Positions 1-45,131 of a stretch of 45,131 nt of DNA are shown here, one piece after another; the first letter of the stretch is position 1, and every line of letters starts with the position of its first letter. A program made the translations under genes and the position numbers. This DNA is from an uncultured Muribaculaceae bacterium (GTDB lineage: Bacteria > Bacteroidota > Bacteroidia > Bacteroidales > Muribaculaceae), in the NCBI GenBank assembly GCA_947629175.1, contig CANRCT010000027.1:1-45131 (forward strand). Direction: 5' to 3'. Below the pieces are notes generated by a model. That model ran no database searches. It was not told where the DNA came from and saw only the letters and a program-made list of their open reading frames with translations.

Positions 1-6
1 AAATCA

Positions 7-684
7 TTAACTTTGCCGCATCAAAAGTGTCCCAGTCTGCTCCGGCGCACTGTCCCAGTCTGCTCCGGTTTTTCCATGACTCAAAAGACGATGTTTTATA
101 GCTATGTTGAGAATTGTCGCGATTCTCACACCTTCGCCACGTACCGGCCAAACAAGTTCTTTCAACCGACGATATATTTCATCAGCCGATAGATACGGGT
201 AATCCGGATTCTCAGTTATATCGTAACGTATGCTCCGGTAGCGTTCCCCGGCTCTCTCGAATGGTTTGTTATATCCTTCCGGGTCTTTGTTGTCCGTATT
301 GACGTTCGGAGTTATCTCTTTGGATTTTACGACGTTTGGAAATATATTCTCTATCGGGGGCATCCACAGAAATACAATCCGGTCATATATCTCTTTCGCA
401 ACAGGCGTGTTGTCACACCCCCTTTGACTATTGACAACGTACCATTCAATGTATGATGACAGCGACATATAAAGTTGCGACACATAATAATCACTCCCCT
501 TATCCTTGACTTCATTCCGGATAGCCTTTTCAAAAACAAGCTGATTATCTTCGAGATAAGCTGACAATTCGCCTAACCTCACGGACGAAACGGAGTCCAT
601 ATTGTTGCGAATCAAGTCGAGCGCGGCGACCAGACGTCCCAGGGTATGCTGTATCTCTACTACATCCATGTTCTCATTCGGCAT
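7..684 (-). CDS. Hypothetical protein of the mobile island
   Basis: A 225-residue soluble protein that I do not recognise. It has no signal peptide, membrane segment or catalytic motif that I can see. It is rich in charged residues, with a helical N-terminal half and a C-terminal part containing YPYLSADEIYRRLKEL. Its start codon lies inside the end of the PIN-domain gene (11-base overlap), so it is probably translated with that gene as the third member of the XRE-ImmA operon. The last 20 or so residues are encoded by the 18-base direct repeat at the window edge. The native C-terminus may therefore have been replaced by flanking mobile-element DNA. Confidence 0.6.
   Translation of the reverse strand: MPNENMDVVEIQHTLGRLVAALDLIRNNMDSVSSVRLGELSAYLEDNQLVFEKAIRNEVKDKGSDYYVSQLYMSLSSYIEWYVVNSQRGCDNTPVAKEIYDRIVFLWMPPIENIFPNVVKSKEITPNVNTDNKDPEGYNKPFERAGERYRSIRYDITENPDYPYLSADEIYRRLKELVWPVRGEGVRIATILNIAIKHRLLSHGKTGADWDSAPEQTGTLLMRQS
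28..68. repeat. 18-base direct repeat at the window edge
   Basis: The 18 bases TGTCCCAGTCTGCTCCGG occur at 28-45 and again at 51-68, a 23-base period. The repeat overlaps the 3' end of the leftward gene that follows, so that protein ends with a duplicated Thr-Gly-Ala/Asp-Trp type tail. A rightward TAACTTTG box (8-15) lies just before it. This looks like the edge of a mobile element or a tandem duplication, but the window ends too soon to tell which. Confidence 0.6.
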
Positions 685-1183
685 TGCCCCATAATTCTAT
701 ACGCCGTTGTATTTCCGATTTCGGAAGGCGTACATTTATTGAATACAGGTCTTTCAGTTTTCCGGCAGCAACGGCGGGCGTAATGACGGAATGTGCCACC
801 AGTTCATCGAACACAAACAATATCCCTTTGACCGTCAGCTTCCCGGTCTCGGCGTATTTCCTTAGCTGTCTGTCGCCCGTCAACAACGTAACACCGTGCT
901 TCCTCGCGTAATAGCAAACGGAGCAATCAGGGATTGAAAGGTTGCCGGACACAGCAGAATGTTCATCGACAATCTCTATAAGTTCTTCAGGCGTAAAACT
1001 CTCCACTCTTATTTTTCCTGCTGTCACGAGCCGTTCCATATCCCTATGCTGGAGAGGATTGGAAATCTCTGCCATTACGAAATCCACCGTGCATATCTCG
1101 TATGGCAGTTCACAGAATCTATCCAGCAGACCTATTGAATGGAGGTCGATGAATATGTTTGTGTCATTGACTATTATATTCAT
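674..1183 (-). CDS. PIN-domain protein, toxin-like ribonuclease
   Basis: A 169-residue single-domain protein. The acidic residues expected for a PIN nuclease can be placed: D7 in the N-terminal VNDTNIF strand, E39 in AEIS, D86 in SIPDCSV and D104 in LLTGDRQLR. PIN proteins cut RNA with a metal ion held by these residues, and many are toxins of type II toxin-antitoxin pairs. The gene starts 4 bases after the XRE-ImmA gene and overlaps the next gene by 11 bases, so the three form one operon. Pairing of PIN proteins with HTH-Zn-peptidase proteins has been proposed as a toxin-antitoxin arrangement from comparative genomics. Whether this one is toxic is inference. Confidence 0.75.
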   Translation of the reverse strand: MNIIVNDTNIFIDLHSIGLLDRFCELPYEICTVDFVMAEISNPLQHRDMERLVTAGKIRVESFTPEELIEIVDEHSAVSGNLSIPDCSVCYYARKHGVTLLTGDRQLRKYAETGKLTVKGILFVFDELVAHSVITPAVAAGKLKDLYSINVRLPKSEIQRRIELWGNAE

Positions 1184-1187
1184 CCTC

Positions 1188-2246
1188 TCACACTAATTGA
1201 AGATGCGACTTCACGCTTTCCACAGAGGTGTTAAGCAATACGGCTGCCTTGGAAAAGGTGATGGCTTCATCTGCCAGCGCACGATAGACCATGCGGGCGA
1301 ATCGTCCGGATCGTTCAGCGACAGCCCTTGATTTTTCGGCCAATGCTTTGAAATCGGGGAGCTTGTTTTTCTTGTTCTGGTAGCCGGAGTAACGGTTTGC
1401 GGTAATCACTCCGTTGACATGTAGCGAGGCCATTATGTCATCTACCGAAATTCCGAACTGGCTCTGTATGTCGGTAAGTTCCGATAATGATATGTCATGC
1501 CGGGTCTCGCCGACCTTACCCTTCAGCACACTTACAGGCAGCAGAAACTCGCTGGCGAAGGCATTGCAGATGTTCTCCACCTCCTTTGACGGTACATCGC
1601 CGGAAACGTCGAGGAGAAGATGCCCCAGCTCATGCAGCGCGGTAAACCGCTTGCGCTCGGTGATAAAGCCGCCGTTTATGACTATAAGGGGGATTGAGCC
1701 GTTGGCGTATCCGCTGAGTCCATCAAAATCCTTGTTCTCTGCAATCTCTATGACTTTGACGCCGTTTTCTTCAAGAACCTCGATTACATTGGAAACACCG
1801 TCACTGCCGAGTCCGAGATATTTTCTTACCTCATTGGCATGGGCTGCGGCTTCTTCAGGAGTGCGGACGCTCATGCGAGGCATAGAGAAAACAGTGGAGC
1901 AGCCACAGAGCTGTTCCACCTCCAGATAGCGTTCCAGCTCCTCGCGCACCCTCTCCCTTACAGCAGAGGCCATGCGCTCCGGGAAACGGGGCTTTTTGCG
2001 GAACTCCACATGATTGACCTCCACAGTGAACGGACGGAAGAAATAGTCAATCTTGACACCCAAAGCAGCCGAAAGTGATATAAGCACCCGGCTGTCCGGC
2101 ATCATAAGCCCTTTCTCATATTTGTTGATGGCCTGTCGGGTAATGGACGGATTGACAGACTGCGAGAGCCTTTCCAGAGAAAAACCTTTCATCAGCCGTG
2201 CCTGACGCAATCGGCGTGAAAATATGTCGTTGGCTTGCTTGTTCAT
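1188..2246 (-). CDS. XRE-family HTH regulator fused to ImmA/IrrE metallopeptidase
   Basis: A 352-residue protein with two domains. Residues of about 10-70 form an XRE helix-turn-helix (SRRLRQARLMKGFSLERLSQ through the INKYEKG recognition region). A C-terminal DUF955/ImmA zinc peptidase carries HELGH at about 205-209 and a downstream glutamate in NAFASEFLLP. Proteins of this type repress mobile-element or toxin genes and are cleaved, or cleave a partner, on induction. I chose the ATG at 2246. The longer frame would start at a TTG inside the promoter, while the ATG sits about 15 bases after the likely transcription start. The gene heads an operon with the PIN and hypothetical genes and probably represses itself through the palindrome upstream. 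Confidence 0.85.
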   Translation of the reverse strand: MNKQANDIFSRRLRQARLMKGFSLERLSQSVNPSITRQAINKYEKGLMMPDSRVLISLSAALGVKIDYFFRPFTVEVNHVEFRKKPRFPERMASAVRERVREELERYLEVEQLCGCSTVFSMPRMSVRTPEEAAAHANEVRKYLGLGSDGVSNVIEVLEENGVKVIEIAENKDFDGLSGYANGSIPLIVINGGFITERKRFTALHELGHLLLDVSGDVPSKEVENICNAFASEFLLPVSVLKGKVGETRHDISLSELTDIQSQFGISVDDIMASLHVNGVITANRYSGYQNKKNKLPDFKALAEKSRAVAERSGRFARMVYRALADEAITFSKAAVLLNTSVESVKSHLQLV

Positions 2247-2262
2247 ATCTGCGATTCGTTTA

Positions 2263-2298
2263 GTTGACAAAGTTAATAATAATATTTTATTTGTCAAC
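2263..2298 (-). promoter_or_regulatory. Leftward promoter overlapped by a perfect palindromic operator
   Basis: On the minus strand, TTG (2295-2297) is followed after 19 bases by TAACTTTG (2268-2275), an exact Bacteroidetes TAnnTTTG box. Two 9-base arms, GTTGACAAA (2263-2271) and TTTGTCAAC (2290-2298), form a perfect inverted repeat with an 18-base spacer. One arm covers the -33 element and the other the -7 box. A dimer bound here would block polymerase, which fits autorepression by the XRE-ImmA protein encoded just downstream. Confidence 0.75.
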
Positions 2299-2351
2299 CA
2301 TAATAAGAGGGGAAAAGTTCACATTTAGAGAATTATCCCCTATCATTGCGG

Positions 2352-3716
2352 TCATTCCATCAATCCGATAAGTTCTTTCTTCATGTCATCGTCAATATCG
2401 CGGTATCTGGCGAAAGCCCGGCTCCCTTCCTTGTGACCGCTCAATGCGCCTACAAGATTAGGGTCTTTCACTTTCTTGTAAAGGTTGCCTACGAATGTAC
2501 GCCGGGCAAGGTGGCTGCTTGCAATCTCATTTATAGGACGCTGCTCTTCCTCTCCGGTGGTGGGGTTGAGTATCGTCACTATTCGGGTTATCCCACACTC
2601 CTTGAATATCTTTTTGATTGCCACGTTGTATTTCTGAGAGCTGATGAACGGCAGAATCCGGCCGTCGCTGTCCTCTCCTTTATAGCGTTCAAGTATCTCT
2701 TTCGCCCTCTGCGTCAGGGGAACACGAATCACAGTCGGACGCTCCCCCTTGGTTTTGCTGGCTATATACTCCACGGCATCATTTATAACATTTGCCGGAG
2801 TAAGACGCATAAGGTCGGAAATGCGGCATCCGATGCAGCAATGAAAGATGAAGATGTCTCGCTGCACGGCAAGTGATTTATTGGACGACAGGTCGAAATC
2901 AGCTATACGGTCGCGCTCCTCCAACGTAATGTAATAAGGAGTGCCGTAATGCTCCGTTGTCTTGCCCTTGTACTTTGTAAAAGGGTTGTTGGTAGTCAGA
3001 CCTTCTTCAATAGCCCAGTGGAAGAATGTGCGCAGGCAGGCGAATATGTTTATGATAGTGTTGTCGCCCTTCGGAAAAGGACGGCGTGATTTACGCGCCT
3101 TTCTTGTTTCTGCCGGATACTGCTCGAATATCTTTGGATATTTGTCGAATATCTCCGGCTCATTGCGCAGGAACCGCTCGTAATCTTCCAGTATGTCGGT
3201 GGAGAACATCTCGAAGTCAAGTTTTGCGGGAAGCTGTCGCTTCACCTTGCGGTAGAGCTCAAACCGATGGAGGCTCCGGCTTAATACGCCGTACCTTCGG
3301 TGACGCCATTCAGAAAGGCCGCGCTTAGTAGGAAATTCCTTGACAAGCTCAATGAACTTCTTTTGCAGCTTCTCTTCAACCGCTTTGGGTTTGCGCTCAC
3401 GCTTGGGATGATGGAAGCGGTCGATCTCCTTCTCAAACAACTCCTTTTTCAATTTCTCGGCAGGAGTCGTTTCGCAGAGGGTGAATATCATCTGCTCTAA
3501 ATTATGGAGTGTGTTTTCAATCTCCCTAAGTTCAGCCGTGAGCTTAGGATTGGCTCGTGGATAAACGAATTTCCCCTCCACAAAGCGTTCTTTAGCGATG
3601 AAGATACCGCTTCTCACACGCACCCGTGTTGTGCGGTTTGAGTTTATTCTAAGCATAAACTCAACGCGGCCATTACCATCTTCTTTTGTTGATAAGGAGC
3701 GAGTTATAGTTGCCAT
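2352..3716 (-). CDS. Tyrosine recombinase / integrase
   Basis: A 454-residue site-specific recombinase of the phage integrase family as found in Bacteroidales mobile elements. The N-terminal part has an arm-binding-like beta region and a SAM-like core-binding domain at about 115-250. The catalytic domain shows R298 (CCIGCRISDL), a probable K321 or K323, H402 and R405 (SSHLARRTF), H428 (LSGHKEG) and the nucleophile Y438 (FARYRDI), so it looks intact. It most likely moves the island carrying the XRE-ImmA/PIN operon. Whether it could also flip the promoter at 23.8 kb cannot be judged from sequence. Its promoter lies at 3782-3813. Confidence 0.9.
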   Translation of the reverse strand: MATITRSLSTKEDGNGRVEFMLRINSNRTTRVRVRSGIFIAKERFVEGKFVYPRANPKLTAELREIENTLHNLEQMIFTLCETTPAEKLKKELFEKEIDRFHHPKRERKPKAVEEKLQKKFIELVKEFPTKRGLSEWRHRRYGVLSRSLHRFELYRKVKRQLPAKLDFEMFSTDILEDYERFLRNEPEIFDKYPKIFEQYPAETRKARKSRRPFPKGDNTIINIFACLRTFFHWAIEEGLTTNNPFTKYKGKTTEHYGTPYYITLEERDRIADFDLSSNKSLAVQRDIFIFHCCIGCRISDLMRLTPANVINDAVEYIASKTKGERPTVIRVPLTQRAKEILERYKGEDSDGRILPFISSQKYNVAIKKIFKECGITRIVTILNPTTGEEEQRPINEIASSHLARRTFVGNLYKKVKDPNLVGALSGHKEGSRAFARYRDIDDDMKKELIGLME

Positions 3717-3781
3717 TTGTTGGGATTTTTGAGGTGCTAAGTCGTTTGTTAAAACAAATTAACACTTGGTTTGTCTATATA

Positions 3782-3813
3782 CAAAGCTACAAATAAAATA
3801 GTTACGCTCCAAA
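3782..3813 (-). promoter_or_regulatory. Promoter of the integrase gene
   Basis: On the minus strand, TTTG (3810-3813) and TAGCTTTG (3782-3789) are separated by 20 bases, matching the Bacteroidetes consensus. The leader to the integrase ATG is about 60 bases. It contains an AT-rich near-palindrome TTTGTTAAAACAAA that might be an operator. Confidence 0.6.
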
Positions 3814-3828
3814 TTTTAGCCTAAATTT

Positions 3829-3848
3829 TTGTCCCCCGATTGTCCCCC
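3829..3848. repeat. Two TTGTCCCCC repeats one helical turn apart
   Basis: TTGTCCCCC occurs at 3829-3837 and 3840-3848, an 11-base period, just upstream of the integrase promoter. Short repeats spaced by one turn beside an integrase gene are typical of arm-type binding sites for the recombinase or an excisionase. That role is inferred from position only. Confidence 0.4.
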
Positions 3849-4013
3849 AAAGTGATTTTTAGCGGAATGTCTTGGCAACGAATGACACTTATTTTAACAA
3901 TTATAACTTCATAACAAATTGGAATATAGATACTTGTCAATTTCTCCAAAGCTCAAACCCACTTCCATATTCTTGCATAGCCTTTCATTTGGTTGCTTCC
4001 GCTTCGAGCACAA

Positions 4014-4046
4014 AAAATCCCGCTGCCCCTCCGGCCGCGGGATTTT
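4014..4046 (-). terminator. Rho-independent terminator of operon L
   Basis: A perfect 10-base stem, AAAATCCCGC (4014-4023) and GCGGGATTTT (4037-4046), encloses a 13-base loop. On the minus strand the stem is followed by a run of six T. It lies about 140 bases after the last gene of operon L, so it probably ends that transcript. T-rich flanks on both sides mean it could also work for rightward transcripts. Confidence 0.85.
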
Positions 4047-4185
4047 CTCATCTCCTCCCCACAAAAGCTCCACCCCTCCAAAAAAATTCCGGCCCGGACA
4101 TAACGCCAAGGCCGGAAAACATGTTATTAAGTAATTGTAATGTCTATATCATTAAAGAACGGCGTTGTTATGTTGCTCCAGCGGT

Positions 4186-4959
4186 CTAAATAATTATGCC
4201 GAACTTATAAAACGCCATTTGGAGTATGCGATAGGCATACCGCAGACTTTCTGTAGCGATATTGGCTCGAACTCCGTTTTTGCGATAGGCGCGCAGATGA
4301 TCGCGAAGTATCGCCTTATGGCTCTGCAATCCGGAGGTGGATGCTCCACCGGTGCGCATCGTGACGAAATCCATCGGGATATATTTAGTCGATATTCGAT
4401 TGACGTACATTAGGCGAAGAAGCTGCTCGAAATCGGCGGCTACCTTAAATTGCAGGTCGAATGCTCCTAAAGCCTGATAGACATGGCGTCGGCAGTAGAA
4501 TGACGGATGGGCAGGCATGAAGCCAAAGCGCATCTGCCATGGCCGGAAACTCCGCGAACTGTAATAGCGTACACATTTCGAAAGGTCATCAGGGCTTACG
4601 AAATGGATATCGCCATATACTGCATCCACTCCCTCAATTTCACGCGCCACACGCTCGAGAACATAGTCAGAAGTATAGAAGTCATCACTGTTGAGTATTC
4701 CCACTACGTCGCCGGTAGCCATCGCAAGACCCTTATTCATCGCATCATAAAGCCCACGGTCGGGCTCGCTGATCCACTTTAGACGTCCCTCGAACCGTGC
4801 TTCGTACTCCTTGACGATATCGATAGTATTATCAGCAGATTTCCCATCCACGACGATGACCTCGATATTTTTATAAGTTTGCTGTATAACAGAACTGAAA
4901 GTACCTTCTAATGTTCTATCACTATTGAAAGTTGCAAGTATAATACTTATTGTCATCAT
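4186..4959 (-). CDS. Family 2 glycosyltransferase (WcaA/WcaE-like)
   Basis: A 257-residue GT-A glycosyltransferase. The N-terminus ISIILATFNSDRTL and VVDGKSADNT are the nucleotide-binding core of family 2. GILNSDDF at about residue 88-95 gives the metal-binding acidic motif, and MPAHPSFYCRR with the later AADFEQLLR resembles the acceptor region of WcaE-like enzymes. It should add one sugar to the repeat unit on the cytoplasmic side of the inner membrane. Donor and linkage cannot be read from sequence. It is the last gene of operon L, separated by 47 bases from the fusion gene, and is followed by the terminator at 4014-4046. Confidence 0.85.
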   Translation of the reverse strand: MMTISIILATFNSDRTLEGTFSSVIQQTYKNIEVIVVDGKSADNTIDIVKEYEARFEGRLKWISEPDRGLYDAMNKGLAMATGDVVGILNSDDFYTSDYVLERVAREIEGVDAVYGDIHFVSPDDLSKCVRYYSSRSFRPWQMRFGFMPAHPSFYCRRHVYQALGAFDLQFKVAADFEQLLRLMYVNRISTKYIPMDFVTMRTGGASTSGLQSHKAILRDHLRAYRKNGVRANIATESLRYAYRILQMAFYKFGIII

Positions 4960-5006
4960 TTATCTGATCAGACAATCAAAGGTTTAGACATTATAATTAT
5001 GCAAAA

Positions 5007-6824
5007 TCAGGAGTCCAAACTTTCAAGAGCCTGTAAAAGCTTTTCGTTTTCTCTTGGCGATCTGATAGCTATACGAATTACATTTTGACCTTCAAGAAAT
5101 TTTTTTCTGTTGAGATCGCTTATAAGGATATCTTTTCTTATTAACAGTTCAGCCAATTCACGTGAAGAATATTTATCTACGACTCGGCACATAAAATAAT
5201 TGGCTTGGGATGGCATCACATGTAAGTATCTGATTGATTTTAGTTTTTCATAGAATATTTCTCTCTCCTGAATAAATCTTGCACAAGCATCCTTATATGC
5301 TTTATCATATTTACCATATATTTGCATATAATACTCCCCAAAAGAATTGATATTCCATATCGATACATCTCTTTTTATCATGCTGATGATATCTGAATCC
5401 GATGAAGCGAGTATGCCGAGTCGCAAACCTGGAACACCATATGATTTGCTAATCGACTTGATTACAATTAGATTGTCATATTTTTGAAGAATGTCATTTC
5501 TTAACAGTGAATTGTTCTCAAAATCACATGAGAAGTCGACAAAACTTTCATCTATGATTAACTTTATCCCCTTCTCAGATGCCCATTGCAAAAGATTTTC
5601 AAGATCTTTCATGGGAATGTAATTCCCGGAAGGATTATCTGGATTTATGAGCAATAGAGTTGTGATAGTATGATTCGTATAATAATTCATTATATCTCCC
5701 GCACTATACCTATAATCCCTGTCGTTTACTACAAAGGGGACGATGTCTTCTTGAGATAGTCGATTGGGATATTCTTCAAACGTAGGATAAATAATGCCAA
5801 TCTTTCCTCTGTGAATTTTTTCCAAATAAGTCTTTATCAACTCTGCTGCACCATTTCCAACCACAACATACTCCTGATCTATTCCGAAATATTTTGCAGC
5901 AAGCAACGAATTCACATTCATTCCTGATGGATAATTTGTCAATAATTCACTGAAATTTGACTTCATTTCATCCAACAATCTTTGGGGAGGGAAAAATGGA
6001 TTAACTAAATAACAAAAATCCATTAGACCGAAGAAACGCCAATACCCTCCATATCTCTTTTGTAATTTGTCAAACCGTTCTTCGTGAGACGCAAATATAA
6101 CAGAAGCGATATCTAGATCTTGGACATCATCTATCTCATACCATTTCTGGCCATTTAATGGGAGTGCCTTCAACGATGAACTTTTCAACAACGTAATCAC
6201 CCTTAGAACCTGCTCATAATACTCATTTGAACCCATTACTTTTGTATATGCCTCCAAAAAAGGCACATACTCATCACGGCAAAACTCTTTACTGAACTTA
6301 TAGATATTTACAGTCTTGTAATACACATCAATATCTTCATAACGGAAAGCCTCTTTGGGAATAAAATTGATGATTTCATTATCGGCATTTATCCTTACCA
6401 TCGTGCCATCCATCCAACTCTCATATTTTGCGACAAGAGCGAGATTAGGCTCATGGTGATTTACGAGCATTTCTAATATACTATCCTCAAAAATAAGGTC
6501 GGATTCCAATAGAATAGTATCATCCTCACTCAACCAATCTTTAGCGAGTGACAGAGAATATATGTTATTCGTCTTATCGAAAATGGGATTATGGACGAAT
6601 TCGAATTTCTTGACATTCGGATAATTATCCAGAATGTATTTTTTTAATTTTTCTCCTTTATAGCCAGTTACTATAATGATTCTTGAAAGATTAAATGTGA
6701 TCAATTGTTTGATAAATCTATCTATCAAACGTTCTCCGTTGACCTCGACCATACATTTAGTATTGTCTTTAGTTGCCTTACCAAGGCGCCGACCCATTCC
6801 GGCAGCCAGAATCAGAGCTTGCAT
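5007..6824 (-). CDS. Fusion of LicC-like nucleotidyltransferase and CobD/HisC-like PLP enzyme
   Basis: A 605-residue two-domain enzyme. Residues 1-240 are a sugar/choline-phosphate nucleotidyltransferase: LAAGMGRRLG at 6-15, D109 in ESDL, and WYEIDDVQDL at 228-237 as in LicC-type CTP enzymes. Residues of about 265-605 are a fold-type I class I/II aminotransferase: NPDNPSG at 394-400, D425 in IIDESFVDF, PLP lysine K460 in SISKSYG, and a substrate arginine near 584-588. It overlaps the licD-like gene by 13 bases. Together they probably make a CDP-activated amino-alcohol or aminophosphonate and transfer it to the glycan. The PLP half resembles phosphothreonine/phosphoserine decarboxylases, which would give CDP-ethanolamine. 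It also matches the domain plan of PntC-transaminase fusions that make CMP-aminoethylphosphonate. No PEP mutase gene is visible, so the substrate stays open. Confidence 0.85.
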   Translation of the reverse strand: MQALILAAGMGRRLGKATKDNTKCMVEVNGERLIDRFIKQLITFNLSRIIIVTGYKGEKLKKYILDNYPNVKKFEFVHNPIFDKTNNIYSLSLAKDWLSEDDTILLESDLIFEDSILEMLVNHHEPNLALVAKYESWMDGTMVRINADNEIINFIPKEAFRYEDIDVYYKTVNIYKFSKEFCRDEYVPFLEAYTKVMGSNEYYEQVLRVITLLKSSSLKALPLNGQKWYEIDDVQDLDIASVIFASHEERFDKLQKRYGGYWRFFGLMDFCYLVNPFFPPQRLLDEMKSNFSELLTNYPSGMNVNSLLAAKYFGIDQEYVVVGNGAAELIKTYLEKIHRGKIGIIYPTFEEYPNRLSQEDIVPFVVNDRDYRYSAGDIMNYYTNHTITTLLLINPDNPSGNYIPMKDLENLLQWASEKGIKLIIDESFVDFSCDFENNSLLRNDILQKYDNLIVIKSISKSYGVPGLRLGILASSDSDIISMIKRDVSIWNINSFGEYYMQIYGKYDKAYKDACARFIQEREIFYEKLKSIRYLHVMPSQANYFMCRVVDKYSSRELAELLIRKDILISDLNRKKFLEGQNVIRIAIRSPRENEKLLQALESLDS

Positions 6825-7525
6825 ACAGATAAAGTTAAGTTTAAATTTGATTGCAAACGATTAATACATTTTCCCATAAGCCGTTGCTGCACTTTTTGGG
6901 AAAGTGGCATAAACAACCACCTTGGAATAGTCGCCTTTAAGTGTTCCTTCATTGCAAATAACCATCGATTTACTTTATTCATCGAATAATTATTCCATTG
7001 AACTGGGGTCTTCCAATCCGACCCATATTCTCCTACAAGGTATTCTTCCCATTGTCGGGGAATGTTGAATTCGAAGCCTTTGAATACAATTTTTGCCGAA
7101 TCAGTGATATGTCTACTTAAGTTGACCCATCCTGAACACACTCTTAATTCAGAATTCAGCCGTCGATAAAAATACAGATCTATGTATTCTCCTTGGCGCA
7201 TTATTGAGATCAGATCATTCCGATCGAATCGACAGATTGTAAAACCACTTTCATTCAGTTCAGGAAGGATTTCAAAGAAACGTCCGCGATCCTCATCAAG
7301 GAAAGTGAGATCAATATCTTCGTCATGTGATATAAAGTCTTTTTCTCGGATTGCTCCTAAAAGAGTACCGAATGCCAATTGAAATGGTATACCATGTCTA
7401 TCTAATATTTTTTTTAGCAATATGAGATTCTCAAATGCTCTAGACTTATTAATTTGTTTCACTCCCGGATAAAGAGGTACTAGTTTATAGCGATAACAAC
7501 ATTTACCATATTTAATCAACGGCAT
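6812..7525 (-). CDS. LicD-family phosphotransferase
   Basis: A 237-residue LicD-like protein (phosphocholine transferase family). The signature is clear: AFGTLLGAIREKDF at 51-64 followed by the acidic HDEDIDL at 67-73. LicD enzymes move a phosphorylated alcohol, such as phosphocholine, from its CDP form onto a surface glycan. The gene directly precedes and overlaps the nucleotidyltransferase-aminotransferase fusion that should make the CDP donor. This strongly suggests the pair adds a positively charged phospho-substituent to the polysaccharide of operon L. The exact group is unknown. LicD-like proteins can also transfer ribitol or glycerol phosphate. Confidence 0.85.
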   Translation of the reverse strand: MPLIKYGKCCYRYKLVPLYPGVKQINKSRAFENLILLKKILDRHGIPFQLAFGTLLGAIREKDFISHDEDIDLTFLDEDRGRFFEILPELNESGFTICRFDRNDLISIMRQGEYIDLYFYRRLNSELRVCSGWVNLSRHITDSAKIVFKGFEFNIPRQWEEYLVGEYGSDWKTPVQWNNYSMNKVNRWLFAMKEHLKATIPRWLFMPLSQKVQQRLMGKCINRLQSNLNLTLSVCKL

Positions 7526-7554
7526 ACCAATAGTTTATTAGGGTTTTCATCATT

Positions 7555-8481
7555 CTATCCGCGTAATTTGCTTTTTATGATTTTTTTAATTTTCAAAGGG
7601 AATAATTGTTTTATCCTATTGAACATAGTATTGTTAGTATGGTAAAAAGCCTTTTCGAAAGGGGTATATGGCACTACATATTGGGGATGAGTCAGTGGAA
7701 AATCAATTTCCTTTGTCGATTTATAATAATCGGGAACATGAGATAAAGCTGTATGAGTAGCACCCTCGCCAAATCCAATATTTGTGATCAAACTATATTG
7801 AGGATATATAGCTAACATGTTATTAGCTGAAAGTATAAAATACCATTGCCAATCCCATGCCGAAACGTCTTTGCAGTCTATAGCTTTTAATCGATATCTC
7901 CAATAGCGATTGCCTTTTGAGCGGTAATCCATGTTATCGATGATGGATTGTTCCCACTCCGTCCCCCGCCACTTCATATCCATATCCATGAGACGCCATG
8001 CTCTGCGCCAAGTAGCCCAACCATTTGTTGATTTATACTTGCTGAATCCATATGACCACGGAATTCTTATGTTTGGATTGTAGTTCGCTGCATCAATCAT
8101 TCCTATACGTTGATCGTCTGCATACCTTTCAAGTAACTCCTTGACGAAAGGGAAGAAAGATTTCCGCAATATGCAATCATCTTCAACTATAATTCCTCTA
8201 TCTTCATATTTGAAGAACCAATCTATAGCCGTCTTGACTCCCTGACTGCATCCAAGATTACAATCATTAAAACGAGTAATAACTTCACAAGGCCAGTCAA
8301 TAGCCTCTATGACAGCTTTTCTTGTCTGCTCTACCTGCTCTGTCTCTCCTTTAATCATGGGTCGTGATCCATCTCCAGAAATATAAATTTTTGACGGTTT
8401 GACGGAAGAGATCGCTTTTATACATTGGAGCGAGACATCTACTCGCTTGAAAATGATCACAAGGATAGGAATATCATACAT
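7555..8481 (-). CDS. GT-A type glycosyltransferase (HlpA-like family)
   Basis: A 308-residue protein of the group often labelled hemolytic protein HlpA-like, which has a GT-A fold. It opens with IPILVIIFKRVDVSLQCI and carries GIIVEDDCIL at about 95-104 as the acidic metal site, followed by SYGFSKYKSTNGWATWRRAW and a Trp-rich region (DWQWYF). No membrane segments are seen except hydrophobic strands. It is probably a glycosyltransferase for the operon L repeat unit. It lies between the Wzy-like gene and licD, with 29- and 19-base gaps, and shares their AT-rich composition. Confidence 0.75.
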   Translation of the reverse strand: MYDIPILVIIFKRVDVSLQCIKAISSVKPSKIYISGDGSRPMIKGETEQVEQTRKAVIEAIDWPCEVITRFNDCNLGCSQGVKTAIDWFFKYEDRGIIVEDDCILRKSFFPFVKELLERYADDQRIGMIDAANYNPNIRIPWSYGFSKYKSTNGWATWRRAWRLMDMDMKWRGTEWEQSIIDNMDYRSKGNRYWRYRLKAIDCKDVSAWDWQWYFILSANNMLAIYPQYSLITNIGFGEGATHTALSHVPDYYKSTKEIDFPLTHPQYVVPYTPFEKAFYHTNNTMFNRIKQLFPLKIKKIIKSKLRG

Positions 8482-8500
8482 AGGATTTCAAATTATTACG

Positions 8501-9604
8501 TTAGTTGTTTGCAGGTATATATTGATGGAAGAAGATTGAATCATATAAATATTCCTGATCAGGCAAAACAATAGTTTTAATCAAGTAAAACATGATAATA
8601 CATCCTGTAGTAAGTGAGAAATAAAACACCTTTTTACGAACATATAATTCCTTTATCAGAATATAAATAGGCAGAATTGATAACAGAGTGAACAATTGTC
8701 CCACTCTATTAAAAATAAAATTACCCAAAAAAGCTATCCGAATTGCATAACTAATAATTCCAATCCTAAACAAGTATAAGGAGAAAGCATCGAGCCGCCC
8801 TCGCTTCATCAAACTGATAGCAAATAAATAAAATGGAATGAAGATAAATTTTGTCAGAATGATTGATATTGAATTATCTACATTCGCAATACCGGTTAAA
8901 TACTCGCTATATACCGGCAGAACTACATTTATTATGTTATAAGTAAAATTAAATGAACCAAACAGAACAAACATACATGCAGCCACCAACAAAAAATATG
9001 CAAATTTCTCGCCTATTTTTTTATTGACAAAGAGTAGCAACATTAACGACAAATAACTTGATAAATGTATTCCACCAGCCACGACAATCATCACTATAAG
9101 TTTTAAATATGACTTATGATGGAAAAAAGATATAAAAGCAAGAGAGATAATATATATTGCACTATATTGACGCAATCCATTTAGTTGATTATTAAACACC
9201 GTTGAAAACGCTATATAAAGCATTATAAAGATCCATGAATTCTTATCATTCAAATAATAGACTATAGAGATTACTACAATAAAATTAATAGTATAAAAGA
9301 AAGCAAAATATAATTGTGGATGAACTCCGAAAGCATAAAGAGCGCGTAATACTAAACTAAATAACCATTCCCCTCTATCCATATAAAAATCATAATATGA
9401 CAATGGATATGAAAAAATCTCATAATATGACTCATAATCGCTGCCAACTTTATATTGGGATGAGCATATGATTAACCATAGGAGACATATTGGAGAATAG
9501 AGAATCAGAAAAGGCAGTATCTTTCTACCTTTTTCTTTAAACCAAAATCGTTGAATTGACTGCGAGCCTAATATAGATATGAATAAATTTAATGCAAAAA
9601 TCAT
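8501..9604 (-). CDS. wzy: Wzy-like polymerase, EpsG family
   Basis: A 367-residue multi-spanning membrane protein with about ten hydrophobic segments. The conserved cytoplasm-facing motif of EpsG-type proteins, KVGSDYESYYEIF, is at about residue 52-64, followed by the usual GEWLFSLVLRAL and later QLNGLRQYSAIYI. EpsG/Wzy proteins join undecaprenyl-linked repeat units on the periplasmic face. A second EpsG-type gene in the same operon (12818-13483) is broken, so this is the only intact polymerase candidate of operon L. Its stop codon overlaps the end of the upstream acetyltransferase gene at base 9604. Confidence 0.8.
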   Translation of the reverse strand: MIFALNLFISILGSQSIQRFWFKEKGRKILPFLILYSPICLLWLIICSSQYKVGSDYESYYEIFSYPLSYYDFYMDRGEWLFSLVLRALYAFGVHPQLYFAFFYTINFIVVISIVYYLNDKNSWIFIMLYIAFSTVFNNQLNGLRQYSAIYIISLAFISFFHHKSYLKLIVMIVVAGGIHLSSYLSLMLLLFVNKKIGEKFAYFLLVAACMFVLFGSFNFTYNIINVVLPVYSEYLTGIANVDNSISIILTKFIFIPFYLFAISLMKRGRLDAFSLYLFRIGIISYAIRIAFLGNFIFNRVGQLFTLLSILPIYILIKELYVRKKVFYFSLTTGCIIMFYLIKTIVLPDQEYLYDSIFFHQYIPANN

Positions 9605-10635
9605 TATGGTAACATCTGTTCCATATCCTGATCAATAAATGATACATACGGATATAAAATTGGAGCCTCAGAGTGACAAGTACTCAATAATTCCATTCCT
9701 CTCACTGGATATGTCAATCTTAAAATGCTCTTTGGAGTTCCAAAAGCAAGTAAACCATCCACTTTTCGATAATTTGCAGCATTTATCAGAGCGGCTCTAA
9801 TAACATCTTTGTGTCCGACATTATTGTCAAAAATAAAACAATCTAAAAGCGTACACACTTTGAGATAAACCGAAAATGTTTTATGCATATATGGCTTACT
9901 TAATACATACATGGCATACACACTTTTTCTATCTTTTGAACATAGTCCATAGACATCATATCCCGTTATACTTGGATTTCCGATATATTTAGCCGTCAAA
10001 TAATTAACATCCCGTTTAATATAAAAGTCATTCTTATCCTCTAGGACTTTATTGATCTCATCTGAACGTTTTATCAGATCGTCAATCGACATTTTTATTT
10101 CAATATATCGCCGAACCGAAAATAGCCGATGAAAATTAATATATTTATTTCTGCATAAATATTTCTTATTGATGGAGTTTTTTCGTCGGAAAGCTGCCAA
10201 TACAACGCTAAATAATGAATTAATGGGATAATAATTTAACTTACTTGACAGCAGCTTTCTTGCTCCCAATTTTCTTTTGATTGCACCGTTTATCCTCGAG
10301 TACCATAATGAAGAAAGATTCACACAGTCTTCATGAAGCTTTGCCTGAAGTTTTTTCCCGATACCCAATCCTCTGTATCTTGATAACACAAAAGTATCTA
10401 CGCTCCACCACAGATCCTTTTGAACGCCATTAATCACAGCCGTTGTCTTGTACGCACACGATTGGCCTGCTATTTCACCGTCGACATAAGCCAACAGGAT
10501 ACGAAAATCAAAATGTCCCATATACCATCTGGTTCTCTCAATATGATGGGCAGCAGCCTCGCGATGAAACTCTGCTACGAAATCATGATATTTATCATTT
10601 GAAAAAACTTCAGATCCGCGGTATGACAATTCCAT
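9604..10635 (-). CDS. GNAT-type acyltransferase
   Basis: A 343-residue protein whose N-terminal half (about 1-110) is a GNAT acetyl-CoA-binding domain, with the motif VLSRYRGLGIGKKL at about 83-96. The C-terminal half is of the type seen in peptidogalycan/FemAB-like or longer GNAT proteins in polysaccharide loci, but I cannot assign it to a family. It probably acylates an amino group on a sugar or amino acid of the operon L glycan. It starts one base before the disrupted YdjC-like gene ends, so it is translated from the same message. Confidence 0.65.
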   Translation of the reverse strand: MELSYRGSEVFSNDKYHDFVAEFHREAAAHHIERTRWYMGHFDFRILLAYVDGEIAGQSCAYKTTAVINGVQKDLWWSVDTFVLSRYRGLGIGKKLQAKLHEDCVNLSSLWYSRINGAIKRKLGARKLLSSKLNYYPINSLFSVVLAAFRRKNSINKKYLCRNKYINFHRLFSVRRYIEIKMSIDDLIKRSDEINKVLEDKNDFYIKRDVNYLTAKYIGNPSITGYDVYGLCSKDRKSVYAMYVLSKPYMHKTFSVYLKVCTLLDCFIFDNNVGHKDVIRAALINAANYRKVDGLLAFGTPKSILRLTYPVRGMELLSTCHSEAPILYPYVSFIDQDMEQMLP

Positions 10636-10636
10636 T

Positions 10637-11371
10637 TCAGGTTCTATTCTTTTTTAGAATTTTAATGCTATCACATTCTACCGAATCAGAAAGAACACCA
10701 TCTTTCATTATTGGATGAACCATCAATTCGATAGAGCCTCTCTTATTCACTCCATATCGCTCATAGTCAGCGACCGAACCGAAATAGTCAGTATGAGTGA
10801 ATTTTTTGGCGATCCGTTTATTCTGAATGTATTTGTAAAACCATTTCACTACATCCCTTGGAGTGGAATAAGGCATGAGATTTCTCAATATTCTCATGCT
10901 ACAGAATCCATAATCTGCGGCTTCGCGCATTATCATGCCCAATAACTGAATTTCATTATGGACATGATGATGTGAATCAAGATGCGGGTGTGTGAGACCA
11001 TAAGCACGAAATAACTCCATCTGAGCTTTTACTTCTGACATGACAGCTTCTTTTTCAGCCATGTTTAATTTATGGCCATGTCTTAAAACTGCAATAAAGT
11101 TCTTGGAAAGATTTCCGGAGTTATCCGTAAGTATTGTGTCCTTAATACTTTCGGTAAGAGGCACTCCTTCCGTCAGATTCAGGTGAAGGCCTATCCTGTC
11201 GGTAAAACCAAATTCAGAAGCGAGTTTGACTGCTTCACTGGCAAAAGGCATATTGACCATTAATGTCGTTCTATCAATCAATTGCTGTTGGAAGCTAACT
11301 GCGACTCCTTCATTAGCTTATATCGAACAGCCAAAATCATCGGCATTTACAATTATCGTTTGCTTAATCAT
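10637..11371 (-). pseudogene. YdjC/ChbG-like deacetylase interrupted by an in-frame stop
   Basis: From the ATG at 11371 the frame reads [17 protein letters not shown], then a TAA at 11318-11320, then ANEGVAV and LIDRTTLMVN in the same frame to the stop at 10637. NADDFG at 9-14 is the metal-binding start of the YdjC/ChbG deacetylases, and HLDSHHHVH downstream is the second metal motif, so both sides belong to one gene. The stop lies where many relatives have an acidic residue, so one G-to-T change (GAA to TAA) could explain it. The start overlaps the WbsX-like gene by 8 bases, a normal operon join. Restart at the ATG at 11281 would give 214 residues lacking the NADD metal ligands, so activity is unlikely. 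The original role would be removing acetyl groups from an N-acetyl sugar. Confidence 0.8.
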
Positions 11372-12443
11372 CTTGTCGATCGATAGCCTGTTTCAATACA
11401 TCAATATACGCCATTCCATGACGGGCATCAGGTTCAAGATAATTTCCTTCGCCCCATTCGTTCCATGCTTTAATGAAAACTATATTGTCTTGACGTTGTC
11501 TTGAAGCCGTTTTATCAAAGATTCCGTCACATAGTTCCCCCCATAATTCTGGAGTGCTGTTGAATAAAATTGTCCCTTTAGACCCACTTCTTGGAGAATG
11601 ATCGAAGTTCGGGTCAATAGAAGGGAATAAATTCAAATTTGCATCAAACAATGAAATGCTCTTTTTTACATAATCTATATATTTCACCGGATGGGGCAAG
11701 CCCATTCTGGTCTGAATATGTTTTACCAGCCGATAAAATAATGATCGTGTATTTGTAACCGTTCGTACATAATCCATCACAACAGAATCATAACCGGCCG
11801 CCATTATTTTGTCATAATACCATGGTGAAGTAGTATATCCAAAAAAATGGAAGCCTGCTAAACCATGTTTATGAGCGAGGTTATTCCATATAGAGGAAAA
11901 CAACCTGAACTCATGAAAATCAGTCGGTGCAAAAAAACCGAACAGCAAACGCCCATCCACAGTAATATATCGAGGATCCTTAAATGCGGGAAGCATCGCC
12001 TCAAAATGACGTTTATAATCTTCCTCTCCTCCATATGTCTGTTCTATAAGAAGTTTGTCCCCCTTGGACTTATCCCAAGTCTTCTTGTACCATGAATGAT
12101 TAGCCCAACACAGACAAAACGGAAAATCAGGCTTTCCACTTTCGATAACCTCACTGAACACACGGTCGAGCAATCGTCGGCCGTTAAACCAATAATGCCA
12201 ATAGCAGAAACCCTCAATTCCACCTCTACGAGCTAATTCAGCCTGCTGCTCTCTTATTTTTGTATCTCGGAGATCATAATACCCTAATTCCCCCGGGATC
12301 TTTGGTTGATCATGACCTTTGAAAAGTGGTACCGCCTTCTTAACATTGGTCCATTCCGTGAAGCCCTTTCCCCACCACTCGTCATTTTCGGGCGTTGGAT
12401 AAAATTGAGGCAAGTAAAAAGCGATTACTCTTGGTTTACTCAT
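11364..12443 (-). CDS. WbsX-like glycosyltransferase/glycan enzyme
   Basis: A 359-residue protein of the WbsX family, which has a GH99-like barrel and is common in O-antigen and capsule loci. Typical markers are [26 protein letters not shown] (seen in parts at residues 5-31), the CYWHYWF box at about 78-84, [11 protein letters not shown], and the C-terminal [17 protein letters not shown]. The family is annotated as glycosyltransferase or glycan-modifying. Its exact reaction is not settled, and the resemblance to endo-mannanases of GH99 is structural. It starts 8 bases inside the truncated acetyltransferase gene and ends inside the start of the YdjC-like gene. Confidence 0.85.
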
Positions 12444-12954
12444 TTTTATGTTGTTTTATAACTCTTGCAGGATTACCGACGGCGACTGAATATGCTGGGA
12501 TATCTTTTGTCACTACCGCATTAGCTGCTATTACCGCTCCCTCACCGATAGTCACTCCTGGGAGTATCGTCACTTTATCTCCAATCCACACATTATTACC
12601 AATCAATACCGGACCTTTTGAAATCAATGGACGTGATACAGGTCTCATCTGTAATGTGGAGTAATCAGTATCCCCATGGCTGTTGTCAGTTATAGTAACC
12701 CAACGGCCGGTAAGTACGTCATTGCCAATGGTAATACGGTTTATAGCTGTGATATGCACATAATCGCCAAAATGACATCGATCTCCAATGTGAATTTCCG
12801 GGGTGAAAGTATCGTCTTCATACTGATCCCATGCTGTTAGAACTATCTGTTTTCCGAAATCCGTTCCTTTGCCGATCGTAATGTATTTCGTTCCATGAAT
12901 ATTGTTGATCGGATATCGAAAAGTGCAGAATCGATGATCTATGAAATAGGAAGC
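12436..12954 (-). pseudogene. 5'-truncated hexapeptide-repeat acetyltransferase
   Basis: The readable frame starts right after a TGA at 12955-12957 and runs to the stop at 12436. It contains left-handed beta-helix repeats: [50 protein letters not shown] and [17 protein letters not shown], then the C-terminal cap GNPARVI. The match to WcaF/maltose acetyltransferase-like enzymes begins at [12 protein letters not shown], but no ATG, GTG or TTG precedes it in frame, and the first 20-40 residues usual for the family are missing. Upstream DNA belongs to a Wzy-like gene in another frame. A GTG at 12759 could give a 107-residue fragment, which is too short for a full helix. Probably inactive. Confidence 0.8.
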
Positions 12955-13483
12955 TCACGATAAGCGTGACGATGGCTTTAGTTTCCTTATGAATAGCAAT
13001 GAAATATACTGCCCATAGAACCAAACTCATTGCTATCATTCTTCGGTTAGACCCCATGTATTGGGATAAAAGGAAATTTGTGTAAAAAACGAATAAAGAT
13101 AAATTGGGAAAAGGAGAAATTTTCCGGACTAAAACGACGAGAGGGATGATAGCTATTATGGTATCAAATATGAGAAAAAGTGTATAGTTTTGAGTGAAGT
13201 ATTTTATCAATGCATTAATTATAACATATCCGAGATCAAAATGCATCACTCCGAATATGATGGACCAATCTAAGGTCAAATTATCAAAAAATAAATAATA
13301 AGAGCTCCAATCGGTTCCTGTTTCCCAGCGAAGTCCGATTAATGCTATGATAATTATTACTGACGTATAAAAAAGAAGTGTAGAACCTTTTTTTAAGTTA
13401 TGGGCACTTTCAATCCAACAACTTAAATATAGATAGAGAAATATTAATAAATATACTGGTTCAGAAAATAAGTTTGTAAGCAT
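12818..13483 (-). pseudogene. 3'-truncated EpsG-type Wzy gene
   Basis: The first 185 or so residues are a clear EpsG-type polymerase: membrane segments, then GLRWETGTDWSSYYLFFDN, nearly the same motif as in the intact gene at 36606-37706. Similarity continues to [11 protein letters not shown]. From about base 12920 the frame reads [14 protein letters not shown] and so on, which is the downstream acetyltransferase DNA in the wrong frame. The gene therefore lacks its C-terminal half (the intact relatives have about 366 residues). A deletion that also removed the acetyltransferase start best explains the join. It is unlikely to be a working polymerase. Confidence 0.8.
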
Positions 13484-13501
13484 ATTTTCTAACTTAGTAA
13501 A

Positions 13502-14758
13502 TTATTTTCTTAATATATGAAAATGATTTCTGGGACTTCTATATAAAGAAAACGCTCTGACTAACTGAGAATATTTCTTTTTCCCGACTATTTTGAAAAC
13601 AATCCTCAAAAATTTGTTAGCTTTCTTGATTTTATTGTTGATAGATTTATTTGTATCCGAGGAATACGAATCTGAGCCATTTTCTAACAATTTATTTCGC
13701 TTGAAAAGCTTATATAATTCTCCGTCCGTCCGGAATGGAGTCTTAAATTTATAGCCATTCTCAAGCAATGATTCAAATATTAATCTATCGAATTTTGATA
13801 TTTTGTGTCCATCCTCAAATCGATCGTATGAATATTCACAATCGATGTATTTTTCAAATAATTCTCGGTTTTCTGTGATATTATTTGCATATTTAATTAA
13901 GAGCGGACGAATATCAATATAATCTTTCAGATCTAAAATATTTTTTTGGGACACATTGCCCTTAAGCATGTCCTTATAATTATATCCTGAAAAATGGGCG
14001 AATAACAATTTGAATAATTGTTTATCATCAGAGTTCCTCTCGTTTACAAAGTATTCTCCATTTACATTATGTACTTCCCGTTCAAAAAAATTCCAAGGTG
14101 CCAGATTTCTGCCCAGATCTTTTGATATCAATAACTCGTCTCCTGTACAAAATGCAGGCAAAAAATCCATCCACTTTTGGTCCGTATATTCTCCTCTAGA
14201 TGAATCCATGAAACAGTAATAATTCAATCGTTCTTGCCACCAAGATAAAATTGAACGAGTAAGATCACTTTCCGAAACTGCCAGAAATCCCAAATTGTAA
14301 ATTCCACATTTCGTCCAATCTGTTTCAGGCGCATCAGTCTTTCCAAACTGAGGGATAGAACATATATGAGGAGTTAATACTAATTTATGGTGATCTAGAT
14401 CCTGAAATATGGGTTCTATCGAAGAAAAAAACAGAATATCAGGATCCAGATAAATAACTTTCCTGTATCCCTTATCTAAAAAAAATTCGACTGATGATGG
14501 TTTGATTGCTGTACAAAACTCTGTTAAATTATATTTGAACGCCATTTCTTCCCAAATATCCACGTCAAAATCTAAATTATCTCGAGCAATAATAACATTT
14601 GACGGCATCTCTGAAGGGGACAATGATGGTTCATCAGCAACTACTATAAAGAAATCAAGATTCTGATAATATTGTTTTATAGATGCGTTCAACACTTGAG
14701 CTGGGCCGATATAATTCTGGGCAACAATCGTGAATACGCAATTATTTCGTTTATTCAT
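13502..14758 (-). CDS. Glycosyltransferase with GT-A fold (GT8-like)
   Basis: A 418-residue protein. The N-terminus CVFTIVAQNYIGPAQVL and the metal-binding YLDPDILFF at 103-111 are those of nucleotide-diphospho-sugar transferases related to family 8. NLGFLAVSES and the long acidic central region follow, and the C-terminal 60 residues are basic, as expected for membrane association. It probably adds a sugar to the operon L repeat unit; donor unknown. It lies 18 bases upstream of the broken Wzy gene and 48 bases after the fucosyltransferase, the same AT-rich block. Confidence 0.75.
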   Translation of the reverse strand: MNKRNNCVFTIVAQNYIGPAQVLNASIKQYYQNLDFFIVVADEPSLSPSEMPSNVIIARDNLDFDVDIWEEMAFKYNLTEFCTAIKPSSVEFFLDKGYRKVIYLDPDILFFSSIEPIFQDLDHHKLVLTPHICSIPQFGKTDAPETDWTKCGIYNLGFLAVSESDLTRSILSWWQERLNYYCFMDSSRGEYTDQKWMDFLPAFCTGDELLISKDLGRNLAPWNFFEREVHNVNGEYFVNERNSDDKQLFKLLFAHFSGYNYKDMLKGNVSQKNILDLKDYIDIRPLLIKYANNITENRELFEKYIDCEYSYDRFEDGHKISKFDRLIFESLLENGYKFKTPFRTDGELYKLFKRNKLLENGSDSYSSDTNKSINNKIKKANKFLRIVFKIVGKKKYSQLVRAFSLYRSPRNHFHILRK

Positions 14759-14806
14759 ATAAGACTATTTATAATTAAATTTCACCTTTCGAAAAAGAAA
14801 GCTAAC

Positions 14807-15679
14807 TCAAGAATTCACTCTTATCCAATGAGTAGGATAGATCTCTCCACTACAATTATCATTCACAAACTTTTGTGGACATATTATTATTTCCGCAGCG
14901 GACAAATATGCTCCCCACCAGCTAAAGGTGCTATTAGCTATTATAAGACTCTTGCATTTACTCATAAGGTACATGTCCATCCATGATTGTTCACCATAAT
15001 TTCCATTGACACAAAAAGAATCGCGAAGATTAAGATTATCTTTTACCCATTCAACATCGTTTGAAAAGATAAAAAAGGTTGGATGATTGATTTGGCTTTT
15101 AATATATTGAATAGCATTTTGATAATACTTTAAGGTACAAATATCACCAAATAACTTTTGATTCCCTGCTTTAAGATAATCGCCACGTCGTATATGAATT
15201 GCCACACTGTCAGTTCGTTCTATATCTGCCAATAGTTGTAACGTATATTCGTTTAATTTCTTAATCGGGAATGAATATTCTCTCAATAGCCTATCTCGCA
15301 AGAAATTAAAATATCTAAAATTATGCCATCCGCCATACCATATAATACTATTAGAAGATGACTGGAATGTATATGAGGGATCAAAAGAATAATCGAAATT
15401 TTCATTCTTAAGTCTAAGACCCATTCTACCCAATGCTTTCTTTAAGAATTTAACAACTATATTATTGCGTCGGCTCATCAAAATTCGCCAACATAAAATA
15501 GTATATTTGGACTCTTTCCTTCTTATGTTAAATAAGCGTTCTAACTCATATCCGTTATGATCAGTGTCCATACATACATAAGTGGTATTATCTTCATGTT
15601 CTTTCATGGCGAGATAAAAAGCATATTGAGACATTTGATTGCCCAGTCCATTGCATATCAATACCACATTCTTCATCAA
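14807..15679 (-). CDS. Alpha-1,2-fucosyltransferase, GT11 family
   Basis: A 290-residue GT11 enzyme. The family markers are all present: GLGNQM at 11-16, HIRRGDY at 162-168, and IANSTFSWWGAYLS near 245-260. It uses GDP-fucose to make an alpha-1,2 fucosyl link, usually onto galactose, at the inner membrane. GDP-fucose synthesis genes (gmd, fcl) are not in the window. The start codon overlaps the flippase stop by 4 bases (ATGA). Terminal fucose of this kind can mimic host mucin and blood-group glycans; whether it does so here is inference. Confidence 0.9.
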   Translation of the reverse strand: MMKNVVLICNGLGNQMSQYAFYLAMKEHEDNTTYVCMDTDHNGYELERLFNIRRKESKYTILCWRILMSRRNNIVVKFLKKALGRMGLRLKNENFDYSFDPSYTFQSSSNSIIWYGGWHNFRYFNFLRDRLLREYSFPIKKLNEYTLQLLADIERTDSVAIHIRRGDYLKAGNQKLFGDICTLKYYQNAIQYIKSQINHPTFFIFSNDVEWVKDNLNLRDSFCVNGNYGEQSWMDMYLMSKCKSLIIANSTFSWWGAYLSAAEIIICPQKFVNDNCSGEIYPTHWIRVNS

Positions 15680-17196
15680 CGTCGTAATTTTTTTATCAAT
15701 ATCTCATTCAAAATCATACGTTCTTTGTGATCCAACACCAAGATAGTTGTCAGTAAACAAACTACTATTGAGGAACTGACGAAGCACGTAGTCAGTCGGA
15801 TTAAAGGAGTTTCAAAAAATGTCTGGAAAAATGCAGCGATTAGCGTACCTATTGCCCCTATAGCGATGTAGGGGACAATCACTTTTATTATGAATTTCAT
15901 AAAAGGGAAAGCCACGGAAATCTTAAGGGAATAAAAGCCAATTAACATACAGATGGTCATTATTATAAGTAATAATTGCATAGAAGTAATAGCCGGATAT
16001 CCTAACTTAAAACAAACATAGCACAAACACACATAAGCTAAACACAACGCGGATCCCAATACCTGTACGATTTTGATACGCCCGACAGCGAGAAACAATG
16101 GGATATAAGCATTGCTAATCCCCGTCACAAAACATACACATAATGACCATCTGACAAACACGGGAGTCTGAGGCGGATAACTTTTCAACCATATATCGAG
16201 AATATATTCTGTATCTAACAGAAATGGAATCATGATTATCAATATCAGGAATCCATGGGCCTTGGCAGATATCATCGTAAGGAGTTTACTGCGTTCTATG
16301 TCCCCGGAACTATATGATTTTGTTATTTGTGGCGCAATAGCCATACCTATATTAGACGTGAATGAGTTGATGAGAGAATTCACTTGCATGACTATTCCCA
16401 TTACGGCATTAAGAATCAAACCAAAAAACAGATTCAACAGAATTGTCGTGCCCTGATCCTTAAAAGTCCCTGCTGCTGAACCTACCCCCATCCATAACGA
16501 GAACGATCCCATATTTTTCGCAACATCCTTATTGATATTCCAAGTCCATTTGGATTCAACGAAATTCCTTACACAATATCTTCCATACATTATTCGGGTC
16601 ACCAAACTAACGACAGCTAATAACCCTGTGTAATAATACAACCGGTCCGTATTAAAAAATTGGAGCGAGATTACGACTCCGAGTTTTAGAAGAGAGTCTA
16701 CTATCCCCATCAAAGCATAGAAATTCATCTTTTCTCTAGCGATAATAATAGCTTGGTAGGGGACGGAGATAAAATTAAGAACAAATACAATTAATGCACA
16801 GATATAAACAAACACGCCTACATTAATCCTATCTTCTGGAATATTTAATAGTCTGTTTTTTATTATGATAATTCCTATTGCAGCTCCAATAATAAATATA
16901 AATATTGATGCTATCACAATTATATTGATAATGGTGGAACATGTTTGTTTTAAGCGATACTCATCTTCTCGGCCTATTTCATACGCTATAAATCTCGAAG
17001 CTGTCACTGCAAAAAGCCCTGTGAAAATAGTCAAGAACGCTATAAAGCCTCCGACAAGAGAGAACAATCCATAGTCTTCAAAACCAAGAACACTTAATAG
17101 AATTCTACTGGTAACTATTCCAATCACTAATGAAATTAGCAATCGAATATATAGATAGATTGTATTGGATAGTATTTTTCTCCCCGAATGGCTCAT
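15676..17196 (-). CDS. wzx: Wzx-type polysaccharide flippase of operon L
   Basis: A 506-residue integral membrane protein with about 12-14 hydrophobic helices. The start, NTIYLYIRLLISLVIGIVTSR with LGFEDYGLFSLVGG, is the pattern of the MOP/Wzx oligosaccharide flippase family. It should move the undecaprenyl-linked repeat unit of operon L across the inner membrane. It is not closely similar to the flippase of operon R (31391-32839), which has the WzxC-type start, so the two operons carry unrelated export sets. It is coupled to the fucosyltransferase by a 4-base overlap and lies 3 bases after the GT2 gene. Confidence 0.88.
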   Translation of the reverse strand: MSHSGRKILSNTIYLYIRLLISLVIGIVTSRILLSVLGFEDYGLFSLVGGFIAFLTIFTGLFAVTASRFIAYEIGREDEYRLKQTCSTIINIIVIASIFIFIIGAAIGIIIIKNRLLNIPEDRINVGVFVYICALIVFVLNFISVPYQAIIIAREKMNFYALMGIVDSLLKLGVVISLQFFNTDRLYYYTGLLAVVSLVTRIMYGRYCVRNFVESKWTWNINKDVAKNMGSFSLWMGVGSAAGTFKDQGTTILLNLFFGLILNAVMGIVMQVNSLINSFTSNIGMAIAPQITKSYSSGDIERSKLLTMISAKAHGFLILIIMIPFLLDTEYILDIWLKSYPPQTPVFVRWSLCVCFVTGISNAYIPLFLAVGRIKIVQVLGSALCLAYVCLCYVCFKLGYPAITSMQLLLIIMTICMLIGFYSLKISVAFPFMKFIIKVIVPYIAIGAIGTLIAAFFQTFFETPLIRLTTCFVSSSIVVCLLTTILVLDHKERMILNEILIKKLRR

Positions 17197-17199
17197 ACT

Positions 17200-18219
17200 T
17201 CAATGATTAATCAAAGCTCTGATTTTTTGCACTAATTTGAAAGGGAATAATGATAAAAAAGCTAGACTGATTAAATAAAAAAAGTTCGATCGAAATTTTA
17301 TATGATTTGTTAATGGATGGTTAGATTTCAATAACGCTGGATATAAATCCTTTCTGAATGCTTTTTGTTCATTAATAGGTATTAGTATCCAATCAGGATA
17401 CATTCTGTTCACTACATTCTTGAAATCAATACACAGAGATGAATTCTCAAAGAAATAATCACCTATCAATCCAAATGCATGCAGATCCAAAGCATCGCGT
17501 GACAATCCATTTCCCCAGTTATTCTCAGTCCCGACTGTGGCCTGTATATAAGCTTTATCATTATACTGCAACAAATGTCCTTCTAAAAGATACTTCCAAA
17601 AGTAATATTCAAATGAATAACCAGTTCCGATAAATATTGGATCAATTGGGATGTCTTTAACAGCTTCAGTCTTAATTATAACTCCACTAATAAAACTCCC
17701 TAAAGCTAAAATACTATTACATAGGGCAAAATAATTTCTAGCTTCAATTTCGTTCTTAAAATTCACTGTCAATCTATTGGTATCCCTCAAATAACTGACA
17801 TGTTGTTTGAATTCACGATTCAAATCAACTATTTCCACATCCGAAATATAAAAATCTATAGTGTCGTTTAGATTAATTAACTCCATCACATATTTCAATC
17901 CACCAGGTTTGAAATAATCATCATCACCTTTTAAGATTGTATACTTTCCGGTCGACATTGACAAAGCTTTAATGAAATTTTTGTCCGGACCTATATTTTT
18001 TGAGTTAGTGTTTATTTTGATATTTGATGATGGATATTGAGATAATAATCGCTTAAGTTCTATGTGAGTATTATCAGTTGAAGCGTTATCGGAAATACAT
18101 ATTTCAATTAAATCAACTGAATTGGATTCGATAGATTGTATAATTAAATCTTTAATAGAATCAATAAGATAATGACATCGGTTGAATGTTGGGATGCAAA
18201 TAGACAACAATGGCTTCAT
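17200..18219 (-). CDS. Family 2 glycosyltransferase
   Basis: A 339-residue GT-A enzyme starting with PLLSICIPTFNRCHYL and ICISDNASTDNT, with the acidic ILKGDDDYF motif at about 94-102. This is the common layout of abequosyl- or tyvelosyl-transferase-like GT2 proteins. Its place directly after the CDP-dideoxyhexose genes makes it a reasonable candidate for the transferase that uses that sugar, but this is a guess from order. The C-terminal end is basic and hydrophobic. There is a 3-base gap to the flippase gene and a 14-base gap from the short-chain reductase. Confidence 0.85.
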   Translation of the reverse strand: MKPLLSICIPTFNRCHYLIDSIKDLIIQSIESNSVDLIEICISDNASTDNTHIELKRLLSQYPSSNIKINTNSKNIGPDKNFIKALSMSTGKYTILKGDDDYFKPGGLKYVMELINLNDTIDFYISDVEIVDLNREFKQHVSYLRDTNRLTVNFKNEIEARNYFALCNSILALGSFISGVIIKTEAVKDIPIDPIFIGTGYSFEYYFWKYLLEGHLLQYNDKAYIQATVGTENNWGNGLSRDALDLHAFGLIGDYFFENSSLCIDFKNVVNRMYPDWILIPINEQKAFRKDLYPALLKSNHPLTNHIKFRSNFFYLISLAFLSLFPFKLVQKIRALINH

Positions 18220-18233
18220 ATAAAATACAGCAA

Positions 18234-19130
18234 TTAATCAGAGTTAATGAATCTTTTGAAACCCTCATCAATAGAGATCAGTGGTATCCAACTAGGTAAC
18301 AGTTTATATCCCACATACAAATTCATTACTTCTCGTGATTTATATTGACGGGCGCCCCAGTCTAAATTTAATTGTTTTCCTATAATGGACTGGAATATCA
18401 AAACAACTTCTTTCAATGTCCTCGGATTTCCTGAATAAACACCATATGTTTCATTTCGAACACTCGGATCATTGTTCAAGCAATCATATGAAATTTCGAA
18501 AGCCCGTGCTACATCATTTACATGAACAAGATCTATCATCTGTTCTCCCAAAGATATATCCAATACTTTATCTGTACCAGCAATGTCACGCAATGTACTC
18601 CATAACTTTGGACGTTTATCATCTTCACCATAAACATCAAATAATCGAAGGTTTACATGCCGAATTCCATATGCCTCTACGTAGAATTTAACTATTTTTT
18701 CAAAAGCTTCTTTAGTAGCTGCATATAAATCTACAGGATTATATTCAACCTTGCCATCATAATTCTGCCAATATGTCCCTGTAGATATAAACAATTTTGT
18801 TTTGCTATATCTCATGGCCTCTAATATTTCAGTACCAAAACATATATTAGCATCTATAATAGTGGATATTTGCGATAAAGATGGAGCATTAACAACTGCC
18901 GCGGCTAAATGCATAATAACGTCAGCCTCACGTCCAACTATGAAATCCTTTAGGGATTCGATCTCACCATCGTATTCAAAAACAGTTATCTTAGTTTTGA
19001 TATCATTTATCAGATTGTAACTTGAATCAGGTCTAGCAATGATAGCCACATTCCACCCTTTAGAAATAAGATGTCGCACCACATGAGAGCCAATATAACC
19101 TGTAGCACCTGTTACAATACAATTAGGCAT
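18234..19130 (-). CDS. NAD(P)-dependent epimerase/dehydratase, likely CDP-dideoxyhexose synthase
   Basis: A 298-residue extended short-chain dehydrogenase. GATGYIGSHV at 8-17 is the dinucleotide site, and YAATKEAFEK holds the catalytic Tyr and Lys. It follows rfbG by 2 bases, at the place where paratose/abequose synthase (RfbS/RfbJ) stands in Salmonella and Yersinia loci. The likely job is reducing C4 of the CDP-4-keto-3,6-dideoxyglucose made by RfbH to give CDP-abequose or CDP-paratose. Which isomer forms cannot be told by eye. It is AT-rich, while rfbG and rfbH are GC-richer, so it may have a separate origin. Confidence 0.75.
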   Translation of the reverse strand: MPNCIVTGATGYIGSHVVRHLISKGWNVAIIARPDSSYNLINDIKTKITVFEYDGEIESLKDFIVGREADVIMHLAAAVVNAPSLSQISTIIDANICFGTEILEAMRYSKTKLFISTGTYWQNYDGKVEYNPVDLYAATKEAFEKIVKFYVEAYGIRHVNLRLFDVYGEDDKRPKLWSTLRDIAGTDKVLDISLGEQMIDLVHVNDVARAFEISYDCLNNDPSVRNETYGVYSGNPRTLKEVVLIFQSIIGKQLNLDWGARQYKSREVMNLYVGYKLLPSWIPLISIDEGFKRFINSD

Positions 19131-19132
19131 AT

Positions 19133-20209
19133 CTATTTCAGGTATTCATTTATTTGCCTTACGCATAGGTCGTAAGGACATTCGGACGTATATTTTTTAT
19201 ACCAGTCGGTGGTGAGCGATATGGTCTGGGAGAGGTTGAGGCGGGGCTCCCAGCCGAGACGAAACTTGGCTTTGGAAATATCCAGCAACAGGAGTTTGGC
19301 TTCATGTAGTGCATTGGGATCGGACAGATCACGAAGCTCTCCGCTACCGTAAGCCTCAACAACTTTCGAAGCCACTTCCCAGACAGTGGAGATGGATTCG
19401 GCTCGGGGCCCGAAATTCCATCCTTCGCAATATTCCGTGGGACTATCCCACATTTTACGTGCAAGCATGAGATAGCCCGACAGGGGTTCAAGAACATGCT
19501 GCCAGGGGCGGATCGCTTTGGGCGAACGTATGTCGATCGGACGGCCGGCCTCGAGAGCGCGGATACAGTCGGGAATAATGCGATCGAGAGCCCAGTCGCC
19601 GCCGCCTACTACGTTGCCGGCCCTAACACTGGCTATTGATTTGCCATGCGTGGAATACTTTTCAGGATTGAAGTAACTTCGACGCCAAGACGCTATGGCC
19701 AGCTCGGCTGCGCCCTTTGATGACGAATACGGATCGTAGCCACCCATAGGCTCGTTTTCACGGTATCCCCATATCTGCTCCTTGTTTTCGTAGCATTTGT
19801 CGGTGGTGATCATCACTCCAACCTTCACGCTGTCGGTGGCGCGGATGGCTTCGAGGATATTGATCGTTCCCATCACGTTGGTCTGATACGTCTCCACCGG
19901 AATGTCATAACTAAGCCTCACAAGCGGTTGAGCGGCGAGATGGAACACGATTTCAGGCTGAAACTCTCTGAAAATACGTTTCATTCTCTCACCGTCGAGA
20001 ATGTCGGCGCGTATATCGGCTACGATTTTTTCGCCTATACGGGTCAACACGAAATTGTCGCGGTCAGTAGCGGGATCAAGACCTATTCCTGCTACTTCAG
20101 CCCCAAGCTCATTGAGCCAGACGGACAGCCAAGAGCCCTTGAAACCGGTATGGCCCGTGATAAGGACCCTTTTCCCTTTATAGAAATTATCGAAAATATC
20201 TACTCCCAT
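19133..20209 (-). CDS. rfbG: CDP-glucose 4,6-dehydratase
   Basis: A 358-residue SDR enzyme closely matching RfbG/DdhB. GHTGFKGSWLS at 19-29 is the NAD site with the characteristic FKGSWL, and Y161 and K165 in YSSSK are catalytic. MITTDKCYENKE and NVVGGGDWALDRIIPD are family signatures. It converts CDP-glucose from RfbF to CDP-4-keto-6-deoxyglucose. It lies between rfbH (2-base gap) and the short-chain reductase. Length is as expected. Confidence 0.93.
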   Translation of the reverse strand: MGVDIFDNFYKGKRVLITGHTGFKGSWLSVWLNELGAEVAGIGLDPATDRDNFVLTRIGEKIVADIRADILDGERMKRIFREFQPEIVFHLAAQPLVRLSYDIPVETYQTNVMGTINILEAIRATDSVKVGVMITTDKCYENKEQIWGYRENEPMGGYDPYSSSKGAAELAIASWRRSYFNPEKYSTHGKSIASVRAGNVVGGGDWALDRIIPDCIRALEAGRPIDIRSPKAIRPWQHVLEPLSGYLMLARKMWDSPTEYCEGWNFGPRAESISTVWEVASKVVEAYGSGELRDLSDPNALHEAKLLLLDISKAKFRLGWEPRLNLSQTISLTTDWYKKYTSECPYDLCVRQINEYLK

Positions 20210-20211
20210 GA

Positions 20212-21576
20212 TTATCCGTTGTGTTGTTGATCCCAGAGAGCATTTGCCGTATACTCACGGATCCTTTCGATCATATAGTGGAGCATATCGTTTGTCATCC
20301 CCGGATATACTCCGATCCATAGAGTGCTGTTCATTATGCGGTCGGTGTTCTTAAGATCTCCTACCACTCTATAACCGGCGCCTGATTCGCGCATCTGATC
20401 AAACGCCGGATGTTTCAGGAGATTTCCTGCAAAAAGATTGCGTGTCTGGATCTTGCACGACTCCAAATATTTGGCGAGATCGTTGCGGGTGAATGGAGCA
20501 TCGTCCTTGACAGTGATAAGGAACCCGAACCATGCAGGATTGGAGCCTTGCTGCGGCTCGGGAAGGATAAGCCAGGGCGTTCCCTCCAACCCTTTGCGCA
20601 GCACGCTGAAATTATGTCTGCGTCGCTCGACGATATCGTCAAGTTTCTCGAGTTGAGCGCATCCTATTGCAGCCTGCATGTCCGTAACTTTCAGATTATA
20701 CCCGAAATGCGAATAGACATATTTATGGTCATATCCCATTGGCAGCTGTCCGAACTGCTTTGTAAAACGGCAACCGCACGTATTGTCTACACCGCCCATG
20801 CACCAGCAGTCGCGGCCCCAGTCACGAAATGAATTGACGAGTTTGTGGAGCAACGGGTTATTAGTATATACGGCTCCTCCTTCGCCCATGGTCATGTGAT
20901 GCGGAGGATAGAATGAACTCGTGCCGATATCCCCGATAGTGCCAGTCTTGCGGAGCTCACCGTCAATCTCGTATGTCGAACCAAGCGCATCACAGTTGTC
21001 TTCAACCAACCAAAGATTATGCCTGTCACAGAACTCCTTTACAGTCTTCAGGTCAAAAGGATTGCCCAATGAGTGGGCGATCATCACAGCTTTGGTCTTT
21101 GAAGAGTATGCTTTTTCGAGTTGTGTGACATCAATATTGTATTCAGGCACTGTAACATCGACAAACACCGGAACAGCACCATATTGAATGCAGGGCGTGA
21201 CAGTAGTGGGGAAGCCGCACGCTACAGTTATCACCTCGTCACCTCGCTTGATCTGCCGTTCACCCAGTTCGGGTGAAGTGAGTGCCGAGAAAGCCAGAAG
21301 ATTTGCCGATGATCCGGAATTTGTAAGCGAGCAGTATCTCACTCCCAGCCATTTTGCAAAAGATTTCTCAAACTTGGAAGCCCATGGACCGGCTGTCAGC
21401 CAGAAGTCGAGAGAAGAATCAACAAGATTTACCATCTCGGCAGCGTCGAAATATCGTCCGCCATAATTCACGAATGTCTGGCCGGGCATAAAGCTTTTTT
21501 TCCGTCCATGAGTCTCCTCATAATATTTTTTTGTCAGCTCAAGGATCTGCTTCTTCAGTTCTTCTTTACGTTCCAT
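20212..21576 (-). CDS. rfbH: CDP-6-deoxy-4-hexulose 3-dehydrase (E1)
   Basis: A 454-residue PMP and [2Fe-2S] enzyme. The usual PLP lysine of the DegT fold is replaced by histidine (FYPPHHMTMGEGG, H226/H227), as in known E1 enzymes. Cysteines C257, C259, C267 and C269 in the RDCWCMGGVDNTCGCR region fit the iron-sulfur site. It removes the C3 hydroxyl of CDP-4-keto-6-deoxyglucose. E1 needs electrons from the E3 reductase (AscD/DdhD), and no such gene is seen here. It must be elsewhere or be replaced by another reductase. It is flanked by rfbF (17 bases) and rfbG (2 bases). Confidence 0.94.
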   Translation of the reverse strand: MERKEELKKQILELTKKYYEETHGRKKSFMPGQTFVNYGGRYFDAAEMVNLVDSSLDFWLTAGPWASKFEKSFAKWLGVRYCSLTNSGSSANLLAFSALTSPELGERQIKRGDEVITVACGFPTTVTPCIQYGAVPVFVDVTVPEYNIDVTQLEKAYSSKTKAVMIAHSLGNPFDLKTVKEFCDRHNLWLVEDNCDALGSTYEIDGELRKTGTIGDIGTSSFYPPHHMTMGEGGAVYTNNPLLHKLVNSFRDWGRDCWCMGGVDNTCGCRFTKQFGQLPMGYDHKYVYSHFGYNLKVTDMQAAIGCAQLEKLDDIVERRRHNFSVLRKGLEGTPWLILPEPQQGSNPAWFGFLITVKDDAPFTRNDLAKYLESCKIQTRNLFAGNLLKHPAFDQMRESGAGYRVVGDLKNTDRIMNSTLWIGVYPGMTNDMLHYMIERIREYTANALWDQQHNG

Positions 21577-21593
21577 TATTTTTCGATTCCTTT

Positions 21594-22394
21594 TTAGTAT
21601 CCTTTAGGCACCTCACGCTCCCATTTCTTCCATGGAGCCGCCCCGGCCGCGAGTAGTTTCTCAAGCATAGCTTTTTCACGTGCGTTATCCATGCATTGCC
21701 AGAAACCTTCATGTATATACGACATAAGCTGTCCCTCTTTGACAAGCGCTTCAAGCGGGCCCCGTTCGAACACACATTCATCGCCATTCAGATAGTCAAA
21801 TATTTCAGGCTCAAGCACCATGTACCCGGCATTGATAGGCGCACCGTCCACGAGATTCTTTTCTCTAAAGGACTTTACCGCATAGTCGCCGCCTATATTA
21901 AGAATACCCTTGTCCTGAGCGATCTTGACAGCTGTGAGAGTGGCGATTCTGCCATGACTCTTGTGGAAATCAAGCAACTTGTTAATATCGACATCGCAGA
22001 CTCCATCGCCATATGTCATGAAAAAGGGCTCATCACCCACATATCTCTGTATTCTCTTGATGCGTCCCCCCGTCATTGTGTTGTAACCTGTATCGACGAC
22101 TGTAACTCTCCAAGGTTCACAGTTGCTGCAATGAACGGTCATTTCATTATGATTGTCGCGATAGTCGAAAGTCACATCGGAATTGTGCAGGAAATAATTG
22201 GCGAACCACTCTTTGATATATTCCTGTCGATATCCGGCACAGATTATAAATTCAGTATGACCGTAATGAGCATATTCCTTCATAATATGCCATAATATCG
22301 GCATTCCACCGATTTCAATCATCGGTTTCGGCTTAAACTGCGATTCTTCGGAAATACGTGATCCGAATCCGCCAGCGAGCAATACAACTTTCAT
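21594..22394 (-). CDS. rfbF: Glucose-1-phosphate cytidylyltransferase
   Basis: A 266-residue nucleotidyltransferase. LAGGFGSRISEES at 6-18 and KPKPMIEIGG give the nucleotide site, FMTYGDGVCDVD holds the metal aspartate, and the C-terminal GFWQCMDNAREK is typical of RfbF. It makes CDP-glucose from CTP and glucose-1-phosphate, the first step of the 3,6-dideoxyhexose pathway. It is the second gene of operon L, 90 bases after the NusG-like gene. No promoter consensus is present in that gap, so it depends on transcription through the antiterminator gene. Confidence 0.94.
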   Translation of the reverse strand: MKVVLLAGGFGSRISEESQFKPKPMIEIGGMPILWHIMKEYAHYGHTEFIICAGYRQEYIKEWFANYFLHNSDVTFDYRDNHNEMTVHCSNCEPWRVTVVDTGYNTMTGGRIKRIQRYVGDEPFFMTYGDGVCDVDINKLLDFHKSHGRIATLTAVKIAQDKGILNIGGDYAVKSFREKNLVDGAPINAGYMVLEPEIFDYLNGDECVFERGPLEALVKEGQLMSYIHEGFWQCMDNAREKAMLEKLLAAGAAPWKKWEREVPKGY

Positions 22395-22484
22395 AAATAT
22401 AGACTAAAGGGGAGAATGTGGGAAGCCATATTTAGGATTTGCTTCTAAACAATGACAGCTGGATATCTGTGATATAGACTGGGT

Positions 22485-23594
22485 TCAGGAGGCGGCGGGG
22501 AGGGAGGCGGATGGAGAGAGATGCCAGAGGATCTCGTCGCGCAGGGCCGAGGCTGACTTTGAGAGGGCGGTTTTCGCGCCGGAGGAGCCGGAAGCTACAG
22601 AGACTGAAGGGGCCACGGTAGCCGAGTCCGCGGGGGCCGCGTCGGAGTCGGGAGCGCCCGAAACAGCGGCGAGGGCTTGGCGCAGGAGGGCGGGGTCGCG
22701 GTCGAGAGCGCCTCTGACGAAGAGGGCCAGGGGGCTGAAGGCTCCGAGGCGGTCGAGGCGGCGGCGCGCGTCGGCTGCAGCGGCCGTCTCGCCGAGGATG
22801 CTCAGGGCGCCCAGAAGCACCGCGGCGAGCCGCTCGGCGAGCTTGCCGCTGCCGAGGTCGGCCCTCTCCATGCGGCGCACGAACACCGTCAGCGAGGCTA
22901 TCTCCCTGTCGGCCAACTGTTCGCCCAGCCGCATCTTGCGCAGCGCAGCGAAGAGGCGTGGTGCGAAGGCATCTATCTGGTCGTAGGCGCGGCGGCTTCC
23001 GGCGGCGAATTCAAGCACGCGCACCGAGCGGGCGTCGACGTTGAACGCTATCGTACCCAGTCCGCCCGACGTCTGCACAGCGATATTGCCGTTCGAGCTC
23101 CCCTTGCGCGCCATAAACCGGCCGACGAGGCCGGCAAAAGCACCGTCCATCACCTCCACGAGGTCGCCGTCCTCAAGCTCGACATCCTCAATGCGGAAGA
23201 ATGGCAACCGGTTTTCATATCCGCGGGCGATGATGCGGAAAGCCGTCATCTGAGCGTCGCTCACATGCGCATAGCGGTCGGCGCCCGCGCGGTCGATTAC
23301 GAACGAAAATCCGTTCTGGCTGCCACACAGCCGTTTGACATCACGCAGCCTCCCGCGCACGAACACATAATGATAGGTCAACGCCACCTCGCGCCTAATC
23401 ATCCGGCCGCCGACATCGACGGCGCTCACGATCGACGGCGCCCAAAGCTCCAGATCAAGGCTTTCGGCAACATTAAGACGATCCACGGCCTCACGGGCGC
23501 GACGAATTCGGCCTGCCGAACCGCCCGACACATGGTTGAGAACCCACCATCGTCTTGCTTCAACTTCAGTTTTTGAAGCGCTTTCGTTATCCAT
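22485..23594 (-). CDS. NusG-like (UpxY-type) antiterminator with long C-terminal extension
   Basis: About 369 residues from the ATG at 23594; an upstream in-frame GTG at 23633 is less likely. Residues of about 15-115 are a NusG N-terminal domain (RRWWVLNHV, then LELWAPSIV and YHYVFVRGRL), and about 140-165 a KOW motif (EDGDLVEVMDGAFAGLVGRF). UpxY proteins bind polymerase and keep it going through their own capsule operon. The protein is twice the normal 170-200 residues: about 195-330 is an Ala/Arg/Leu-rich helical domain and the end is a Ser/Ala-rich tail. I know no named family for the extension. The gene is GC-rich, first in operon L, and lies just after the left arm of the invertible segment. 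No upxZ follows it. Confidence 0.85.
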   Translation of the reverse strand: MDNESASKTEVEARRWWVLNHVSGGSAGRIRRAREAVDRLNVAESLDLELWAPSIVSAVDVGGRMIRREVALTYHYVFVRGRLRDVKRLCGSQNGFSFVIDRAGADRYAHVSDAQMTAFRIIARGYENRLPFFRIEDVELEDGDLVEVMDGAFAGLVGRFMARKGSSNGNIAVQTSGGLGTIAFNVDARSVRVLEFAAGSRRAYDQIDAFAPRLFAALRKMRLGEQLADREIASLTVFVRRMERADLGSGKLAERLAAVLLGALSILGETAAAADARRRLDRLGAFSPLALFVRGALDRDPALLRQALAAVSGAPDSDAAPADSATVAPSVSVASGSSGAKTALSKSASALRDEILWHLSPSASLPAAS

Positions 23595-23711
23595 CGGATA
23601 TAACTCTACTTCCTCAGCCGAATAACAATCCACTATATATCAACTGTTTGGATTGCGATATTCGACTGACCTCCGAAAACGGGCTGCATCATGCGCCGTT
23701 CCGGCCCGAAG
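23595..23711 (-). promoter_or_regulatory. Leader of operon L
   Basis: Going leftward from the left inverted repeat the leader reads ACTG, then CTTCGGG. A hairpin follows with arms at 23696-23700 and 23678-23682 (AACGG/CCGTT with an inner GC pair). The right leader has the matching TTTCGGA and its own hairpin. UpxY- and LoaP-type proteins act on leader RNA, so this is the probable target. No TAnnTTTG box faces left anywhere between 23595 and 23888. Confidence 0.55.
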
Positions 23712-23733
23712 CAGTATCTCTTGGTAAGAGATA
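23712..23733 (+). repeat. Left inverted repeat of the promoter switch
   Basis: 22 bases (CAGTATCTCTT, GGT, AAGAGATA) that are the exact reverse complement of 23889-23910. The copy is itself a palindrome: AGTATCTCTT (23713-23722) and AAGAGATACT (23726-23735) around GGT. A near-palindrome with an asymmetric centre is what a recombinase dimer site looks like. The GGT/ACC centre sets the orientation that gives inversion instead of deletion. Confidence 0.85.
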
Positions 23734-23844
23734 CTAAACCGAGCCAATCTCCTGAATTTCAATGCATTCTCAAAATCGGATTTGGTTAAATATTGTAATA
23801 ATGCGTTATTGCTGCTAAACATGTGCCAGATAGCCGACAATTGA

Positions 23845-23876
23845 TTTGCTCATTTCAAAGGAATTGTCTATCTTTG
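23845..23876 (+). promoter_or_regulatory. Rightward promoter inside the invertible segment
   Basis: TTTG (23845-23848) and TATCTTTG (23869-23876) are 20 bases apart, an exact Bacteroidetes promoter. Transcription should start near 23882, so the right inverted repeat is the first structure in the RNA. It is the only TAnnTTTG match on either strand between 23595 and 23888. In this orientation it drives operon R. Confidence 0.8.
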
Positions 23877-23888
23877 CGGTGAAATGCA

Positions 23889-23910
23889 TATCTCTTACCA
23901 AGAGATACTG
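23889..23910 (-). repeat. Right inverted repeat of the promoter switch
   Basis: 22 bases (TATCTCTT, ACC, AAGAGATACTG), the exact reverse complement of the left copy. In the rightward RNA the TATCTCTT/AAGAGATA arms would form an 8-base hairpin close to the 5' end. The same hairpin would start the leftward RNA after inversion. Confidence 0.85.
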
Positions 23911-23974
23911 TTTCGGAATGCAGTCAGGCGGCTGTTCAGCCCCTCATTCCGGAGCCTCGTTGACCGTTTTACAA
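23911..23974 (+). promoter_or_regulatory. Leader of operon R
   Basis: The leader continues from the right repeat as ACTG, TTTCGGA. It then forms a nested hairpin: CGGAATG (23914-23920) pairs with CATTCCG (23945-23951), with an inner GGC/GCC stem (23930-23932 and 23939-23941). The YTTCGG start is shared with the operon L leader. It may be the loading site for the NusG-like protein, and the stable stem may pause polymerase. Confidence 0.55.
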
Positions 23975-24604
23975 ATGGCTGACATCCAGACAACTCCAGC
24001 GGCGACGGCAGCGCGCAAAAGCGTTGACGGCGCCGGAGGCGTACCCGGCGCCCACTGGTATGTGGCCCTCGTCAGCCATAACGCCGAGCACACCATGGCG
24101 CGCACCATCGGCCAGCACGGATTCGCGACCTACGTCGCCTCCCAGCGCGAACTGCGCGTATGGCGCGACGGCCGCCGCAAAGAGATCGACCGCGTCGTCA
24201 TCCCGTCCACCGTATTCATCCACTGCACCGAGTCCCAGCGCCGCCAGGCCGTCCGCATCCCCGGCATCCACCGTTTCCTCATGGACCGCGCCGCCGCGGC
24301 CGGCTCCCGCCCCGCCATCGTTCCCGACGCCCAGCTTCAGCGCCTCCGCTTCATGCTCGGCGCCACCGACCGCCCCGTAGAATTCATCTCCCGCCCCCTC
24401 ACTCCGGGCATGCGCGTCAGCGTGATCCGCGGCTCCCTCCGCGGCCTCCAGGGCGAAGTCATCTACACACATGGCGCCACCTCCGACGCAGCGGCCAACC
24501 CGGACCACGACGCATCAGCCACCGCCCGCCTCGTAATCCGCCTCGACATCCTCGGCTGCGCCACCGTAGCCATCTCCCCCCTCGACCTCCAGCCCCTCGA
24601 CTGA
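23975..24604 (+). CDS. NusG-like (UpxY-type) antiterminator of operon R
   Basis: A 209-residue protein from the ATG at 23975; longer frames would begin in the inverted repeat or leader. Residues of about 25-125 are the NusG N-terminal domain (HWYVALVSHNAEHTMARTIG, VVIPSTVFIHC, VPDAQLQRL), and about 143-165 the KOW loop (LTPGMRVSVIRGSLRGLQGEV). This is the usual UpxY length and plan. It should promote transcription of the long operon R, which follows after 39 bases. It is only distantly similar to the NusG-like protein of operon L, so each may recognise its own leader. It is very GC-rich compared with the downstream glycosyltransferases. No upxZ-like gene follows. Confidence 0.88.
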   Translation: MADIQTTPAATAARKSVDGAGGVPGAHWYVALVSHNAEHTMARTIGQHGFATYVASQRELRVWRDGRRKEIDRVVIPSTVFIHCTESQRRQAVRIPGIHRFLMDRAAAAGSRPAIVPDAQLQRLRFMLGATDRPVEFISRPLTPGMRVSVIRGSLRGLQGEVIYTHGATSDAAANPDHDASATARLVIRLDILGCATVAISPLDLQPLD

Positions 24605-24643
24605 CCCGCACTCCCCTCCCCATACCATATCATATAGATAATC

Positions 24644-25042
24644 ATGGACAAACCCATCATTATCGACCTCCCAAAATTTCTCGACCGCCGCGGCAACCTC
24701 TCCTTTGCAGAACAGTTGAAGCACGTACCGTTCGAGATCCGCCGCACCTACTGGATCTACGACGTTCCCGGAGGCGAATCGCGCGGAGGTCACGCCTATA
24801 AGGAAAACGAAGAATTCATCATCGCCCTCTCCGGAGCCTTCGACGTCAAGCTCACCGACGGACAGCAGACATCCACCTTCACCCTCAACCGATCGTATTA
24901 CGGACTCTACGTGCCCAAAGGCTACTGGCGCCAGATGAGCAACTTCTCCACCAACTCCCTCGCCCTCATTCTCGCCTCCACTCCCTACGATCCCGACGAC
25001 TACGAAAACGACTTCGATTCATTCATAAACTCACGGCGATGA
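24644..25042 (+). CDS. fdtA: dTDP-4-keto-6-deoxyhexose 3,4-ketoisomerase, first copy
   Basis: A 132-residue single-domain cupin of the FdtA/QdtA/WxcM-like family. FLDRRGNLSFAEQ, the RRTYWIYDVPGGESRGGHAYKE stretch (in parts, with the active-site His in RGGHAY) and LNRSYYGLYVPKGYWRQM are all family features. It isomerises dTDP-4-keto-6-deoxyglucose to the 3-keto form, the step before 3-amination. It overlaps the second copy by 4 bases. The aminotransferase and acetyltransferase of the same pathway come 2-3 kb later, after an inserted cassette. RmlA and RmlB, which supply the substrate, are not in the window. Confidence 0.88.
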   Translation: MDKPIIIDLPKFLDRRGNLSFAEQLKHVPFEIRRTYWIYDVPGGESRGGHAYKENEEFIIALSGAFDVKLTDGQQTSTFTLNRSYYGLYVPKGYWRQMSNFSTNSLALILASTPYDPDDYENDFDSFINSRR

Positions 25043-25479
25043 AGAAATCAAAAGTCTACGACTGCTCCATGATAGAGTTCAGCCGCCATCATAGCGACCG
25101 CAAGGGCAACTTAAGCGTGGTTGAAAACGGACTGACAGTACCTTTCGACGTCAAGCGCACTTATTACCTCTACGACGTTCCGGGCGGAGAATCCCGCGGC
25201 GGCCACGCCCACCGCGACCTCAGCCAGCTCATCATAGCCGCTTCAGGCAGCTTCACCGTCACCCTCGACGACGGCGAAGTCCGCCGCACCTTTTTCCTCA
25301 ACCGCCCCTACCAGGGACTCTACATCGTCCCCGGCATCTGGCGAACCCTCGACGACTTCTCCTCCGGCGCCGTCTGCCTCGTCCTCGCCTCCGACATCTA
25401 CACCGAAGCCGACTATATCCGCAGCTACGACGAATTCATAAAAGAGAAACATCAAGCGAGCAATACTAATCAATTATGA
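25039..25479 (+). CDS. fdtA: dTDP-4-keto-6-deoxyhexose 3,4-ketoisomerase, second copy
   Basis: A 146-residue paralogue of the gene before it, with the same RRGNLS-type start (HHSDRKGNLSVVENG), YYLYDVPGGESRGGHAHRDL and LNRPYQGLYIVPGIWRTL. The active-site His is preserved in RGGHAHR. Tandem copies may give different C4 stereochemistry (FdtA-type to galacto, QdtA-type to gluco products), act as a heteromer, or be a simple duplication. The 4-base ATGA overlap with the HAD gene marks the border where GC-rich sequence changes to AT-rich. Confidence 0.87.
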   Translation: MKKSKVYDCSMIEFSRHHSDRKGNLSVVENGLTVPFDVKRTYYLYDVPGGESRGGHAHRDLSQLIIAASGSFTVTLDDGEVRRTFFLNRPYQGLYIVPGIWRTLDDFSSGAVCLVLASDIYTEADYIRSYDEFIKEKHQASNTNQL

Positions 25480-26072
25480 AGTTCCTATTCGATTTAGATG
25501 GCACTGTTTCCTCTGAAGAGACCCTACCAATAATTGCTTCGCATTTTAATATCGAGGATCAAATCACCGCTTTGACTATGGAAACGGTCAAGGGGAATAT
25601 CCCGTTTATAGAAAGTTTTATAAGACGAGTCAATATTTTAGGGACTTATTCTGTCACAGAAATCGCTGAGCTCTTAAATCATGTGAATGTCTATCCCCTT
25701 ATCACTGATTTTATAAAAACACATAAAAAGGAATGCATCATAGTTACGGGGAATTTGGAATGTTGGTGTCAGAAACTAACAAGTCGCTTTGATTGTGAAT
25801 CTTATTTTTCACAATGTATCGTTGAAGATGATAAGGTGATTAAATTGACCTCAATTCTTCGGAAAGAGCAAATCGTTGACAAATACAGAGCATTAGGCGA
25901 AACTATCGTTTTTATCGGAGATGGGAACAATGATTTGGAAGCCATGCGCCATGCGGACATTTCAATTGCTACAGGATTGACACATAGGCCGGCACGAAGT
26001 CTTTATGCAATAGCCGATTATATTATATTTAACGAAAAAGCATTATGTCGTCAACTAAATCAGTTGTTATAA
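25476..26072 (+). CDS. HAD-IB family phosphatase (SerB-like)
   Basis: A 198-residue HAD hydrolase. Motif I FDLDGTVS gives nucleophile D6 and acid D8, motif II is VTGN near residue 90, and motif IV GDGNNDLEA is near 148-156. The small helical cap is like that of phosphoserine phosphatase. The substrate is unknown; a phosphorylated amino acid or C3-C4 acid would fit the family. It overlaps the second fdtA by 4 bases and the nucleotidyltransferase by 28 bases, so the products are probably used together. It is the first of a three-gene AT-rich cassette inserted between fdtA and fdtC. Confidence 0.82.
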   Translation: MKFLFDLDGTVSSEETLPIIASHFNIEDQITALTMETVKGNIPFIESFIRRVNILGTYSVTEIAELLNHVNVYPLITDFIKTHKKECIIVTGNLECWCQKLTSRFDCESYFSQCIVEDDKVIKLTSILRKEQIVDKYRALGETIVFIGDGNNDLEAMRHADISIATGLTHRPARSLYAIADYIIFNEKALCRQLNQLL

Positions 26073-26686
26073 GTTGTGCTGGGATTGGTTCCAGATTAGG
26101 ATTAGGACTAACAAAAGCGCTGGTCAAAATCAACGGTGAATCGCTGATTGCACATCAGCTAAGGTTATTCAAGAATGTTGAAGACTTGAGAATTGTAGTA
26201 GGATTTCAGGCTAATGAAATCATTGAGGAAGTATTAAGATATAGATCTGATGTAACATTTATATTTAATCATCATTATTTTGAAACTAAAACGGGTGCTA
26301 GTTTCTATTTAGGAGCAAAGCATGCGAATAATTTCATTATAGAATGGGACGGTGATCTTTTAGTACACCCTGACGATGTAAACAAGATACTATCAGTTGA
26401 AGATGAGTTTATCTGTTATTCCGATATCACTTCAGATGATGCAGTGTATGTAAAAACAGACGAATATGGCTATGTAACTGAATTCTCAAGAAAGGAAGGA
26501 GATTTTGAATGGACTGGTCCAGCTTGTATTAATAAGAAACACCTGTTTTACTGCACTCAGAATGTCTATAATATGTTTGAGCCGTATCTCCCGATGAAAG
26601 GTATCAAAATTCGAGCATATGACATCGACACTTATGATGATTATCTTAGGGTATCAGAAATAGTCAAATCCTGGAAATTATGGTAG
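26045..26686 (+). CDS. LicC-like nucleotidyltransferase
   Basis: A 213-residue protein with the sugar/alcohol-phosphate nucleotidyltransferase fold. The glycine loop is VVISCAGIGSRLG (a Cys replaces the usual Ala), followed by TKALVKINGESLI. IIEWDGDLLVHPDD carries the metal aspartates and YDIDTYDDY is the C-terminal acidic motif. Size and motifs are nearer to phosphocholine cytidylyltransferase than to glucose-1-phosphate enzymes. It probably makes a CDP-activated small molecule. It overlaps the HAD gene by 28 bases and the racemase by 7. The glycerophosphotransferase-like enzyme at 28988-30286 may use its product. Confidence 0.8.
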   Translation: MSSTKSVVISCAGIGSRLGLGLTKALVKINGESLIAHQLRLFKNVEDLRIVVGFQANEIIEEVLRYRSDVTFIFNHHYFETKTGASFYLGAKHANNFIIEWDGDLLVHPDDVNKILSVEDEFICYSDITSDDAVYVKTDEYGYVTEFSRKEGDFEWTGPACINKKHLFYCTQNVYNMFEPYLPMKGIKIRAYDIDTYDDYLRVSEIVKSWKLW

Positions 26687-27441
26687 GAGTAATTGGTGCA
26701 AACGGTGTTGCTGCAACAAATCGGCTATGCACCCTTATTGAAGAGAAATTAACACAAATGGGTGCCTACAGAGATGCACATCATCCGGAAATGTTGATTT
26801 TTCAGGCAACACAGGCGCCAAGCAGAAGTCTGTATTTAGAAGGAAGAGGTCCGAGTTTTATTGATGATTATATAAACATCGGACGCAAGATGAAAACCTT
26901 CGGATGTGATGAAATTTGCATGTGTTGCAATACAGCACACTATGCTATAGATCAAATCTCTAATGCGGTAGATGTTGCATTCACCGATATCATCACCTTG
27001 ACAGTCAGCGCGTTGCCCGACGGGGGGGGGTATGGCATTATGTGTAGTGACGGATGTCGTAAATTTGGCATCTATGACATGAGAATAAAACACCTTGAAA
27101 AAAATGGCAGGATCATATACCCGGATGAAGATTATCAGAAAAAGGTCACTCGTGGCATATGTAATGCGAAGAATTCAAATAGGTTCCTTCCCCCAGACAA
27201 TGAAGAGTCACCACAGAATTGTTTCATTAGCGCTTGTCGTAATTTAATTAGTTTAGGTGCCAAAACGATCATTTCAGGTTGCACGGATATCAATGCTGTG
27301 TTTGATAGCAAAATATTTAAACAGACATTCCCCAATATTGGATACGTTGACAGTCTGCAATGTATGGCAGACTATATCGTTGAAAAACATATCGCGACAT
27401 CCCCATATTGGAGTAATAATGAAATTCACGAACGACAATGA
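26680..27441 (+). CDS. Aspartate/glutamate racemase family protein
   Basis: A 253-residue member of the cofactor-independent Asp/Glu/hydantoin racemase family. The two catalytic cysteines are present: C83 in MCCNTAH and C201 in [11 protein letters not shown], where Asp replaces the more usual Glu after the CT. The likely product is a D-amino acid or an inverted hydroxy acid for attachment to the glycan. Housekeeping MurI would not be placed in a capsule operon and has a different N-terminus. Codons 115-117 are a run of nine G (27022-27030), a possible slippage site that would shift the frame before the second catalytic cysteine. It overlaps the acetyltransferase gene by 4 bases. Confidence 0.8.
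27022..27030 (+). repeat. Nine-G homopolymer inside the racemase gene
   Basis: A run of nine G after CGA C encodes Gly115-Gly117. It is the only such G tract noticed in the window and stands out in AT-rich sequence. At nine G the racemase frame is open; eight or ten would truncate it before C201. Confidence 0.85.
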
Positions 27442-27893
27442 TACATCCGCTTGCTGACGTCAAATCGATTGCAGTTGGAGAAGGCACCAACATATGGCAA
27501 TTCTGCGTTGTATTTCCTGATGCCGTAATTGGCAAAAATTGCAATTTATGCGCTGGTGTATTAATTGAAAACAATGTAATTGTCGGCAATAACGTTACGA
27601 TAAAAAGTGGTGTCCAACTTTGGGATGGCTTGAGGGTTGAAGATGACGTTTTCATAGGGCCTAATGTAACATTTACAAACGATCCATTCCCGAGATCAAA
27701 AAAATATCCCGACTCGTTTCCCATAACAACAATAAAAAAAGGTGCCAGCATTGGTGCCAATTCGACAATTCTACCAGGAGTCACTATCGGAGAAAAAGCA
27801 ATGATCGGAGCGGGCAGCATTGTCACTCATGATGTGCCAGCTGGAGAACTTTGGTTGGGTGCCCCCGCACGGTTCTTTAGAAAAATCGATTGA
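27438..27893 (+). CDS. fdtC: Hexapeptide-repeat N-acetyltransferase (FdtC/QdtC-like)
   Basis: A 151-residue left-handed beta-helix acyltransferase: [42 protein letters not shown], the [20 protein letters not shown] loop and the cap [16 protein letters not shown] with the inserted loop is usual in WbpD/QdtC/FdtC enzymes that acetylate the amino group of nucleotide-linked amino sugars. Next to fdtB, it should turn dTDP-3-amino-3,6-dideoxyhexose into its N-acetyl form (Fuc3NAc or Qui3NAc). It overlaps the racemase by 4 bases and lies 3 bases before fdtB. Confidence 0.85.
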
Positions 27894-27896
27894 ACA

Positions 27897-28997
27897 ATGA
27901 TAAAATTTCTTGATCTTGAGAAAGTCACCGCGAGCCACGGCGACGAAATCCGCGAGGCAGTAAGCCGCGTGGTCAACTCCGGCTGGTATCTGCAGGGCAA
28001 AGAGAACGAAAAGTTTGAAAAAGACTACGCCGATTACATCGGCACCAGCTATGCCGTAGGCTGCGCCAACGGACTCGACGCACTCATCTGGATACTCCGA
28101 GCCTATGTGGAAATGGGAGTCATGAAGCCCGGCGACGAAGTCATCGTCCCCGCCAACACCTACATCGCCACCATCCTCGCCATCACGGAGAACGGCCTCG
28201 TGCCCGTCCTCGTAGAGCCCGACATAGCCACCTATCAGATCGACCCGGCGCGCATCGAGGCGGCCATCACGCCCCGCACCCGCGCCATCATGATCGTGCA
28301 CCTCTACGGCCAGTGCGCCTACACCGACGAGATAGGCTGCATCTGCAAAGAGCACGGCCTGAAACTGATCGAAGACAACGCCCAGGCCCACGGATGCCTC
28401 TTCAACGGCCGCCGCACCGGCTCGCTCGGCGACGCCGCCGGCCACAGCTTCTATCCCGGCAAGAATCTCGGAGCCCTAGGCGACGGCGGAGCAGTCACCA
28501 CCGACGACGAAGAGCTCGCCCGCACCGTCCGCGCCCTCGCCAACTACGGCTCCACGCGCAAGTACGTGTTCAAATACGTAGGCCGCAACTCCCGCCTCGA
28601 CGAGATCCAGGCCGCCGTGCTCGGCGTGAAGCTCCGTCACCTCGACGCCGACAACGCCCGCCGCAAGCAGATAGCCCGCATGTACGTCGACGGCATCACC
28701 AACCCCGCAATCATTCTCCCGCAGATTCCCGACGCGGACGCCCACGTGTTCCACATCTTCCCGATCCGTACCGAGCGCCGCGACGAGCTGCAGAAGTATC
28801 TCGCCGACAACGGCGTGCAGACCATCATCCACTACCCCATTCCTCCCCACCGTCAGGAATGCTACCCTCAGCTCCACCACCTCTCCCTTCCCGTCTCCGA
28901 GCAGATCCACGCCCAGGAGCTCTCCCTCCCCATCTCCCCCGTGATGCCCGACGCCGAAGTCGCCGCAGTAATCCGCCTCATCAATCAATGGAAGTAA
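27897..28997 (+). CDS. fdtB: DegT/DnrJ/EryC1 aminotransferase (FdtB-like)
   Basis: A 366-residue sugar aminotransferase. PLP lysine K189 is in [15 protein letters not shown], and D160/Q163 in IEDNAQAHG hold the cofactor. [10 protein letters not shown] and the C-terminal [12 protein letters not shown] are typical of the FdtB/QdtB group. It aminates C3 of the 3-keto sugar made by FdtA. The gene is GC-rich, unlike the cassette before it and the glycerophosphotransferase-like gene after it. Its reverse and shifted frames stay open for long stretches only because of this composition. It overlaps the next gene by 10 bases. Confidence 0.9.
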
Positions 28998-30286
28998 AAG
29001 CAATCGTAAAAAAAATAATACCTTCAAAAGTGCGTTCGTACATGCGGATGTCAATTACACCAATAATTGAATGGTATTTAATAAACACGGCTCAACAACA
29101 CCTTGCGTCCGCATTAAAAAGATCACAAAGAAAGGCCGTGGATAAGCCTGTTAAGGTAATTTTTTTTGTTTTAATGAGTTCAACTTGGAAATTTGATAAA
29201 CTATATGAGCTATTTAGCCAAGATTCCCGCTATCAACCAATGATTTTAGTCTGTCCCGTCTTTGGGTTTTGCGACAATAATGAGCAACCATTTATCGAAG
29301 AAACTTACACCTATTTCCAATCTAAAGGATATCATGTTCAAAAAGCGATTGAGAACGGAACTTTCGTTGATGTAAAAAAACAGTTAAACCCTGATATAAT
29401 AGTTTTTACCAATCCCTATTTGAACCACCCTAAATATGATATAAAGAATTATAGAAACACATTGACTATTTATACCCAATATGGATATACGATAACAGAT
29501 AAATTTGATATCACTTGTGATGGATTAATGGAAAATCTTGTATGGAGATATTATACAGATACTCCATATATTCACAAGATCACTCTACAAAAATCAAGAA
29601 GAAAAGGGAAGAATGCTGTATGTTTCGGATTTTCCGGAATTGATGTATTCCTTAATAATCCAAAAAAATACGATGGGTGGAAAGATTGTGGAGGGAAAAG
29701 ATGCAGAATCATATGGGGTCCGCATCATACGATCTGTAATTACAATACCATGTTAAACAAATCTTCTTTCTTAGAATATTCTGATTTTATGTTTGAAATG
29801 GCCACTAAATACCATGACAAAATTCAAATAGCTTTTAAGCCGCATCCGCTTCTAAAACATAGATTGGAAATCATTTGGGGAAAAGAAAAAACTGAAAAGT
29901 ATTATGACAGATGGGCTCACCTTTCCAATGGACAGCTGGAAACCGGAGGATACGTCGATCTATTTCTCACTTCAGATGCAATAATGCATGATAGTGGTTC
30001 TTTTATATTTGAATACTTATTTATTGACAAACCTGCATTATATCTAACCAATGGGTCACAAATAGAGACTGATTTGAATTCACTGGCAGTCTCTGCAATA
30101 TCACAGTGTTATGATATTGCTAGAGATGAAAAAGATATTGAAAATTTTATCATTTCAGTTATCGAAGGTAAAGATAATAAGCGTGAGGTTAGGAATAAGT
30201 TTCTTACAGAAAACCTGATGCCACCAAATGGGTTAACTGCTTCCGAAAATATTTTTAATGACATCACAACGCAAATTTTTCGTTGA
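28988..30286 (+). CDS. CDP-glycerol glycerophosphotransferase-like protein (TagB/TagF family)
   Basis: A 432-residue protein from the ATG at 28988. The open frame extends much further upstream only because it is shadowed by fdtB. The C-terminal half shows TagF-like features: [47 protein letters not shown] (in parts), with the conserved HDS and the Ser/Glu after it. The N-terminal half with [18 protein letters not shown] and YTQYGY is the GT-B-like partner domain. These enzymes transfer a polyol phosphate from its CDP form to a glycan. With a LicC-like nucleotidyltransferase in the same operon, a phospho-linked substituent or backbone in the operon R glycan is likely. Confidence 0.8.
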
Positions 30287-30290
30287 AGAC

Positions 30291-31391
30291 ATGAATGTGG
30301 TAAAAATTTCTCTATTATCTTTGTTCATAATATTGATTTGGGGATGTGATGATCAAGATAAGGTCAATCAAATAATGGAAATTGATGCCGAGTTTTACGA
30401 ATCGGCGTTTTCTGTTTATCCACAATTGAATGACACCATCAATGTCGCTGAGTCGATGTCAGGTACAGCGACAAATTCACTCAACAGAATTGTGATACAT
30501 AATCCTTATAAAAACAAAGCGTCCCTCAGTCTTAAAGGAGCCATGCACAATCATACTGAAAATTCAGCACCTATTGACGGATATAAATCAGGGACACCAA
30601 AATGGACAGCCGAAAAATTCAGGGATGAGGGAGGATTTGATTTTTATACCATCACTGATCACAATTATGTCACACCTGATCCGCAAGTAGATGGCATCGT
30701 CTGGATGGGAGCCGCTGTAGAAGACACTAAATTGGATAACGACGGGCAGCATCTTGTGATATATAATCTTCCCGATGGATATGAATTCAGGGACATCAAT
30801 AGCGACATCAATACATTAGTTGCACATTATCACTCACTTGGGGCACTTGTCAGCTACGCACATCCCGACTGGCCCAGACAATTTCAGCAGCAGGAAAAAA
30901 TCGAGGCAATCAAACGTATTGATTTTGTAGAGGTATTCAATTGCCAAGATGGTTCCATCAGAGCATATAACACATTGCTAAAAAAGGGGCCAGTCGGGGC
31001 GTTCGGTACAGACGATTTCCATTATAATCCTTCAGCCTATTCTGAAAACAAATATTTCGACAAATCCTATATTATTGTTCATGCGAAAGCTAAAGCACGT
31101 GAAGAAATTTGGGATGCAATTCTTCAAGGAGCTTTTTACGCTTCAACTGGCGCCCGAATGGACATCACCTCATTAAGGAATATCGTTACTGTCAGAACGC
31201 AAAAACCGTCAACCATTGAATTTTTAGCTGATAACACTAAGAAAGCAGCCGATAACATAACTCTAAAACAAGAGACTGATACTTACGAGTCAGATTATAC
31301 GATTGACGGTAAGAATACCATAATATGGATTAAGGTATCTAATGACGACGGCCAAGCGATAAGCCAGGCGATAAGGGTCAAACATCTTTAA
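30291..31391 (+). CDS. PHP-domain lipoprotein
   Basis: About 366 residues. I start it at the ATG at 30291, which gives a lipoprotein signal: MNVVKISLLSLFIILIWGC with Cys at 19 and acidic residues after it, as seen in exported Bacteroidota lipoproteins. The mature part has PHP metal motifs: AMHNHTENS, YTITDHNYV, SYAHPDWP and FGTDDFHYN. PHP domains are metal-dependent phosphoesterases. On the cell surface or in the periplasm it could cut or edit phosphodiester links in the glycan. It may be linked to the phosphotransferase just before it (4-base gap). I know no named capsule gene of this kind. Its stop overlaps the flippase start (TAATG). Confidence 0.75.
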   Translation: MNVVKISLLSLFIILIWGCDDQDKVNQIMEIDAEFYESAFSVYPQLNDTINVAESMSGTATNSLNRIVIHNPYKNKASLSLKGAMHNHTENSAPIDGYKSGTPKWTAEKFRDEGGFDFYTITDHNYVTPDPQVDGIVWMGAAVEDTKLDNDGQHLVIYNLPDGYEFRDINSDINTLVAHYHSLGALVSYAHPDWPRQFQQQEKIEAIKRIDFVEVFNCQDGSIRAYNTLLKKGPVGAFGTDDFHYNPSAYSENKYFDKSYIIVHAKAKAREEIWDAILQGAFYASTGARMDITSLRNIVTVRTQKPSTIEFLADNTKKAADNITLKQETDTYESDYTIDGKNTIIWIKVSNDDGQAISQAIRVKHL

Positions 31392-32839
31392 TGGGAGAAC
31401 TTAAGGATAAAGCTGTTAAAGGCGTTTTCTGGAGCGCCGTTGACAAGGGAGGAGTCAAAGCGATCTCTTTCATTGTCAGTATTATCATAGCACGAATCCT
31501 TTCGCCGGATGATTATGGGACAATTGGGATGATATTGGTATTCATAAATATCTCCAATATCATTATCGACAGCGGCATCAGTCAGGCACTTGTTCAAAGA
31601 AAAGACCGCTCTGACACCGACATGTCCACAGCATTTTTTTTCAATATCGCGATCGGGGTCCTTTGTTACTTTCTACTTTTCATTCTGGCTCCAGCGATAT
31701 CACGATTTTACAATGTGGCGGAGCTTACTCCGATCTTAAGAGTTCTCGGCATAGTGCTCATATTCAATTCTCTCGCTACCGTGCAGCGCGCCAATCTTCT
31801 GATCAAGCTTGATTTTAAGACAATGGCGGCGGTCAACCTTGTGGGTGTCATTGTCAGTGCCGGCGTGGGACTCTGTTCCGCTTATTCAGGATTTGGAGTG
31901 TGGGCGCTTGTATTCCAACAGCTGACATTGAGTGTCACCGTGACAGGTGTGTTTTGGCTATTGGGGAAATGGCGTCCCTTTATGTGTTTTTCAACCCAAT
32001 CGTTCAGACACCTATGGCATTTCGGAAATAAGTTGCTGATAGCAGGACTTGTCGCGACTATTTTGCGCGAAATATACTCAATGACTATAGGCAAATTCTA
32101 TCATAAGGCAGAACTCGGTTTTTATTCCCGGGCTGTGCAGACTACTGATATGGTGGCTTATACTACGTATGACGTCATTAATGCTGTTTCATTTCCGATA
32201 TTAAGCACACTTCAGGATGACAGAACGCGTCTTATCTCAATATACAGCCGAATGCTTGCAATGACTGCATTTATAATCTTTCCGATTATGACTATGCTTG
32301 CCGTTCTTGCCGAGCCACTCGTCAGTGTATTACTTACAGATAAATGGCTTCCGGCTGTGGTGCTTATTCAGTGGCTCTGTTTCGCAAGAGTGTTTACTCC
32401 TATCAGTGCTCTCAATATGAATATTCTAAATGCTGTAGGCCGCAGCGATCTGTTTATGAAACTTGATTTTTCCAAAACGCCATTAATTATAATCGCTATG
32501 ATCATTACCATTCCGATAGGAGTAAAAGCAATAATCATAGGCGATTTCATTATTTCTTTTATATGCTATTTCATCAATGCTTATCTTCCAGGAAGAATGT
32601 TTGGCTTCGGAATCAAAGCACAATGGGTGATTTTTTATAGAATAGTGATCGCGACCGCGATTATGGCATTATGCGGAAGCCTTGTCGTTCATTTTGTAAC
32701 TAACAAATTACTGGCACTGATAATTGGCAGTTTTATGTGTTTAACTATCTATATCCTTTGTGCCAAAACCTTAAAGATCACGCAGTTGCAGGAGTTATCT
32801 GAAATTGCACTCACCAAATTGAAGGCATTCAAAATCTGA
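31391..32839 (+). CDS. wzx: Wzx-type flippase of operon R (WzxC-like)
   Basis: A 482-residue membrane protein with about 12-14 helices. The start, LKDKAVKGVFWSAVDKGG and IIIARILSPDDYGTIGMI, and the loop SGISQALVQRKDRSDTDMST are typical of the WzxC/PST flippase branch. It should export the repeat unit of operon R. It belongs to another branch than the operon L flippase, which supports two separate polysaccharides. A 69-base gap separates it from the next glycosyltransferase. Confidence 0.88.
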   Translation: MGELKDKAVKGVFWSAVDKGGVKAISFIVSIIIARILSPDDYGTIGMILVFINISNIIIDSGISQALVQRKDRSDTDMSTAFFFNIAIGVLCYFLLFILAPAISRFYNVAELTPILRVLGIVLIFNSLATVQRANLLIKLDFKTMAAVNLVGVIVSAGVGLCSAYSGFGVWALVFQQLTLSVTVTGVFWLLGKWRPFMCFSTQSFRHLWHFGNKLLIAGLVATILREIYSMTIGKFYHKAELGFYSRAVQTTDMVAYTTYDVINAVSFPILSTLQDDRTRLISIYSRMLAMTAFIIFPIMTMLAVLAEPLVSVLLTDKWLPAVVLIQWLCFARVFTPISALNMNILNAVGRSDLFMKLDFSKTPLIIIAMIITIPIGVKAIIIGDFIISFICYFINAYLPGRMFGFGIKAQWVIFYRIVIATAIMALCGSLVVHFVTNKLLALIIGSFMCLTIYILCAKTLKITQLQELSEIALTKLKAFKI

Positions 32840-32908
32840 TGTTTGTCTATAGCATGACATCTAAGCAACTTTCATAAATTCTCTTAAGCATCGGGCATCT
32901 CATATTTA

Positions 32909-33874
32909 ATGAAACTTTCCGTCGTTGTTTTAACATATAATCAAGAGGATACAATCAGACAAACACTCGATAGCATTCTCTCGCAAGAGCATCCATATTC
33001 GATGGAAATAATCGTGGCCGACGATGCGTCAAGTGACAAGACTCCGGAGATCATCGCAGAATACGCCACCAGATACCCTAATATTATCAAACCCATACTT
33101 CGCGATAAAAATTTAGGATTAATCGGCAATTATTTTGACGCAATATCGCATTGCTCCGGAGAGTATATAGCCGGCTGTGCTGGGGATGACTATTGGCTAC
33201 CAGATAAAATCATCACCCAGATATCTTTTATGGATTCTCATGCTGAATGCGTTTTAACTTATGGAAACGCAATAGTTGAAAATCAAAGTAGTCATAAAGC
33301 AGCCGATATAATTATTGGTATGGAAGACAACTCTTTTTCTGAGTTCATGAATGGCAATCATATTGCAGCTGTTACTCTTTGTTTTAAGAGAACTATCATG
33401 GATAGATATGTAAATATAATTAAACCCACTTCAAAAAGTTGGATCATGGAAGACTTCCCTTTTATATTATGGATCTCTCTACATTATAGCATTCATTGGA
33501 TTAATAAAGAATTAGCTGTTTATCGCATAAAGGATGAAAGTCTATCTCACTCTCATCATAGTGATAGACAATTAATTTTTGAACAAAATGATTTTTCAAT
33601 TCGGGAATTCTTCTTATCTAAATGGATGGAAACTAACCCACCAGACAAAGCCTATTATAATCTATATTGTGCTCAACGAATTGCAATTTTAAACGGGAAT
33701 CGTTGTATAAAAGCACTTGACATTAATGTTAAACAACTATATCGATCCACGATTTCTTTTAAACTTAAAACAAAAACATTAATATTAAATAAATGTCCCA
33801 TAATATACAAAACACTAAACCTTATCAAATATGGACATGACAAAAATTTGAAAACATCGAATTTAGGAGTATAA
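32909..33874 (+). CDS. Family 2 glycosyltransferase with IS-derived C-terminus
   Basis: A 321-residue GT2 enzyme: LSVVVLTYNQEDTIRQ, IIVADDASSDKT and the acidic GCAGDDYW at about 89-96, then WIMEDFPFILWIS. The catalytic domain looks complete. The last 13 or so residues (about 33838-33874) are encoded antisense to the end of a transposase, so the original 3' end was cut by an insertion and replaced. A stray piece that reads like a glycosyltransferase C-terminus lies 460 bases further on (34339-34389). The enzyme may still work because only the variable tail changed. Confidence 0.82.
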   Translation: MKLSVVVLTYNQEDTIRQTLDSILSQEHPYSMEIIVADDASSDKTPEIIAEYATRYPNIIKPILRDKNLGLIGNYFDAISHCSGEYIAGCAGDDYWLPDKIITQISFMDSHAECVLTYGNAIVENQSSHKAADIIIGMEDNSFSEFMNGNHIAAVTLCFKRTIMDRYVNIIKPTSKSWIMEDFPFILWISLHYSIHWINKELAVYRIKDESLSHSHHSDRQLIFEQNDFSIREFFLSKWMETNPPDKAYYNLYCAQRIAILNGNRCIKALDINVKQLYRSTISFKLKTKTLILNKCPIIYKTLNLIKYGHDKNLKTSNLGV

Positions 33875-34338
33875 GCCGGACGCAGAAGTATGGTCGCAAT
33901 CTCCTCCAAACCATACTTGACAAGCGACTTTGCCTTTCTTCCATGTTTCAGAATTTTTATCGGTTTAATATTTATATCTTTATGTTCACCAACGAGATAC
34001 GCCCATACAAGAGCCATGCAGACCATCGCGACAAGTCTCGCGATGCGCTCCATATCACGCATATGGGTGTCCTCGATGTTGAAGCCGGAAGATTTCATGG
34101 CTCTGAAGGCCGTTTCTATCTCCCAACGCTTTTTGTATGTCAAAATCGCGCCCTCGGGCCGGTTGAAGCATATAAGAATCTGCAATTCCGGAACTCCATC
34201 GGAGTTTTTGATTCGGCTTCCGGCAAGATAGACATACTCGCCTTTGTGAAGAAAGAGCTTATGGAAGAATTTCTCCTGACCGACCTTCAAATCATTGAAC
34301 AGCCACCAGGCACGGATTCTCTCACCGGATTTTGGAAA
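33835..34338 (-). mobile_element. IS4-type transposase remnant
   Basis: On the minus strand the DNA reads as the C-terminal part of a DDE transposase: RAWWLFNDLKVGQEKFFHKLF, EYVYLAGSRI, then TYKKRWEIETAFRAMKSSG, which is the Y-R-E-K signature of IS4-family enzymes, and ILKHGRKAKSLVKYGLE to FKFLSC. The N-terminal catalytic part is missing and the native stop is lost at the join with the glycosyltransferase. No terminal inverted repeats are visible. It is a dead fragment within operon R, lying opposite to its transcription. Confidence 0.8.
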
Positions 34339-34389
34339 TTTTTTATTCCACAGTGGATAAAAACATTGATCAAAACAGCCTATTCATAA
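34339..34389 (+). pseudogene. Orphan 3' end of a glycosyltransferase gene
   Basis: The frame FFIPQWIKTLIKTAYS ending at 34389 has the amphipathic, basic make-up of glycosyltransferase C-termini and stops one base before the next gene. It may be the original tail of the GT2 gene at 32909, left behind when the transposase fragment replaced the middle. The identity is a guess from a short peptide. Confidence 0.35.
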
Positions 34390-34390
34390 G

Positions 34391-35533
34391 ATGAACATTG
34401 CTTGTCTTTTAGAAAGATTTCCTATGCAGGGAGGGGTGGAATCCATGTCACACCTTCTATGTACTTCTCTTCAGAATCATAAATATTCCGTCATCTTATA
34501 CGCTGGAAAAGGTGACGAATCCATATCACTAAATCATTCTTACAAAAGAGTATTAGTAGATGACATAAACTCGTGTAATACCTTTGCCGATTTTATAATC
34601 CGAAACAACATTCATCTCATAATCAACCAAGGTTGTTATCCAGTACTAACCAGATTGCTTGAAAATACTGCAAAACTAATTGAATTACCGCCAGTAATTT
34701 CCGTTCTTCATAATTCGCCTGATGCATCATATAAGGACATGGAAAATGCAATTCGGGCAAAAGGATGGAAAGCCCGCATTAAACAGATGACAAAACCACT
34801 ATATAAATTATATACTAAACGGACGATCCAAAGCAACTTTGCGAAAATAAATAGATTAAGCTCCATTATCGTTTTATTGTCTGATACATATTCAGGGCTT
34901 TACAAAGAATTGTATCCAGAGATAGAAAGAACTCACATCAAGATCATACCAAATTTCACTGTTCCTTCTGTTTCAACGAGTATTAATCAAAAACGAAATC
35001 GGATTGTTTTTGTTGGTCGGATGCAAGAAATACAGAAGAAAGTAAGTACTGTATTGGAAATCTGGAATCAAATCAGCAGTAAGCATATAGACTGGGAGCT
35101 CGGTTTAGTCGGAGATGGCCCAGATATAGATAAATATAGAGCATTCGTCACATCAAATCAGCTTCAAAATGTCATATTTTACGGCTATCGTAAAGATGTT
35201 GATACTATACTGGCATCATCAAAGATGATAATCTTGACGTCTGACTATGAAGGGTTACCAATGGTGATAATAGAAGCCATGAAATCAGGCTGCGTACCTG
35301 TTATATATGACAATTTTCTTGCGGCCAAAGATCTTGTAAGGAATGGATATAATGGATATCTTATTGAGGGCGAGAACAAAACTGATCAAGCAGTAACCAT
35401 ACTGAATCATATTATGGATAATCCATGGGAATTGGATAGTTTGGCGAAAAAATCAGAAATATTGTCCTCACATTTTTCCGAGAATAATATTTTCCCTCAA
35501 TGGGAAAAACTTATCAATTCAATACTAAAGTGA
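34391..35533 (+). CDS. Family 4 glycosyltransferase
   Basis: A 380-residue GT-B enzyme. The N-terminal part MNIACLLERFPMQGGVESM has the glycine-rich acceptor loop. The C-terminal part has NRIVFVGRMQEIQKK, LGLVGDGPD and the donor-binding SDYEGLPMVIIEAMKSG, with the E-x7-E motif of family 4. It is a retaining transferase for the operon R repeat unit; donor unknown. It begins at once after the transposase remnant. The next gene overlaps it: either an ATG 34 bases inside, or a GTG at 35530 whose GTGA overlaps the stop. Confidence 0.87.
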   Translation: MNIACLLERFPMQGGVESMSHLLCTSLQNHKYSVILYAGKGDESISLNHSYKRVLVDDINSCNTFADFIIRNNIHLIINQGCYPVLTRLLENTAKLIELPPVISVLHNSPDASYKDMENAIRAKGWKARIKQMTKPLYKLYTKRTIQSNFAKINRLSSIIVLLSDTYSGLYKELYPEIERTHIKIIPNFTVPSVSTSINQKRNRIVFVGRMQEIQKKVSTVLEIWNQISSKHIDWELGLVGDGPDIDKYRAFVTSNQLQNVIFYGYRKDVDTILASSKMIILTSDYEGLPMVIIEAMKSGCVPVIYDNFLAAKDLVRNGYNGYLIEGENKTDQAVTILNHIMDNPWELDSLAKKSEILSSHFSENNIFPQWEKLINSILK

Positions 35534-36609
35534 CCACAAAAGGAATAATTTTATACATTAGCCCCTCAATTTCAACTGATGCTGTAGGCGGCGACATCGT
35601 TAATAAGAGAAATCTAGATTTCTTAAAAGAGACAGGCTATATTGTACATACTTACAGTCTTTCGAAAAAAAAACGTTTCCAGACATTATTAAATCTAACA
35701 TCGGGCTATGCAGGTGAATGTGGCAGTTCAGATATAACAAACATATTGAATATAGTAAAAGGAACAAACATTAAAAAATTATTTATCTCGAGTTCAAAAT
35801 TAGGACTAATTGCCCGAACTGTAAAAAAAGTACGACCTGACATAGAAATTATAACCTTCTTCCATAATATTGAAATCGACTATTCAAAACAAGAATATCA
35901 AATAAATAAATCAGTCAAAAACTATTTAATACTTAAAGCCGTACAAAAGAATGAGCGCCTGTCAGTAGAATGTTCAGATAAAATCATTTGCCTTAATGAA
36001 CGAGACAACAATTTGTTGAAAAAATATTATCAGAGAAAATGCGACTACCTCCTGCCGATATCATTTGATGACCAATATAAATCCGCGTCGACCGTAAGAG
36101 AGAAGACAACCGACAAACTATCCTTATTGTTTGTCGGTTCTGACTTTTATGGCAATACCGAGGGCCTCAAATGGTTCATTATCAATGTATTTCCGCACAC
36201 ACCAGATACAAAGTTAATAATTATCGGCAAAGGGATGGATAAAGTATTCACTCCTGACAATGACAGGCTCATTGTCAAAGGATATGTAAAAGATCTTCAG
36301 GCATATTATAACGACTGTGATATAGTAGTTTTGCCCATAAAATCAGGGGGAGGCATGAAGACTAAGACGGCTGAGGCCATGATGTATGGTTGTCCAATCA
36401 TTGGTACCGAAGAAGCATTTGAAGGCTATGATCTTGAACCTTTGAAAATCGGAGCAGAATGTAAGGATGCAAAAGAATTTATCTCTACCATTTCTAATTG
36501 GGACAACAATAAAAAAGAGGAATATTCAAAATATTCCCGATCGGTATTCTTATCTAAATATAATTCAAAATCCTTGTTAACGGATTTTATTAACTTCATT
36601 AATAAATGA
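35500..36609 (+). CDS. Family 1/4 glycosyltransferase
   Basis: A 369-residue GT-B protein. ILYISPSISTDAVGGDIVNKRNL starts the first Rossmann domain, and SLLFVGSDFYGNTEGLKW, IIIGKGMD, LPIKSGGGMKTKTAEAMMYGCPII form the donor site. The G-G-G-x-K-x-K loop is typical of GT1/GT4 proteins in capsule loci. The GTG at 35530 is an equally good start, because it makes a 4-base stop-start overlap and gives the natural beginning MTTKGIILYIS. A run of nine A at 35665-35673 lies in the coding region. The next gene starts in its stop codon (ATGA). Confidence 0.82.
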   Translation: MGKTYQFNTKVTTKGIILYISPSISTDAVGGDIVNKRNLDFLKETGYIVHTYSLSKKKRFQTLLNLTSGYAGECGSSDITNILNIVKGTNIKKLFISSSKLGLIARTVKKVRPDIEIITFFHNIEIDYSKQEYQINKSVKNYLILKAVQKNERLSVECSDKIICLNERDNNLLKKYYQRKCDYLLPISFDDQYKSASTVREKTTDKLSLLFVGSDFYGNTEGLKWFIINVFPHTPDTKLIIIGKGMDKVFTPDNDRLIVKGYVKDLQAYYNDCDIVVLPIKSGGGMKTKTAEAMMYGCPIIGTEEAFEGYDLEPLKIGAECKDAKEFISTISNWDNNKKEEYSKYSRSVFLSKYNSKSLLTDFINFINK

Positions 36610-37706
36610 CGCTTTACTGGACTATCTTCGGTGTCATTTCGTTTTCCGCATTTCTTGACATTTGTTCAAATAAAAACAAATTCAATACTGCTGTATTAAA
36701 TACAATATTCATTTCGTGCTTGTGTGTTCTCCTTATCCTTTCATCTATAAGATGGGAAACCGGAACGGACTGGCCAACATATTTGGAAGCATTTAATCGG
36801 ACAACAGACTGGGAAGATCTTATTTCCATAGAAAACCTTGAATTTGAAAATGGTTTTCTCGTCCTAAATATCATAGCACATTGGGTTGGCAACAGCTATA
36901 ACACTGCATTATTTCTTCAAGGACTTATCATCTATATCTTCATGTACCTGTCTTTCAAAGAAGAGAGTCCGTTGCCTATTGTTTCATTAATGATCTATTA
37001 TTCCATGAGTTTGGCAGGCATGTTTTTTGTTCGCCAGACCATTGCAATCCTTATTCTGCTATATGCAACGAAATATATAATATCCGGTCAGCTAAAAAAG
37101 TTCATTCTTGTTGTTATTATCGCGTCGTTATTCCATAGGACATCACTTCTATATTTGCCCGCTTACTGGATATACTCTAAACAATGGAAATGGAGGACTT
37201 TATGGATTTTAATGTTAGCAAGCATAGTCCTTGGTCTTGGTATCTCCAAAGTAATATTAAAGTATATCGCTTCTTTAGATTTAGGAATAGTATCCATTAA
37301 ATTAATGGCATATCTTGATCTTGGAAATGAAGATAATTCTACAATATATTCTACTACAGGTATCATTTTAAGAGGAGCGGTAAATAGAGGATTATTGTTT
37401 TTAATGTACTGGTTTTTCTTGCGAAAGAAAAGATCACATGATCCAATTATCAACGGACTTATTAACATAAATTTCCTCGGATGGGTGCTGTTCTTTTTAA
37501 CAAGTCCAATAGCACTATCGTTATCCCGAGTAACGTCATATTATGATATGGCTCAAGTGATTATTTTCCCTTATATTCTAATTAAAATGAATCTAAAAAA
37601 TCGACTTATCCTGTTCCCTATCCTATTGCTTTATTCTTCTTTCCGACTTTATACAGCTCTTACATCATATTCAGGCGCATACGTGCCCTACAAATCAATT
37701 TTATGA
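36606..37706 (+). CDS. wzy: Wzy-like polymerase, EpsG family, operon R
   Basis: A 366-residue protein with about ten membrane segments. The EpsG motif SIRWETGTDWPTYLEAFNRTTDWE is at about 47-70 and FHRTSLLYLPAYW near 178. It is complete and is the reference by which the broken copy at 12818-13483 can be recognised, since both share RWETGTDW and FHRxS. It should polymerise the operon R repeat unit. It has 4-base ATGA overlaps with both neighbours. Confidence 0.85.
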   Translation: MTLYWTIFGVISFSAFLDICSNKNKFNTAVLNTIFISCLCVLLILSSIRWETGTDWPTYLEAFNRTTDWEDLISIENLEFENGFLVLNIIAHWVGNSYNTALFLQGLIIYIFMYLSFKEESPLPIVSLMIYYSMSLAGMFFVRQTIAILILLYATKYIISGQLKKFILVVIIASLFHRTSLLYLPAYWIYSKQWKWRTLWILMLASIVLGLGISKVILKYIASLDLGIVSIKLMAYLDLGNEDNSTIYSTTGIILRGAVNRGLLFLMYWFFLRKKRSHDPIINGLININFLGWVLFFLTSPIALSLSRVTSYYDMAQVIIFPYILIKMNLKNRLILFPILLLYSSFRLYTALTSYSGAYVPYKSIL

Positions 37707-38857
37707 AACAAACTATAATAATGCTCGTGTTCGGAACTCGGCCCGAGGCTATCAAGATGGCACCATTGGTTAAAGAGTTCCAGAAACATCCCGATACATT
37801 CAAGACAATTGTCTGTGTTACCGGTCAGCACCGGCAGATGCTTGATCAAGTGCTCGACATATTCGATATTACGCCCGACTATGACCTGAACATTATGAAA
37901 CAGGGTCAGGATCTGTACGATGTGACAGCACGCGTATTGACGGGAATGCGCGACGTTCTTACGGAGGCTAAACCGGATGTAGTTCTGGTACATGGCGACA
38001 CTACAACTTCTACTGCCGCGGCGCTTGCGGCATTTTACCAGCAGATACCGGTAGGGCATGTTGAGGCGGGACTTCGCACGCACAACATATACTCTCCATG
38101 GCCTGAGGAAATGAATAGGCAAATAACCGGACGCATCGCCACATATCACTTCGCACCGACTCCGTTGAGCCGAGCAAACTTAATGGCCGAGGGAGTGAAT
38201 CCTGATAAAATCACTACCACAGGGAATACCGTTATAGACGCTTTGCATATCGTCATCGAAAAGCTTAAATCATCGTCCTCCATCGAAGGGCCGATCCGTT
38301 CGGCATTGTTCCGCATGGGGTTCGACGTCAGCAGGTGCAACAGCCGTCGCATGGTTCTCGTTACCGGACATCGCAGGGAAAATTTTGGAGAGGGATTCAT
38401 TCACATATGTGAGGCATTGAAGACACTTGCCATAAAATATCCAAAAGTGGATTTTGTCTACCCGATGCATCTTAATCCGAATGTCCGACGTCCGATCCAT
38501 GAAGTATTCGGAGAAGACTTGCATAATCTCGGCAACATATTCTTTATCGAGCCGCTCGACTATCTGCCGTTTGTCTACATGATGGAGAAGTCCACGCTCG
38601 TCCTTACCGACAGCGGGGGCATTCAGGAAGAAGCGCCCGGTCTTGGCAAGCCGGTCCTCGTAATGCGCGACACGACCGAACGCCCCGAGGCCCTCGAAGC
38701 CGGTACCGTCAAACTAGTAGGAACCGACTATGACAAGATAATTAATGAAGTATCCCACCTTTTGAATGATGCTGAATATTACGAACAGATGAGCAAGGCT
38801 GTCAATCCTTACGGTGATGGGTATGCTTGCCAAAGGATTATTTCAATTTTTCGATGA
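37703..38857 (+). CDS. wecB: UDP-N-acetylglucosamine 2-epimerase (non-hydrolysing)
   Basis: A 384-residue enzyme with a full match to WecB: LVFGTRPEAIKMAPLV, VTGQHRQMLDQVL, LVHGDTTTS, GHVEAGLRTHNIYSPWPEEMNRQ (in parts), TGHRRENFGEG and LTDSGGIQEEAPGLGKP. It converts UDP-GlcNAc to UDP-ManNAc. No WecC dehydrogenase is nearby, so ManNAc itself may be used, or ManNAcA is made with an enzyme encoded elsewhere. It is GC-richer than both neighbours. It overlaps its neighbours by 4 bases on each side. Confidence 0.95.
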   Translation: MKQTIIMLVFGTRPEAIKMAPLVKEFQKHPDTFKTIVCVTGQHRQMLDQVLDIFDITPDYDLNIMKQGQDLYDVTARVLTGMRDVLTEAKPDVVLVHGDTTTSTAAALAAFYQQIPVGHVEAGLRTHNIYSPWPEEMNRQITGRIATYHFAPTPLSRANLMAEGVNPDKITTTGNTVIDALHIVIEKLKSSSSIEGPIRSALFRMGFDVSRCNSRRMVLVTGHRRENFGEGFIHICEALKTLAIKYPKVDFVYPMHLNPNVRRPIHEVFGEDLHNLGNIFFIEPLDYLPFVYMMEKSTLVLTDSGGIQEEAPGLGKPVLVMRDTTERPEALEAGTVKLVGTDYDKIINEVSHLLNDAEYYEQMSKAVNPYGDGYACQRIISIFR

Positions 38858-39954
38858 AAAACATTTGTTTCATACGTTCAAATGGCATAATTGGCGATTC
38901 AAGAGTAAGCAAATACCTTGACTTTTATCGATTAAAAAATATCCCCTATTTTTTAATTGGTTGGAATCGAACCAAACATACCACGAGTCTGGAGAACTCA
39001 ATTTTTTATAATCATACTGCTGGCTACAATGTGGGAGGGATAAAAGCTGCTTTCAATCGATTATTGTGGTTCATTTTCGTCCTAAAAGTATTATTTAAGA
39101 ATAAACCCATGATAATTCATGCATGTGATTTGGACTGTGCTTATCCAGCTGCTGTATATAAATCATTCTATCCAAAAACCAAGTTAATTTTTGACGTCTT
39201 TGACTGGTATTCTGATACGTTGTGTAACCAACCATGGATCTTAAGACAAATTTTCAAGTTATTAGAGCGATTCTCGACGCATCAAGCAGACCATATAATC
39301 ATCTGTGAAAATGAGCGTTTAGCGCAGATACCCTTTAATATAACAACCAAATACAGTGTTCTACCCAATATACCGAAAATCGACTGTACGATAGAACAAG
39401 GTGAAAGAATTTTTGACAACAATCTACTGACACTGTCATATGTAGGAGGACTATATAATGAACGTTTTTTAGACGAATTAATTCAGTTAGCTCAAAACAA
39501 GTGTTATAATTTACTTATAGCTGGATATGGCGATAAGCAATTGGAACAGCGATTAAACGACATAAAACAAAATAATATAAGATTCTATGGTAAGGTAAAT
39601 TATGTCGACGGACTAAAAATCATGAATAACGCTGATATGATATTTGCTATGTACTGTAAAACTAATAAGAATCATATTTTTGCAGCTCCAAATAAATTAT
39701 ATGAAGCATTATTTCTTGGTAAACCACTTTTGACAACCAAAGGAACTCTTGTCGGAGAAAAGGTTCAAAAACTTGACTGCGGATATATAATCGAAGAAAA
39801 CATCAGCGAATTATTAAAAATAATCAAATATGCTTTGGCGAACCGAAATGAGCTAAAAAGGAAAGGGAATAATGGAAGAAGGATATGGTCATCCCTTTAC
39901 TCAAATTATGTAGATAATTACTTTAATACAATCTATTCAACATTGATATTATGA
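38854..39954 (+). CDS. Glycosyltransferase, GT4-like
   Basis: About 366 residues from the ATG at 38854, which overlaps the wecB stop as ATGA. An in-frame ATG 27 bases further upstream lies inside wecB and is less likely. The protein begins MKNICFIRSNGIIGDSRVSKYL. It has a GT-B layout with HACDLDCAYPAAVYK, FDVFDWYSD, LTLSYVGGLYNERFLDEL, LIAGYGDKQLEQRL, FYGKVNYVDGLKIMNNADM and the donor region APNKLYEALFLGKPLL. This set is common in WcaL/WbuB-like capsule transferases, and one using UDP-ManNAc or UDP-FucNAc is possible given its neighbour. It overlaps the next gene by 4 bases. Confidence 0.8.
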   Translation: MKNICFIRSNGIIGDSRVSKYLDFYRLKNIPYFLIGWNRTKHTTSLENSIFYNHTAGYNVGGIKAAFNRLLWFIFVLKVLFKNKPMIIHACDLDCAYPAAVYKSFYPKTKLIFDVFDWYSDTLCNQPWILRQIFKLLERFSTHQADHIIICENERLAQIPFNITTKYSVLPNIPKIDCTIEQGERIFDNNLLTLSYVGGLYNERFLDELIQLAQNKCYNLLIAGYGDKQLEQRLNDIKQNNIRFYGKVNYVDGLKIMNNADMIFAMYCKTNKNHIFAAPNKLYEALFLGKPLLTTKGTLVGEKVQKLDCGYIIEENISELLKIIKYALANRNELKRKGNNGRRIWSSLYSNYVDNYFNTIYSTLIL

Positions 39955-40766
39955 TTACAGCTTCAATCGTCACTTTTCATACTTCCCGTCACGAATTATA
40001 CAGATTAATAGATTGTGTGAAAAAATCTTCTATAGATAAACTGTATATTATCGATAATTCGTCAAATGACGAACTCCGCGAACTGATAAAAAATTTCTCT
40101 GAAATTCATTATATCCATAGCCTGAATCTCGGATATGGGAGCGGACATAATGTAGCCATAAAAAAATCGATTGAGGACGGTGCTGAATATCATATAGTAC
40201 TAAACCCCGATATTTATTGGGAGGGAAATGTGATAGAGAAGCTCGCTGTTTATATGGATAGTAACCCCGGTGTAGGGTTAGTCATGCCTAAAATCATATA
40301 TCCTTCAGGAGAAACGCAATATTTATGTAAATTGCTACCTAATCCGATGGATCTGATCGGCAGACGATTCATACCTCATAAATCATATCAAGCCCGACAT
40401 GATTATTCATATGAACTGCATTGGACCAATTATGATAAAATCATGGAAGTACCCTCATTATCAGGATGCTTCATGTTTATGAGATGTTCAGTGCTCAAAC
40501 AAACGGGAGGATTTGATGAGCGGTATTTCATGTACGCGGAAGATCTTGACTTATGCCGCCGCATAGGGGAAATCTCGCGAACAATGTTCTATCCTGAAGT
40601 ATCAGTCGTGCATGAATATGAAAAAGGCTCATATAAGAACAAAAAGCTGCTCAAATATCATATAAAATCGGTCATCAAATACTTCAACAAGTGGGGATGG
40701 TTCTTTGATTCGAAAAGGAAAAAGCGCAATATAGAATGTCTGAACCAATTCAAAACATTGAATTAG
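39951..40766 (+). CDS. Family 2 glycosyltransferase, rhamnosyltransferase-like
   Basis: A 271-residue GT2 enzyme of the WbbL/RfbF-rhamnosyltransferase type: ITASIVTFHTSRHEL, YIIDNSSNDEL, HSLNLGYGSGHNVAI, VLNPDIYW, VPSLSGCFMFMRCSVL, GGFDERYFMYAEDLDLCRR and VVHEYEKGSYK. These enzymes often start the repeat unit after the first sugar, using dTDP-L-rhamnose or a related donor. It is the last gene of operon R. It lies 113 bases before the beta-galactosidase start, and no strong terminator separates them. Confidence 0.87.
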   Translation: MITASIVTFHTSRHELYRLIDCVKKSSIDKLYIIDNSSNDELRELIKNFSEIHYIHSLNLGYGSGHNVAIKKSIEDGAEYHIVLNPDIYWEGNVIEKLAVYMDSNPGVGLVMPKIIYPSGETQYLCKLLPNPMDLIGRRFIPHKSYQARHDYSYELHWTNYDKIMEVPSLSGCFMFMRCSVLKQTGGFDERYFMYAEDLDLCRRIGEISRTMFYPEVSVVHEYEKGSYKNKKLLKYHIKSVIKYFNKWGWFFDSKRKKRNIECLNQFKTLN

Positions 40767-40803
40767 TATTTTCAACGAGGAGGAAGATTTCGAAAAAAAT
40801 CAC

Positions 40804-40845
40804 TAACTTTGTAGGGAGAGCGGGCCACAGGGGCTCGGCTCTCCC
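40804..40845 (+). promoter_or_regulatory. Putative promoter and leader hairpin of the beta-galactosidase gene
   Basis: TAACTTTG (40804-40811) is an exact -7 box, but there is no good -33 TTG at the right distance. It is followed by a perfect 8-base stem, GGGAGAGC (40814-40821) and GCTCTCCC (40838-40845), which would lie at the very 5' end of the RNA. It has no T run, so a terminator for operon R is less likely than a leader structure. Confidence 0.45.
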
Positions 40846-40879
40846 TGCTTCGTTATTATTCACCCTACCATACAGATCC

Positions 40880-43800
40880 ATGAATAGACGTTTATTCAGT
40901 GTATTAGCGGCTTCGGCGACGTTACTGGCTGCCAGTGCCTCGCCGACCGATCAGCCGCAGCCCGCCTTGCGCGCGCCGCTGGCACCGCTCGCCGGCTACT
41001 ATTACGGCAACGCCGCCACTCCGGGCGGACACGAATGGCAGTCGCCCGACTCGGTGGCTTACAACAAGCTGCAGCCGAGAGCCACGTTCTACCACTTCGC
41101 CAACGACGGCAGCGCCCTTAAGGTACTTCCGGAATCATCGGCCTACACGATGTCGCTCGACGGACAGTGGCGCTTCCACTGGGCGCCGACACCCGATCAG
41201 CGGCCGGCCGACTTCTACACAGCCAATTACGACGACTCCAAGTGGGATCAGATCCCCGTGCCGTCGAGCTGGAACATCGTCGGCCTGCAGAAGGACGGCT
41301 CACAGCGCTACGGCACCCCCATCTACGTCAACCAGCCCGTCATCTTCTGGCACCAGGTGAAGCCGGGCGACTGGAAAGGAGGCGTAATGCGTACGCCCCC
41401 AGCCGACTGGACCACCTACAACGCCCGCAATGAAGTCGGCTCCTACCGCCGCACGTTCGACATACCCAAGGACTGGCGCGACCGCGAAGTCTACATCTCC
41501 TTCGACGGCATCGACTCCTTCTTCTACCTCTGGATCAACGGCAAATACGTAGGATTCAGCAAAAACTCGCGCAACGCCGCCCGCTTCGACATCACCCCCT
41601 ACCTCGCCAAGAAAGGCGCCAACACCGTAGCCGTCGAAGTCTACCGCTCATCCGACGGCTCATTCCTCGAAGCGCAGGACATGTTCCGCCTCCCCGGCAT
41701 CTTCCGCTCCGTCCGCCTCTACTCCACTCCCAAAGTGCAGATTTCCGACATGGTGGCGATCCCTGACCTTGACGCCGACATGACCGACGGCACCCTCCGC
41801 GTAGCCACCACCGTCAGCAATCTCACGTCGAAGAACGCCCGCCAGATGCGCCTGCGCTACTCGCTCTATCCCTGCCGCCTCTACTCCGACGACATCGAGG
41901 GAGAACAGCCCGTAGCCACCGTCGAAAGCCCCATCTTCGCCGTCGGAGCCGACACCGCATCGATCGTCGACCTCGACCTCACCCTCGCCTCCCCTCGCCT
42001 CTGGAGCGCCGAGCAGCCCTGGCGCTATGTGCTCGTCGGCCAGATCCTCGACAAAAAAGGTCAGCCCACCGAAACCGTCTCCACCTACACCGGCTTCCGC
42101 AAGGTCGAAGTGCGCCAGACCGAAGCCAAAGATGACGAATTCGGCATCGCCGGACGCTACTTCTACGTCAACGGCCAGCCTGTCAAGCTCAAAGGCGTCA
42201 ACCGCCACGAGACCGACCCCGCCACAGGCCACGCACTCAGCCGCGACCACATGCTCAAGGAAGTGATGATGATGAAGCGCGCCAACATCAACCACGTGCG
42301 CAACTCCCACTATCCCGACGACCCCTATTGGTATTATCTCGCCGATAAATACGGCATCTATCTCGAGGACGAAGCCAACCTCGAAAGCCACGAATACTAC
42401 TACGGCAAAGCATCCCTCTCCCACGTCGACGAATTCGAGAACGCCCACGTGGCCCGCGACATGGAGATGGTCCACTCCACCGTCAACTCCCCCTCTATCG
42501 TCATCTGGAGCCTCGGCAACGAAGCCGGCCCCGGCAAGAACTTCGTCACCGCCTACAACGCCATCAAAGCCTTCGACCAGAGCCGCCCCGTGCAGTATGA
42601 GCGCAACAACGACATCGTCGACATAGGCTCCAACCAGTACCCCTCCATCGCATGGGTCAACGAAGCCGTCAAAGGCAAAATGAAAATCAAATACCCCTTC
42701 CATATCTCCGAGTACGCCCACTCCATGGGCAACGCCGTAGGCAACCTCGTCGACTACTGGAACGCCATCGAGAGCACCAACTTCTTCATGGGCGGAGCCA
42801 TATGGGACTGGGTTGACCAGAGCCTCTACAACTACGACTCCAAGACCGGCGAACGCTACCTCGCCTTTGGAGGCGACTTCGGCGACCGCCCCACCGACGG
42901 CCAGTTCGTCATGAACGGCATCGTGTTCGGCGACCTCACGCCCAAGCCCCAGTATGCCGAAGTCAAAAAGGTCTACCAGAACATCGCCATCACCCCCGTC
43001 GACATGAGCAAGGGCCAGATCGAGGTGTTCAACAAAAACTACTTCACCCCCCTTACCGACTACACCGCCTCCTGGACCCTCTTCGAGGACGGTAAGGCCA
43101 TCCAGAGCGGCAGCGCCCTCCAAGGCCCGAAGATGGCTCTCGGCCCACGCGAGAAACAGGTCTACACCATACCGTTCGACACCGCACGCATCAATCCGTG
43201 CAACGAATATTTCGTCAACATCGACTACCGTCTCGCATCCGACAAGCCCTGGGCAAAGGCAGGCTACGTGCAGATGTCGGAGCAACTCGAAGTCAAGAGT
43301 CCCGACAAGCCCCGCTGCATGCGCGGCCTGACCGGCCAGATAGGCAAGATCGACGTCAGCCGCAACGGCAACACCCAGACTGTCAGCGGGCCTGGATTCG
43401 AAGCCCGCTTCTCGCTCATCTCGGGCACCCTCCAGAGCCTCACCTACAACGGACGCAACGTCATCGTCCCGGGCCACGGCCCCGTGCTCGACGCATTCCG
43501 CGCCTACATGAACAACGACAACTGGGCCTACGGACAATGGTTTGCCAACGGCCTCTACAACCTCAAGCATAAAGTCACTTCCTGCGAGACATTCACCGAC
43601 CGCTTCGGCAACGCCGCCCTCTCCTTCACCATCGAGAGCCAGGCGCCCCGCGGCGGCCGCATGACCGGCGGCAACGGCAATGCATCAGGCACCTATTCGA
43701 TCGACGAAAGCCAGTCGAAGATATTCGGTCCCGACGACTTCAAGTTCACCACCAACCAGATCTGGACCGTCTATCCCGACGGATCGGTAGAGCTCAATGC

Positions 43801-44965
43801 CGTCATTTCGTCCAACAATCCGGCACTCGTACTCCCCCGCCTCGGCTACACCATGGAAGTGCCTGATGAATTCGGTCGCTTCACCTACTACGGCCGTGGC
43901 CCCGAAGAGAACTACGCCGACCGCAAGACAGGCCAGTTCGTAGGCCGCTACTCCGCACCCGTAGCCGACATGTTCACCAGCTACACCCGTCCGCAGAGCT
44001 GCGGCAACCGCGAGGAAGTGCGCTGGGCCGCCCTCACCGACTCCAAGGGCGACGGAGTGATGTTCATCGCCCCCGACAAGATGTCGGCCACCGCCATCCC
44101 CTACACCGAGATGGAGCTTCTGCTCGCCGACCATCCCTACAAGCTCCCCACAAAGAAGTCGACCACACTACACCTCGACCTCGGAGTGACCGGCCTCGGC
44201 GGCAACAGCTGCGGCCAGGGAGGCCCGCTTGAACAGGATCGCGTCAAAGCCACCGAACACCGCTTCACGTTCATCATCCGTCCGGCCCACGCCGACTCAA
44301 TCGACCAGAGCGCCAAAGTGCGCGGCGGAGGTCTGCAGCCCATCGGCATCAGCCGCTCACGTTCAGGTGAGATCACCATCTCCTCGCCCGACCCGAAGGC
44401 GCAAGTGATGTACACAGCCGGCTCATCGCGCAAGGCACGCCTCTACACGGGCCCCTTCTCCTTCAAACAGGGAGGCACCATAAAGGCATGGCTCAAGGAC
44501 ACCCCGACAGTCTACGCATCCGTCACACTGCCCAAGATCGAGACCATCGCCACCGAAGCCATCTATGCAAGCAGCCAGGAGCCCGACTACGGCGAAGGCT
44601 CCAACCTCGTCGACGGCGACCCCACGACGATATGGCACACCATGTATTCCGTCACCGTCGCCCCCTATCCCCACTGGGTTGACTTCGACGCAGGCGACAC
44701 GAAGTCGATCAAAGGCATCCAGTATCTTCCCCGCCAGGACGGCAATTCCACCGGCACAGTAAAGGACTATGAGATCTACGTAAGCGCCGATGGCAAGCAG
44801 TGGGGCGAACCCGTTGCCAAAGGCACGTTCGAGAAAGGATCCTCGCAGAAGACAGTGATGTTTGCCAACCCGGTCAAAGGACGCTACATCCGCTTCATGG
44901 CACTGAACGCCCAGGATGGCCGCGACTACGCATCGGGAGCCGAGTTCGAAGTCATAGCCGAGTGA
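40880..44965 (+). CDS. Secreted GH2 beta-galactosidase
   Basis: A 1361-residue GH2 enzyme from the ATG at 40880. The signal peptide is MNRRLFSVLAASATLLAAS. The order is sugar-binding domain (DGQWRFHWAPTP, SYRRTFDIP), immunoglobulin-like domain, TIM barrel with acid/base E548 (VIWSLGNEAG) and nucleophile E611 (HISEYAHSMGN), a further beta domain, and the LacZ small-chain domain with YYGRGPEENYADRK. It ends with a chitobiase-like C-terminal domain and an F5/8-type carbohydrate-binding domain (SNLVDGDPTTIWHT). It would act in the periplasm or outside on galactosides of host or dietary glycans. Upstream in-frame extension overlaps operon R and lacks the signal. It is strongly GC-rich and is probably not part of the capsule system. 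Confidence 0.93.
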   Translation: MNRRLFSVLAASATLLAASASPTDQPQPALRAPLAPLAGYYYGNAATPGGHEWQSPDSVAYNKLQPRATFYHFANDGSALKVLPESSAYTMSLDGQWRFHWAPTPDQRPADFYTANYDDSKWDQIPVPSSWNIVGLQKDGSQRYGTPIYVNQPVIFWHQVKPGDWKGGVMRTPPADWTTYNARNEVGSYRRTFDIPKDWRDREVYISFDGIDSFFYLWINGKYVGFSKNSRNAARFDITPYLAKKGANTVAVEVYRSSDGSFLEAQDMFRLPGIFRSVRLYSTPKVQISDMVAIPDLDADMTDGTLRVATTVSNLTSKNARQMRLRYSLYPCRLYSDDIEGEQPVATVESPIFAVGADTASIVDLDLTLASPRLWSAEQPWRYVLVGQILDKKGQPTETVSTYTGFRKVEVRQTEAKDDEFGIAGRYFYVNGQPVKLKGVNRHETDPATGHALSRDHMLKEVMMMKRANINHVRNSHYPDDPYWYYLADKYGIYLEDEANLESHEYYYGKASLSHVDEFENAHVARDMEMVHSTVNSPSIVIWSLGNEAGPGKNFVTAYNAIKAFDQSRPVQYERNNDIVDIGSNQYPSIAWVNEAVKGKMKIKYPFHISEYAHSMGNAVGNLVDYWNAIESTNFFMGGAIWDWVDQSLYNYDSKTGERYLAFGGDFGDRPTDGQFVMNGIVFGDLTPKPQYAEVKKVYQNIAITPVDMSKGQIEVFNKNYFTPLTDYTASWTLFEDGKAIQSGSALQGPKMALGPREKQVYTIPFDTARINPCNEYFVNIDYRLASDKPWAKAGYVQMSEQLEVKSPDKPRCMRGLTGQIGKIDVSRNGNTQTVSGPGFEARFSLISGTLQSLTYNGRNVIVPGHGPVLDAFRAYMNNDNWAYGQWFANGLYNLKHKVTSCETFTDRFGNAALSFTIESQAPRGGRMTGGNGNASGTYSIDESQSKIFGPDDFKFTTNQIWTVYPDGSVELNAVISSNNPALVLPRLGYTMEVPDEFGRFTYYGRGPEENYADRKTGQFVGRYSAPVADMFTSYTRPQSCGNREEVRWAALTDSKGDGVMFIAPDKMSATAIPYTEMELLLADHPYKLPTKKSTTLHLDLGVTGLGGNSCGQGGPLEQDRVKATEHRFTFIIRPAHADSIDQSAKVRGGGLQPIGISRSRSGEITISSPDPKAQVMYTAGSSRKARLYTGPFSFKQGGTIKAWLKDTPTVYASVTLPKIETIATEAIYASSQEPDYGEGSNLVDGDPTTIWHTMYSVTVAPYPHWVDFDAGDTKSIKGIQYLPRQDGNSTGTVKDYEIYVSADGKQWGEPVAKGTFEKGSSQKTVMFANPVKGRYIRFMALNAQDGRDYASGAEFEVIAE

Positions 44966-44995
44966 ACGCCATATCACTCTGACAACTGAAATCCA

Positions 44996-45026
44996 GGAAG
45001 GCGCGCGACATGTGCGCCTTCCTTTT
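44996..45026 (+). terminator. Rho-independent terminator after the beta-galactosidase gene
   Basis: A perfect 9-base stem GGAAGGCGC (44996-45004) and GCGCCTTCC (45014-45022) with a 9-base loop, followed by TTTT. It lies 30 bases after the stop codon. The remaining 105 bases to the window end show no gene. Confidence 0.85.
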
Positions 45027-45131
45027 ATACTATAATGTCAAATCACTAGCGTCCCTTAAAAAATGTTAATCGAATTCAAGGTCAAGAGTCGGATGGCAAT
45101 TTGCTATTTGGACTGGTTGCGGTTCCGGAGC

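Follow-up and report, generated by a model that had tools for sequence, protein, structure and literature searches.

A probably invertible promoter between two divergent glycan operons of an uncultured Muribaculaceae bacterium

We analysed a window of 45,131 bases, which is the entire contig C27 of a draft genome of 79 contigs (G000), and found that two runs of glycan genes diverge from one intergenic region of ~0.4 kb holding a single promoter between inverted repeats. The 155-bp segment enclosed by the repeats is, in our judgement, quite likely an invertible promoter that serves as a two-way selector, under which glycan L or glycan R would be made and never neither.

Results

Inverted repeats and promoter

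The first-pass annotation of this DNA had described perfect 22-base inverted repeats around 155 bases, with exactly one promoter, facing right, between them. Both descriptions held on re-examination. The repeats are perfect over 22 nt (23712-23733 and 23889-23910, spacing 155 nt) and extend to 28 nt when one mismatch is allowed. A chance origin was rejected, because 60 shuffled versions of the window (dinucleotides preserved) gave perfect inverted repeats, with arms at most 1 kb apart, of no more than 16 nt. The elements of the region are the following:

23706..23733, + strand: left inverted-repeat arm, with the site TATCTCTT-GGT-AAGAGATA at 23715-23733
23889..23916, - strand: right inverted-repeat arm; read on the + strand, TATCTCTT-ACC-AAGAGATA at 23889-23907, with a core complementary to that of the left arm
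23734..23888, no strand: 155-bp segment predicted to invert
23845..23876, + strand: sole Bacteroidota-type promoter, TTTG-N20-TATCTTTG, now directed at operon R

The promoter consists of TTTG at 23845-23848, a spacer of 20 nt and TATCTTTG at 23869-23876, all on the + strand; by arithmetic, inversion would place the -7 box on the minus strand at 23753-23746. A scan of the window with the Bacteroidota-type consensus (TTTG-N19-22-TAnnTTTG) returned three full matches in total, and the other two (minus 3813-3782 and minus 35768-35738) head neither operon L nor operon R. Between 18556 and 30918, not a single TAnnTTTG begins on the minus strand. The earlier statement that 23595-23888 lacks a left-facing TAnnTTTG box was likewise confirmed, even with one mismatch allowed in TTTG. 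The lack of an operon L promoter is judged here by one consensus, and a start of another promoter type is possible. The repeats enclose a promoter ahead of a glycan operon, as at the invertible capsule promoters of Bacteroidales. The draft assembly shows the segment in one orientation. The junction sequence was unmatched in a search of a plasmid collection, and a UpxY profile run against a named genome collection (one genome per species) returned six loci, none of which was this locus flipped.

Two divergent glycan operons

On either side of the segment lies a one-directional gene run of ~17-19 kb with glycan genes that include a flippase and a polymerase:

23975..24604, + strand: first gene of operon R, a UpxY-family antiterminator (NF033644, 103.2 bits, cut-off 100; PF02357)
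24644..40766, + strand: glycan genes of operon R (profile matches; part of the genes scanned)
22485..23594, - strand: first gene of operon L, a UpxY/NusG-like antiterminator (NF033644, 61.4 bits, cut-off 100; domain match at 23082-23552)
4186..22394, - strand: glycan genes of operon L (profile matches; part of the genes scanned)
4014..4046, no strand: hairpin with 14-nt arms (93%), immediately beyond the end of operon L and a possible terminator of it

Operon R continues after UpxY with nucleotide-sugar genes, and its genes include an FdtA-type gene, an aminotransferase and a hexapeptide transferase. This operon also encodes a Wzx-type flippase (31391-32839), an EpsG-type protein (36606-37706) and a WecB-type epimerase (37703-38857), and it also carries glycosyltransferases. 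Operon L has genes for a glucose-1-phosphate cytidylyltransferase, RfbH and a CDP-glucose 4,6-dehydratase, together with a Wzx-type flippase (15676-17196), two EpsG-type proteins (12818-13483 and 8501-9604), glycosyltransferases and LicD. Among the scanned proteins of both operons, which represent part of their genes, no initiating transferase family was found. UpxZ is a trans inhibitor of B. fragilis, and its Pfam family was absent from the extension of the left antiterminator and from five genes that follow UpxY.

A full polysaccharide operon led by a NusG-like gene had been proposed for each side. Flippase, polymerase and glycosyltransferase genes were indeed found on both, and the right-hand UpxY exceeds its profile cut-off, whereas the left antiterminator falls below it. 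The left protein continues for about 200 aa beyond the antiterminator match; at E 1e-3 it matches no Pfam family, and below the cut-off it has only weak similarity to families such as KOW (E 0.037). Over 349 aa it shares 39% identity with the gene that heads an operon at locus L085, and over 315 aa it shares 37% with the one that heads an operon at locus L083, the segments aligned with these genes being 37-45% identical; both loci adjoin site pairs of the family described below.

In the present orientation, the promoter would read operon R via its UpxY antiterminator and operon L would be silent; in the flipped orientation, it would read operon L via the antiterminator of that operon. Because there is a single promoter and no other is recognisable at either head, R or L would always be transcribed, so that each cell would make glycan R or glycan L and the locus would have no OFF state. 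By layout, neither orientation is OFF for glycan synthesis, as a glycan operon starts on both sides.

A family of sites with matched cores

In this genome, the exact arm core TATCTCTT-GGT-AAGAGATA occurs only at C27 and at C1:5952-6157, as an inverted pair at each. The C1 repeats are perfect over 21 nt, and the single promoter there faces left, pointing to the 3' end of the gene on that side, with the UpxY operon behind it on the right. No other full promoter directed at the C1 UpxY operon was found in the stretch examined, and we read C1 as what appears to be an ordinary one-sided switch that is OFF in the assembly.

Of 397 family genomes, 19 contain the site TATCTCTT-NNN-AAGAGATA, with an RSY core allowed, and one contains the reversed pattern. 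The 3-nt cores were complementary in 26 of 28 neighbouring site pairs, while they vary between loci; by the search pattern all seed sites were RSY-cored, and partners were accepted with any core. Matched cores within pairs are expected if both sites must match for strand exchange. Their probability by chance is 4e-45 assuming random cores and independent loci, a value that ignores relatedness; the loci are not fully independent, since there are apparent near copies among them (L074/L075/L087 and L073/L090). The two non-complementary pairs are L081, which has a second element, and L089, which has a same-sense partner. Three further exact sites stand outside the 28 pairs with no partner in reach (L070 and L093, each close to the end of a contig, and L092), and the segment of L080 is masked. 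Within the 26 complementary pairs, a strict promoter match was found in nine, only a weak one in four and none in 13, so some of the pairs cannot be recognised as promoter switches.

A candidate recombinase on another contig

Tyrosine recombinases of one family lie adjacent to site pairs in three genomes (G280, G002 and G188), with a shorter frame in a fourth (G109). As expected of tyrosine-recombinase targets, the paired sites share a central sequence and are linked to an enzyme family. The family was present in 19/19 genomes with the site versus 221/397 overall (hypergeometric P 1e-5, relatedness ignored), and most of the 221 genomes with the family are without an exact TATCTCTT-NNN-AAGAGATA site. 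When the best 30 of the matches in these 221 genomes were inspected as recombinase loci, some of them short or with N runs, a CTCT-N5-AGAG inverted pair with complementary cores was found near the recombinase in 20 and was lacking in 10; a reversed-dyad control gave 0/30.

The genome under study has one close copy of this family, an intact ORF of 400 aa on another contig (C9:62011-63213), its standing as the single close copy being based on the 4 of 18 candidates of this genome that were scored in the family search. It is 52-55% identical to the site-adjacent recombinases and has the same motif residues in the catalytic region, while the next best full-length recombinase of the genome is about 29% identical to that family. 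The surroundings of the C9 copy yielded no inverted pair. Its family membership and the linkage of the family to sites make it a candidate trans-acting recombinase for C27 and C1. We infer that C9:62011-63213 is the best candidate for the enzyme, connected to the sites by its family, and such a trans-acting tyrosine recombinase would recombine both TATCTCTT-NNN-AAGAGATA sites of the segment.

The genome offers other enzymes, with 16 PF00589 matches (15 above the cut-off) and one PF00239 match (28.3 bits, cut-off 23.3). One tyrosine recombinase of another family is encoded in the window itself at 2352-3716, past the end of operon L, and is preceded by a full promoter (feature 2352-3813). That either this enzyme or an Mpi-type serine invertase inverts the segment is conceivable and, on balance, rather improbable. 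The window recombinase is distant from the site-adjacent family (30% identity over 179 aa), and window positions 1-5200 yielded no inverted pair resembling the site; it was rejected as best candidate for these two reasons. The serine recombinase was set aside as best candidate as well, its match covering only model positions 38-126 of 145. In addition, the arms are unlike the Mpi-type repeat given for B. fragilis in the available part of PMC8375218.

The intact ORF of the linked family also bears on whether the repeats are a fossil, that is, whether they recombined formerly and the segment has since become fixed in the strain. The single orientation in the draft assembly would suit a fossil. 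The matched cores of the arms and their perfect complementarity over 22 nt, and a second locus with the same site that is perfect over 21 nt, argue against it together with the ORF, and we regard it as highly unlikely. The arrangement is real, and the segment is probably functional.

Recurrence in related genomes

UpxY genes lie at most 1.5 kb from nine of the 26 complementary pairs, on one side in six cases and on both sides in three. The two-sided loci are the one in this window, G002:C49 and G029:C172, all from one genus, and each of the other two has one strict promoter between its sites, facing left. At G002:C49, the UpxY genes sit in a 706-bp inverted repeat (96%), and the flippase-type genes that follow them share only a 56-bp match. 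At G029:C172, two different UpxY fusions (21% identical) point apart. Close divergent UpxY pairs were found in three of 34 genomes of the genus, i.e. in two of the 33 others, in a search at E 1e-3 that gave 60 matches in the 34 genomes, many of them fragmentary. None was found in any other genome among 89 from as many genera of the order at E 1e-12, nor among the matches listed for 81 genomes of another genus at E 1e-8; at these two thresholds, weak UpxY types such as that of G029:C172 (E about 1e-12) could be missed. Among one-sided relatives, the promoter points toward the gene at L068 and L082 and away from it at C1 and L079, and both orientations are expected of active switches.

These loci also bear on whether the segment inverts merely as an ON/OFF switch of operon R, with operon L expressed independently from a type of promoter that the consensus misses. 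One-sided arrangements are the commoner kind, at six of the nine UpxY-bearing pairs, and degenerate promoters do escape consensus scans. Such a switch would nevertheless have to be squared with the missing left-facing -7 box in 23595-23888, with the resemblance of the operon L antiterminator to first genes beside site pairs (L083 and L085), and with the two other genomes in which UpxY genes flank a single promoter on both sides. We hold it to be unlikely. The two-way selector is the reading that we prefer, and the claim of the first-pass annotation that one promoter chooses between two divergent operons gains support from the layout, the matched-core pairs, the linked recombinase family, the one-sided C1 locus and the two further double-UpxY loci, with exclusivity itself being read from sequence. 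Mutual exclusion of L and R would follow from the layout and is supported by the relatives.

Other arrangements of the site family were also observed. At L085:6838-9631 (G188:C103), a single site pair lies between a recombinase of the site family and a divergent UpxY operon; its promoter points at the recombinase, so a flip may shift transcription from that enzyme to the glycan genes. The divergent non-UpxY candidates were L084, L095 and L080. At L095:8863-9369 and L084:8581-9019, site pairs lie between divergent non-UpxY genes, one of which (at L084) encodes a BspA-type leucine-rich-repeat protein, while the other three have no Pfam match; these two loci are possibly further either/or switches. 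Two convergent UpxY pairs at G385:C18 and G400:C21, in another genus, were set aside as they do not have the divergent layout. At L130:4111-6168 and L131:510-2752, in two genomes of another genus, UpxY-type genes face each other across one gene, glycosyltransferase-like by eye, which is an unusual convergent arrangement.

Antiterminators fused to a recombinase-related domain

Four UpxY-type antiterminators carry an N-terminal domain related to tyrosine recombinases (L009:6309-7736, which is in C1 of the genome under study, L076:8723-10177, L096:57-1415 and L096:1967-3439). In the site family, such fusions were found at C1, at G029:C172 on both sides and at G227:C35. In a single low-identity alignment with the site-adjacent recombinases, all four fusion domains have other residues in place of the first catalytic Arg, the Tyr and two His residues (the one following the second Arg and that of Gly-His), and three of the four retain the second Arg. 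With these catalytic residues replaced, the fused domain looks like a dead recombinase. Through this domain, an antiterminator could be guided to the recombination site that lies where its operon begins. No paper combining UpxY, tyrosine recombinase and NusG was found in the literature searched.

A gene without a Pfam family follows UpxY at L009:7750-8616 (C1) and at L085:9631-10425, the two products being 25% identical to each other. Both genes occupy what we take to be the position of UpxZ in B. fragilis. An HMM of this post-UpxY gene, seeded partly with unrelated proteins, had no match in the window.

Discussion

The observations on C27, C1, C9 and the fusions can be joined in one broader proposal, which we offer tentatively and would put at a little under even chances: one trans-acting recombinase would set both the either/or choice at C27 and the ON/OFF state of C1 through the same site, one of the C27 glycans would always be made, and the dead-looking recombinase domains fused to UpxY could steer antiterminators to the site at the start of their own operon. 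Capsule phase variation in gut Bacteroidales is usually presented as a set of independent promoters, each either ON or OFF. If real, a promoter that constantly drives one or the other of two operons would provide exclusivity and an obligate coating in cis, and such an either/or promoter would make clear predictions for phage escape and for the encounter with the immune system. The locus also provides a simple two-state system, whose site family is defined and for which there is a single candidate recombinase.

We found no description of a divergent, two-operon or mutually exclusive invertible promoter in the literature searched, an absence that weighs little given that most subscription journals lie outside its coverage, and no paper on DNA inversion in Muribaculaceae was found there by title. 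The nearest relatives are the phase-variable capsule loci of Bacteroides, in which, according to the available portions of the reports, an invertible promoter between inverted repeats turns one glycan operon ON or OFF, UpxY is often the first gene, and one repeat may serve several loci of a genome (PMC3090145; PMC13114119; PMC8375218). The location of UpxY genes behind invertible promoters is likewise described in the accessible text of PMC8748976. At those capsule loci there is one operon per promoter, whereas here an antiterminator-led operon lies on each side, so there is no OFF orientation.

In the intergenic shufflon of B. fragilis, which involves outer-membrane genes of the ragA/susC type, inversion also picks the surface genes that an invertible promoter serves, as far as the available text of PMC5729914 goes; large coding segments travel to the promoter there, whereas here a 155-bp promoter segment lies between fixed operons. 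As for the enzymes, the available parts of the sources describe Tsr19 as a tyrosine recombinase that drives a capsule promoter in Bacteroides (PMC3090145) and the Mpi invertase of Bacteroides as a single enzyme that acts globally (PMC8375218), and our candidate would resemble the first in type and the second in reach. What sets it apart is that it is a tyrosine enzyme encoded away from its targets, with a predicted trans action on two loci or more.

Two systems outside the Bacteroidota invite comparison. In the sap S-layer system of Campylobacter fetus, reportedly described by Dworkin and Blaser in 1996, one promoter on an invertible segment is said to serve alternative surface genes, as we propose here. 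At sap, the alternatives are individual S-layer genes that share their 5' ends, and the inversions are large, whereas the present locus combines a short site with two complete biosynthetic operons. In the Hin system of Salmonella, inversion also yields one of two alternative surface products, and exclusion is achieved via a repressor encoded in one of the operons, whereas here it would come from promoter direction alone. The layout is a variation on known invertible capsule promoters, and its new part is the operon on both sides.
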